Assembly: GCA_946699065.1 (NCBI GenBank)
Contig: CAMPDV010000949.1
Coordinates: 106,170 to 170,169 of the forward strand
Length of the DNA stretch: 64,000 bases
Reading direction: 5' to 3'
Source of the DNA: Loxodes magnus
Lineage: Eukaryota > Ciliophora > Karyorelictea > Loxodida > Loxodidae
Shown: piece after piece, positions 1 through 64,000 of the stretch
Numbering within the stretch: position 1 is the stretch's first letter
How the letters are laid out: each line of letters starts with the position of its first letter
Notes under the pieces: model-generated
The model's database searches: none
What the model was told of the DNA's origin: nothing
The model's input: only the letters and a program-made list of their open reading frames with translations
Made by a program: the position numbers and the translations under genes

Positions 1-1250
1 TAAATGTTTATTATATGAAGAAAAGTTTGATGAAGAGCTCAAAGACTAGAAAGTTAGAATGGGAATGCACTCTTTGTAAGAGATGTTTGAAAGGCATTTA
101 TGAGCTTTAATAAAAGTTAAAATGTAGAAAACATTGCATCATTACACAAAAGTCCATTGCATAATTGGAGAGCATTGCTTCATAAAATAACGAGGAGAAT
201 ATTAAAAACTATTGAATATAAGTAAAGATAACTATTTTCCTCTAATTTTATAGTGTATTTAGAATAGCTTAGGGATATAAGGAGAGAAGTAATTAAAACT
301 ACCTTTTTAAAGAAAATTAGATATTTTTGAAACAGGAAGCAAGAAAATAAATAAGCTTACTTGTGATTTGTACTTTGTTAGAATATACAAAAGAACTCTG
401 CTTAAGAAGAAAAATTTTTGGATAGTTCGTTAATTATTTATAATTTAGTAACTGATACTAAGAAAAGACATTTTAACTAAGTATTGATGAATGATTGTAT
501 CCCTTGGTGTCAACCATGATGAATGCTTATTGAAGATAGAGTGAGAAAAAATGTAATTAAGAAAGGTTAATTGTGTTATAGGTGTGAAAGGATCTTAGAG
601 AAACGAATAGTTATCGAAAGTAAAGACAGAGAAAAATTTGAAGATGAAGATTTCGGAAATAACTTACTCTTTTGATAAATTAACTCCTAAAAATAACAAT
701 TCAGATGTCGATATAAAGGTAAAGAAGACTTAGAGAGAATAAAATGCTAAAAGTAAGATTACATGACTAGAAAGCCCTTATTGATATTTATGATGTTTAA
801 ATTAAATGCAAAAATGCTAAAAAAATGAAAAAATGACTTTCATCATAAGATTCGCAGCCTAATCATGTGTACTGACAATAAGTAGATTTACTTCATAATA
901 AACAAATCCAATGGCTTGATCTAAGCATGGAGAAAATAAAAAAGAAAGTATGCAAAAAATGTTCTGATAATAAGATAAATAACAACAACTTAAATTTAAT
1001 AATTAATGAACTTGTTACAGTTGAATAATAAGTATTTTTACAAAAAATATCAGAAGACAACTATCTAGTTAGAAATCAAACGCAGTTCAAGAAGAAATAA
1101 ACCCAAAAAAAATGCGAAGACACAAAAAACAAGCTCGATTAAAGCATTTTAAAATAGAATAAGAAAAAAATAAAAAAATAAAAAAAACGTAAAATCTAAA
1201 ATGAAAAGTAAAATATTCAAAAAAAAATTAGACCCAAGAAAAGGTAGCTT
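1..1250 (+). pseudogene. degenerate RBR/IBR-like zinc-binding protein fragment (5' end outside window)
   Basis: Read with TAA/TAG as Gln and TGA as Trp, the frame starting at base 2 gives a Cys/His-containing stretch (KCLLYEEKFDEEL, later HSLQEMFERHLWALIKVK and CIIGEHCF). It resembles the spacing of a RING1/IBR region. After a frameshift, the frame from base 490 gives DCIPWCQPWWMLIED and GQLCYRCERILEK, similar to the IBR pattern CPxPxC...MLIED...FCYRC. A further shift near 800 gives CKNAKKMKKWLSSQD and KKVCKKCSDNK. RBR proteins are E3 ubiquitin ligases. Several expected Cys are replaced and at least two frameshifts are needed, so this is probably a decayed copy or an indel-rich sequence. The RBR assignment is pattern-based and unverified. 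Confidence 0.33.
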
Positions 1251-1440
1251 TAAAATAATCTTATACATTAAAAAAATAAAACGATCAATAGGTTCAGATA
1301 AAAAGAAATTAAAAAAGAAACTTTTATAATAAAAAAAATAACATAAAAAATAATGATATCAAAAACTCAAAAAAGTAAAATTTGTGAATGAAAAGCTAGT
1401 AAAATAATTTTACACTAAAAAGATATTTTTGAAATAAGTC

Positions 1441-1612
1441 CGAATTTTGTGGATAGGATAATCAACTTTCACTCCAAAGATACAGGTTTAAATCCTGGAA
1501 ATTATTTTTATCAAAGTTATAAAATAAAAAACACCTTAACGAAGGAATAGAACACACATATATAAGAGTATGAAGCGACTAAATTAGCCGGGAATATTCT
1601 TTCAACTTAATT
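1441..1612. repeat. first copy of duplicated tRNA-like pair
   Basis: This segment aligns by eye with 2169-2335. Both carry, on the plus strand, a GTGG..A box-like region, CACTCCAAAGA, and a T-arm-like GGTTYAAATCCT. About 60 bp later both carry a minus-strand tRNA-like segment (plus strand: AAGAGT.TGA..CGA). This copy is more diverged (GGTTTAAATCCTGG). It looks like an old direct duplication about 730 bp away from its partner, lying in A-rich noncoding DNA. Confidence 0.45.
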
Positions 1613-2168
1613 TTCTTAATATATTTGATACAGGATATTATTTAAATACTGATATTCAAAAAAAGTTTCTTTTGAACTTAGAAATAAGAAAAACTCTTTT
1701 AAAAAAATTACTATATTCTTAAATAAACGTTAAAAATATACAATATTTTCAAAAAAAAGATGCAAATTTAATATTGTTAAATTTTTACGAAATAAAAATT
1801 ATGTAAATTTAAAGAAATTACTAATAATAAAAAGAATTTAAAAATATTTAATCAAAAAAGAAGTAATAAACTAAAAAATAAAATAAAAATGATAAAAGTT
1901 GAAAAAAATGCTTTTAAAAGCATAATAGCCATACTTATTTTACAAAAAAAAAAATTAAGTAAAAAATTAATAGTTACATAAAATGAAAGAAAAAAAATTA
2001 TTAAACACTAAAAAATTAAAAGACTACCAGAAAAGAAAATATTTTTTTAAACTTTCCATTTAAAGTCACTAAAATATTGGAAAATCGAATAGAAAATCAA
2101 ATTTTTAATAGAAATTCTTTAGACTAAAAAAGAAAAGAAAAAACATAAAAGATAATACTCAAAAATTT

Positions 2169-2238
2169 ATAAATCACATTGAGTGGTTAGTATGCTCAGC
2201 TCACTCCAAAGACCCGGGTTCAAATCCTAGAATTTATT
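2169..2238 (+). tRNA. tRNA-like sequence, probably a pseudogene
   Basis: Visible parts are a D-arm-like TGAG-TGGTTAGTATG-CTCA, a CTCCAAA segment that would read as a CCA (Trp) anticodon loop, a B-box/T-loop GGGTTCAAATCC, and weak ATAAAT/ATTTAT acceptor pairing. The anticodon stem does not pair and the T-stem has a mismatch, so I do not call a functional tRNA-Trp. It may be part of a tRNA-derived repeat, since the same arrangement recurs at 1441-1500. Confidence 0.33.
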
Positions 2239-2263
2239 TTTTATCAAATTTATAAGATTAAAA

Positions 2264-2334
2264 ACGCATATCGTGAGACTCGAACCCACTAGATTAAGAG
2301 TCTGACTCGATTGAGTGTACTACGATTATTCTTT
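2264..2334 (-). tRNA. tRNA-Lys(CTT)-like sequence, possibly degenerate
   Basis: On the minus strand there is CAGA-CTCTTAA-TCTA, an anticodon loop consistent with CTT (Lys). It is followed by a good T-arm GTGGG-TTCGAGT-CTCAC, and ATCGT/ACGAT can pair near the ends. The D-arm (ACACTCAATCGAGT) is irregular and the acceptor register is off. It lies head-to-head with the plus-strand tRNA-like sequence just upstream; the pair is duplicated at 1441-1612. Confidence 0.38.
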
Positions 2335-2476
2335 ATAACTTATGTTTAATTTATTTTATTCCCTATATTTTTATATATAGCTATGCAAATATAATGTTTA
2401 AGTTTTTTTTCGAACACAGTCGTTAGATCAATTCTTTTAATCTATATTGAAAAAATTCTTTCTCTGAGTTTATTCA

Positions 2477-3368
2477 ATTCAATTCAATTTAAATGTTCTG
2501 CAGTAGCTTCAAACCGCCGCATAAAATAAAAGTTTTTCAATCTTGGTGGTTTTTCTTCTTGATTCTCTCTTGTCCCAATTCTCATCTTCTCTATTCTTGA
2601 AGTTCTTGATTGTTTTTATTTTTTCTTGTATATTTGTCCGTCTTTATTGCAATACAGTTTCTTCCTTTCCTTTTCTTCTTTAATTCAGTATTCTTTCTTT
2701 AATTTCTAGAATTTCTTACATCTTCTGTACAGATGATTCTGGCTTTTACAAAAGTAACATTTCTTTTTTATCTTTCTAGCCGGCTCCATCTTGATTACTT
2801 GCTCTTCTTCTATTTCCATTTTGTCGATCTTAGGAATTTCTTGTCTCTAACTTAATATTATTTCCTTATTCTAATCTTGTATCGTTTTTATTGAGGCGCT
2901 CATCTGTTTCAACTCTTCCTACTGATACTTCCAGAGAGTGTCAAGCTCCCTTTCCCAATTTGCCATTCGAAGCTCTCTTGAATCCTGTTGCTCAATTAAG
3001 TCCATTAGCTTCGTATTTTCCTTCTTGAGCTTCTTAACCTCTTCCTATAGGTTTATGACTACCTTAATTAATTGTTCTATGCTCAACTACCCGGATGGAT
3101 AGACTTCCGACACCTCCTAATGTAGAGCCGACTTAGGCTGCTTCCTTGGCTTTTCCTGCGTTGACGGAGTGAGTTCATGGCTTGTCCTAGCAATTGGATA
3201 TTCTTCCCTGGGTAAGGAAGATTAATATTATTTCACCGGAGTTTAGTCTTATTAAGAAGAAGATTAGGGTTAATTGTAAGACGACTGATTAAGAGTGGCT
3301 TCTGGTTTCCTCTCCTATTTCTTGGAGGTGGTGTAGAAACCTTTCTTTAAGCCTTCCATTTTTTATTT
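2477..3368 (-). mobile_element. short non-LTR-like retroelement, family B copy 1
   Basis: An 892-bp element on the minus strand. It is flanked by a 17-bp target duplication TTCTCYGAGTTTATTCA (2460-2476 and 3369-3385, one mismatch). The 3' end in element orientation carries a pentanucleotide tail of TTGAA units (plus strand ATTCAATTCAATTC). It encodes one gag-like protein and no visible endonuclease or reverse transcriptase. Together these point to target-primed insertion by machinery supplied in trans. Family B is defined with the copy at 9152-10068, which shares the N-terminus and zinc knuckle. Confidence 0.75.
2484..3359 (-). CDS. gag/ORF1-like coiled-coil protein with CCHC zinc knuckle
   Basis: A single frame of 291 codons from ATG at 3359 to TGA at 2486-2484, with TAA/TAG as Gln. 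It starts MEGLKKGFYTTS, has a charged middle with a coiled-coil stretch (EEVKKLKKENTKLMDLIEQQ), then the zinc knuckle CYFCKSQNHLYRRC (C-x2-C-x4-H-x4-C). A basic tail includes EYWIKEEK and DGQIYK. The W in EYW is TGA; the aligned codon in the family B copy at 9.2-10.1 kb is TGG. CCHC knuckles in ORF1/gag proteins bind element RNA. No indels were seen, so this copy is intact by my reading. Confidence 0.65.
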
Positions 3369-3385
3369 TTCTCCGAGTTTATTCA

Positions 3386-6300
3386 CATTATTTTTCAGGC
3401 TAAATTGTATCTATAACTTTGAACCCGTTTTTTTTATATAGAACACTTTTAATTCATGCAAATGGTCTATTTTTTTCAAATTGAAACAAAAATTTTGTTT
3501 CCATTTTTAATTTTTTCGTTCTATCTTTTCTTTTGCTTTTCTCGTCTTTTTTCTTTGTGATAAATAAAATTGCTTTTAGTATTTTTTTAAACATGCAAGC
3601 AAACTTATGTATATTTATGATTATTTATATATTGATTGTTTTGCTCAATCTAAGTTTTGATTTTTATTCAAAAATCTGATTTTTGATTTTTATGATTTAT
3701 GCAATGAATTATCTTTACATTTTTTTAATAGTTCATTTAAAATTTTTGATCTTAGTATTTTTATATGTAGTAAAAAGATGAAAAAATTTGTACTTAACTC
3801 AATATTTTTTGCATCTCAGTTCGTCAAAATCATATTGTTTTTCTAATTCAAAAGTTTATAGATGAATCATTATGAAGTGGTGAGTAAACGGAAACGTGCA
3901 AACTTTAAAGTTCGTAGTAAGATAAAAATTACGTAAAATTTAATTTATAGACTTATTCTAATAAATTAGAAATTAGACATATTATTAGAAAGGATAAACA
4001 TAATTTTTTTGATAAAGAGGCATATTTTATAAAGAGATATAAAAATACAAGTTATTCAAATATTTTTTAAAGATTTTATGTAATATAAGTAATAATAATT
4101 TATGTAAAGATATGATACAAATTTTTACTGTGGTTTTTTTTAATTTTAGTAATAGTTTTTACTTGTAAAAAACATAAAGCATGCAAACTAATTTAATTTT
4201 TTTATCATTTAAATTATTATTTGCTTTCCTCATTAATTTTTTTGAATATTGCCGTATATTAGTTGGTAGATACTATTATTTATCTTTAAATTCAAGTTAT
4301 AAATTACTAATTTTTTTAAACTAATTTATATTTTTATGCTTAGCAAGTTATTAAAACTAAGCATAATACAAGTATACAATACCAAAATCCAGAAAGCAAC
4401 CATTTTTATAGTAAGCATCTTAATCAATAATCCATATCTAAAAAATTCGACTAAGATTTATCAACTTAAGGAACTAAGTTATTTCTTTCATTATTAAGTC
4501 TGTTATAGGTAGCTAAAACTATTTAAATCAATCTATAGAATAAAAATAAAATTTTAAAAGAAATAGAGAGTTACAAGTATGAGATATACTCAGAAATTGT
4601 CTCATGTTCTTATATTTAATAAGATTCTAAAAGTATCAACATTCTTAAATATATTTAGGAAATTCAGATCAGAGAATAATATTATTAGTTTTTACTATCT
4701 AATACATTAATAAGCCATTACTAACCCATATTTACATCAAGTAATAGTGCTTATCAATCAAAACATTTACCATTCAATTCAAAGATTTATTAATTTTATT
4801 ATTCATAGCGTCTCGTAAATTAAACTATCACAAGTTATTATTAATTCACACTTTTTTACGCATAAATCTATAGAAATGTTTTACATAATAATAAAACAAG
4901 TAATCACAAAAAGAATTAGCTGTGACTAAAAAATATTATGTTAAAATCTTCCATCTAGAATTAAATAACCTAATGATAAAGTTAATCAGCAATTAATTTA
5001 TCAAGAGTAAAAGCAAGTAAGTTTTAAATTTAAATAATATTAAAATCCTATCCTATTGGATTTTATTCTTTTATTTTCTTCTAAAAAAGAAATTAAGATT
5101 GTTAACTGATGATAGTTTGAATAATATCTTTTAAAATGGATTAAAGAACTATTTTTAGTGTTTCTTCTTAATTGCTTTATTTTTGTATTACTATAGATTA
5201 CTTTAATCTCTTACTGATATTTTTTAGTTTCGTTATTTTTTCGATATGATAGCCCTTAAATAAGCTTAGAATAAACTTCTTATTTCTCATATAAGGTTCT
5301 CTAGCTTTATAAACTAAGCTTTGTGGGAATTTATGTTTTCTTGCAAGGATTTATAAAGTTCAGTGATATTATTTAATGCTACACTTTCTTATCTTATTAT
5401 AATTAAAAATAAGTTTAATTATATCTTTAAATATTAATTAGATTAGGTAAGATATCTTACTCCATTTATAGAGTTATATAGTATATTGTACAAATATAGG
5501 TAATAATCTATCACTGTTATTTAAATTTTGAATTTATCTCATTATTAATTAAAACTATTATTAGATTCAATGTTCAGTTTAGCTTTAGTACAGCATATTA
5601 TTAATAAGATATATTCTAACTGTTTTCTCACTTAAAATATTTAAGTTGCAACATAAATAAACAATGTTTTAGTTTCGATATTTCATATCGAGTATTATTA
5701 CTAAAGCTGATTTTATTTAGTTAATCTGTGAAACAATGTTATGAACAGATAGTTTCAAAATTTAGTTTTAGCATTTAAATCCTTTTTTTCATTATTAGTG
5801 AAAAATAACCTATTTCAAATAAAAGTAATTACGATGCTTTATTTTATTATTTTGTTGAAGAGTTTACAGAAACTAAAACCCATAATATGTTTGAAGAAAA
5901 AAGTTAATTTTAAATAACATTAATAGTTAAAAGTACCAATAGTGTCTTTGTCTACTATTAGAAACTACTTAACCATCTTTCCGATTAATTTCCTAATAAA
6001 ACTTGGAAACATTAATGACTTATTACTAAATACTAGAGCTAATAATTTATCCTTAATATTAATCAGAATAGATCTATAAATCTAAAGTTTAACAGGATTT
6101 TACTAAGAAAAAGGCGGTAAATATTTTTAAAAAGTAGATAGGGATAATAAGAGGCAGAGGAAAACAAAAAATCAATTTGTAGAAATATATGTGAAGAGAA
6201 GAAAGAGGGAAGAAGTAAGATGAGAAAAGAGGCATAGCATTAGTAAACTTAAATAAGATGAAATATTGATTCAAATTAGAAGCTTTTTATTTTAACATTT

Positions 6301-6767
6301 TTATTAATGAGAGATATTATATTACTAGTTGCTAAAAAACCATTCTAGAAATTATTTCCTTATTACTTAAATTTTAATCTAAATTCCAGAACTTTCTTTT
6401 AAATACTTCAAAAGATTAGATTACTTTCATATTTTTCTTTTAAAACTATAAAATTTCTGATCTTAAGTTGAAAATACTAATGAGCAACAATTTTGTATCT
6501 CTGCAATAAAAGCAGCTTGCTCGTAGTAGCCATTTAATTGAATGCAAGATATTAACAAAGTAATCTCAGATTAATTTATTGATATAGAAGTAGTTTGAGA
6601 TCAAATTTTTAAAGTTATAACGACAATAAAAGTTCGAATAGTGTATAAAACAAGGCAGAAGTTATTTTTTATAAAAGGATTACTAAATAAACAATGACTA
6701 GATATTTATCTAAAATGTAGATTATATGATAACAGTATTGAAAATACTACGTATAATATATAAAGGG
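3386..6767. other. AT-rich stretch without a supported gene
   Basis: After the target duplication the sequence is AT-rich with no recognisable motif, tRNA or conserved domain. From about 4.3 to 6.7 kb it has few long A or T runs and many TTAAG/AAGCTT-like words, a texture also seen at 24.8-26.5 kb and 47-52 kb. Short standard-code ORFs here have no supporting features. Confidence 0.5.
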
Positions 6768-6824
6768 AATAAGTTCTATCATATATATATATAGTAAACT
6801 AAAAGTAATTAAAGTTTAGCATTC

Positions 6825-6905
6825 CCTGGATTTTCAACCAGGTTTTTGCTACCATTTTTTTAGCGTGGATGGATACCACGCCATTTTTTTTGTGGATGGA
6901 ACCAC
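6825..6905 (-). other. 3'-terminal hairpin array of family A copy 1
   Basis: Three perfect small inverted repeats on the plus strand: CCTGG-ATTTTCAA-CCAGG (6825-6842), GCGTGG-ATGGATA-CCACGC (6863-6881) and GTGG-ATGGAA-CCAC (6892-6905). They are separated by T7-T8 runs. In element sense the terminal loop reads TTGAAAAT. The position just before the 3' tail suggests a structure recognised during reverse transcription, as known for stringent LINE/SINE 3' ends. Confidence 0.6.
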
Positions 6906-7604
6906 TGAGAATCTTCTGTCTTTTATACGAATATCTTCTTCTTGTAAATTCCCGTTTCGGTGATTCAGAGTCTGCTAAGCATTCTTAACGTTCTTTGTTG
7001 TTCTTTCATCTAAATTTATCATCACTGATCGCAATTTTGTAATAGGTGTCACTTTGATTTGCAATAATAGCAATTTTTGATTGGTCTTTTCTTGAATCTC
7101 TTCAGAAATACTTTTTTTTTCAAGTTAATCGATTCTTTGGAGTAATTTTATATTAATCTTTTCGTCATTCTATTTTTCTTGGATGTTTGTTTATGTAGAA
7201 ACTTTTTCAATAATCATATTTTGTTCTTGCTTAAAATTCGATTGAGATTATTCATATAGTTACTATTCCGTGACTAAATTATTTTAAATCAATTGTCGTC
7301 TTATTATTAGTAGCTCGTTGTTTTAATCTTCGATTGTATTCATTAGTTCTCTTATTTTTTCCCCTTGATTGTAAATTATTTCCTAATAATTTTGTATTAT
7401 TGTTTTCATTTAGTCAATTTATATTTATATTTCTGATTATTTTTGTACTTTTACTGGATTCGTCTCTATTGTTCCAATTATAACTTTTCCTTCAGATGAG
7501 GAACTTGATTTATCTTCTTCTTGTTATTGTTTCTGCATTAGTTTCGCAGCTTTCCTTTTTGCGTTCTTAATTTGGTTTTTGGAAAGGCGAATAGATTATT
7601 CCAT
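6850..7604 (-). CDS. gag/ORF1-like coiled-coil CCHC protein, one frameshift
   Basis: ATG at 7604 opens MEQSIRLSKNQIKNAKRKAA, followed by KSSSSSEGKV and a long coiled-coil (GEKIRELMNTIEDQNNELL). Near an A9 run (7112-7120) the coding frame moves by one. The shifted frame gives the knuckle CYYCKSKWHLLQNC and then LWITETGIYK. W in LWIT is TGA here, TGG in the copy at 29.6-30.4 kb and TGA again in the copy at 34.2-35.0 kb. The break may be decay or a homopolymer sequencing error; the rest aligns well with its relatives. Confidence 0.6.
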
Positions 7605-7628
7605 TTTTTTTTAATAAGTTCTATCATA

Positions 7629-8770
7629 GAAGTTAAAAATTAAATTAATTATTTTTAAAAGTAAAAGAACGAAGTTAAACTAGCCAAAAGTATATGAATT
7701 ACCCACAAATAGAGAATAAGAAATAATATTTATAAATAAATGATGTTAATAAAAATGTTATTATTGTCTATACGAATCTAAAACTTTAACATTGTGCAAG
7801 TTAATTGTTCTGAAAATTAAACTTCATATTTTAGAAAAGACTTATATAAAAAAAGGATTTTTAAATCTTTGTGAAGAAGCTATATCTTAACAACGAGTTG
7901 ATATTTAAAAGTTGTCTTTCATAGTTTACGTTTATATAGGGATTTCTTTTCAATTCAAGATCTTTTTCAAACAAAAGTGCTATAGAAGATTACTAAAAAT
8001 ACAGGGATTAAAAATATTTTTAACACATTTCTAAATCATTAAAAATTTATTATTAGTCGCAGATTGACTAAACAAATACTATATAACCTTCAAATATTTT
8101 AAAGATCTTAAAATTTAGTAACTTATCCATAATTACTAAAATTACTAAGAATTTAAAGTATAGAAAGTTTAAAATATTAATTTTGAAGTATTTCTTGTTC
8201 ATCATTTTTATTAGCTTCCCTCTAATGCTTGCTCATTGTTTCATTATAATTGTAATGTTCTAATTTTTGATACTGTTCTGTATCTTTGTTGAAGTAATCT
8301 AAATAAAGATATATTTGCTTTAGCATTTAATGTTTTATTATGATTATAAATTAGTGATTTATCTAATTTTTGCAATAATTTAATTTATTAAAATGATTAT
8401 TAATTTGCTTGATTGTTTCTTAAGTATTATTTAAACTTTAATCTTTTATTTATAACCTATTTAAACAAATTAATATTATCCTCTTATTTAAAAATAAGGG
8501 GTTTATTAAAATAATAATAATGAGACTTAAGTTTAGATAAAGAGAGTTAGTATGATTTAAATAATAAGGAAGATAATAATTAGTAGACTATTAAACTAAA
8601 AGTATTTCTATTATTAATATATTAATATATCTTTTATTTATATCTTAATTAAATTAAAGAAAACTTACTATTTCACTTTAATTCTAAAATATTATCATTA
8701 ACTGGGAGCAATCAAAGTTTTAATACTTTAGAAATTTTAATTTAAATTTTATCTGCATCATAACTAACTG
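7629..8770. other. AT-rich stretch without a supported gene
   Basis: The sequence between the right target copy and the next coding-like region is AT-rich with no motif, repeat unit or RNA gene that I can recognise. Confidence 0.5.
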
Positions 8771-8779
8771 AGAAACTAT

Positions 8780-10345
8780 TCGGAAAAAGAAAGTTTAAGT
8801 CACAAATCTAAAGAAATTAATAGATATTAGAAAGTTAAAATCTTAAGACTTTAAGGATTTACTGAAGCTATTGGAAGCTATTTTAATTTGAAAGAGAAAA
8901 ACAATTAATTGAGCAGAATAAGTATAAAGCACTAAAAATATTCGCTAAAAGCAAAATCTAAGATGCTAAAATAAACAAATAGAAAGTTTTATAATCATTT
9001 TGAATTTTAATTAGAGATATAGAGGAATTATCATAAAAAGAAAAGAAATAATTCATTAAATAATTGAAAAATTAGCAAAAATAGATAAATAAAGCTAACT
9101 TAAGACCATAAAATGAGCTACAGCCTGCAATTCTATAAATAGAAAGATTAATTGAAATTAAAAAGTTTAAATTGGACTTTAGTGAACTTGGAGGACTTTC
9201 AACCTCGTGTTCACAGGACCAGTTTGATAACCTGGCTGGAACCAGCTCCCTTCAGGACTCTTTCTTCAGTCGCCTTAGATTGTATATCACTTCGGTTTAT
9301 AGATTTGACCTCCTGACGGATAAAATTAGTTACAGAATTCTCGTCTAATCTTATCCTAATATTAGTACTATTATTTTTCTTATTATTTTCTATTCCAGTA
9401 CTATTATTTAATTAATTTCAATTTCTAACATTGTCTATATTTATGTCCAGTTTGTTTGCATACAAAACATCTTGGTTTATTCCTAATTCATTTCTTGTCT
9501 GGACTCCTCGGTAAATTAATAGCTCCTTCTATGTCCATTGGATCTTGAATTGTCTACTATTGCTACTTGCTGTTCTCTTCAAGCACAGTTGTTCTCTGCT
9601 TTAGCAATCCCATTTCCCTGAAGAAAGTGTTTTGCTCTCGATCGTAGACTTCCCAGAAGCTTTCTTTCCATTCCTTGAGCTCAGTAACTTGATTTTTTAG
9701 AGCTCTATTCTCTAATCGTAGCTTCTTTACTTCCTCCTTCAGGTCAGAGAATGCGACTAAAATTTATGCCTGTTCTTCCTGGAACTGTGGCATCGCAAAC
9801 TCTCGCATGGCTGCTGCTTCTTGCGTCTCCAGCACCTTTCTAGGTCCTTCCTCTTCAGTTGGTGTCATCGAGGTAGCTTTCGGCGCTTTTGTCCCATCTT
9901 TTAAGTTGATCTGGAAGTTCCTAGTTGAGTCTATTATTCTTGAAGGTTTTGAGAAGAAGATTATTTCTAGGAAGAAGACGTGTTAGTTAGAGATGAGGGT
10001 TCTTACTTTCTCTCCCCTTTTTAGGAGGTGGTATAAAAGCCTTTCTTGAACCCTTCTACCATTTTTTATATAAATAGAAAGATAAAAATATAATTTAAAG
10101 AAAGATATTTAATGTAAGAAAAAATATAGGAAATAAGACATAGAAAAAGACAGCTAAATTAAATCAATCTAGAAAGCCTATTTTAATTTTCTCTAGTAAA
10201 ATTCTGTTAGCATGTACTGATAGAAAGTGACTGAAGGATTTTTAACAATGATTTCACAAAATTATTTAAGATATCTTAAGTTTATATTAGGAAATTATAA
10301 AACTTACCTCTGGATCTTGCAAAAACTGAAGAAATGTAAAAAAGA
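8780..10345 (+). CDS. coiled-coil-like host coding region interrupted by a retroelement
   Basis: The left part (8780-9133) reads FEREKQLIEQNKYKAL, IRDIEELSQKEKKQFI and RPQNELQPAILQIER. It is then split by the element at 9152-10068. After the second copy of the duplication the frame continues IQIERQKYNLKKDIQ, IKSIQKAYFNFLQQ and KVTEGFLTMISQ. Both edges share QIER because the target duplication lies in the reading frame; removing 935 bp (element plus one target copy) joins them. A small indel near 8.9 kb is needed for the upstream segment. I do not recognise the protein; its Gln/Lys-rich helices suggest coiled coil. It may be a disrupted gene or a germline copy that is processed in the macronucleus. 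Confidence 0.42.
9180..10062 (-). CDS. gag/ORF1-like coiled-coil CCHC protein, one frameshift
   Basis: ATG at 10062 gives MVEGFKKGFYTTS, matching the family B copy at 2.5-3.4 kb. Near 9915 the frame shifts once. The second frame reads TPTEEEGPRKVLETQEA, a coiled coil (EEVKKLRLENRALKNQ), then the knuckle CFVCKQTGHKYRQC. QQYWNRK follows with W as TGG where the relative has TGA, and then GGQIYKPKW. Base composition is less AT-rich than the surroundings. Function is inferred: RNA-binding ORF1 protein of a retroelement. Confidence 0.62.
9182..9246 (-). other. 3'-terminal hairpin cluster of family B copy 2
   Basis: Outer stem GTGAAC/GTTCAC (9182-9187 with 9209-9214) encloses GAGG-ACTTTCAA-CCTC (9191-9206). 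Next come CCAG-TTTGATAAC-CTGG (9219-9235) and the inverted repeat GCTGGAACCAGC (9235-9246). In element sense the inner loop is TTGAAAGT, identical to the loop in family A at 29.6 kb, while its stem is GAGG/CCTC instead of CTGG/CCAG. That is a compensatory difference. Confidence 0.6.
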
Positions 10346-11399
10346 TAAATGCCAGAATATAAATTTTTAATTTAACTATATTTAAGTTACTATTCTTAGC
10401 AAACTTTAAAATATAAACTTTATAAATAATAGACAAAAGAAGTACTAACTAATCCATAACTACTAAATATATTTAATTATAAGGAAATGTATATAGCTAA
10501 AATAATAAAGTATTATAACTAAATAAAAGAAATTAATAATAAAATTAAAGTTAAAAATAATAGCATTAGTAAGCTTATATATGTAATTTAACTAAGGCTT
10601 AATAACTATTATTAAGAAGCTTAGTATTTTAAAAGTAACTAATAAATTAAATATTCCTTTCTTAAGTAAATCTTAATCAATAGATATTTTATATTACTAC
10701 CCTTACTATTTATTTTAATAGCATATTATATTTTACTTATTAAACTATATTTCCATTATAGTAATTGAATGAACTACATTAGCTGAAAGTTATCTTAAAA
10801 TATTAGAAAGATACTAAAGATTTTAAAATAAAATATATGAAATACTGTGCAAGATGCAAGCTAGAATAATTTAATATAAGATTATAGATATTATCACTAA
10901 TATAACAAACAATTATAAATTTATTTACCTCTAGTATTTAAATAGAGTCTTAATTTTGGATGTAAGATTGATTAATAGAATATACAAGTTAAGCCTTAAT
11001 TATTTATGTGGTTGACTCATAAGAAAGAACTTAAATAAAAATAAGAAATACTTATAAACTTAGAATATTAAAACTAGATTGGTGATTATTATTTCTATAA
11101 AGCTAAGATCTTCCTTTAATTTTAAGATTCTTTTTTATTCAAATATATAGTAATACAACTAAATAACTTTAATTATCTCTTAACTTTAATATTACTCTGA
11201 ATATTTACTTTAGATGTAATCTAGCTTAATAACTTTTTTAATTCTAGTTAATTTTAAAATTCGAAAATCAAATAAAATGGATATTATTCAAATTACAACA
11301 TTGAAACACTAATCTATATCAAAAAGGAAATATTAGCAAATATTTAGAAAATAAAGAAGAGATGAAAGATTAATCTTTCTATTTAAAATAATTAAATTG
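10346..11399. other. AT-rich transition, no supported gene
   Basis: Very AT-rich. All three plus frames can be read through under the reassigned code, so openness is uninformative. I saw no motif that fixes a frame. It may be noncoding DNA separating two coding-like regions. Confidence 0.4.
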
Positions 11400-13400
11400 A
11401 TAGAGGATTCTTATTCTATAGTCCATCTGATAGTTTTGCAATTAAAAATACTAGAAAGACCCAATCTAAGTAAAAAGAGCTGGAGCTAAAATAGAATTAG
11501 GAAATCAAGAGATATCTTCAGTGTCTTTACTTCTGTTAATCAAAGATTAAATTACCCTTGATCTCCAAGAAAAAAAGGAATTTCCTTAAAATTATAATAT
11601 TTATAGTAATAAAGAATAGCAAAAGACATTAATTCTGGAACTATATTTCAGTCCAAAAATAAGTAAAGGCAAAAAATGATAAGATCTGAAGATTCTAATC
11701 AGAGAAGAAATAGTTCCGTGACTTAAAGATGGGCTAATCTTAGCAAACATTGAAATATGCCCAAAATTTTTCAAGCTTGAAGATGTTTTAGGAAAAAACT
11801 GAATTTTTCATAACGGTCAAAATTTCGAAAAACACTAAGGTTTCTCACAAATACTAAATTAAACTGAGTCACATTTAGTTCTTAAAAATTAGAGTTTATG
11901 CATATCTTATAACTAAAGAATACTGTAAGTATTATTTATTTAGATGCTAGAAAAATCCCTTTTTATTATAGAACATGCCAAGCTTTTAAATCTTGAAAGT
12001 TCAAATGACTTAGTTCAATAGCAAGCTGAAAAAAATAGCAGCTATTCAATCTAAAAAGCAATTAAGAGCTTTAAAGCAGATTCTAAGAGATAATTATTAC
12101 TTGGTAGCTAAATTTTAAGTACCTAGAAATGGATATTAGAAATAAAGCTTTTTCTTTTAGCAAGCTCGACTTCAAGTGTTCTTAATTCCTCACAATTAAT
12201 TTTGGAATTTGTAAGATAATATATAGAGTCCAGTTCTAATTAATAAAGTAGAGAAAGCTTAGCAAGTACTAGAGATAGCAATGCTTGAAAGGAAAATTAT
12301 AAGTTTCTTAGTCAATTCTGAAGAATTAAAAAAGCAGATTCATGAAACTGAGTGCTAGGAAGAATAGCTATAATTTTTTAAATAGTTAGATTGATTACTT
12401 TAGAACATTTACTGACTGAAAATAGTCCTTATATAAATATGTAGAAGACCCTGTAGTATCTTAATTAAACTTTAGAAGCATCTGGATTATTTATTTAGCA
12501 TAAAAAATTAAATTCTCCTGAATAATATTGAATAATCAGTAGCTCTAATTGAGCACCCAAAAATTAAAGTAGACTGAATTGGAACTTTAGCATTCAAACT
12601 TAAATGAACGTTAAGTTTATGTAATTCTTAGAAGCTTTGATTTCAGATTCTTGAGAAATAAAATTGAGAAAAATTGTAGAAAACTACTTTAAATAACTTA
12701 ATTGGGCTTGGGAGTTAATTTGATAAAATATATCTGAAACTATATTCGAAAAAGACATAAACGGCTACAAAATTTCACTAAAAGAAAAATTCACATTTCC
12801 TAATATGTCTTGCTAAAAAATCTAAAACAAATACTTAGATTACTATAAGAATATTCTGGCTAGGTGGAAGCGTGCCAACTAGTGCAAAATAAAGATTGTA
12901 GAAAAATTTGCTAAACTTAAGCAAAAAATAATAATAAACTGTTTTAGCGATTTTTAAATGACTGCAACTAAAATAAAGACTAAATTGGTAGGAAGTGAAA
13001 AAATTAGCCACTAACTCCTTAAATATTTGGAGGATTAAAGAATATTAGAAATAAATAAATATAATAAACAAGAGTAAAAAACAAATCACATGAAATAATA
13101 AGATTTTTTAATTATTAGTGCCTAGTTTCTTATGAGAGCTCAGAGATATTTTTGAAAAAGTTCTTCAAAAAAATAAGGAGATATAGCCACTTAATTAAAT
13201 AGACTTTAAAAAATATCTTGATTTAATTTAAGTCATAACTTAAATTAAATCAAGGGCTGAAAAATATAAAATTAAGTTTATCATTTTAATTGAATAAAGC
13301 AAAAGCTTAAAAGATATAATAATCATGCAAAAAATTCTTAAATAAATTTTTAAAGTTGCTTGAGAACATCTATTGGCTTTAAAACTTTAGGACTAATTGC
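11400..13400 (+). CDS. unrecognised coiled-coil-like coding region (frame uncertain)
   Basis: Base composition is less AT-rich than the flanks. From about 11.69 to 12.38 kb one plus frame has no TGA over some 230 codons (e.g. KKQLRALKQILRDNYY, KVEKAQQVLEIAMLER, NSEELKKQIHETE). The neighbouring frames carry several TGAs in the same span. Upstream a different frame looks better (REEIVPWLKDGLIL), implying an indel or short intron near 11.7 kb. Rich in Gln, Lys and Leu; no family recognised. No start could be fixed. Confidence 0.33.
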
Positions 13401-13539
13401 TTTTGATAACATCACGAGAATATCAAATTATTATAAGATAGTTAAATTAATAGTTTTAATACCTTAAGGTACTTCAATTTAGATGATAGTATATTGATTT
13501 TTTAGGCTAGCAATTGAAGAAGTTAGAAAAGTAATATTT

Positions 13540-13625
13540 TGTTTAGATATGATATCAATTGATAAAAACAGGATAGTAAATGGGTGATATCAGGAGAAGA
13601 GGACAGAACAGTGAGAAAATGATTT
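13540..13625 (+). pseudogene. WD40 repeat remnant
   Basis: One frame reads DSKWVISGEEDRTVRKW, matching the end of a canonical WD40 blade (..KWVxSGSEDRTVRxW). The final W is TGA. Upstream, in another frame, MISIDKNR resembles the preceding strand, so a frameshift separates them. Only one blade is visible. It could be the last exon of the coding region just upstream or an isolated remnant of a gene like that at 55.8 kb. Confidence 0.42.
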
Positions 13626-14199
13626 GTATAAAGATTGCTTAAAAGAATATAAAATAAGTAAGAAATAAAAAAAGGTAATTTAATTATTACATTGTAGGAA
13701 TTGAATTAAATTGAGTTATAGGAGAGATGCGGCTTAGAAGAGGATAGATTTAGTTTTGAAAATAAATAGGGGAGTGCGAGAGATCAGGAAATTTTAAGTT
13801 AGGAGCTAGAATGAAAGAGACTTAAAAAATTTTAAATTATAGAAATTAAGAAATTTTAAATTTAAAAGAGAATTTATCATAAAATGATTAAAATTAAAAA
13901 ATTACTTTTTAAAATTAGTAAAGAAATAAAGCAACTTATCTTATTAAAACAATATTTATTAGATTTGAAATATATAGAAAAAATACTAGGAAAATTAAGT
14001 AATAAAATAATAAGATTAAAAAAGAAAAATTGTAGTGATTTAAAATGAAAAAATTAATTTAAAAATGTGTATGTTTGAAATAAAGGATTTTCGCTTTTAA
14101 ACTTAAAAATTAGAAAAAGATTTTTATAATAAAGAAGGATGAAAAATAAGGTTATAACATAAAGTTAAAAGAAGAAATATATAAATATAATTGTGTTTT

Positions 14200-17100
14200 T
14201 ATCTTTTGCTATCTACCTTTTCTTAAGTATCTTAAAAATCTTTGTTCGATTTTTTAGTATATTATTTAACTCTCTAGTATATAGCAAAAATATTATTCTT
14301 TTTCAGAAAAATGCTTCTATTTATGATATATCTGTTCGTATTCTAATAGACTTTTAAATCTTCTATATGATTTAAGATTTTCATGTTTATTTCTTTTGTA
14401 ATATTCGCTCTATATTTTGATTTTATTCTTTTATTCTCTAATTCTTTAGAAAAAATATTACTTTCTTAGGATTATTTAAAATTTCCAGTATACGTTTAAA
14501 CTATCTCTTACGACAAATCTGTTGAGTCAATATTTTTACTTGATGGATACTAAATAATTTATCATAATTTTTTTAAATTATTGTTTTTTTATAATTTCAG
14601 CACCACTTCGATAAATTATTCCATATTAATTAAATAAATAATAATACTCAGATATCTCTTTTTATAGTATCGACTTAACATTTTTAGATTATTTTTCAGA
14701 AGAAAAAGGAGTCTCAATTTAGTGTGTAACTTTCTAGCTTTTTTCTTCTTTCTTTTATGACCGCTTCTTAGAGATTAAAATAATCTTTTTGAGTTTTTCT
14801 ATTTTTCTTTTATGTATATTATTAATAATATTAATAATTAGTTATAATAGCGATACCATTGATTTAATAATCACTTTTAAATTTAGTTCAATTTATTCTT
14901 ATTTACTTTTGTTTCATCCTGTTAAGTTACCCATAGATCTCTTGCTATTGTTTTTCTACTGCTCAATCATTTTCTTATTTTTCTAATACGATGCGACTTA
15001 TACTCCTTCTTGTAACTTCCTTTTTTTATATTTTTTCTACTGTTATTACTTATGAAGATATAATTCTTAGAAAATTTTGCTTCTAAAAACTTTTCCTTAT
15101 TTTTTAAATATAGCTAATTCAGTTTTTTTTTAATTAAATTTTTCTATCAATTTATTTTTAGTAATTTGTTATTATTTCTAGCTAAGGTCTTTATCTCTTG
15201 CAAAAATAGCATCTTTGTGTCTTTCTCTATTTTCAGGCTGGTATTTACTACACCTCAATATCCGTAATATCTCCATTGGATTATTTTTTGAATAATATTT
15301 ATTGTGTATGTGATATAATCTTATTAATCTTCTTATCTACCTATACTATTTACATATCCACCTTCAAAGATTCAAGTTTGTCGCATTTCCTTTTTAATTA
15401 GCAATTTTCTTGCTGATCCTTTACAGCATTTGATAATAAGTTCTTAATTTTTTCGTTTAATTCCTTGATTAAGTTTTATAATTCTCAATTTTCTAAGTAT
15501 AACTTTTAAAATTCAATTTAATAATTAAGATTAAAGGCTGTTTATATATTTTCTTTATTCTAAGTAGAAGTCTTTTATTTTTTATAATAAAAATTTGCTT
15601 TTATATAATCTGTTCATTAAATCAATAAAATACATAAATCATTAGTATCAAAAGGCCAAACTTCTTTTAACTTAAAATTATAACTTTTTTATCCTATTTT
15701 ATATGATAGATATCTTACTTTATTTTATTTCCATCTAAGAATATTCTATAGTGTAAAACTTTAAGTATAATAAATAGGTTATTTTTAAACTTCTATATGT
15801 TTTTTAATTATTACTTCCTTAATTTCAAGTTATACTATTATTTTATAATATTTTTTATTTATTTCTTTTTTTCTTTTATTTTTTCATCCTTTATTAGTTA
15901 ATTATTAAAAAGAGCGACTTTTTCTATATTATTCTATACCTAATTCAATTTTTCTTCCTAAAAACTGCAAATTAATTAAATTTTTATTTAATAATAAGGC
16001 TATTAGCTCTATCTGCAAATCTCTCTTTTCTTTTTCTTTCTCTTATAAATAGTCAACTTTTACCAATCATTATTTTAATATTTTATATCTTTTTTAATAT
16101 ATTCATTATAACTTTCTTTCTAATCATTAATCTTTTCATTTATTAAAATGCTCTGGATTTTTTTATCTTCTTAAATTTTGTTAAACGCTGAGCAAATAAA
16201 TGTTTATAAACTTTTTATTTTTAATATTGTTTATTACTCCTTACATATTTAATTTTAATATTTTACGCTAATTTCTAAACTCTCTTTTCTTATGTTTGAA
16301 ATTACTTACCACTATAATTCCATAATTTGCTTTTGTATAGCTTTCTTATTCCTTTTCTTTAATATCTACGATAATTTAAACTGTAAATATTTAACATTTT
16401 TTCTTTTTAAATCATAGAACATCTACTAACATTTAACTTTGAATTATCTTTATGAAACTGAAATATTTTACAACTTTATCTTTAATTCAACTTTTTTTTT
16501 CTTTTTATACTTTAAATATCATTCTTTAATCTTGCTAAATTTACATATTGAAATATTTATATCCTTCCTAAATATTCTGTTAATGAAAATAATAAGATAA
16601 AGCTTTATCGCCTTTTTACATTTTTTAATTTAATTTATAATTTTTTTCCTTTTTAAATTTTCAAAGTATTACGTTATCTTTTATCAAATTTCTATTTAAA
16701 CCTTTTAACTTACTTTCAATTCACTTTTTCTTTTCTTTGAACTATAAATTCTTAAGTTCTTTCTTTTTTAAATTTCTTCATTGTATAAACGATTTAAAAA
16801 TCGCTAAATTTGCGAATAATTAAATGGTTCATTTCTTATTCTACTTTTTATTATTATTTTCAATCAATAAAGTTTTATTTATTTTACTTTCTTTAATTTA
16901 AATCATTTTTTATACTTTCTTTACCTTTTAATTTCTTTCTAATTTTTATTACACTTTTTCTTACTATTTTTTTACTCTTATATTTAATTTTTTATATTCT
17001 GTGTTTTTTATCAACTTTTCATCAATAAAAAATTTCTCTAATAAATAGCCTAAATTTAGAACATATATTCTATTTTACTCTATTCTTATCCTATTTATCA

Positions 17101-17640
17101 TTCTTTCTATTTAGAGATTCTATGTGCTTTATAAATTTTAACTAGAAATGTTCTTATTTGCTTATAATATTAGAAAATTAAATATTTCATTTTTTTCATA
17201 CTATGAATCTCTTTTTTAGACATACTTTAACTTTTTTATTAATTTATTAAGATAAAAGGTAAGATTATTAAATTATTTTAATAAGAGTATGTTATTCAAC
17301 ACAATTTCTTTCACTACTCTGCTTCATCTATACTTTTATTACTAGCTATTCTTTCTTCGCATTTCTTTTCATCTTAAACTTAGATTTCGCATTAAGATTA
17401 TTCTAATGTTAAATCAGCTTGCTAAGAATTCTACACTTCATTTTACTATTAAGTTTCTTCAAGAGTCTCCACAATTGTCTTTAAATCAGCTGTCTTTTTT
17501 ATAAAAACTTTATTAAACTTACGGTTACTTAAACTTGCTTATTTTTTATTTATTTTGCTTGCCTTTTTCAATTTTTTATGACTGAATATCTTTGATTCTA
17601 ACTAAATTTAAGACTATATTTATTAACCAAATGAACTATT
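14200..17640 (-). CDS. unrecognised Lys/Gln-rich coiled-coil-like coding region, frame broken
   Basis: The minus strand is strongly A-rich. The best segment (about 17.64-17.31 kb) reads KKLKKASKINKKQASLSNRK, TADLKTIVETLEETQQQ, QADLTLEQSQCEIQ and KKCEERIASNKSIDEAEQ. A TGA follows that could be stop or Trp. Downstream, coding-like pieces appear in shifted frames (EKFFIDEKLIKNTEYKK; MNHLIIRKFSDFQIVY). The arrangement suggests a long coiled-coil protein with indels or very short introns. No domain was recognised and the 3' limit is arbitrary. Confidence 0.33.
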
Positions 17641-18039
17641 ATTTGATTAATAGGATTATTATGTCTGATTTGAATAGTTTTAGGTTTTAATTTCTTCTTG
17701 ATGACTATTTTAATTAGTAATAATATTACTTGGATTATTTTAAATTTAGCTTCATATCTATAAGAATCACTTAATTCTTTAATTTCAATATTCTGTTTGT
17801 GTTAATATGAAGTTTCTAGAGTTTTAGTTATACAGTTCATATAACCCAATGCTGATTAAATATGATCACTCCATTTATTTTAAGATAGTTATATCTTCTT
17901 TCTACTTAAAATGAAGGGTTAGTTTTTTGGTATGCTTATTTTCTTAGTTTAGGTTATAAAATTAAACTTCTTCTTTATCATTGAAGATCTTTATCCTTTT
18001 TCTTCTTAATATTGAGGAAATCTTATTTTAGCATTTCCT

Positions 18040-21000
18040 TCATTTACTCTATTAGTCTCTAAGATAATTTCCTTCTTACTTTTCCCATTAATTAATAGTT
18101 TCCATTAAATCTAACTTTTATTAAAAGCAGATAAAGCAAAACCATGTTTTGAGATATTTTCTATAGTATTGACTTCCAAAGAGAAGTATAAAGTAGTATA
18201 TCCAGACAAGAATGAAGTATACATTAGCAGCAACTAGTAGTATAAAAGAAGCGATATCAATAATTAAGTATCTTTATCCAGAATCAAAATAGATACCTAT
18301 ATATAGTGTAAATGCTGATACATATAAGTAAATAGCTTCTAGTTTATTAAGCTCTTCTTTTATATAAGGATTATTTTACCTCTACAGATAAATAAACACC
18401 AGCAGTACAAGAATTAAGCATCAGAACTAGAAAATTATAGTATTCTTCTATAGAAAAATAAAAATAAAGGAAATTTAAAATTTCTAGTAAATTTTGAATA
18501 TTTCTCAGTAGTAGAAATTCTCTTTATACCCTATTGTTAGAAACCCAAACTAAGACTTTATTTAGTAGGATTTTATTATTTTTCTCTTCCTATATAAGTA
18601 AATAAAAACGTTAAAAGGAACAAAAAACGCATACAGAAGTAGTGAAGGTAAACCAAATATTAAGACAAACTTTATATGCCTTCCCTTTCAACATTATATA
18701 TCAGTATAAGAGTTTAGAACGTAATAGTCATCTTCTATCTTATAGCAACTAAAAACACTAAAAATAGTAGAGGTTAAATTAGTACAAATTTGGAAGTAGG
18801 AAACACTCATTATAGTTATAAAGATAGAATTATTAAACTTTTTATATTTTATGCAAGAGTATACACTCACTAATACAAGGGATACTACTAAAATTATTAA
18901 AGGTAACATCAAAATGCTCAATACTTTGCTATAATAAAACTCTTCTCCTTCTTAAAATAAACAATCTATTTTCAAGATATTAGAAGTTTATGCGGTAATT
19001 CTTTAATTTGCTTCAAAGTAGCTTTTAAATACATTTGATCAATCAAACTAAAACTTCTAAATTAAAGAAGAAAATTAGAAATAGTTAGTTAATACTTTTA
19101 AATGAACCCCATAGTAAGACTCTTACTTTTCTGCTGATTTAAGAGTTTGAACTACTAAGTATATAACGAAAATGATGAATATTGTTATAGTAAAAGTACC
19201 AAATAAGATAGATTATCTTTTACTTAAACATTTTTGGCACTCATTTATATCATTTTTTGTTCAATCTTTCTCGCAAACGTCACACATAACACCTTTATAA
19301 CCTTCAGCACATTCTCCTTTTCAATTAATTCCTTTCTTGAGATCTTCTCTATTTTACTAATCAGTGGTTTATAAATAAATATCCACAAAACTATCATTTA
19401 AAGTAGTTCCTTTACATGCTTTGCTATTAGGACATTCATGAATATTATCTGTTTCAAAACTTTTTCTTCAAAATCCTTTTTTAGGTCCAATCAAATCACT
19501 TCCATAACATGTCGAACCAGCAATACACTCTTTGCATTTCAGATCGCTTTAGTTAAAGGAATATTATCCATAAAGACAATTATAGCATGAATTACCCTCT
19601 ATAAGTATTTATCCTTATAAGCATTTCTAAATGTATACTTCCATATTAAGTTTATTGATAAACTTTAAGTTAAAAGGTAAAGTATCAATATCAATGGCAT
19701 TGGTTTCTATATATAAGCTAATATTAGTTTTTGGTATTGCCTTTAAAATTACATCCTAAAAATCAAGCACACCAAGTTCAGCTTATACTCTAGTTTTTCC
19801 TGATAGCTCTGAATCACTGTTATTGGAATTAATAGATGCTTAAGAGATGTTATCAGTTCTAACTAGCTAACCTTAAATATCTATTATATAAAATAAATGC
19901 TCAGTTACAGGAAAACCAGGTAATTATGAAGCTAGTTATCTTTATATTTTGGTGTTTGCACAATGATCTAATGCATCTATCGTATTAGTATTACTAAGAG
20001 TATATGCAAATGAAGCAAAATGATTTCCATAGAAAGCTGAATTATTTTTGAAATAGAGGCAAATTTCTTAACTTTCTAAATCAGGAATGAAAGTAGGTAT
20101 AGTTCCTTAAAATGAAATAGCTCCTCCTTCACTATTGATACTTTAAATAGAGTTATTAATAAAGAAATTCCTTTCTATTCTATAGTCACAAATTTATTTA
20201 TTATCACATATCAATCTTAAAGCTCCTCCTTTTAGAGTAGATTACTCTCCTCTTTCAATTTTATTATTTACAAAGTTATTATATAAAAAGGTGATATTAG
20301 CATTATAGCAGTATCCTACACCTCCATATTATAAAGCTGTAACATTCTCAAAATGATTATATTAGATTAGATATTTATAAAATACTTCATTATTTACTAT
20401 TGCAAAGCAAGAACCTATTTAGGATATCTAATTATCACAAGTACAGTTAAACATATCCAATTATGAGTTTTATGAATAAACAGCTGAACCAGGAAAATTT
20501 TTGCTTTTTCCATTTCTAAATGTTGTAAGAATTAAAGTTAATGCACTATTTTATTAAATAGCTATTGCTGTACTATAATAGTTAGCCAAAGTACATTATT
20601 CCATTGTCATATTGGATTATATCATAAAAACAACTGAGCCTCCTTATTATTAAGATATTATATTGTTAAAAATAGAATTTTAGATACTTAAGTTGGATTA
20701 CTAAGCATAAATAGTACCATCATCTATGTTGATATTTAAATTGCTGAAACTGGTATTACTTATTACAGTTTCTGATTGAAACACATATAAAGCTCCTCCT
20801 TTCTTTCCTTTTTCATTTCGAAACTTACAATTTAAAATTTATATTTTAGATTAATATTCACTATATATAAAAACTCCTTTTTGTGACTCTTGATCATTAA
20901 AAATAGAATCACTTATGAGAATTTCAGAGTTATGAATGAAAATTCCAGGTGTTAAGTCATCTGCAGAGTTACTGGCAAATGATATTTGGTAAATGCTTAA

Positions 21001-24000
21001 GAAATTCTAGTACACATAAATAGAAGCTTTGCCTTTATTTTTATATATAGATGATTTTGTAATTTAGCATTCACCATTTGAATTCCAAAGATTAATAATT
21101 CCTGTTTTAGATGCTTAATTTTCATAAATTGATATGTTGTCTAATTAAAATATACCATTTTAAGCGAATATAAATGATCCTTCATCTGCCAAGCTTTTGG
21201 TAACTTCTGAGTTTGTAAGAATTAATTTGCTTTGTATATCAAGAAAAATGACACCTCCTTTGATAGTTGCTCAATTATCATAAAAATTGATTAAATCCAT
21301 CTCAACTCTTGATATAAACATGTAGATAACTGCTCCTTTTCAAGCTGAATTATTATAAAATTATGAATTTGTAAGTATTATTTTTGATTATTCACAATAG
21401 GAAAATCCACCAAAAGCTGCGTAATTATTCAAACCTATTATATTTCAAATTTTTGCATCTACTTAGAAAAATTAGAAGGTTCCTCCTTATAAGGATCAGT
21501 TATCTACAAATAAACTATTATAAATCTAAATTTTATCATTATTTGCATCTATCACTCCTCCCTAGCTTTAAACTAAGTTCTCTTTGAACTAGCAATTAAT
21601 AATTTAATAGTCTGAAGTATAAGACTGTATTGATCCACCTTTCTGTGCTTTATTCCCTTAAAATTAAGAATTTTTTATAATTGCTTTAGTGAATTTAATG
21701 TCAATCATTGCTCCACTTACAGCTTCATTTTCAGAAATGAAGCAGTTAGTCAAATTAAACTGATTACCTGATATTTACATTAAATCTCCTTTTATAATAT
21801 AATTTGATTCCATTTTACTTTCAAAAATATCTAAATTAGAGTTTTTGGTTTCAACTATTCTATACTAAACTTAATTCTACTTAAATAAGTTATCTCTTAT
21901 GGTCATAGTATCTATTTACTAAATAAAGATTAATGTATTTACTTTGTTACTTTGAAACTAGCACTTGTCTAACTGAAGAAATTGTACATTTTCTATTTCT
22001 AAGCAATTGTAATCCATATCTATGTTGTTGTAGAACTAACTTGATTGTATGTATACTGCTGAAATTTGCTATAGGTATAAGATTATTCCTTATTTAGCTT
22101 TATTCTAATAAGCCTTTAAATATTTTATTAGTAAATTACCATCTTGCTGATAAATACATCCTCCTTGCTCGTATGCTTCGTTATTCCCCATTTCTAAGTT
22201 TTCTAAATGAACCTAGGAATTAAGGCTAAAAATAACAGCTCCTTTAGATGCATTGTTACCATAAGCTTGTAGATTAATAAAGATTATTTCAGACTGATCA
22301 AAGTAAAAATTTCCATTTTACTAAGCTCTGTTTTATATTGCTTAAGTATTTTATAAGGTAATAGTCTGTTTTCAAAAATTTCCAATACTTCCTATTGAAG
22401 CTTAGTTAGAAATGAATTAGCTATTTAAAATGTAAAATATGTTTTACTTTTTATCTGTGAATATATCAATCACACCACCTTAAGTATTAGCTTAGTTTTC
22501 TTAGAATATACTATTTCTTATGATGGTTACAAATGAGTTACTTAGATACATAAATCCTCCGCTTTAAAATATAGCTTCATTTCTTACACCTTAAACACTT
22601 TCCATCAAAGTTATATTAGAATCTTCTAAATACAAGGCACCTCCTCTGTTGCATTTGTTTTCTATAAAAGAACAGTTTTAAATTAGCTAAACACTTGATT
22701 TATATAATCAAATAGACCCTCCTTGATAAGTTGAGTTATTCTAAAGAAATTAATTGTCTATAAAGCTTTAAATGGCCTAGAAGCTTATAGAAAAACTCCC
22801 TCCATTGTTTGCCTTGTTTTAGCTAAATAAATTATTTTAGATGATTGTTGCTTATTTATTATCCTCTAAATAAAATGCTCCTTCATCATAGTTAGCTGTA
22901 TTTTAAACGAAAGTGCTATTTTCTATTAGATAGATATTTGATGCTGATGAAAAATGAAACCCTCCAAATCTTTCAGCTATATTTCTTAAAGCTTTTATCA
23001 AATTTATTTCAGTTAAGTTTGAATGAAAAGATGCTAGAGAGCCTCCATGTTAAGCTTTGTTTTCTACAAAAGAAGAATTGTATATGAGACTAACACTTGA
23101 ATTTTCAAAATAGATTGCTCCTCCATAATCTGTTGAAGTATTGTTTTTAAATACCGAATTAGAGATACTATTTATCTTTGTCACGTTTAAAAATATGCAA
23201 CCTCCAAAATCGTTTGCAGAGTTGTTTCTGAAAATACTGAAGTCTATGTTTCTGATACTAGAGTTAAGAGTTAAATAAATGACTCCTCCACTCTTTTTAG
23301 CGATATTATTAGCGAAACTACTATTTCTTAATTAATCAATATTTGATTAGTTTCCAAACAAAAAGCTTCCCATCTTATCTAGAGCTGTATTTTCCTCACC
23401 AATTATATTTTCAATCGATGTTATATTAGTCAAGTCAATATAGAAAGACCCACCACTACTAGCTTTATTTTTCTTGAATAAAGAATCTTTAATTAGTAAA
23501 ATATTAGAATGATCTGTATAGAAAACACCTCCAAATATCGATGCACTATTTTAGTAGAATGTACTGTTTATTATTAACTCTATGCTTGAATATGAGGCAC
23601 TAATACATCCACCATTTTAAGTAGCTTAATTAGAATAAAAGAAGCTATTTTAAATTACTTTAATTAAAGATTGCTGCATTCAAATAATTCCTTCAGTTCC
23701 TTTGTTGTTCTCAAATTTGCATTCTTGAATACTTAAGTTTGAATAAGTAAAATAAAAGGTTCTAACTAAAGATGAATCTCCATTAGAAAGGAATTGACTT
23801 TTAATGAGATACTAATTAGACTTAAATGACTAAAAGATTCCTGTATTTTAAGCAGAATTTTATTCGAATAGGGAATTTTCTATAACTAAAGTTGACTCTG
23901 TATGCATTATTAGTGTATTAGTAGCTACATTCTTTTTAAAAGTTGTCTTGCTTATGCTTAACTAGCTATTATAGGAGTAAATTAATTATTCTTTATTAGC

Positions 24001-24726
24001 TAAGATACTACTGTCTTAAATAGAAAGTATGGAACTATTTAGATAAAATAGCTGATTTCATAAAGGAATTGTCATATTTTCTACATGTGAGTTTTGTAGG
24101 AGAAAGCTACTTTAATAGAGATAAAATCAGGAGTCTTAGCTTTATTATGAGTCTTTAATAGTGGAATTTATAATAACTAACTGAGATTTGGTAGCATTAA
24201 GGAAAGAAGTTTATTAGTTCTAACTAGATTGGAGTTAGTCATAATCTATTTTGTATTATTGAATCTTAATTATTAAGTCTACCATAGCTAAGTAGTCCTT
24301 TACTAGTAGCAAAGTACAGTTATTTTAGATGGTGATAGTGGCATTTGGTAGTTTATCATAGCACATTTCTATGTGACTTTCATTGTCTTAGCATTTCTTA
24401 AATTACTAGATTGTTATTTATTTCCCTTATTATTACTAAGCTAATCCTCTCAATATTTCACATTTATCTATACAATTCTTACATTTCAAGCAGTCTAAGC
24501 TATGCTCGTGTGGTGATATGTATATTGTATGAGGCTCTCCTTCTTCTAAAGCATAAATAGTCTCTGAAATGGAAATAAAAGGGAAATTTATAGTTCCATT
24601 AGAATCTTAAATACTAAGTGAGGTAAAAAGCGCAGGAGATGTTACATAGATTTACTTAGCTAAAGTTTTGGTAATAGAGAATAAATTGAAGGCAATAAAT
24701 AGAAAAGTTAAGGGATTAACTTCCAT
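18040..24726 (-). CDS. giant secreted/membrane beta-helix (pectin-lyase-like) protein with C-terminal membrane region
   Basis: ATG at 24726 to TGA at 18042-18040 is 2229 codons, and the two ends, translated separately, share one frame. The N-terminus MEVNPLTFLFIAFNLFSI is a signal peptide. The body is a long series of beta-helix-type rungs with N/D-N-x-A..KGG(A/V)I motifs (NNSAWKGAVIY, TIKGGVIFL). Near residues 1800-1850 a Cys-rich segment reads GECAEGYKGVMCDVC and ECQKC. Several hydrophobic segments follow, with the family signature QCWKG and later KENFYYWE. Trp codons at these sites are TGA (18690-18688, 18507-18505). Large families of such proteins are known in ciliates, but ligands are unknown. 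The TGA at 18042 is the likeliest stop, but coding-like sequence continues beyond it. Confidence 0.82.
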
Positions 24727-24739
24727 TATACAGTTAAGA

Positions 24740-27560
24740 ATAAAATAATAACTAAATAGAGCTATTAAATTAATAGCTTAACTAAAACTAACTTTAATCA
24801 ACTAATATATCAAACATTTCCATAACTATTATTAGACTGTTACTTATAAAGGATTTAATAGATATACATTAATAAATATAAGAAAAAGGAGAGTAGTTTG
24901 TATAAAGAAAGCTATAATAAAGTATATATGTCTTTATTAAATCATTTTTAGTAAGCTATTAAATTAATTTACATCTAGTTATTTATTTAGGTACCAAGTA
25001 ATTAATTTTTAAGCCATTGATAAACCTATCTAACTATAAAATTATTGTATACTTATTTATAGGTTTAGATTTAAGAAACTTAATAGCCTTGTAATTAAGA
25101 AAATAAAAGTTAAAGTTAGAGTGTATAATCAGAAAGGTTTGTATTTATTTAATATCCTCTTTTTCTTTATGTATTAACATTTTAATATCTAAAATGATGT
25201 CTTCTATTATGTAGGTAATCTTTCCTTAAATTAAATAATGCAAAACTAAATGCCTTTTTCCTTATAACTAAATTTTAGAATTAGTTAGTATCTTAGACTT
25301 AGCTATAATTATCCTTAGGGTGCATATAGCAAAGAGTAAAGAATAAAATAGCTTATTTTTTAAGTAATTAAGTTATTTAAGCTTCTTAGGATTATCTAAA
25401 TAACCATTCACATCCTGCTTTCGTACTAAAGTGACTTTAATAGTTTATTAATTTGATTTGTATTGAGATACTAAATTAAAACATTAGAGAAAGATAAGTT
25501 CTTATTTTAAAATAATATTAGTTAAGAGCTTCTATTAAGACTTATGCTTTATAAGTCTATGTAGGTAGCTACTCTCAGTAAAAATACCATAGTTAGTTCT
25601 CTATGTTAGGAAATATTAAATGATGGGCATTGACGATTATACTTCTGTTGTATTGAATCCTGCTTAAATAAACTAATTAAAAGTATAGGAAATAAGTTAG
25701 TTAAAGATAAACTTAATTATATAGTTAAATACTTTAACCATATACAATCATTCTACTATCTAACTATCAAATGCATGAGAATATAAATTTAATAGAGATT
25801 AGATAGTTCAGTTATATATCTACTGGAATATATTTCATATATAACTACCTTTAACTCTATAACCTTTATAATACAAATATCACCCATTAGTTATTTCTAT
25901 CCTCATCAAATTAAGTTTAAATAAGAAAGAAAAGGAACAGCTAATCATTTATTTTAGATATAACATATAAATTTAAATACCAAGTTAGATACTTTATTAC
26001 CTCCATAATGTAAAATCAATAAAGTACCTACTATTATTTATACCCTTAAAACCCAGTATCTAGTAAAAAGTTCTCAGTTTAGGTTAATTAGAAATATAAA
26101 GGCTTTAGCATTAATAAAATACATACACTTACCTATATAAATAAATCAGTTATATATCATTTCTCTTATTTAAAAAGATTTCTAAATCTAAATTATTATT
26201 TTAATGATATAGTGTTAAGAACTTTCAAACCTTAGTGTTGAACATTAAATTAAAATTAAGTAAGGCTGCTAGAAAACTGAGTGTCTAATTAATAAAAATA
26301 AAGCTTTAAACTATTATTAAGTAATCTATCACTAAATGTTGGGTTATATAATCATGGAAAATTTAAATTCTCTCTAATAATTTCCTAAAATTTAAGCTAT
26401 ATAAAATAACAATTATTTTAATTCTTCAATCATAATCAAAGCAGTGATATATAAAAGGAACATTTATATTAAGAATAATAAAAAATAACTAAATAGTAAA
26501 TCAAAGCCTACAATAAAGATATAAGCTTTATAATCAATTTGAAAATGATAATTAACAAAGGAAATAATTAATTAAAATATATGTAGCCTCGTGAGTAAAA
26601 TAAATACCACTTGCTTTTTCTTTTAATCTTAATAAATTTAGAGTAACTAAATTAAAGAAAATGAAATTAATAAAACACAAAAATTAGAAAAAAGAAGCAA
26701 ATTAATTTAAAGGAAAAACTAAAATTGAATAAAATAAATGATGTACATTTATTATAATACTTATGAATAAAAATGCTATAACTACAAAAGTTAATTTATT
26801 ATATTTATGAACAATTTATAATATTTTTGAAGAATAGATCAATGCTAATATATTTATTCAAACTATTTTAAATCAAACAAAAGCTAGCATTCTATAGAGT
26901 TTAGATATTTTTATTATAATCTTGTAGATAAACATTTTCAAATTCTTTGTTGCGTTTTGTATTTAGTATGGAATTAATAAAAGAAATATTTATTATACTT
27001 CAAGATCATTATTTATAGATAAATAGGAAAAGAGATATAAATTTTGGTTAATATTTATTAAAGATTAAGTTCTCTTTAAGCAATAAAGGTTATAATAAAA
27101 TGTAGAATTTTATTAGTGAAGCAGAATACAGAAGAGGCATAAAATTAATTTGCATATTTTATTTGCTTAAAATTAAAAAAATCTATAATTAGGCTACAAC
27201 TCTTGCTGATCTAGAGAAATTAAAAAAAGAAAGATAAAAATTTTCTAACTATTAATTTTAATTAAGCAAATAAGAACTTAAAGAATTAACTAATTATCAT
27301 ATTAAAGCTTATATAGCAATAATAATAAATATAACTATATTCAAATAGAGCTTTGCTTTATTTGTTTAATTTTAAAAAGAGTTTATAAAATAAAGTTATA
27401 GTTAATAAAAGTATCTTAAAGAATGCTTATAAATTTCTTTTTATAATATAAACTCAAATCTATGATGTATGAAAAGTAAATTCATAAGAGAAATACATCA
27501 TAAAATAGACTAAATAAAATAATTAAGTGAGCATTCTTAATCCTTTGAAATACACTAATT
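24740..27560. other. AT-rich intergenic DNA upstream of the beta-helix gene
   Basis: Nearly 2.8 kb with no recognisable gene, RNA or repeat array. The first 1.8 kb lacks long A/T homopolymers; later parts are more A-rich. It should contain the promoter of the beta-helix gene on the minus strand, but no specific element could be identified. Confidence 0.5.
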
Positions 27561-27565
27561 AATAT

Positions 27566-28380
27566 TCTAATTAAATTAAATTAAATTAAATTAAATAATG
27601 TTCGCCTTTCAGCTTAATAAAATAATTTTTATGATATCACTCTCATTCTGAAACTCTTAGGTCTTCATTATTGTTTTTATTTGATTTTTTTTAGTTTAGT
27701 TTCTCTTCTTCTTGTATCTTTGTTCATTCTAAAAATAATTATTTTAAGTCTTCTTTATTCAAATATTACTAATGAATTTATTTTTCCCTCAATCATTCTT
27801 AAAATCAAGTTATTTGTTAATGTTTTTATTTTATGCTAGACCATGTTTTTTTAATCTTAAGATCAATATCTTCTAGGATTTATTTATTCTTTTTTGTTTC
27901 TTAATTTATTAATATTTGATTATATTCTAGCATTTCTTTTCAATTTTTCTCAATTTTTTATTAGTTTCATTGTTTATTGTATATTTATTATTTCCTTCTT
28001 TTCAGATTTATGTTTATGTGTAAGTTTTATAATGTTTCTTGTATCTGAAGACTGTTTTCTTATATAATTTATCTGTAATACTAGCAATCAAAGACGTGTT
28101 CAAATTTTTCTTATTGCTTACAAATACATAAAATTTACTCTTAATCAATGTGTCTATCTGAGAGATAGGCTCTAAAAAATATTAATTGCGTTATTAGTCT
28201 ATAAATTAATTTTTATTCTTTTATTAATTATTTGTTTGCTGTTATATAAGTAATTTTTTTAAATTTAGTCTCATTTTTATATTGTCTATAAATTATTTCG
28301 ATTGTTTTCATATCTTATATTCTCTATATTGTTTCCTTGAAATTTTTTTTGTATTTTTTTAAGATTTATTTATTTAACGT
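27566..28380 (-). mobile_element. 5'-truncated LINE 3' fragment with TTTAA tail
   Basis: On the minus strand the sequence encodes the C-terminal end of a LINE reverse-transcriptase protein: RLITQLIFFRAYLSDRHID, then CICKQQEKFEHVFDC (the C-x-C...H...C motif after the RT domain). A Lys/Gln-rich tail follows (ILEDIDLKIKKTWSSIKQK). It ends in about five TTTAA units (plus strand TTAAA, 27568-27597). Several Trp codons are TGA. Just before the tail is GC-TGAAAG-GC, reminiscent of the loop in the short elements. No target duplication was found. Only the 3' part is present, typical of 5' truncation during target-primed reverse transcription. Confidence 0.62.
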
Positions 28381-28400
28381 ATTTTTGATTTATAAAAAAA

Positions 28401-30859
28401 ATGGACATGTACAAAAATTCGCAAGATTTCTTTCTTAGCGACTCTTCTTTATCTAAAAATAAAGAAGCTGCTTTCTAAAGCGATGAGCATAGGCAGATGT
28501 TCAACTACTTTTATGAAATAGACATGGAATCGCTGCAACTTAAATCCGTTGATAGTATCATGATATTACTAAGAAATTTGCTAAAGAGCTGCAGTTAATG
28601 CCAAATTAATAGATATCTTCGAATTCCACTAAGACAGCTTGGCAATTCTTTAAAACGTGGACATTAATTGAAGACTAAACTCAAATATAGGAAATATACT
28701 TATAGGTAAAAAGACTAGCTTGTTACTTCAACCTCTACAATGGTATCTAAAATATCCTATATGCAGTAAGATACTTTAGATACTTAGGATATTTAAGATA
28801 TTTCTTTAATTAAAAACTAAAATTAAATTTAAATACAAAATTAATAAGAGACTATAAAAATTCAACAATTCAATACACAAAATAACATAAAAAGTCAATA
28901 GCAGATTTCAATAGACATTTAAACTGATTACTAAGAGAAGTTTGATATTACATACTTAACTGATCTTGAGATTTAAAAGGCGTAACTTTAAGAAAAAATT
29001 GCAAAATTAAAACATAAAATTTAAAGCAAGATAGAATAGGCAAATACTTTTGAAAATTAAAGGCTAAGTGAAAGCAAAAATCTTAAATTTCGAATTTAAA
29101 AACTCATAACTAAAAATAATTCTCTGTAAGAAAAGCTAATACATATCTATGAATAACACAATAAAGAAACTTTAAACATTAAATCACAATATAAAATACA
29201 CTTAGAATAATACCAAACTTATTTATTTAAAGCTAAAAAGTAAATTAAGAAAATTTAGAATAAAAATTAAATCTTAAGGCTTGATAATTAGTAGAAATAG
29301 TTAATGCTTTAGTCCAAATAATTTGTAAATAATGCTACAAATAAATAATAATCAATATAAACGAATACTGATCTTTCCTTAACTTAAATATAAGAATTGG
29401 AAACTTGGAGTTAACTTCTCACTTAGACTTAATAGCAAAGTATAGAAAAACAAGCTATGCTTCGTGAGGAGCTAATGAACATGACACAATCCTTTAAACT
29501 ACAAGATTAGGCAATACTTGCTTCCAAGTAAGAAGCCCAAAATATTAAAAACAACTTGGTTACTCAAATTTAATAATAATAATAGTAAACTAAATGTTAA
29601 AAAAATGTTTTGGCATATTCTGGACTTTCAACCAGTTCCTGCCGCCATTTTTTTAACTTGGATGGATACCACGACCATTTTTTTTATGTGGATGGTTGCC
29701 ACTGATTGCTTTCAAAAGAGCGCATAGACAGTTTTTATTTGTATATTCCTGTTGGAGTTATCCATAGAAAATTCAATGCTCTTCATGTTCTTTATTATAC
29801 CTTTTCATTTAATTTCTTTCATTCTCAGCATCTTCTTAATAAGTGGTAATTGGATTGGCAATATCAACATTATTTTTTAATCTTCTTTTGACTAATATGT
29901 TTTTTAAATAGCTTATTTTCAATATTTTCTAGTCTTTTAATTAAGTTATTATCATATCTAATTTCTTTCTGTTCTTAAACACTTCATAATGAAGTGAAAG
30001 TTTTTTCAATTTCCATCTTTGATGTACGTTAAGATTTTTATTGCGATTACATTCAAAGTTGTTCTTCCGTTATTACCATTAGCTTATTCTTAAGGATTTC
30101 CATTTCATTATTTTGCACGTCAATGTTTGTTGTAAGTTCCCGTATTAATAAGTCTTAATTATATATTGTTTCTTCGTATCTGGATATAATTTTTTACATT
30201 TGTTCGATCTTTTGTCGTAGTTCCTCTGAAATATCTGATTTAAATTCCTCAGCTTGCAAAGTTCTCATCATTATTTTACCTTATGAGTCGGAACTTAATT
30301 CTTCTTATTGTTTTTCTTTTTATCGAAGTACTTAAGCAGCCTTTTTCCGAGCATTTTTTATTTGATTTTTATTTAGTCTAATGTTCTGCTCCATCTTTTT
30401 TTTATTTTTCTGGTTACTCGAATTTAATTCATTCAAGCTGAATTGAGTAAATGTAATTTGAGACATAATGAAGTATAACAACATCTTAGGGAGGTAGAAG
30501 CTCTTAACTAAAATCTCAAAGGTGAAAATTTTCATTTATTAAGCAAAATAGATCAGATCGACTAAAAGGTACATTCACTCACAGTCAATTGCCAGTAACA
30601 ACAGGCTTAGTGTTAATTATTACAAAATGAGAATTATTAAATATCATAGGAACTGAGCTTTCAAAAAAATAAATATGCCAAATCAGTCAAAAGCATTTTT
30701 ACATAAACAATCACTCCTCAGGCATAGAATGAATAGACATAAATTGAAATTCAATTCAGCAACTAAATTCTCAAGCAACTATAACGACTTTAAATTCAAC
30801 TACTGGTACAGACTTATTATTTTTAGATCAATCTACCTAGTGCGACTTCGTTGAATTGA
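28401..30859 (+). CDS. coiled-coil protein gene split by a retroelement
   Basis: ATG at 28401 starts MDMYKNSQDFFLSDSSLSK and runs without a TGA for about 385 codons. After a globular N-terminus (MESLQLKSVDSIMILLRNLL) comes a long coiled coil (IQKAQLQEKIAKLKHKIQ, QELETWSQLLTQTQQQ, EELMNMTQSFKLQDQ). At codon 386 (LVTQIQ) it enters the retroelement at 29575-30410. Beyond the second target copy the frame resumes LVTRIQFIQAELSKCNLRHN, EVEALNQNLKGENFHLL. Deleting 854 bp (element plus one target) joins the two exactly in frame. A further shift is needed near 30.75 kb, so the end at TGA 30857-30859 is uncertain. Role unknown. Confidence 0.58.
29590..30394 (-). CDS. gag/ORF1-like coiled-coil CCHC protein, intact frame
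   Basis: ATG at 30394 opens MEQNIRLNKNQIKNARKKAA. A coiled coil follows (QKIEQMQKIISRYEETIYNQ, NEMEILKNKLMVITEEQL), then FIKRLENIENKL-like NLIKRLENIENKL, then the knuckle CWYCQSNYHLLRRC whose W is TGA. The C-terminus has FLWITPTGIYKQKL with W as TGG. The frame is continuous to the 3' hairpins with no clear stop, so the true end is unclear. Neighbours are the split host gene on the other strand. Likely RNA-binding packaging protein of the element. Confidence 0.65.
29620..29702 (-). other. 3'-terminal hairpins of family A copy 2
   Basis: CTGG-ACTTTCAA-CCAG (29620-29635) and GTGG-ATGGTTG-CCAC (29688-29702) are perfect. The middle structure (TGG-ATGGATA-CCA) has only three pairs here. Spacing and T-rich linkers match the copy at 6.8 kb. 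In element sense the terminal loop is TTGAAAGT. Confidence 0.55.
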
Positions 30860-32039
30860 AGTATACAAAGTTGTAGAATTTATATGATAAATTAAACAAA
30901 TAATTTGTCAATTAAGATATATAGAGTGTCTACTAAAGGCTTGTTTCGTGTTAATAAAAATAGTTTTGAGAAAAGGAAACACAAACCTGTTTAAAAATTA
31001 ATAGCAAAGATGCTTGAACATGAACAGAAAAAGGGAAATTAATAAGCAATTATAGTTAGACAAGAATCATGGAGTTAAAGAATTAGGTTATTTAGACTTA
31101 AAATTCTATCAATACTAAGGATGAAGGAACAATAACAGTAGTTACCAATCATTAGCTAGTTACTTCTTAACAAGAACTATAAATCACAAAATAGAATAAT
31201 GGAAAACTGTAAGAGTAATATAATTAATTAAACGGATTATATGTTTAACTCATGCAGGATTATGAGCATCAAGTAGAATTGAAGCTAAATGTTTATGCAT
31301 AAATTTCAGAAATATAGAGAAAATAATAAGATGTTAAAACTCAATCTTACTTGAAAGAAATAAAATGAAATGGTTCAATATAAACATTTTTAATTGATTA
31401 AATTTAAGAAGATTAACAGATTGAAATTTTAGAAAATTCAAATAATTAGACATCATATGTGATGAATTGGGATAGCCAAACAAAATTTGGAAAGAGAAGT
31501 TGAAGAGATGCCAAATTTAATCAAGACACTTTAAACTTAAAATAGTCAAAATTTGGGTTTAATGAAATAAATATCGAAGAGATTTTAAATAAATACGAAT
31601 TTAAAGACGCTTAACTAATTCAATTTATAAGGTCCAATAAATGATGAAATTAGAATCTTTTCACTTTAGTAGGCAATAGATTTATAACTTTATCTTGCAA
31701 ACTAAACCATGCTACGTGTGATGGAAATGAAATAGATATAAAAATCGATAATAAATCGAGCGAAAAGTACGATTCATTGACATTATTCATATAATAAGTT
31801 ACAGGTAATATATCAAAATTGCCCCAAATTGCTTAACATATAAATTCATCAAAATGAGAAGATTCTCTGTATTTATGAACCAGGAATAAAAGGAGGAGTT
31901 TTGACTTCATCATAAGAAATTCATCGACTTATAAAAAACGGAAATTATATAGTTAAAACGCTGCTATAAAGTGATTTTAGAATTAACTATATTGTCCTTT
32001 AAAAATAACTAAGACTCAAAGGAAGTGTAGAGAACAATG

Positions 32040-35000
32040 TAGAATAACCATAATAATGCAAACAAGAATTTGGGAATTAAGAAATAAAGATCCTATCGAT
32101 AAGCAAAGAGAGATAGGCATAATAAAGCTTGGACATATTAACATAAATGGAATTGGAAGCAAGCAATTAAACGTGGAAGAATTTATACAAAATAATGACT
32201 TAGACATTTTCTCAATTAATGAAACGTGATAAAAATAAGACTATCCTCCAATACTTATTAATGAATATAGGACCTATTTCAAGAACTCAGGAAAAGGAGG
32301 AGGAGTTTGCTTAATTGTTAGAGATTAACTTAATAGCACGGAATAGAATAACATATAACAATTAGCTCAAGAGAGGTTCGTTACAATCAAACTAGATAAT
32401 ATATTCATAACATCTTGTTACATACCAGATAACAGCAAGAGTGAAAATATAAAAGACGAAGCATATGAATATATAAATATATTCCTTAATTATTTTCCTG
32501 ACAACTCACATATATTATTAGGAGATTTTAACGCTCTACTATAAGGCTTTGGGGATAACCCTATTAACAACTATGACAATACAAATAGATTCTAAGAATT
32601 CATTCTCTAAAACGATTTATAAATAATAAACGATGCAAATATGAACGCATGCTTACATAAAGGGAATAAAAATATGTATTGCAACGATTATATTGTCATC
32701 AGTAATCACTTGAATATGAATTAATTTAGAAATTTTCAGGTTCATAATTATAGCTTATTTTCAGATCATATTCCATTCACAGTTGAATTTGTATATCATA
32801 CTCATCTTCAAACTGAAAAAATAAAAGTGAGAAAGCACAAAATAAGTAGACTGTAGGATCCTATTGATAGATTTATCTATTAGAATTAATTCAAAGATTA
32901 AGTAGAAGTATTCTTCCTAATTGATAGAGATAACTTAGAAGATTAGTACACTTATATTAGAGACTGTATTTAGAACAATGCAGATTAAGTTTTAGGCTCA
33001 TTTATCCCAGACCCGAAGTATAATAGACTTCCTAAGGACCTCACATAAAAATATATCGAAGCAAAGAGAGCAAATTAATTGTATAAAGAAACTTTAGCAT
33101 ATATAGGGAGGAATAACTAAGAAATCATTGATCTTCACTAAAGAGCGAACACATTATGAAAAAGCTTTTAGCATCATTTATGAAAATTTAAAAAACAAAA
33201 AGCCAAAAACAGATTCCTACTCCTCAATGAAACCACAAAAGATATGTTTTCTTAAGCAAAGAAAATACTTAACCCTAGACAAAGAAATTCGATGAACTTT
33301 AATAAGGAATTGAAGGATTAATTTGTAGAAGCATGGGAAAATTAGGTATTTAGCAAGCATTCAAATTTAACTAACCAATAGATTGAACTAAGTAACTAGA
33401 AAATAGATGCAATTTATGAAAATAACATAGAAATTCAAAATTAACCCTTTTCTTACTTATAAAATTTCGATCCTTTTACAATAGAAGAGATTACCTAACT
33501 TATAAGTCTAATTCCTAATGGTAAAGCAGCAGGGCCAGATGGAATTAAAGGAGAACTGCTAAAATATGCAGGATATTATCTAGCGTTGATGCTTCATTCT
33601 TTTATAAATAACATGCTTAGAATTGGAAGGATTCCCGAAGAGCTTAATACTTCTATCATAATCCCCATTTTCAAAAAAGGAAGTAAAGACGATTGAAAAA
33701 ACTGACGCCCTATTTCCCTTATCAACACTATTTTGAAATTATATGATAAGGCCCTTACGAAGAGACTCTACTCAATAATTTATGAAAGACAGTTAATCCA
33801 CTCAAACTAAATGGGGTTTATGAAGAACAAATAAACCACCTAATAAATATGAGTGATCCGATAAATCATAGATCTTTATCGAAAACAAGTGAAAGAAAAA
33901 ACTAAACTGATTGCAACTTTAATTGACGTAGAGAAAATGTTTGATTCTATTGAAAGAAGAATTCTTTTTAAATAACTAAGAAGAGTCAAATTACCACTAG
34001 GTCTCATCTTGGCTTTAGAATCATTTTATAATAACTTAACTACTTCCTTTATTATAGACGGAACAAATTCTAAGAAATTGAAATTTAGCAATGGAGTGAT
34101 GTAAGGAAGTTCACATGGACCTGTGCTTGCATTATTATACTATGACATTGTCGAGAAAAAAATGGATTAATCTCTTCGACTCTCAAAGAATTAACTTAAA
34201 AACCTAAAGAGAAAAGCGGCAAAAAAAATTTAGAAAAAACAATAGCAACGAGAGGAGTCAAGTTCGTCATCAGAAGGTAAAGTGATGGTAGGATCTATAG
34301 AGATAAGATAACCTAAAAACGAATCTGATCAAAAACTTTAAATTTAACTAGATCAAATGTAAAAATTAATTTCAAAGTATGAAGAAATAGCTTATAACTA
34401 AGGAGAAAAAATAAGGGAATTAATGAATAGCATAGAGGATTAAAACAACGAATTATTAATACTCAGAAGACAGCTCATTCAAAGCAATTTGATAACGGAA
34501 GAACAACTCTGAACTTAGTCACAATAAAACTTTAAATATGACACGAAAATGGAAATAGAAAAAATACCAATAGAATTAAAAACAGAATTGAATCCAGAAA
34601 AAGAAATGATTGCTACAAGTTTCATTAAAAGATTAGAAAATATAGAAAATAAATTATCATAAAAAAGAACGAAATAAAGACAATAATACAAACTTTGTTG
34701 ATGTTGCAAATCAAATCAACATATTTTAAAAAACTGTTGATAATGAAAGAAAATAAACGAATAAGAGCAGAAAAGAACATGGAGACAACTCAATAAACTA
34801 TGAATAACTCCAACAGGGATCTACAAATAAAAGCTTTTTGCAAGACCACTTGAACGGTTACAGTGGTAACCTTCCACTTAATAAAAAGGTCGTGGATCAC
34901 ACCCACGTTAAAAAAACTGTCCGCAGGAACTGGTTGCAATTCCAGAGAATGCAAAACTCTACTAACTTTAAGTATATTATTATTATTATTATTATTACTA

Positions 35001-36300
35001 TGGCATTGTCATTAGAAATATAGAAAACAAAGGAGAAATATTAGGATTCAGATGTGCTAATTTTAAGAATAGGTTCACTTGTAGAGGTTGAGCTGACGAT
35101 TTAATTTTATTATCGAACTCATAAAAAAATATGTAGTCACTTATTAATGAAGCAAACTCCATTTTCAATTAGACATTTCTTAAAATAAATGTCTCCAAAT
35201 GCGAAACGTTATAGTTTTAAAAAAAGAAAAGCAAAGAAACAAAACTAGACTTAAAAATAGGAGACCAAACAATAATTTAGAAACAGCAAGTCACATATTT
35301 AGGGGTGATCCTTCACCAAAAGAAAAATCTAATTAACCATTGCAAATACGTTGCTGCAAACTATCTTTCAGCAATTAAAAAGGCAGTATTTGCATTATCA
35401 AGATATAGAAACGTAACACCTTGAAATTTCAAAATGCTTTGTAGACTGTTCACGCTTCCTAAAGCAGAATACGGTGGGGACTTAATACCTTGGACTGTGT
35501 AGTATGGAATAAATGGAATCTTGAAAAGAATTGAAAAGAGCATGAGGTTAATAGCCAGAAAAGCCTTTTAATCAGTAGGAAATACGTTTAATGAATCTGC
35601 TTTGTAGACCTCAACTGGATGGCATTCAAACACATGATGGCTCTTACGTATTTCAGGTTTTTCTTTAAGATTAGAAATGAAAGCTAAAATCAACGTTTCT
35701 CATCTATTGGATATTGTTTGAGAATAATTATAAAGAGGGATATCAATATTATGATTAAGTTTAGAAGCTGGCCTCATTTTATAAAATAGAAATTGATAAC
35801 AAAGAGCACAATAACAACTTAACTTAATTCCATAGATATGTGTAGGCCTAAATATAAAAGACATATTCTGAATTAGCTCTTTCAAGATTCAGCAGAATGC
35901 CTACTGCAAAAATATATACTGAACAATTTTAAAACCCAAGATAATTCCCTCTAATTAAATACACGAAATTAAACAAAAAATATTTGAAAGAAATAATCTT
36001 GCATCTATAAGATTAGAAGCCAGTCTTACGCATTTCGAAAGACTTTGAAAGATCGAAATTATATTATTGAAAACACTTTTTGTATATGCGGAGAATATAA
36101 AACTCTTCAACAAGCAATGGAATGAATATATTACATTGATATAAGAGAATGATTGATCTTCAAAATTGGTTAATGTGATATTTTGAAACTAATAAATTAA
36201 GATTAACTATATATAAACTCCCTTAATAAGAAAAAAAAAGAAATAGTGGATGAATAAATAAAATTATCATTCAAATGTTTATCAAAAGGAGGCGAGAAAT
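32040..36300 (+). CDS. LINE endonuclease-reverse transcriptase (split by nested insertion)
   Basis: Endonuclease signatures are GHININGIGSKQLNVEEF, SINETW (W = TGA 32227-32229), GDFN (32521-32532) and SDH (32761-32769). RT signatures are NGKAAGPDGIKGELLKY, DWKNWRPISLIN (both W are TGA, 33694-33696 and 33703-33705), motif A LIDVEKMFDSIER (Asp at 33925) and motif B GVMQGSSHGPVLALLYY. Motif C reads GWADDLILL (35086-35100 onward; the usual YADD has W from TGA), and VTYLGVIL follows. A C-terminal CICGEY lies near 36.08 kb. The insertion of 858 bp (element plus target) is a multiple of three, so the flanks share a frame. Catalytic Asp residues are present, but the copy cannot work while split. Confidence 0.75.
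34162..34978 (+). CDS. gag/ORF1-like coiled-coil CCHC protein
   Basis: ATG at 34162 opens MDQSLRLSKNQLKNLKRKAA, then REESSSSSEGKVMVGSI and a coiled coil (GEKIRELMNSIEDQNNELL). FIKRLENIENKLSQK follows, then the knuckle CWCCKSNQHILKNC (C-x2-C-x4-H-x4-C; W is TGA). LWITPTGIYKQK has W as TGA where the 29.6-kb copy has TGG. The frame is continuous to the hairpins. The family relationship is seen directly; RNA binding is inferred from the knuckle. Confidence 0.65.
34862..34945 (+). other. 3'-terminal hairpin array of family A copy 3
   Basis: Three perfect inverted repeats: AGTGG-TAACCTT-CCACT (34862-34878), CGTGG-ATCACAC-CCACG (34891-34907) and CTGG-TTGCAATT-CCAG (34930-34945). The order and spacing match the two other family A copies although the loops differ. 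The ATT tail follows about 30 bp later. Confidence 0.6.
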
Positions 36301-36605
36301 TTTATTACAATATAAAGAAAAAGAGCAATACGAGAAATAATAAAAAGAAGCAAATCTAAGAATAGAAAATTTTAATAAAGAGAATAAGAATAAAAAAAAC
36401 AAGAAAAAAAAGAATAAGACATTCAAAAAAATTAGATGAAAAATAATGTTTAAGATGAAGATGGAACGAAGAGAAAAAGGATATCGAAGATGAAAAGAAA
36501 AAGATTGATTAAAGAAAATAAAAAAAATAAAGTAAGCTTAAAAATAATAAAGAACGAAGATACTTAAAAACAAAATAAAAAAATAGAAAATAGGATAAGA
36601 AGAGC

Positions 36606-39600
36606 AAAAAACTTAATATCTAAATTAAATTTAAATCTAACTATTTTTATCTTACTTAAAATTAAATAAAATTTAAATCTAACTATTTTTATCTTACATA
36701 AAATTAAATAAAATTTAAATCTAACTATTTTTATCTTACATAAAATTAAATATAATTTAAATATAACTATTTTTATCTTACATAAAATTAAATATAATTT
36801 AAATCTAACTATTTTTATCTTACATAAAATTAAATATAATTTGAATCTAACTATTTTTATCTTACATAAAATTAAATAAAATTTGAATCTAACTATTTTT
36901 ATTTTACATAAAATTAAATATAATTTGAATCTAACTATTTTTATCTTACATAAAATTAAATAAAATTTGAATCTAACTATTTTTATCTTACATAAAATTA
37001 AATAAAATTTAAATCTAACTATTTTTATAAAATTAAATAAAATTTAAATCTAACTAATTTTATAAAATTAATTTAAATAATATATCTAACTATTTTATCT
37101 TACATAAAATTAAATAAATATTGTATCTAGCTATTTTTATCTTACATAAAATTAAATAAAATTTAAATCTAACTATTTTTATCTTACATAAAATAAAATA
37201 AATATTGTATCTAGCTATTTTTATCTTACATAAAATTAATTAAAATTTAAATCTAACTATTTTTAACTTACATAAAATTAAATAAAATTTGAATCTAACT
37301 ATTTTTAACTTACATAAAATTAAATAAAATTTGAATCTAACTATTTTTATCTTACATAAAATTAAATAAAATTTAAATCTAACTATTTTTATAAAATTAA
37401 ATATAATTTGAATCTAACTATTTTTATAAAATTAATTAAAATTTAAATCTAACTATTTTTATAAAATTAAATATAATTTGAATCTAACTATTTTTAACTT
37501 ACATAAAATTAAATTAAATTTAAATCTAACTATTTTTATAAAATTAAATATAATTTGAATCTAACTATTTTTATCTTACATAAAATTAACGAAATATTTT
37601 TTCTAACTATTTTTATCTTACATAAAATTAAATAAAATTTAAATCTAACTATTTTTATCTTACATAAAATTAAATAAATAATTTATCTAACTATTTTTAT
37701 AAAATTAAATAAATAATTTATCTAACTATTTTTATCTTACATAAAATTAAATAAAATTTAAATCTAACTATTTTTATAAAATTAAATAAAATTTGAATCT
37801 AACTATTTATATCTTAAATAAAATTAAATTAAATTTAAATCTAACTATTTTTATCTTACATAAAATTAAATAAAATTTAAATCTAACTATTTTTATAAAA
37901 TTAAATATAATTTGAATCTAACTATTTTTATCTTACATAAAATTAACGAAATATTTTTTCTAACTATTTTTAACTTACATAAAATTAAATTAAATTTAAA
38001 TCTAACTATTTTTAACTTACATAAAATTAAATTAAATTTGAATCTAACTATTTTTATCTTACATAAAATTAAATATAATTTGAATCTAACTATTTTTATC
38101 TTACATAAAATTAAATTAAATTTAAATCTAACTATTTTTAACTTACATAAAATTAAATATAATTTGAATCTAACTATTTTTATCTTACATAAAATTAAAT
38201 AAAATTTAAATCTAACTATTTTTATAAAATTAAATATAATTTGAATCTAACTATTTTTATCTTACATAAAATTAACGAAATATTTTTTCTAACTATTTTT
38301 AACTTACATAAAATTAAATTAAATTTAAATCTAACTATTTTTAACTTACATAAAATTAAATATAATTTGAATCTAACTATTTTTATCTTACATAAAATTA
38401 AATTAAATTTAAATCTAACTATTTTTATCTTACATAAATTTAAATAAAATTTAAATCTAACTATTTTTATAAAATTAAATTAAATTTAAATCTAACTATT
38501 TTTATCTTACATAAAATTAAATTAAATTTAAATCTAACTATTTTTATCTTACATAAAATTAAATTAAATTTAAATCTAACTATTTTTATCTTACATAAAA
38601 TTAAATTAAATTTAAATCTAACTATTTTTATCTTACATAAAATTAAATAAAATTTAAATCTAACTATTTTTATCTTACATAAAATTAAATTAAATTTAAA
38701 TCTAACTATTTTTATCTTACATAAAATTAAATAAAATTTAAATCTAACTATTTTTATATTACATAAAATTAAATATAATTTGAATCTAACTATTTTTATC
38801 TTACATAAAATTAAATTAAATTTAAATCTAACTATTTTTATATTACATAAAATTAAATAAAATTTAAATCTAACTATTTTTATAAAATTAAATATAATTT
38901 AAATCTAACTATTTTTATCTTACATAAAATTAAATTAAATTTAAATCTAACTATTTTTATATTACATAAAATTTAATAAAATTTAAATCTAACTATTTTT
39001 ATAAAATTAAATTAAATTTAAATCTAACTATTTTTATCTTACATAAAATTAAATAAAATTTAAATCTAACTATTTTTATAAAATTAAATAAAATTTAAAT
39101 CTAACTATTTTTATAAAATTAAATAAAATTTAAATCTAACTATTTTTATAAAATTAAATATAATTTGAATCTAACTATTTTTATAAAATTAAATATAATT
39201 TAAATCTAACTATTTTTATAAAATTAAATATAATTTGAATCTAACTATTTTTATCTTACATAAAATTAAATTAAATTAAATTTAAATCTAACAATTTTTA
39301 TCTTACATAAATTTAAATAAAATTTAAATCTAACTATTTTTATAAAATTAAATATAATTTGAATCTAACTATTTTTATCTTACATAAAATTAAATTAAAT
39401 TTAAATCTAACTATTTTTATATTACATAAAATTAAATAAAATTTAAATCTAACTATTTTTATAAAATTAAATTAAATTTAAATCTAACTATTTTTATCTT
39501 ACATAAAATTAAATAAAATTTAAATCTAACTATTTTTATAAAATTAAATATAATTTGAATCTAACTATTTTTATAAAATTAAATATAATTTGAATCTAAC

Positions 39601-42600
39601 TTCTTTTATCTTACATAAAATTAAATAAATAATTTATCTAACTATTTTTATAAAATTAAATTAATATTTTATCTAACTATTTTTATCTTACATAAAATTA
39701 AATTAAATTTAAATCTAACTATTTTTATCTTACATAAAATTAAATAAAATTTGAATCTAACTATTTTTATCTTACATAAAATTAAATATAATTTGAATCT
39801 AACTATTTTTATAAAATTAAATTAAATTTAGATCTAACTATTTTTATCTTACATAAAATTAAATTAAATTTAAATCTAACTATTTTTATATTACATAAAA
39901 TTTAATAAAATTTAAATCTAACTATTTTTATAAAATTAAATTAAATTTAAATCTAACTATTTTTATAAAATTAAATTAAATTTAAATCTAACTATTTTTA
40001 TCTTACATAAAATTAAATAAAATTTAAATCTAACTATTTTTATCTTACATAAAATTAAATAAAATTTAAATCTAACTATTTTTATTAAATTAAATAAAAT
40101 TTAAATCTAACTATTTTTATAAAATTAAATATAATTTGAATCTAACTATTTTTATCTTACATAAAATTAAATAAATAATTTATCTAATTATTTTTATAAA
40201 ATTAAATAAATATTTTATCTAACTATTTTTATCTTACATAAAATTAACGAAATATTTTATCTAACTATTTTTAACTTACATAAAATGAAAATAAAATTTA
40301 GATCTAACTATTTTTATCTTACATAAAATTAAATAAAATTTAAATCTAACTATTTTTATCTTACATAAAATTAAATAAATAATTTATCTAATTATTTTTA
40401 TAAAATTAAATAAATATTTTATCTAACTATTTTTATCTTACATAAAATTAACGAAATATTTTATCTAACTATTTTTAACTTACATAAAATTAAATAAAAT
40501 TTAAATCTAACTATTTTTATAAAATTAAATAAAATTTAAATCTAACTATTTTTATAAAATTAATTAAAATTTAAATCTAACTATTTTTAAAAATTAAATA
40601 TAGATTGAATCTAACTATTTTTAACTTACATAAAATTAAATTAAATTTAAATCTAACTATTTTTATCTTACATAAAATTAAATAAAATTTAAATCTAACT
40701 ATTTTTATAAAATTAAATATAATTTGAATCTAACTATTTTTATCTTACATAAAATTAAATTAAATTAAATTTAAATCTAACTATTTTTATATTACATAAA
40801 ATTAAATAAAATTTAAATCTAACTATTTTTATAAAATTAAATTAAATTTAAATCTAACTATTTTTATCTTACATAAAATTAAATAAAATTTAAATCTAAC
40901 TATTTTTATAAAATTAAATATAATTTGAATCTAACTATTTTTATCTCACATAAAATTAAATTAAATTTAAATCTAACTATTTTTATATTACATAAAATTA
41001 AATAAAATTTAAATCTAACTATTTTTATAAAATTAAATATAATTTGAATCTAACTATTTTTATCTTACATAAAATTAAATTAAATTTAAATCTAACTATT
41101 TTTATAAAATTAAATAAAATTTAAATCTAACTATTTTTATAAAATTAAATATAATTTGAATCTAACTATTTTTATCTTACATAAAATTAAATAAATAATT
41201 TATCTAACTATTTTTATAAAATTAAATTAATATTTTATCTAACTATTTTTATAAAATTAAATATAATTTGAATCTAACTATTTTTATCTTACATAAAATT
41301 AAATAAAATTTAAATCTAACTATTTTTATAAAATTAAATAAAATTTAAATCTAACTATTTTTATAAAATTAAATATAATTTGAATCTAACTATTTTTATC
41401 TTACATAAAATTAAATTAAATTTAAATCAAACTATTTTTATATTACATAAAATTAAATATAATTTAAATCTAACTATTTTTATAAAATTAAATAAAATTT
41501 AAATCTAACTATTTTTATAAAATTAAATAAAATTTAAATCTAACTATTTTTATAAAATTAAATATAATTTGAATCTAACTATTTTTAACTTACATAAAAT
41601 TAAATTAAATTTAAATCTAACTATTTTTATCTTACATAAAATTAAATAAAATTTAAATCTAACTATTTTTATAAAATTAAATATAATTTGAATCTAACTA
41701 TTTTTATCTTACATAAAATTAAATTAAATTTAAATCTAACTATTTTTATATTACATAAAATTAAATAAAATTTAAATCTAACTATTTTTATCAAATTAAA
41801 TAAAATTTAAATCTAACTATTTTTATAAAATTAAATAAAATTTAAATCTAACGATTTTTATAAAATTAAATAAAATTTAAATCTAACTATTTTTATCTCA
41901 CATAAAATTAAATTAAATTTAAATCTAACTATTTTTATCTTACATAAATTTAAATAAAATTTAAATCTAACTATTTTTATAAAATTATATATAATTTGAA
42001 TCTAACTATTTTTATCTTACATAAAATTAAATTAAATTTAAATCTAACTATTTTTATAAAATTAAATAAAATTTAAATCTAACTATTTTTATAAAATTAA
42101 ATATAATTTGAATCTAACTATTTTTATCTTACATAAAATTAAATAAATAATTTATCTAACTATTTTTATAAAATTAAATTAATATTTTATCTAACTATTT
42201 TTATAAAATTAAATATAATTTGAATCTAACTATTTTTATCTTACATAAAATTAAATAAAATTTAAATCTAACTATTTTTATAAAATTAAATAAAATTTAA
42301 ATCTAACTATTTTTATAAAATTAAATATAATTTGAATCTAACTATTTTTATCTTACATAAAATTAAATTAAATTTAAATCAAACTATTTTTATATTACAT
42401 AAAATTAAATAAAATTTAAATCTAACTATTTTTATAAAATTAAATAAAATTTAAATCTAACTATTTTTATAAAATTAAATAAAATTTAAATCTAACTATT
42501 TTTATATTACATAAAATTAAATAAAATTTAAATCTAACTATTTTTATAAAATTAAATATAATTTGAATCTAACTATTTTTAACTTACATAAAATTAAATT

Positions 42601-45600
42601 AAATTTAAATCTAACTATTTTTATCTTACATAAAATTAAATTAAATTTAAATCTAACTATTTTTATCTTACATAAAATTAAATAAATAATTTATCTAACT
42701 ATTTTTATAAAATTAAATATAATTGAATCTAACTATTTTTATCTTACATAAAATTAAATATAATTTGAATCTTACTATTTTTATATTACATAAAATTAAA
42801 TAAAATTTGAATCTAACTATTTTTATCTTACATAAAATTAAATAAAATTTAAATCTAACTATTTTTATAAAATTAAATAAAATTTAAATCTAACTATTTT
42901 TATCTTACATAAAATTAAATTAAATTTAAATCAAACTATTTTTATCTTACATAAAATTAAATTAAATTTAAATCTAACTATTTTTATCTTACATAAAATT
43001 AAATATAATTTGAATCTAACTATTTTTATCTTACATAAAATTAAATAAAATTTAAATCTAACTATTTTTATAAAATTAAATAAAATTTAAATCTAACTAT
43101 TTTTATAAAATTAAATAAAATTTAAATCTAACTATTTTTATAAAATTAAATAAAATTTAAATCTAACTATTTTTATAAAATTAAATAAAATTTAAATCTA
43201 ACTATTTTTATAAAATTAAATATAATTTGAATCTAACTATTTTTATCTTACATAAAATTAAATTAAATTAAATTTAAATCTAACTATTTTTATCTTACAT
43301 AAATTTAAATAAAATTTAAATCTAACTATTTTTATAAAATTAAATATAATTTGAATCTAACTATTTTTATCTTACATAAAATTAAATTAAATTTAAATCT
43401 AACTATTTTTATCTTACATAAAATTAAATATAATTTGAATCTAACTATTTTTATATTACATAAAATTAATTAAATATTATAGCTAACTATTTTTATAAAA
43501 TTAAATAAAATTTAAATATAACTATTTTTATATTACATAAAATTAAATATAATTTGAATCTAACTATTTTTATCTTACATAAAATTAAATATAATTTAAA
43601 TCTAACTATTTTATCTTACATAAAATTAAATAAAATTTGAATCTAACTATTTTTATCTTACATAAAATTAAATAAAATTTAAATCTAACTATTTTTATAA
43701 AATTAAATAAAATTTAAATCTAACTATTTTTATCTTACATAAAATTAAATTAAATTTAAATCTAACTATTTTTATCTTACATAAAATTAAATAAAATTTA
43801 AATCTAACTATTTTTATATTACATAAAATTAATTAAATATTATAGCTAACTATTTTTATAAAATTAAATAAAATTTAAATCTAACTATTTTTATAAAATT
43901 AAATATAATTTGAATCTAACTATTTTTATCTTACATAAAATTAAATTAAATTTAAATATAACTATTTTTATCTTACATAAAATTAAATTAAATTTAAATC
44001 TAACTATTTTTATCTTACATAAAATTAAATAAAATTTAAATCTAACTATTTTTATCTAACATAAAATTAAATAAATAATTTATCTAACTATTTTTATAAA
44101 ATTAAATAAATATTTTATCTAACTATTTTTAACTTACATAAAATTAAATAAAATTTGAATCTAACTATTTTTATCTTACATAAAATTAAATAAAATTTAA
44201 ATCTAACTATTTTTATAAAATTAAATATAATTTGAATCTAACTATTTTATCTTACATAAAATTAAATAAAATTTAAATCTAACTATTTTTATCTTACATA
44301 AAATTAAATAAATAATTTATCTAACTATTTTTAAAAAATTAAATAAATATTTTATCTAACTATTTTTAACTTACATAAAATTAAATAAAATTTAAATCTA
44401 ACTATTTTTATCTTACATAAAATTAAATAAAATTTAAATCTAACTATTTTTATAAAATTAAATATAATTTGAATCTAACTATTTTTATCTTACATAAAAT
44501 TAAATTAAATTTAAATCTAACTATTTTTATCTTACATAAAATTAAATAAAATTTAAATCAAACTATTTTTATAAAATTAAATATAATTTGAATCTAACTA
44601 TTTTTATCTTACATAAAATTAAATAAAATTTAAGACTAACTATTTTTATCTTACATAAATTTAAATAAAATTTAAATCAAACTATTTTTATAAAATTAAA
44701 TATAATTTGAATCTAACTATTTTTATCTTACATAAAATTAAATAAAATTTAAATCTAACTATTTTTATCTTACATAAATTTAAATAAAATTTAAATCTAA
44801 CTATTTTTATAAAATTAAATATAATTTGAATCTAACTATTTTTATCTTACATAAAATTAAATTAAATATAAATCTAACTATTTTTATCTTACATAAAATT
44901 AAATAAAATTTAAATATAACTATTTTTATATTACATAAAATTAAATATAATTTGAATCTAACTATTTTTATCTTACATAAAATTAAATATAATTTGAATC
45001 TAACTATTTTTAACTTACATAAATTTAAATAAAATTTAAATCTAACTATTTTTATAAAATTAAATATAATTTGAATCTAACAATTTTTATCTTACATAAA
45101 ATTAAATTAAATTTAAATCTAACTATTTTTATCTTACATAAAATTAAATAAATATTATAGCTAACTATTTTTATAAAATTAAATAAATATTTTATCTAAC
45201 TATTTTTAACTTACATAAAATTAAATATAATTTGAATCTAACTATTTTTATCTTACATAAAATTAAATTAAATTTAAATCTAACTATTTTTATCTTACAT
45301 AAAATTAAATAAATAATTTATCTAACTATTTTTATAAAATTAAATAAATATTTTATCTAACTATTTTTATCTTACATAAAATTAAATAAAATTTAAATCT
45401 AACTATTTTTATCTTACATAAAATTAAATAAAATTTAAATCTAACTATTTTTATAAAATTAAATAAATATTGTATCTAGCTATTTTTATCTTACATAAAA
45501 TTAAATATATAATTTATCTAATTATTTTTATAAAATTAAATAAATATTTTATCTAACTATTTTTAACTTACATAAAATTAAATATAATTTGAATCTAACT

Positions 45601-46250
45601 ATTTTTATCTTACATAAAATAAAATTAAATTTAAATCTAACTATTTTTATCTTACATAAAATTAAATAAATATTTTATCTAACTATTTTTAACTTACATA
45701 AAATTAAATATAATTTAAATCTAACTATTTTTAACTTACATAAAATTAAATAAAATTTAAATCTAACTATTTTTATAAAATTAAATATAATTTGAATCTA
45801 ACTATTTTTATCTTACATAAAATTAAATAAAATTTAAATCTAACTATTTTTATAAAATTAAATATAATTTGAATCTAACTATTTTTATCTTACATAAAAT
45901 TAAATTAAATTTAAATCTAACTATTTTTATCTTACATAAAATAAAATAAATATTGTATCTAGCTATTTTATCTTATCTAAGATCAAATAAATATTAAATC
46001 TAACTTTTTTTATCTTACATAAAATTAAATAAAATTTAAATCTAACGATTTTTATAAAATTAAATAAATATTTTATCTAACTATTTTTATCTTATCTAAA
46101 ATTAAATAAAATTTAAATCTAACTATTTTTATCAAATTAAATAAAATTTAAATCTAACTATTTTTATAAAATTAAATAAAATTTAAATCTAACGATTTTT
46201 ATAAAATTAAATAAATTTAAATCAACTATTTTTATCTTACATAAAATTAT
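36606..46250. repeat. 9.6-kb satellite with interspersed 42-bp and 35-bp units
   Basis: The array is built on a unit containing AAATTTAAATCTAACTA and TTTTTATCTTACATAAAATT (42 bp, e.g. spacing of CTAACT from 36679 to 36721). A shorter 35-bp form lacks CTTACAT (e.g. 37015 to 37050). Long and short forms alternate irregularly, with variants such as ATTAACGAAATATTTT. By length there are roughly 240 units. Short open frames within it are by-products of repetition. It begins where LINE-derived sequence fades out. Confidence 0.92.
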
Positions 46251-49200
46251 TTAAAGGTGTTTGATTTGATTTTTTTATTTTATTTCTTTTGCTTTTTCAT
46301 TAATCTAAATAGTTCTTTTTATTAATAAATATATATTTTTAAATCGAAAGTTTTCATTTTTTGTAATTTATTTTAGATTTTCGAAGAATCTTTTTTTTTT
46401 CTTATATCTTTATATTTTGTCATTATTTATATTTAATAATATTTTATTTCTTTACAGTTTTAATTATTTAGCTACGTTGCATTTTATAAAATTTTTTATT
46501 TATTTTTTATTCAAAACTTTACAAAGGATTAAAGTGTTCGATTACTTATATTTCAATTTGACTTAAAATCTTTTGCTAAAATTTTTTTTTTTTAGTTTTG
46601 TCTTTAGCAGTATTCCTATTCCTAATACTTCTAACTTTCTTTTTTATAACCTAAGTGTCAAAAGCATTTAATTTGTTTGTCTGACTGCTTTTATTAAGAA
46701 GTCAATTGTTTGTCTTATTTATAGTGATTCAAGTTATGTAAAATTATGATATAATGAAAATGATACAAAGATAATTGAATACAAATATAGTTCTAAAACT
46801 TGATTTGACTTTCCTATTGACTTATTTATAATTCAATATATTCTTTTGAATTTAAAAATACAACGTAAAAGCTTAAAGAAATATACTTGATTGTATAATT
46901 ATACTAATGTTCTGCATTTAAGCAAAACAGTTTTTCAAGAATAACTTAATTAAAGATACTTACTTTTATTTTGATGCTATAAAAAATTTATTTTTTTAGT
47001 TTTTTATAAAGTATGCTTACAATCTTTATTTAAACTTTAGCAGAAACTATTATTTTATATAATTAAAATAATTAAGGAATATATTATTTTTTAATTCAGA
47101 AAATGCTTAAGCTTCATAATACAAGGCTTAAAGTTAACTTTATTAGTAGTTTAAATTTGTTAATTATTCCGTTAGCTTAAACTTAAATATATCTAAAAAG
47201 CAATAAGAGAATTTTAACTCTATAGAAAATAATAGAGCTATATTAATCTATTTATTAAGATAAGGTTAAAATAATAAGAGATACTTTAAAAGATAACAAC
47301 TAAAAGTTATTTTGCTAATTTTCTTATATTTTATCTAAGTAAAAATAAAAAATTTAGTTAATTATCCTAAAATAATTTTTACTAAATGCCTCTTATGAAA
47401 TATATCTTAGCTTTACAATTATTTCAATTTTAATTGATCAATAAATAAAAATAGAATGCTTGGCAAACCATAATTGAAATTAGTTGAATAAAAGTATTTT
47501 AATTAATTAAAATTTAACATTCTAGATATTAAAGAATAATTTGAAACTTCATTAATTTTAGTAAATAAAAAAATAAATTTTAGAGGTAAAATTTAAAATT
47601 TCTTCTATAAAGATAAATATAAAAAATCAAGTTTAATATGCTTTAATTTTAAAATGTATGAATTTTAGAATGAATCTAGTGTTTTAAGTAGCATTATTGT
47701 AAGAAAATGCAATCAGTTCACGTTTTTATATTCTCTTACTTAAATTTTATAATTTACTTTAATTATTCAATAAATTCCTTAATTATTTATTTAATGAAAA
47801 AAATTTATTATAATTTGAATACTTAGTTTAAAAATTAATAAAAGAATCTTTATTTTTTGAAACTCTAAATTATTTTTTAAAGTTTTTAACTTATTTCGTA
47901 AAAAATTTAAAATACATTTGTATTTATATATTTGAACAAATTTAATTATTAAAAATTAAAAAATTGTTTATAATGCATAACTATAATGTATTTTAAATAG
48001 ATAGAATAGCCATTTAAATTTAAAATAATATACTCTTAAAGAGAAATAGTTAGAATGCTATATAGATAATAATTTTATATTTAATTATCTAGCAATTTTA
48101 GAAATAATAGCATTATTTAATTATTAAACTTATTTTTCTTCATTTATTTAATACTACTATTATAACTAAAAATATTCTTTCCAAAGAGTTTCTATAGAAA
48201 ATCCATAATCTAAGTATTTAAGTTAAGTTAGTTTAATCATAAAGTTTCATTTTATGTTCTTAATAAATAATAGAGGTTTTGCTTATATGATGATACTATT
48301 TTATGTAAGTTATTACTTATGCTTGGTAGCTTATTTAATTATTATCATTTTAATGCTCTATTTTTTATTAAAAGTGACAGCGGTGGGATTTTAACCCACG
48401 CCCCAAAAGATTAGTGCCTAAGAGCACTCGGTCACACTGTCTGTTATTAATAGGATATTAATTTCTTTAAATATTCTAACTTTGAAACTAATTAATTATA
48501 TACAAGGTTACTTATATTTTGTTATTATTATAATAAGCATTCATTCCTTATCTTAAAAACTTAAACCTTTATGCTTATCAAGTTAGTAAATAAATAGTTT
48601 AATTAAATAAAATTTTTAATTGATAGCACTTATATCTAAAAGCTATTTTACTCTAAAAAGTTTGAATATCCTTATATTTTTATTCTTCTTTGAAATTAAA
48701 TGAATAACCTTAATTAGCTTTTTAAATGCTAATATAATAATATTGCTAATTTAATAATTATTAAGTTTCTTATTCTATTAGAATATATATCATTAAGCTA
48801 CTAAACATTTCTGAAATAGATATTATAATAGTTAAATTATTATATAGAAACTACTTCAACTGCTTACTTTTTACGATTCTTAAGAACTAAATTTCAAATT
48901 TATTTAATCTTATTAAAGTATTTTATTTATTAATTAAAAATCACTTTAATTTAGAAAGAAAGCCTGTTTATCTAATTTAAGCAGATACTTCCCTAAAATG
49001 AAGTTCTAAATATAAGTGTATTAAAATAATTAATATAATTAAATTTGTTTAATGTTTAAGTTATATATCTAGAAATCTAAAGCTTAAGCTTATTAAATTA
49101 ATTACTAACTTATTAATAATTATTTAGAGCTTAGTTTATTTTAATATCGCACTATTTCTTTAAAATTATAAAATAAATAGACTCTTAAACTATTAATTTC

Positions 49201-52200
49201 CTTTTAATTTCCTTTTACTTTTAGTTTTTTCAGTTTGATAGATTAAGTTTTTTGATAGTAGAATAAATATAATAAAAGCTTAGAAAGAATTAAAATATTA
49301 GATATAATATAATATTAAGCTATTAATTATTTAGTTATAGCTTTATTATTATATTTTATTTAAAATAAGCAATTATGCAATTATTATATCTACTAATAAA
49401 CATCTAACTAACTTTTAAAATTACATTTAACTATTATTTCAGCTAAAACTTTAATAGATTTATAAAAAGCAAGATTATTTAACTTTTTACTAGAATTAAT
49501 TATTTTAAAACCTTATAACTATATTATATTCTAATTGTAATAAAAAGTTAATATGATATTTAATAACTTTAAATCTAATTAAATGTTAGTTTAATAAAGG
49601 ATAGATAATTTAAATTATATAATCTTAGTTGTATTGTAAATAAAAAATAATAATTATGTATTTCTATTCGCTAACTTTATGAGATAAATATCTCTTTCAT
49701 TTACAAATTATTAGACAATGCTTGCTAGTTATATTTAAGATTTTATTAATATAAATTTTATCTATAATTAAAGATATTTCTTAGTTTTATCTAATTTTAG
49801 TTTCAAAGTCTATCAAAGTTATCAATGTACCTTATATTGATAATTCTATTGATTAAGGTTTAGAAATAAATTTATTTAATTAAGCATATCATTTATAAGT
49901 TCTATTTTTTGTAAAAGAGTTATAAATAGATAAAGTGCTTTATCTATCGTATTACAAAATGTTTATATTAAAAAAGATATAACTACCAAATCATTATATC
50001 TATACCAGATGTTTATTATAAATTGTTTTTATTTAAAAAATAAAGATTATTTTTACATTTTAAGCTATAGAAAATAGATTAATGAATTTTATAGCTTCTT
50101 TTTATTAAGAAAAAGTGATTTTTATTCTTAAAGTAAAAATGCGATTATGAAAGATTTAACTTCAATGTATCTGAAATTTTCCATTAATTTTATTTAAAAT
50201 TTTAACTTTAATCTTTTCAATGAAAACTCAGATACCTTACATTAATTTTAAAATAGAGGAAATACTTTTATTTAATAATCTTTATAAATTATTCATAAAA
50301 TATCTATTATAAGATTCATTAATATTTATTTCAACTAATTTGATCATGTTTTATCTTTTATTTAAGTTAAATCTAAATTATAAAATTATAAATTAAATTA
50401 TTTTAAATATGATTTAATTAAATATTCTGGTTATTGGTATATCATTACTAATATTTTAAATAATTAAAATATTAGTAAAAATTAAGTCTAATTATATATG
50501 TGTTTCATGTAAATAAATTTATAATTCATTTCTTTAATCTATTAGTTAGTATTACCTAATAATTTATCATCTAAAATCTTTATAAACCTATTTATTTGTA
50601 CCATCTATTAAAGGCTTATTTCTTCTTCTAATATATTATGATTCTCATTAAAATTAAAGTTAAAATAAATATATTGCGAACATAACTATTATATGATTAA
50701 TAAATCTTTTTTTTGTCATTTTTTAAATAAATTATTTAACTTTTAGATATAATTTAAAGAAAACTAGACGTTCTTAAAATTAAAGTGAATAAAGTGATGA
50801 GAATAAAAAATTATAAGATTAAATAGTAATTTAAAAATGTATATTTGTACTAAGAATTTGGGGATGCTTAGAATTAAATATAATTTAGTAAAAGACCTAA
50901 TGAAGTAGACACTAATATATAATGATTCATAACTCTAGCTTTAGTTGATTGATTATTTTATATTTTATAATAATTTCTTAATCTTATTAGTTAATTTAGA
51001 ATAAATCTTAAAGCTTGTTTATTCCTATTGCTATAATTTATTAATTTAAATCTTTTAAGTTATTATTTTGCCTTATAAATTCTAATATAATGCATAGTTA
51101 AATATGCTTTTTGTCTATTTAAGGCTAAAAGGATAAAATATAAGAGTCATTAGATTCTAGAATTAAGTTCAGCTATTTTCTAATTTTTATCTAAATAGGA
51201 TGATCCTAATTGTATTATAGCTTGATATTTTTAATTTCCCTCTTTTAAACTTAAAATTCTTAAATAAATGTAAAGAGTAGATTTTCTTAATGAGATACAT
51301 GCTTAAAGAAATGAATTACATTCTAAATAAAAATGAAGCAATTAAGTAAATAAATTCTAAATAGGTAGTAGTTTCTAAAGGTTAGATAATATTAGATAAC
51401 TCTATGAGTTATAGGTAACTATAGTAGCATTGTATATAATAACTAATAATATCTAAATAGTTTAGATATCTGCTTTATATAATGATAGAATTAGCTTTAG
51501 AAGTAGATTAGAGTAATTAATAGTAAATTAGATAAATGTTATAATATAACTCTAAGAATTTAATATAAATGCAAGTATATTCAATAAACTATTTCATTAT
51601 TCTCTTTATTAGAATCTTTAAAACTTAACTTATAACTATTTACTATCTTATAAGCACAAGCTCTTAGATTCTAATATCAATGTAAGTACTAATTTTAGAA
51701 ATTAGCTAGACACTATTAAATTAGTAGTTATAATATTAAATTAATATTAAGCTTTATTTTTATTATCTATTTCCAAAGCTAGTTATATTATTAATATTAT
51801 ACTATTTATTACTTAAATCTAATTATATTCAACAATAAATTAAATACTACTATCTTTCTGAGGAATTAAAGATAGTAACTAAAGAAGCTTAGTTAATTAT
51901 ACCAAAATACCATGCTAGCAATATTAAAACAAATCCTACTTACCTTTGCATAATTTCCTTAATTAAAATATAAAGATATTGTACTAAGAATAATTAAGGC
52001 TAATACTTTTATACTATTAGTTTAATCATAGGAGATATAGCTTATTAAAATGAAGGCTACTAGCATAATTATTATTAAGTTAAGGTTATTTTTACTTTAA
52101 TATATAAATTAAATATATCAAATGAATAATTACTTTATAAATGAACCATATAGTACAAATACTTAAGATATATAAACATTTAGCGAATCTTTAAATTTAA

Positions 52201-52290
52201 ATTATATTCCTTAAGCAATATTTAATTATTAACTTGGGTTTTTTATTTAAATTTGTACTTAAAAGATAGGATTTAATTAAAACAAATTAA
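46251..52290. other. long AT-rich gene-poor stretch
   Basis: Apart from a tRNA-like sequence at 48376-48441, I see no gene, motif or array in about 6 kb. Most of it has the texture of short mixed A/T words without long homopolymers, as at 4.3-6.7 kb. Confidence 0.5.
48376..48441 (-). tRNA. class II (Ser/Leu-type) tRNA-like sequence lacking most of the anticodon arm
   Basis: On the minus strand the acceptor GACAGTG/CGCTGTC pairs over 7 bp (one wobble). It is followed by TG and a class II D-arm ACCGAGTG...AGGC, and a T-arm GTGGG-TTAAAAT-CCCAC is complete. Between D- and T-arms only about 16 nt remain, too short for anticodon and variable arms. TTAAAAT replaces the usual TTCAAAT loop. This is probably a tRNA-Ser or tRNA-Leu pseudogene with an internal deletion. 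Confidence 0.55.
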
Positions 52291-52292
52291 GT

Positions 52293-53063
52293 TCATTGCC
52301 TAACTTCTACCTAAAAGAAAATTGAACATGTTAAAGGATCTTTAACTGAAGCATATGTAATTATCGTCACATTTCTGTCTAAATGAATATAATGTCTGAA
52401 AAATCCTTCCGTACCTACTTTTATCAAGTCTGCTTCTGGGTAACCTATGAACTTATTATTTGAAGAATTTTTATCGAAAGGTTTATACCAACTCTAAGAG
52501 TAAACTGAAACTTAATCTGCACAGAAACTTATTTCTTAAACTAAGTACTAATTCGCTTTTCCTGTAGAAAGTTAAGCTCCTAAAAATGTAGCTTGTTCGA
52601 TAAATCCGTTATCAGTTCTTAATCCAGTAGAACTGAAACTTTAGGACCTCATCCTGAACCATAACTATCAAAAATAGATCCTGAAAAAGCACCAGTCATA
52701 ACTGATTTTTTGGTGATATATCCTGCATCATATGAGCCTCCATCAATCGAAAACGCTGCATGTGGTCTATCATTGCTGTCTAAAGTCAATGTAAAACCTC
52801 TACAATCATCTGGGCTTGAATATAAGTTTTTTACAGTTCATTTTCTTAACTATCTATTTTCCTAATTCAGCAATCTTAATTATTAGAACTAATTTATGAA
52901 AATCCTACTTCGTAAACATTTTCATTTGTATCTCTCATAGATTTGATACTAAGTCTTTCTTGAATATAGCTTTGCTTTTGCTTAAAGAACTTATCTATTC
53001 TGTGATTTTGAGAAAAGCCTATAATAGCCAATATCAATAAGAAGGAAATTTTAATTTATACAT
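52293..53063 (-). CDS. small secreted protein of unknown function, with a tiny intron
   Basis: The ATG at 53063 is followed within one A-run indel by a signal peptide (KISFLLILAIIGFSQNHR). The mature part reads SIKSMRDTNENVYEVGFSQ. Removing a 20-nt GT-AG segment (52815-52834) joins ..SQENEL to PDDCRGFTLTLDSNDRPHA. Then come FSIDGGSYDAGYITKKS and, after one more single-base shift near 52.65 kb, SSTGLRTDNGFIEQATFLGA. The end is YPEADLIKVGTEGFFRHYI, and a TGA at 52295-52293. About 245 residues; no family recognised. Codon composition is richer in G/C than the flanks. The two single-base shifts may be sequencing errors. Confidence 0.6.
52815..52834 (-). other. candidate 20-nt spliceosomal intron
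   Basis: The minus strand reads GTAAAAAACTTATATTCAAG, bounded by GT and AG. Its removal converts a frame break into a continuous, plausible protein (..ENEL|PDDCRGF..). Very short introns are known in heterotrich ciliates and other unusual ciliates. Only one example is convincing in this window. Confidence 0.5.
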
Positions 53064-53069
53064 GTTAAG

Positions 53070-55780
53070 TACCAAAGTGAATTTATATGGTTTGGAGTAA
53101 TTTTAAATAACTACGTAAGCTATTAAAAGAGTTACTTTAAATAATAAAAGAATAATTGAAATTATTTGAAAATTTACTCTAGTATTAAATTAAAATATTA
53201 AATTGCTTGATAGATAATTAAATTGTAATATTAAGGATCTTTTTTTATTTTAATATCGAAACGTTAATTTAGTAGCGAAGCATATATCAGTGCATAATAA
53301 AGAAATAAAATAAAATAAATATTACTAAGTATTTTCGTAATATCGAAAAGAAACTTTAAAGTAATAAATTAAGTTAATAAAATAAAGATTTTGCTTTATT
53401 TATTATTTGTTGCCAAATAACTCTAATAAATTTTAGAGTATGAATATGGCCTAATTTTATATTTTTATCTTGATTATAAACATTTTCTGTATATTTTCAC
53501 TATTTAATCCTCTTTTCTTAATTTCTTTTCTTTCCATTCTTAAAAAAGATCTTGAAATTTAAATTTTAGTTGTTAAATTATTATTCATTTTTACTATTAA
53601 TAACATCACTCTCACAGGAATATAAACCTTTAAAAAATTTAATCAAAGTTTTATCTAAATAGTATTAATAAATTTAGATAAATAAATTTCTTATCTATAA
53701 CTAAAAATTATTATTATACTTTTAAAATTTAAAAATAAAATAAATTATTAAGCCAATCACAAACCTTCCATAATAAATAATTATCACATTTAAAAGTAGC
53801 TAAAATATAAAAAAAATAAAATAAGGAATAAATATAACTTTATGAATTTAATTAATTTAAGCTACTATTTGTAAGCTTAATATTTATTTATCAATCTGAT
53901 TATTTATAATTTCTATAATTTTAGTTATCACGATTTATTTAAGTCTATGTAGATTTAATTATTTTCTTATGAAAACTAGTATTAAAACAGATAGTAAATA
54001 TCGTCTGCTTTATATTATCATTATAATCTTCATACACTTTGTTTCGTAGCTTAAATAAGGTATATAAACAAAATATATGATTGATAATGTTAGTTGTAAA
54101 TAAAACATGCAAGTTAAATTAGATAATTAAGAAAACCAAATAAAATGAATTTCATTTTTATATTTTCTTCCAATATATCTTAAAATAAGCTTAATAATAA
54201 ATTATTCTAAATTTCTATGCTAAAGTTTAGGATTTATTAATTAAAAAAAAATCTATATAAAATGAGAAATTTATTTTAATAGATTAAAATAGTATTCTGA
54301 TATAGAATAAATGTAGAAATTTATAATTCCGATTTAATTGAAAAAATCTAATTTAATTATAAAATAACTATGCTCAGTTTTTTTGAAAAAGTAATTAAGC
54401 AATACAATTAAGAAAATTACTTAAAGATAAAATATAAAGCATACTTAGTTAAATTTTATAAACTACCAAAAAGATATTTAGAATGCTTATAAAGCTAATA
54501 AATATTATTATTTATTTTTTTAATTAGTTATTATATGGCTTTATTAGTCTTATATGTTTTTCTTATTTTAGTTAAAACTTTTATTTTAATTCAGTTAAAT
54601 TAAAATCTTTTTTGTTTATTTTTTTATCTTTTTTTAATCTTATTAAATTATTTTTCTAATTTTAGAATATCTATATTTTATTATAGTTTTACACTTTTTT
54701 ATTATTTTTAATATTTTTTTAAGTAAATTTTTATTTATAATTTTCATTTTTATTTTATTAGCATAATTTTTTATCTATTGTTTTATTTTTTCTTTTAATA
54801 TTAATTAATTTTTTTTAAATTATTTGATTTTGAGTTTACTTCTTAGGATGGTTTAATTTTATTATTATAATAAATTTTTTATTTTCAAATTGTATCTTAG
54901 TTTATTTCTCTAAGTTTTTAAATAAATTATAACTTATAAATTTAACTATTATTTGAATTTTTAAACAAATAAATTTAACTATCTAATTTTTGTTAATTTA
55001 TTTCATTATTGTTTAGTATTCAATAATTTCCAGGTATTAAATAAAATTTTTTATATAATAGAAAAAAAAATTGTAATTTAGGTTTAAGTATACAAGTTTT
55101 TTGCAGATGAATAAAGATTTTTTATTCTAATTTTTTTTAAATAATTTACTTTATATAATAATAAAAAAATTTATTTTTGATTTTTAAGCTTGAAATAATA
55201 TGATTTTTTTTTAATAATTAAATTTTATATTACATACATTTCTTATATATTTTCATTCTTTTAAAATAATAAAAAATTAATTTGATTTTAATTAATATAT
55301 GTTCTGTTTTTATATTTAAAAAAAATAAATTTTTTTAATTATGATTTAAACTATATTTTTATTATTATAATTTTTTTTAATTTTATCATTAGTAGTTTTT
55401 GTTTTTAATAATTTTTTTAATATTAAAGCAAATTATTTTTAATTGTATTTATTTAAAAATAAGTTATAAATTTTTAATTAAAATTTATAACTTATTTTAA
55501 AATAATATATTTTTTAAAAATTGTATTAAAAATTTTTTTTAGTTTTATTAAAAAATAGATTTTGATATTTAATTTTATTATTTATGTAAAATTTTATTGT
55601 TCGCGTTTAATATTTTTATCTAATAGTTATCAATATCTTTAATTTTCCCTAGCATCTTTTTTTAATTAAAATTAATTATTAATTTTGATAAATTCTTATT
55701 TTTAATTCATATTTTATTTTTATCAATTTTATTTTCATTGTAATATATGGTATTTATTGAGAAACTTTTTTTAAAGTTAA
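53070..55780. other. AT-rich intergenic DNA upstream of the WD40 gene
   Basis: No motif or RNA gene is visible. From about 54.5 kb onward it becomes richer in T runs and long A/T homopolymers up to the start of the WD40 gene. A promoter must lie here, but no element can be named. Confidence 0.5.
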
Positions 55781-55789
55781 TTATAAGTA

Positions 55790-58165
55790 ATGGATTTAAC
55801 CGTCTGTTAAAAATGTAAAAAAGTTTTCGACTAAAATCAAAGATAGCCAAAAGAATTATAATGTGGATGTATTCGTTGCACAAAATGTCTTTAAAAGTTA
55901 CAAGAAGCTGATACAATTAATTGTCAGATTCACAACAAAAAAGTAAATATTTAAGAAAAAAATCTTAAGAATTTTGACATAAAAGAATATTTCAAATAAT
56001 AGCTAAACAAGTTTGAACATTAAGCCAATCTAATCCAATTGATTAAAGACTTATCGGGACAAGCCAACGTGTAAAAAGCAAATATCTTAAATATCAAGAA
56101 AACATGTGTGGATTTCCAAAAGATCTTCAATGAAATAGTCAAATAAGTTACGTGAATACTATGTTAGAGTGAAATTGACAAGCGTTAGAAGATTGTAAAC
56201 GAAATAGAGGAAGTCTTAAGAAAGATAAATGCTCTAAGTGAGAAATACCAGCAAATAAAAACTTTAAAAATGGTAACCAGTTAGGAATACAATCGTAATT
56301 TAAACGCATTGAATGAGGTAGTAAAAGAATTCGAAGGATAGTAAAATGATATGCAAAGAGTAAGATCTTTAAGTTACTAAGACGCCAGCCAAAACTACAA
56401 ATCAATAACAGAAATTTCATTCAAGGTTTTTCAGGAGATCATGAGTATGAATCCTGAACAAAGAGCAAGTTTGCAAGATTTCACAGTTCTAATAAGAAAG
56501 TTCTTAGATCAATAAAACCAACATCAGTAAAACCAGGCAAAAGAAGTGAAGCAGCCTTAAGAAGAAGTAAAAAAATAAATATAAGGAAAGCAAGTTACAA
56601 AATCAATTAAACCTAAAGTTCCAGAATAAGCATAGCCAGTTTAAATACCAAAATAGCCACTTCAGGAGTTCAAAATTGAAAGTATTCAAAACCTTTAGAA
56701 TATACTAAACGATTTCCAAAACAATTAAATCGACATGAATACCATTTTAAACAATCCTTTGAACACAATTAACATCTGCAAGAAATCGATAATTCTTTAA
56801 GATTTAATATAACTAAATTCAGCAAAGAACTAGCAATACATGTTGCAGATCTTGAATCTCGCCAAAAACCAACCAAAGATGTAATTAGCAGCTGTAAATG
56901 CTTTAACAATTTTGAATTACATGAATTTCGCATTCGCAAATTAAAACCTCCAAAACATTGACCTATCTAATTCAGATCTTTCTGACACCACATTCACCTC
57001 CTGTAACTTCTAAAACGCAAACTTATCCACCGCCAACCTCAGAAACTCAAAGTTCATCAACTGTGACCTATCCAACGCTAACCTAACTTCAATCTCATCA
57101 GATCACCCACACATTTTCACTGGACACACAAACTCAGTCACATCCGTGGCCATCTCCTCAGATGCTAATTTAATCCTTTCTGGATCATACGACAAAACTA
57201 TTAGACTCTACAACATAGCTACAGGTACCTGTAAGACCATGAGTGGTCACACTAGTTATGTAAGATCTTTGGCTATATCCAGTGATTCAGAGTTCATCGT
57301 ATCGGGAAGTGAAGATAATACTCTTAGACTTTATAATATCAAGACAGGTACCTGTAAGACCATGAGTGGTCACACAAATTATGTATCATCTGTGGCTATA
57401 TCCAGTGATTCAGAGTTCATCGTATCGGGAAGTTAAGATTATACGGTGAGACTATGGGACGTCAAGACAGGTACCTGTAAGACCATGAGTGGTCACACTA
57501 GTTGAGTATTATCAGTGTCTATATCCAGTGATTCAGAGTTCATCGTATCGGGAAGTTATGATAAGACGGTGAGACTATGGGACGTCAAGACAGGTACCTG
57601 TAAGACCATGAGTGGTCACACTAGTGTTGTATATGCTGTTGCTATATCTAGTGATTCCACTTACATCATATCTGGATCGGATGACAAAACTATTCGTTTA
57701 TGGAACTCTCGAACTCTGTCTTGTACAATGGTCTTATCGGGTCACACAGATTCTGTCTTATCGGTAATATTCTCGAGTAACAACAAGTATATCTTATCTG
57801 GATCTTATGACAAGAGTATAAGAATCTGAAATATCAATAATGGAGAATGTATCTGTGTGCTATTGGGTCACACGGACACAGTGGGTAGTTTATCATTATC
57901 TAGGGACAACAATTGGTTAGTATCGAGTAATACAACTGAATATAATTCTTAATCAAAAGACTACAACTTTAGAAGATGGAACTTAGGAAGGATATTGAAT
58001 GGAGTAGACACAACTAACTAATAACAGGTAAGCTCAAATTTAGCATTCATTATTTAGTAGACTGACTGGAACAAGGTATATGCTGATTATGGCTTATCAT
58101 TTAAGAATTGCGTAATGACTAATATTACAATGAGTGTGGAGGACAAATAGAGATACATCAAGTGA
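55790..58165 (+). CDS. RING-type / coiled-coil / pentapeptide / seven-blade WD40 protein
   Basis: ATG 55790 to TGA 58163-58165: 791 residues in one frame. A RING-like finger has ligands C6, C9, C25, C27, C30, C33, C45 and H48, with C27 where CGH is usual. Coiled coil spans roughly 60-370 (EIEEVLRKINALSEKYQQI). Pentapeptide-like A(N/D)LxN repeats (IDLSNSDLSDTTF, ANLSTANLRNSKF) lie near 385-435. Seven WD40 repeats, each starting GHT, run from about 440 to 735. Three in-frame TGAs (codons 122, 572, 680) fall at Trp positions, notably HTSW and RIWNI; six other Trp codons are TGG. RING proteins with WD40 tails are often ubiquitin ligases with the propeller as substrate receptor; that role is inferred. 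This is the best-supported complete gene in the window. Confidence 0.88.
57221..57620 (+). repeat. near-identical 123-bp WD40-coding units
   Basis: ACAGGTACCTGTAAGACCAT recurs at 57221, 57344, 57467 and 57590, exactly 123 bp (41 codons) apart. Between them are near-identical stretches such as TCCAGTGATTCAGAGTTCAT. Flanking blades are much more diverged. This indicates recent blade duplication or gene conversion inside the propeller. Confidence 0.85.
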
Positions 58166-58375
58166 TCTAGTTAATGTTAAACTACTTAAACTATTTTAAT
58201 TTTTACATTTAAGAATATTAAAATTGTTAGTCTTTAGTCTAATTAATTATGTTCTTCTTAATATCATAATTAAAATTAAATTAAAAAAATTTTAAAGTTC
58301 TTAATTTTTCCTAAGTCTTTTTTGAACTTAGTTATTTTGATTATTATTTTTTTTAATTCAATTTTAAAATCAAGT

Positions 58376-58715
58376 GTTAGAGAAATTCCAAATTTTTTCA
58401 AGTGTTTAGAAAATTTTTTGAAGTATGTACTAGAGTTAAAAAATTTTAGATTTTTTAAGTGTTAGAAAATTTTTTGGAGTATGTACTTAGCTAAAAAATT
58501 TTAAAATTTTTATATAGTCAGAAATTTTTTGAAGTATGTATTAGAGTTAAAAATTTTAAAATTTTCAAGTGCAAGGAAAAATTTTCGAGGTATATACTAG
58601 AGTAAAAAGTTTTAATCTTTTCAAGTGTCAGGCAAATTTTTGAGGTACGTACCAGAGTAAAAAATTTTAATTTTATAGTATAGTCTTAGAAAATTTTTGA
58701 GTTGCGTGATCGCGC
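58376..58715. repeat. degenerate tandem repeat of about 60 bp
   Basis: About six imperfect units share AAGTGTYAGAAAATTTTTKGA, GTATGTACTAGAGT and AAAAAATTTTA. Divergence between units is high, so the array is old. It starts about 200 bp after the WD40 stop, and the last unit ends in a small GC-rich GCGTGATCGCGC. Confidence 0.65.
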
Positions 58716-58879
58716 AAAGTTTTTTTTAATTTATTATAAAATTTAATTACGTTTATTATTATTTTTAAGTTGCACAATATAATTTTCCGATAGGAAAAAT
58801 TTCGTATTCTACATTTGAATGATAGCAGATTAAATTTTTCATTAGATAGAAGCCTGGAAATGGCAAAAAGTGTGAAAGC

Positions 58880-59770
58880 CTTTTTTTGCTCAGCGTTTTA
58901 CACTATAGGGCTGAGTTGGGACGGAACAAGCTGGGGGATTTCGGGATTGGTAGAGTGTCAGAAAGGAATAATTTTTTTTAAGAAAAGTTTTAAAGTATAA
59001 AAGGATTTTGAAAAAAATGTGAATAAAAAAAATTGTGACTATTTTTTTTGATTTTGGTTTTATTTTATTTTGATATTGATTTTGAATTTTTTTGATTTTG
59101 TTTTTGAAAATTTTTATATTGGTTTTGAAAATTTTCGATTTTGGATTTGAAAACATTTGATTTTGGTTTTGAAATATTTTGAGTTGGGATTAAAATTTTT
59201 TCGATTTTAAATTTGAAAATTTTTGATTTTGTATTTGGGTTTTGAAGATTTAAGTTTTGGTTTTGCAAGTTTTTGTTTTTTTTAATTTGAAAATTTTCGA
59301 TTTTGGTGCATAACAAAAATTTTAAAATTGGGTTTTGGTATTTTTTTTATTTTTAGAGCTAAATGAAAGGCGAATAAGAGTATTTAAAGCATTAAATCGT
59401 GAAAAATTTAATTTTGTTTTTTTGCTCAGCTTTTTACACTGCAAGACTTTTTTCGGACGGAACAAACTGGGGGAAATCGGGATAGATAAAGGTCAGAAAG
59501 GAACAAATTTTCGAAAAAAAGTTTCAAAATATAAAAGGGTTTTGAGAAAAAATGGGATTAAAAAAGAAGAAGGATATAATTTTTGATTTTTGTTTCGAAA
59601 TGTTTTGATTTTTGGTTGTGCTAATTTTTTTTGAATTGGGTTGTGATAATTTTTTTGATTTTTGGGTAATGAAATATTTTGATTTTTAGAGTTATTAAAA
59701 GAAGAAAAAAGATTTTGAAATACAAAAAAAAACAAAAAATAATCTACTAAGAAGAAATATTTCAAAAATA
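58880..59770. repeat. two diverged copies of a ~500-bp segment
   Basis: Segments near 58885-59020 and 59420-59550 share TTTTTGCTCAGC, TTTTACACT, GGGACGGAACAA-like, CTGGGGGA..TCGGGAT and GTCAGAAAGGAA. Each is followed by degenerate TTTTGATTTTGGTTTTGAAA-type ~20-bp units. Short open frames here on both strands overlap these low-complexity units and I do not accept them as genes. Confidence 0.6.
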
Positions 59771-59799
59771 ATGATAAAATAAATAAAATAAAAATATGC

Positions 59800-60108
59800 T
59801 CAGAAAAGTAAGAAATGATAATTAAAAAGATGGTGGGAGCAGAGATTGACCTTCTGGATCATACTTACAGGTTTTATGGCTAGGAAAAAGTTCCTTTCCT
59901 GAAGTGAGAAAGTCCCCGGTATAAGTAAACCTTTGCAAGGGAACGCCTTCCTCTTGATTATCCACTCCTGGTAGGGGCTTGAAGCCTGGCTGCCCAGTGC
60001 GATGGAGCTCCCTGGCAGCTGCTTTTCGAATGCAACAGGATATCCAAGATATCCAATGAAGGCAGCGCTGGGATCGTAAACGGAAAGAACTTGCAATCCG
60101 AAATACAT
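59800..60108 (-). CDS. small GC-rich ORF of unknown function
   Basis: ATG at 60108 to TGA at 59802-59800, 102 residues: MYFGLQVLSVYDPSAAFIG, GYPVAFEKQLPGSSIALGS, EWIIKRKAFPCKGLLIPG, then a Phe-rich end. Unlike all other coding DNA here it uses CAG/CAA for Gln with no TAA/TAG, and many GGC, CTG and AGC codons. Its GC content is visibly far above its surroundings. No family recognised. CCTGTAAGTATGA near 59860 on the same strand resembles a 5' splice site, so it could be an exon rather than a whole gene. Foreign origin or contamination is possible. Confidence 0.45.
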   Translation of the reverse strand: MYFGLQVLSVYDPSAAFIGYLGYPVAFEKQLPGSSIALGSQASSPYQEWIIKRKAFPCKGLLIPGTFSLQERNFFLAIKPVSMIQKVNLCSHHLFNYHFLLF

Positions 60109-60299
60109 TAAACTTAAAAATAGATTATAAGAAAAGTAGAAAATATAATTTTTTGCAAAATTAAGAAAAGCAAAACAAGAAGTAAAAGAAAGGTTTTATT
60201 AAAAAATGAAATTTAATAAAAAAAACAAGATAAAAAATTAGATTAAATTCATAGTGAAATGAGAAAAATAAAGAAAAAAATGAAGTGTGGCAAAAATAA

Positions 60300-60930
60300 A
60301 ATGATCTGAGATATTACATAAGTAAAGAAGTAAAGTAAGAAAAGAAGTATGAATTTACGTTTTAAGGATCATTCATTTAAATAAAAAGAAGTTATAAATA
60401 TTTAAAAAAGTAAAGAAGTAAAGTAAAAAAAGAAGATAGAATTTACGTTTTAAGAAATATGTATTGTTATGAAAGGTAAAGGTAATTCAAGCGTAATTAT
60501 TTAATGTTAGAAAGGAAGATAGAGTTTCAGTTCAAAGGTGTTTACTTGTTAATAAAAGAACGAAGAACTTGTAAAAGTAGAAAAAGTAAAGTAAGAAAAA
60601 AAGATAAAATTTAAGTTTTAAGAATGCTTTGAGATAAAAGATGTAATTTGAAAAGTGAAGAAGAAAAGTAAGAAAGGAAGAAAAACTTTCTGTTTTAAGG
60701 TGTTTAAATGTTGATAAAAGAAATAAGTACTTTTAAAAGTGAAGAAGTAAAGTAAGAAAAAAAAAAGAATTTCAGTTTAATATACGCTTTGAGATGAAAG
60801 AGTCATTTTGAAGAGAGATGAAGGTAAGTTAAAAAAGAAATTAAAATTTCAGTTTTAAGAATGCTTTGAGAAGAAGTAAGCCTTTAGTGAATTGATGAAA
60901 AAAAGAATAAAAAACGAGATTTTAGTTTTA
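60300..60930. repeat. degenerate purine-rich repeat preceding the 97-bp array
   Basis: Imperfect units of roughly 80-120 bp share GAAGTAAAGTAAGAAA, TTTCAGTTTTAAGA and TGCTTTGAGA. They are diverged from each other and lead directly into the homogeneous 97-bp array. Confidence 0.6.
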
Positions 60931-63900
60931 ATAAGAAAAGCAAGTAAAAGAGTCTGAAGATCAGTTTATGTATTGGAAAGTTTTAAGAACTAGAAGTTTA
61001 AAAGAATGATATTTCTAAGAAAAGTGAATAAGAAAAGCAAGTAAAAGAGTCTGAAGATCAGTTTATGTATTGGAAAGTTTTAAGAACTAGAAGTTTAAAA
61101 GAATGATATTTCTAAGAAAAGTGAATAAGAAAAGCAAGTAAAAGAGTCTGAAGATCAGTTTATGTATTGGAAAGTTTTAAGAACTAGAAGTTTAAAAGAA
61201 TGATATTTCTAAGAAAAGTGAATAAGAAAAGCAAGTAAAAGAGTCTGAAGATCAGTTTATGTATTGGAAAGTTTATAGAACTAGAAGTTTAAAAGAATGA
61301 TATTTCTAAGAAAAGTGAATAAGAAAAGCAAGTAAAAGAGTCTGAAGATCAGTTTATGTATTGGAAAGTTTTAAGAACTAGAAGTTTAAAAGAATGATAT
61401 TTCTAAGAAAAGTGAATAAGAAAAGCAAGTAAAAGAGTCTGAAGATCAGTTTATGTATTGGAAAGTTTTAAGAACTAGAAGTTTAAAAGAATGATATTTC
61501 TAAGAAAAGTGAATAAGAAAAGCAAGTAAAAGAGTCTGAAGATCAGTTTATGTATTGGAAAGTTTTAAGAACTAGAAGTTTAAAAGAATGATATTTCTAA
61601 GAAAAGTGAATAAGAAAAGCAAGTAAAAGAGTCTGAAGATCAGTTTATGTATTGGAAAGTTTTAAGAACTAGAAGTTTAAAAGAATGATATTTCTAAGAA
61701 AAGTGAATAAGAAAAGCAAGTAAAAGAGTCTGAAGATCAGTTTATGTATTGGAAAGTTTTAAGAACTAGAAGTTTAAAAGAATGATATTTCTAAGAAAAG
61801 TGAATAAGAAAAGCAAGTAAAAGAGTCTGAAGAACAGTTTATGTATTGGAAAGTTTTAAGAACTAGAAGTTTAAAAGAATGATATTTCTAAGAAAAGTGA
61901 ATAAGAAAAGCAAGTAAAAGAGTCTGAAGATCAGTTTATGTATTGGAAAGTTTTAAGAACTAGAAGTTTAAAAGAATGATATTTCTAAGAAAAGTGAATA
62001 AGAAAAGCAAGTAAAAGAGTCTGAAGATCAGTTTATGTATTGGAAAGTTTTAAGAACTAGAAGTTTAAAAGAATGATATTTCTAAGAAAAGTGAATAAAA
62101 AAAGCAAGTAAAAGAGTCTGAAGATCAGTTTATGTATTGGAAAGTTTTAAGAACTAGAAGTTTAAAAGAATGATATTTCTAAGAAAAGTGAATAAGAAAA
62201 GCAAGTAAAAGAGTCTGAAGATCAGTTTATGTATTGGAAAGTTTTAAGAACTAGAAGTTTAAAAGAATGATATTTCTAAGAAAAGTGAATAAGAAAAGCA
62301 AGTAAAAGAGTCTGAAGATCAGTTTATGTATTGGAAAGTTTTAAGAACTAGAAGTTTAAAAGAATGATATTTCTAAGAAAAGTGAATAAGAAAAGCAAGT
62401 AAAAGAGTCTGAAGATCAGTTTATGTATTGGAAAGTTTTAAGAACTAGAAGTTTAAAAGAATGATATTTCTAAGAAAAGTGAATAAGAAAAGCAAGTAAA
62501 AGAGTCTGAAGATCAGTTTATGTATTGGAAAGTTTTAAGAACTAGAAGTTTAAAAGAATGATATTTCTAAGAAAAGTGAATAAGAAAAGCAAGTAAAAGA
62601 GTCTGAAGATCAGTTTATGTATTGGAAAGTTTTAAGAACTAGAAGTTTAAAAGAATGATATTTCTAAGAAAAGTGAATAAAAAAAGCAAGTAAAAGAGTC
62701 TGAAGATCAGTTTATGTATTGGAAAGTTTTAAGAACTAGAAGTTTAAAAGAATGATATTTCTAAGAAAAGTGAATAAGAAAAGCAAGTAAAAGAGTCTGA
62801 AGATCAGTTTATGTATTGGAAAGTTTTAAGAACTAGAAGTTTAAAAGAATGATATTTCTAAGAAAAGTGAATAAAAAAAGCAAGTAAAAGAGTCTGAAGA
62901 TCAGTTTATGTATTGGAAAGTTTTAAGAACTAGAAGTTTAAAAGAATGATATTTCTAAGAAAAGTGAATAAGAAAAGCAAGTAAAAGAGTCTGAAGATCA
63001 GTTTATGTATTGGAAAGTTTTAAGAACTAGAAGTTTAAAAGAATGATATTTCTAAGAAAAGTGAATAAGAAAAGCAAGTAAAAGAGTCTGAAGATCAGTT
63101 TATGTATTGGAAAGTTTTAAGAACTAGAAGTTTAAAAGAATGATATTTCTAAGAAAAGTGAATAAGAAAAGCAAGTAAAAGAGTCTGAAGATCAGTTTAT
63201 GTATTGGAAAGTTTTAAGAACTAGAAGTTTAAAAGAATGATATTTCTAAGAAAAGTGAATAAGAAAAGCAAGTAAAAGAGTCTGAAGATCAGTTTATGTA
63301 TTGGAAAGTTTTAAGAACTAGAAGTTTAAAAGAATGATATTTCTAAGAAAAGTGAATAAGAAAAGCAAGTAAAAGAGTCTGAAGATCAGTTTATGTATTG
63401 GAAAGTTTTAAGAACTAGAAGTTTAAAAGAATGATATTTCTAAGAAAAGTGAATAAGAAAAGCAAGTAAAAGAGTCTGAAGATCAGTTTATGTATTGGAA
63501 AGTTTTAAGAACTAGAAGTTTAAAAGAATGATATTTCTAAGAAAAGTGAATAAGAAAAGCAAGTAAAAGAGTCTGAAGATCAGTTTATGTATTGGAAAGT
63601 TTTAAGAACTAGAAGTTTAAAAGAATGATATTTCTAAGAAAAGTGAATAAGAAAAGCAAGTAAAAGAGTCTGAAGATCAGTTTATGTATTGGAAAGTTTT
63701 AAGAACTAGAAGTTTAAAAGAATGATATTTCTAAGAAAAGTGAATAAGAAAAGCAAGTAAAAGAGTCTGAAGATCAGTTTATGTATTGGAAAGTTTTAAG
63801 AACTAGAAGTTTAAAAGAATGATATTTCTAAGAAAAGTGAATAAGAAAAGCAAGTAAAAGAGTCTGAAGATCAGTTTATGTATTGGAAAGTTTTAAGAAC

Positions 63901-64000
63901 TAGAAGTTTAAAAGAATGATATTTCTAAGAAAAGTGAATAAGAAAAGCAAGTAAAAGAGTCTGAAGATCAGTTTATGTATTGGAAAGTTTTAAGAACTAG
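60931..64000. repeat. homogeneous 97-bp satellite, continuing past the window
   Basis: GAGTCTGAAGATCAGTTTAT recurs every 97 bp (AGTCTG at 60951, 61048, 61145 and on), giving about 31-32 copies up to the window edge. Copies are almost identical; rare variants are TTTATAGAAC (near 61270), GAAGAACAG (near 61831) and AATAAAAAAAGC (near 62095 and two later copies). The period is not a multiple of three and TGA occurs in the unit, so it is not coding. Confidence 0.95.

Follow-up and report, generated by a model that had tools for sequence, protein, structure and literature searches.

How does a retroelement spread when it encodes a single protein and no enzyme for its own copying, and why should that protein be kept? 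The question is raised by an element at positions 29575-30410 of a 64,000-nt stretch of Loxodes magnus DNA (contig CAMPDV010000949.1, positions 106,170 to 170,169), which is hereafter called the window. An initial annotation had described this element as one of five related copies, each bounded by a target duplication and coding for one coiled-coil protein. The published description of the 706 Mb Loxodes magnus MAC assembly gives 915 interspersed repeat families, the majority of which have no classification, along with two or more LINE families that are 5-6 kb long (PMC11441545).

The five solo-ORF1 elements fall into two subfamilies. Subfamily A is represented in the window by A1 (2477-3368, ATG at 3359) and A2 (about 9149-10068, ATG at 10062), and subfamily B by B1 (6784-7612, ATG at 7604), B2 (29575-30410, ATG at 30394) and B3 (34153-34995, ATG at 34162). 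All lie on the minus strand except B3, which is on the plus strand. The boundaries first proposed were correct to within a few bases, with the start of A2 now placed at about 9149 rather than at 9152. Each unit is 0.83-0.92 kb long and is composed of an A-rich leader, an ORF, a 3' hairpin in most of the subfamilies read, and a short repeat tail. At the start of the fetched copies, which were taken as best matches and so favour full-length copies, an A-rich stretch lies about 5-17 nt upstream of the ATG. Microsatellite tails had been noted on most copies, and they end four of the five window elements. The tail is of the TTGAA type in A1, TA in B1, and (ATT)n in both B2 (29575-29583) and B3 (about 34975-34995). 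A2 is the exception, as it simply ends in a short AT-rich stretch. All 28 B2-family loci have tails with two or more ATT units, and the tails of the fetched A2-family loci are short and AT-rich. No endonuclease (EN) or reverse transcriptase (RT) was found within any of the five elements, as the initial annotation had said.

The window has a G+C content of only 21.6%, and its reading frames are open only when TAA and TAG are read as sense. With TAA and TAG as Q and TGA as W, a CX2CX4HX4C knuckle can be read in all five elements, for example CYFCKSQNHLYRRC in A1 and CFVCKQTGHKYRQC in A2. Two of the window copies, A2 and B1, have a frameshift ahead of the knuckle. The A2-family copy L036 lacks this frameshift, and both the knuckle and an in-frame IYK motif are present in A1, B2, B3 and L036, as proposed for the two subfamilies. 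The protein has a disordered start, a long helix, the knuckle and then G-IYK, and in subfamily A about 50 residues lie C-terminal of the knuckle. An AlphaFold2 model of the A2-family protein, whose mean pLDDT of 63.5 supports claims about the helix only, predicts residues 92-170 as one helix with high confidence and residues 1-79 as disordered. The C, C, H and C positions and IYK are kept in four aligned proteins, from the A2 family, A1, B3 and L050, the last two of which are close relatives.

A search of 5.8 billion proteins with the A1 protein gave 113 candidates, none at an E value of 0.01, and no Pfam family scored above its cut-off for pieces of A1, A2 (the frameshifted window copy) or B3. 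Within the B frame, nine rows were compared, which include B3 itself (L059) and two rows that share flanks (L052 and L053). Codons 207 and 214 are in-frame TGA in some rows and TGG in others, and codons 117 and 180 vary likewise between TGA and TAT; single rows carry TAA, AGA, AAA, TTA or GAT at some of the B-frame TGA sites, and every row has TGA at codon 195. B3 has no in-frame TGA after codon 214, and its third-position excess runs to about codon 238. Judged from these codon patterns, TGA is a sense codon inside the B frame.

The second line of evidence concerns the insertions themselves. Duplications of 15-18 bp had been recognized by eye around all five elements, and all five are present, two of them exact and three with one mismatch. 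A1 is flanked by 17 bp with one mismatch, B1 by an exact 16 bp (6768-6783 and 7613-7628) and A2 by an exact 15 bp. The 18-bp left copy at B2 (TGGTTACTCAAATTTAAT, 29557-29574) and the 15-bp left copy at B3 (TACTATGACATTGTC, 34138-34152) each differ at one position from their right copies (30411-30428 and 34996-35010, respectively). When duplications are scored as length minus 4 per mismatch, all five elements reach at least 11, a value attained by 2 of 1000 placements drawn at random within the window.

The same feature recurs across the two families whose loci were fetched in number. At 28 B2-family loci the longest exact duplication averages 15.0 bp (9-19), compared with 7.1 (5-10) at controls 300 bp away, and it is at least 13 bp long at 26 of them; the 9-bp minimum belongs to the window copy, whose 18-bp repeat holds one mismatch. 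At 30 A2-family loci, several of which share flanks and so represent fewer than 30 independent insertions, the mean is 14.6 bp (controls, 6.7), with at least 12 bp at 28. A clear duplication is missing only from L056 (8 bp) and L058 (7 bp), both of which are included in the mean. Overall, the duplications of the small elements vary in length and are mostly 13-18 bp.

Unoccupied target sites were also found, for A1, A2, B2 and B3. Those of B2 and B3 can be read base by base in LINE copies L071 and L061, and they confirm duplications of 18 and 15 bp, respectively. When the flanks of A1 or A2 are joined computationally, they match through the junction in 40 of 40 scored genome places for A1 (83-94% identity) and are matched in 40 of 40 for A2 (93-95% identity). 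Eight pairs of adjacent unoccupied A1 and A2 sites occur on seven contigs; six pairs are spaced at 4.87-4.88 kb, one at 4.98 and one at 4.51. Because this spacing fits the window distance of 4.92 kb that remains when A1 and B1 are subtracted, the repeat copies would likewise lack B1, which points to an unoccupied B1 target site as well.

In addition, and overlooked in the initial annotation, A1, A2 and, by the same spacing, B1 are inserted in another dispersed repeat (window about 2200-10300), which carries the A1 and A2 sites on the seven contigs at a separation of 4.5-5.0 kb. Two tRNA-like stretches, GGGTTCAAATCC and, on the opposite strand, GGGTTCGAGTCTC, lie at window positions 2180-2340 in the repeat entered by A1. 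ARAGORN listed no tRNA, and Rfam listed nothing at gathering level for window positions 1-36300.

Members of these families are abundant in the genome. We searched the 705,730,643-base assembly, scoring the best 40 places for each query. For the B2 query all 40 places are near full length, with the 39 others at 97% identity, and the best 40 are likewise near full length for A1 (98-100% identity), A2 (98-100%) and B3 (99-100%). The genome search suggested by the initial annotation revealed four multi-copy families. First-look candidates numbered 2808 for B2, 1099 for A2, 2774 for A1 and 3136 for B3, figures that are pointers to copy number and not counts. Mean identity within families is 99.5% for B2 (26 copies) and 98.0% for A2 (19 copies), and these many near-identical copies are a record of recent activity. 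Further A- or B-like pieces were encountered in fetched flanks (L003, L031, L050, L052/L053 and L055) or through their 3' hairpins (L057, L079 and L084), some of which look like further subfamilies.

Comparisons between the subfamilies reveal that the protein has been constrained. Between the B2 family and B3, dN is 0.40 and dS 3.07, for a dN/dS of 0.13, whereas the other two frames give 0.89 and 0.76; between B1 and B3 the ratio is 0.14 over 180 codons (dS 2.55). These between-subfamily ratios are rough because synonymous sites are near or at saturation, and for B1 against B2 and A1 against A2 saturation leaves no ratio (dN 0.49 and 0.64, respectively). The contrast between the coding frame and the other frames is nevertheless clear. 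Differences within families present another picture. They were counted in 26 of the 28 B2-family loci (two share flanks) and in 19 of the 30 A2-family loci (eight share flanks and three were unparsed). The ratios of nonsynonymous to synonymous singletons, 13/6 and 69/29, are near the expected values of 2.24 and 2.4, and the shared variants number 3/4 and 14/6. In the A2 family, constraint is absent from singletons and shared variants alike. Frame-disturbing indels are found in none of the 26 B2-family copies over the first 618 bases. The within-family differences look neutral, and this result, combined with the low dN/dS between subfamilies, implies that the protein has been preserved from lineage to lineage, whereas its recent copies are drifting. 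Purifying selection in the past is thus evident.

This constraint also separates the elements from a more familiar class. SINEs are short, non-autonomous elements with a repeat tail, target duplications and an inferred dependence on the RT of LINEs, but they code for no protein. The elements described here code for a protein that is constrained between subfamilies, and the interpretation as plain SINEs was rejected on these grounds. What the window contains are complete, RT-less, protein-coding elements in at least two related subfamilies, with fixed ends and flanking duplications.

If the elements make no enzyme, the machinery that copies them should be sought among the resident LINEs. Both B2 and B3 lie within a LINE-I copy (28394 to about 36635, plus strand), B3 in its RT region, a nesting that the initial annotation had overlooked. 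The copy encodes an N-terminal coiled coil, an endonuclease, an RT and an acidic C-terminal part; its ends in the window are approximate, and the final 80-90 bp of intact copies was not found there. Because the two small elements are nested in this one copy, they must have moved after it landed. The EN and RT of LINE-I score above Pfam cut-offs. Among the best 64 of 13,933 candidate places for the LINE-I EN-RT protein, the others are at 91-92% identity, and the score of 94 for the window copy itself is an effect of the code. A LINE-I copy read in pieces (C253) is about 6.6 kb long and holds coiled coil, EN and RT in one frame. LINE-I begins with AAAAAAATGGA, an A-run-ATGG start like that of the small elements, and has target duplications of 14-16 bp in each of the three copies whose two ends were read. 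Over 150 RT residues it is 66% identical to a second family, LINE-II, which occupies at least 40 genome places (40 were scored).

One LINE-II copy (L056) also holds an A2-family element and an extra insert of about 285 bp (positions 385-670 of that locus), which corresponds to a gap in other copies and suggests another short family. Following the 3' part of the window LINE-I copy is a tandem array of about 10 kb (window 36700-46500), composed of short AT-rich units that by eye are about 35-42 bp long.

The 3' ends offer a possible connection between the small elements and these LINEs. A two-tier hairpin at 29612-29643 (minus strand) of B2 has the form GGCA..CTGG-TTGAAAGT-CCAG..TGCC, and the hairpin of A2 at 9182-9214 (minus strand) carries the same loop, as GTGAAC..GAGG-TTGAAAGT-CCTC..GTTCAC. 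In B3 the hairpin at 34923-34952 (plus strand) is CTGG-TTGCAATT-CCAG, with a 3-bp lower stem in the window copy, and in B1 the hairpin at 6817-6851 (minus strand) is followed by CTTTTAGTTTA and then by the TA tail. Simple shuffles give z scores of -4.5 for B1 and -4.2 for B2, with a weak fold signal or none for B3 (-0.15), A2 (-1.22) and A1 (+1.26). The loop pattern derived from A2 and the B elements occurs at seven distinct places in all fetched DNA, after matches near locus ends and near-duplicates are dropped, and each is followed by an AT-rich end or tail. All seven ends have a complementary lower stem, a result equalled by 16 of 5040 permutations of the arms; A1, whose loop lacks the pattern, is outside this test, and the arms labelled B3 in it are those of the relative L050, since the window B3 pairs 3 bp and not 4. 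Because the loop pattern and motif were chosen after inspection, this result is support rather than proof.

At the ends of LINE-I and LINE-II, a two-tier hairpin (z scores of -3.4 and -3.7) is followed by a spacer of 14 nt, then by TTTTAGTTAAA or TTTTAGTTTA, and finally by an AT repeat tail; the LINE-II string used as query is present in three of five copies. Several of the small elements have their 3' parts in the same order. The 11-mer CTTTTAGTTTA is common to B1 and the LINE-II 3' end and occurs twice in 327,200 background positions; TTTAGTTTA in B2 is also shared and occurs 16 times in the same background. The exact terminal motif is missing from A1, A2 and B3, and no hairpin sequence common to small elements and LINEs was found, as their sequences differ. 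The search for RT-bearing relatives with the same 3' end, as proposed in the initial annotation, thus recovered a shared architecture and a short shared motif, but no parent among the parts of LINE-I and LINE-II that were read.

A CX2CX4HX4C knuckle is absent from the N-terminal part of LINE-I and from the 689 bp before EN, in frame with it, in one LINE-II copy. When the A1, A2 and B3 proteins were compared by BLASTP with the N-terminal part of LINE-I, the best E value was 0.088. LINE-I is accordingly not supported as the source of the ORF1. It had been recognized from the outset that the elements might be fragments of a longer RT-encoding element, or that their flanking duplications might not be borne out by empty alleles. 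With respect to the LINE-I and LINE-II sequences read, the former is ruled out by the fixed position of both ends, by the duplications in most fetched copies and by the empty sites. The latter is countered for A1, A2, B2 and B3, whose targets also occur in unoccupied form.

What is observed, then, is that these insertions are self-contained, have duplications and tails of the LINE type, spread recently, and code for a protein under constraint but for no enzyme. We consider it very probable that these are solo-ORF1 non-LTR retroelements, which carry an ORF1p-like gene and are copied in trans by the EN-RT of a resident LINE, with the protein favouring its own RNA. According to this model, the element RNA would be translated, the coiled-coil protein would oligomerize, and its knuckle would coat mainly the RNA from which it was made. 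An EN-RT, supplied by LINE-I, LINE-II or a relative, might then take up the resulting particle by way of the 3' hairpin, terminal motif and tail, and a new copy would be made by target-primed reverse transcription. Cis preference is the simplest reason for the protein sequence to be kept even though no enzyme is made. Absent such a preference, selection would have little cause to maintain a protein that an element does not need in order to be copied. Alternatively, the selection may have acted in RT-bearing parents outside the LINE parts read. The true helper and any ORF1-bearing LINE may lie beyond LINE-I and the partly read LINE-II.

There is precedent for such elements in another ciliate. 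Seven solo-ORF1 elements (A-G), terminated by a zinc finger and believed to be mobilized in trans, are known from Paramecium (PMC5405496). Like the elements described here, they lack RT and, by their description, have one ORF1 with a zinc finger in a ciliate host (PMC5405496). A (TAAA)n terminal repeat is present in three of the seven Paramecium elements, and their zinc finger resembles that of the ORF1 of resident LINE groups 1-3 (PMC5405496), whereas the LINE parts read here lack the knuckle. Copies of transposable elements in Paramecium were described in 2019 as mainly highly degenerate (PMC6586856), in contrast to the 97-100% identity to the query at the best places here. Beyond the Paramecium case, the present analysis contributes evidence on target duplications, unoccupied sites, selection and 3' hairpins.

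It is possible, though less likely than not, that the solo elements arose, perhaps repeatedly, when a LINE carrying a separate ORF1 of the same family lost its ORF2, so that the selection acted in RT-bearing parents. Mammalian HAL1, or half-L1, is a non-autonomous LINE derivative that likewise encodes only ORF1p, and it is reported to have arisen several times from L1 (PMC5753468). The resemblance of the Paramecium zinc finger to those of three LINE groups, the great divergence between subfamilies A and B, and the lack of constraint inside the A2 family are all consistent with such an origin. HAL1 derives from L1, however, and no comparable parent was found among the two LINE families read here; neither the LINE-I N-terminal part nor the LINE-II segment before EN holds the knuckle, and the best BLASTP match to LINE-I has an E value of only 0.088. 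We think it unlikely that the elements instead form an old, independent ORF1-only lineage, kept by selection in cis without any RT-bearing relative, or that they supply a shared ORF1 to knuckle-less, single-ORF LINEs in a split retrotransposon system.

The specific case in which LINE-I and LINE-II depend in trans on the solo-ORF1 protein, making the small elements partners and not passengers, seems more doubtful still. A parallel would be provided by HeT-A of Drosophila, which has no RT itself and whose Gag is believed to assist, and be assisted by, the RT of TART. HeT-A is telomeric, whereas the elements here are small, dispersed and flanked by target duplications. It codes for Gag, and TART or TAHRE is believed to provide the RT that its retrotransposition requires (PMC6114517). 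By analogy, a partnership could account for LINE parts that have no N-terminal knuckle and solo elements that have no RT, both of them recent and numerous. LINE-I nevertheless has a long coiled coil of its own. Single-ORF LINEs can also move without a separate ORF1.

Even less probably, the elements are retrocopies, in the style of processed pseudogenes, of a host gene that encodes a protein with coiled coil and zinc knuckle: a short A-rich leader, target duplications and the lack of RT would fit mRNA retrocopies, but the tails are microsatellites and not poly(A), the 3' hairpins have compensatory arms, and the copies form several diverged subfamilies, each of them multi-copy, between which the coding sequence is constrained. 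It is scarcely credible that the ORF arose by chance in AT-rich DNA read with a single, ambiguous stop codon, for although long frames are frequent under TAA/TAG=Q (98 ORFs of at least 150 aa in the window), the low dN/dS relative to the other frames, the undisturbed B2-family frames and the alternation of in-frame TGA with TGG and TAT all argue against it.

The reading of these units as solo-ORF1 elements mobilized in trans also puts their novelty in perspective. A protein-coding but RT-less passenger had been called unusual in comparison with ordinary SINEs, but the Paramecium elements are a precedent, and analogies exist in HAL1 and HeT-A. For Loxodes, such elements were not found reported in the literature searched or in the main text of the genome description (PMC11441545). 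The Loxodes elements are a well-supported additional case of a known kind, and the missing ORF1-bearing LINE is the interesting point.

Because the protein is the only contribution that such an element makes to its own copying, the cis preference of ORF1-type proteins becomes testable, and recent copies are plentiful in this genome, spread over several diverged subfamilies. The findings probably extend the solo-ORF1 kind of element from Paramecium to a karyorelict, and solo-ORF1 families may put a name to some of the many unclassified repeats of Loxodes magnus.
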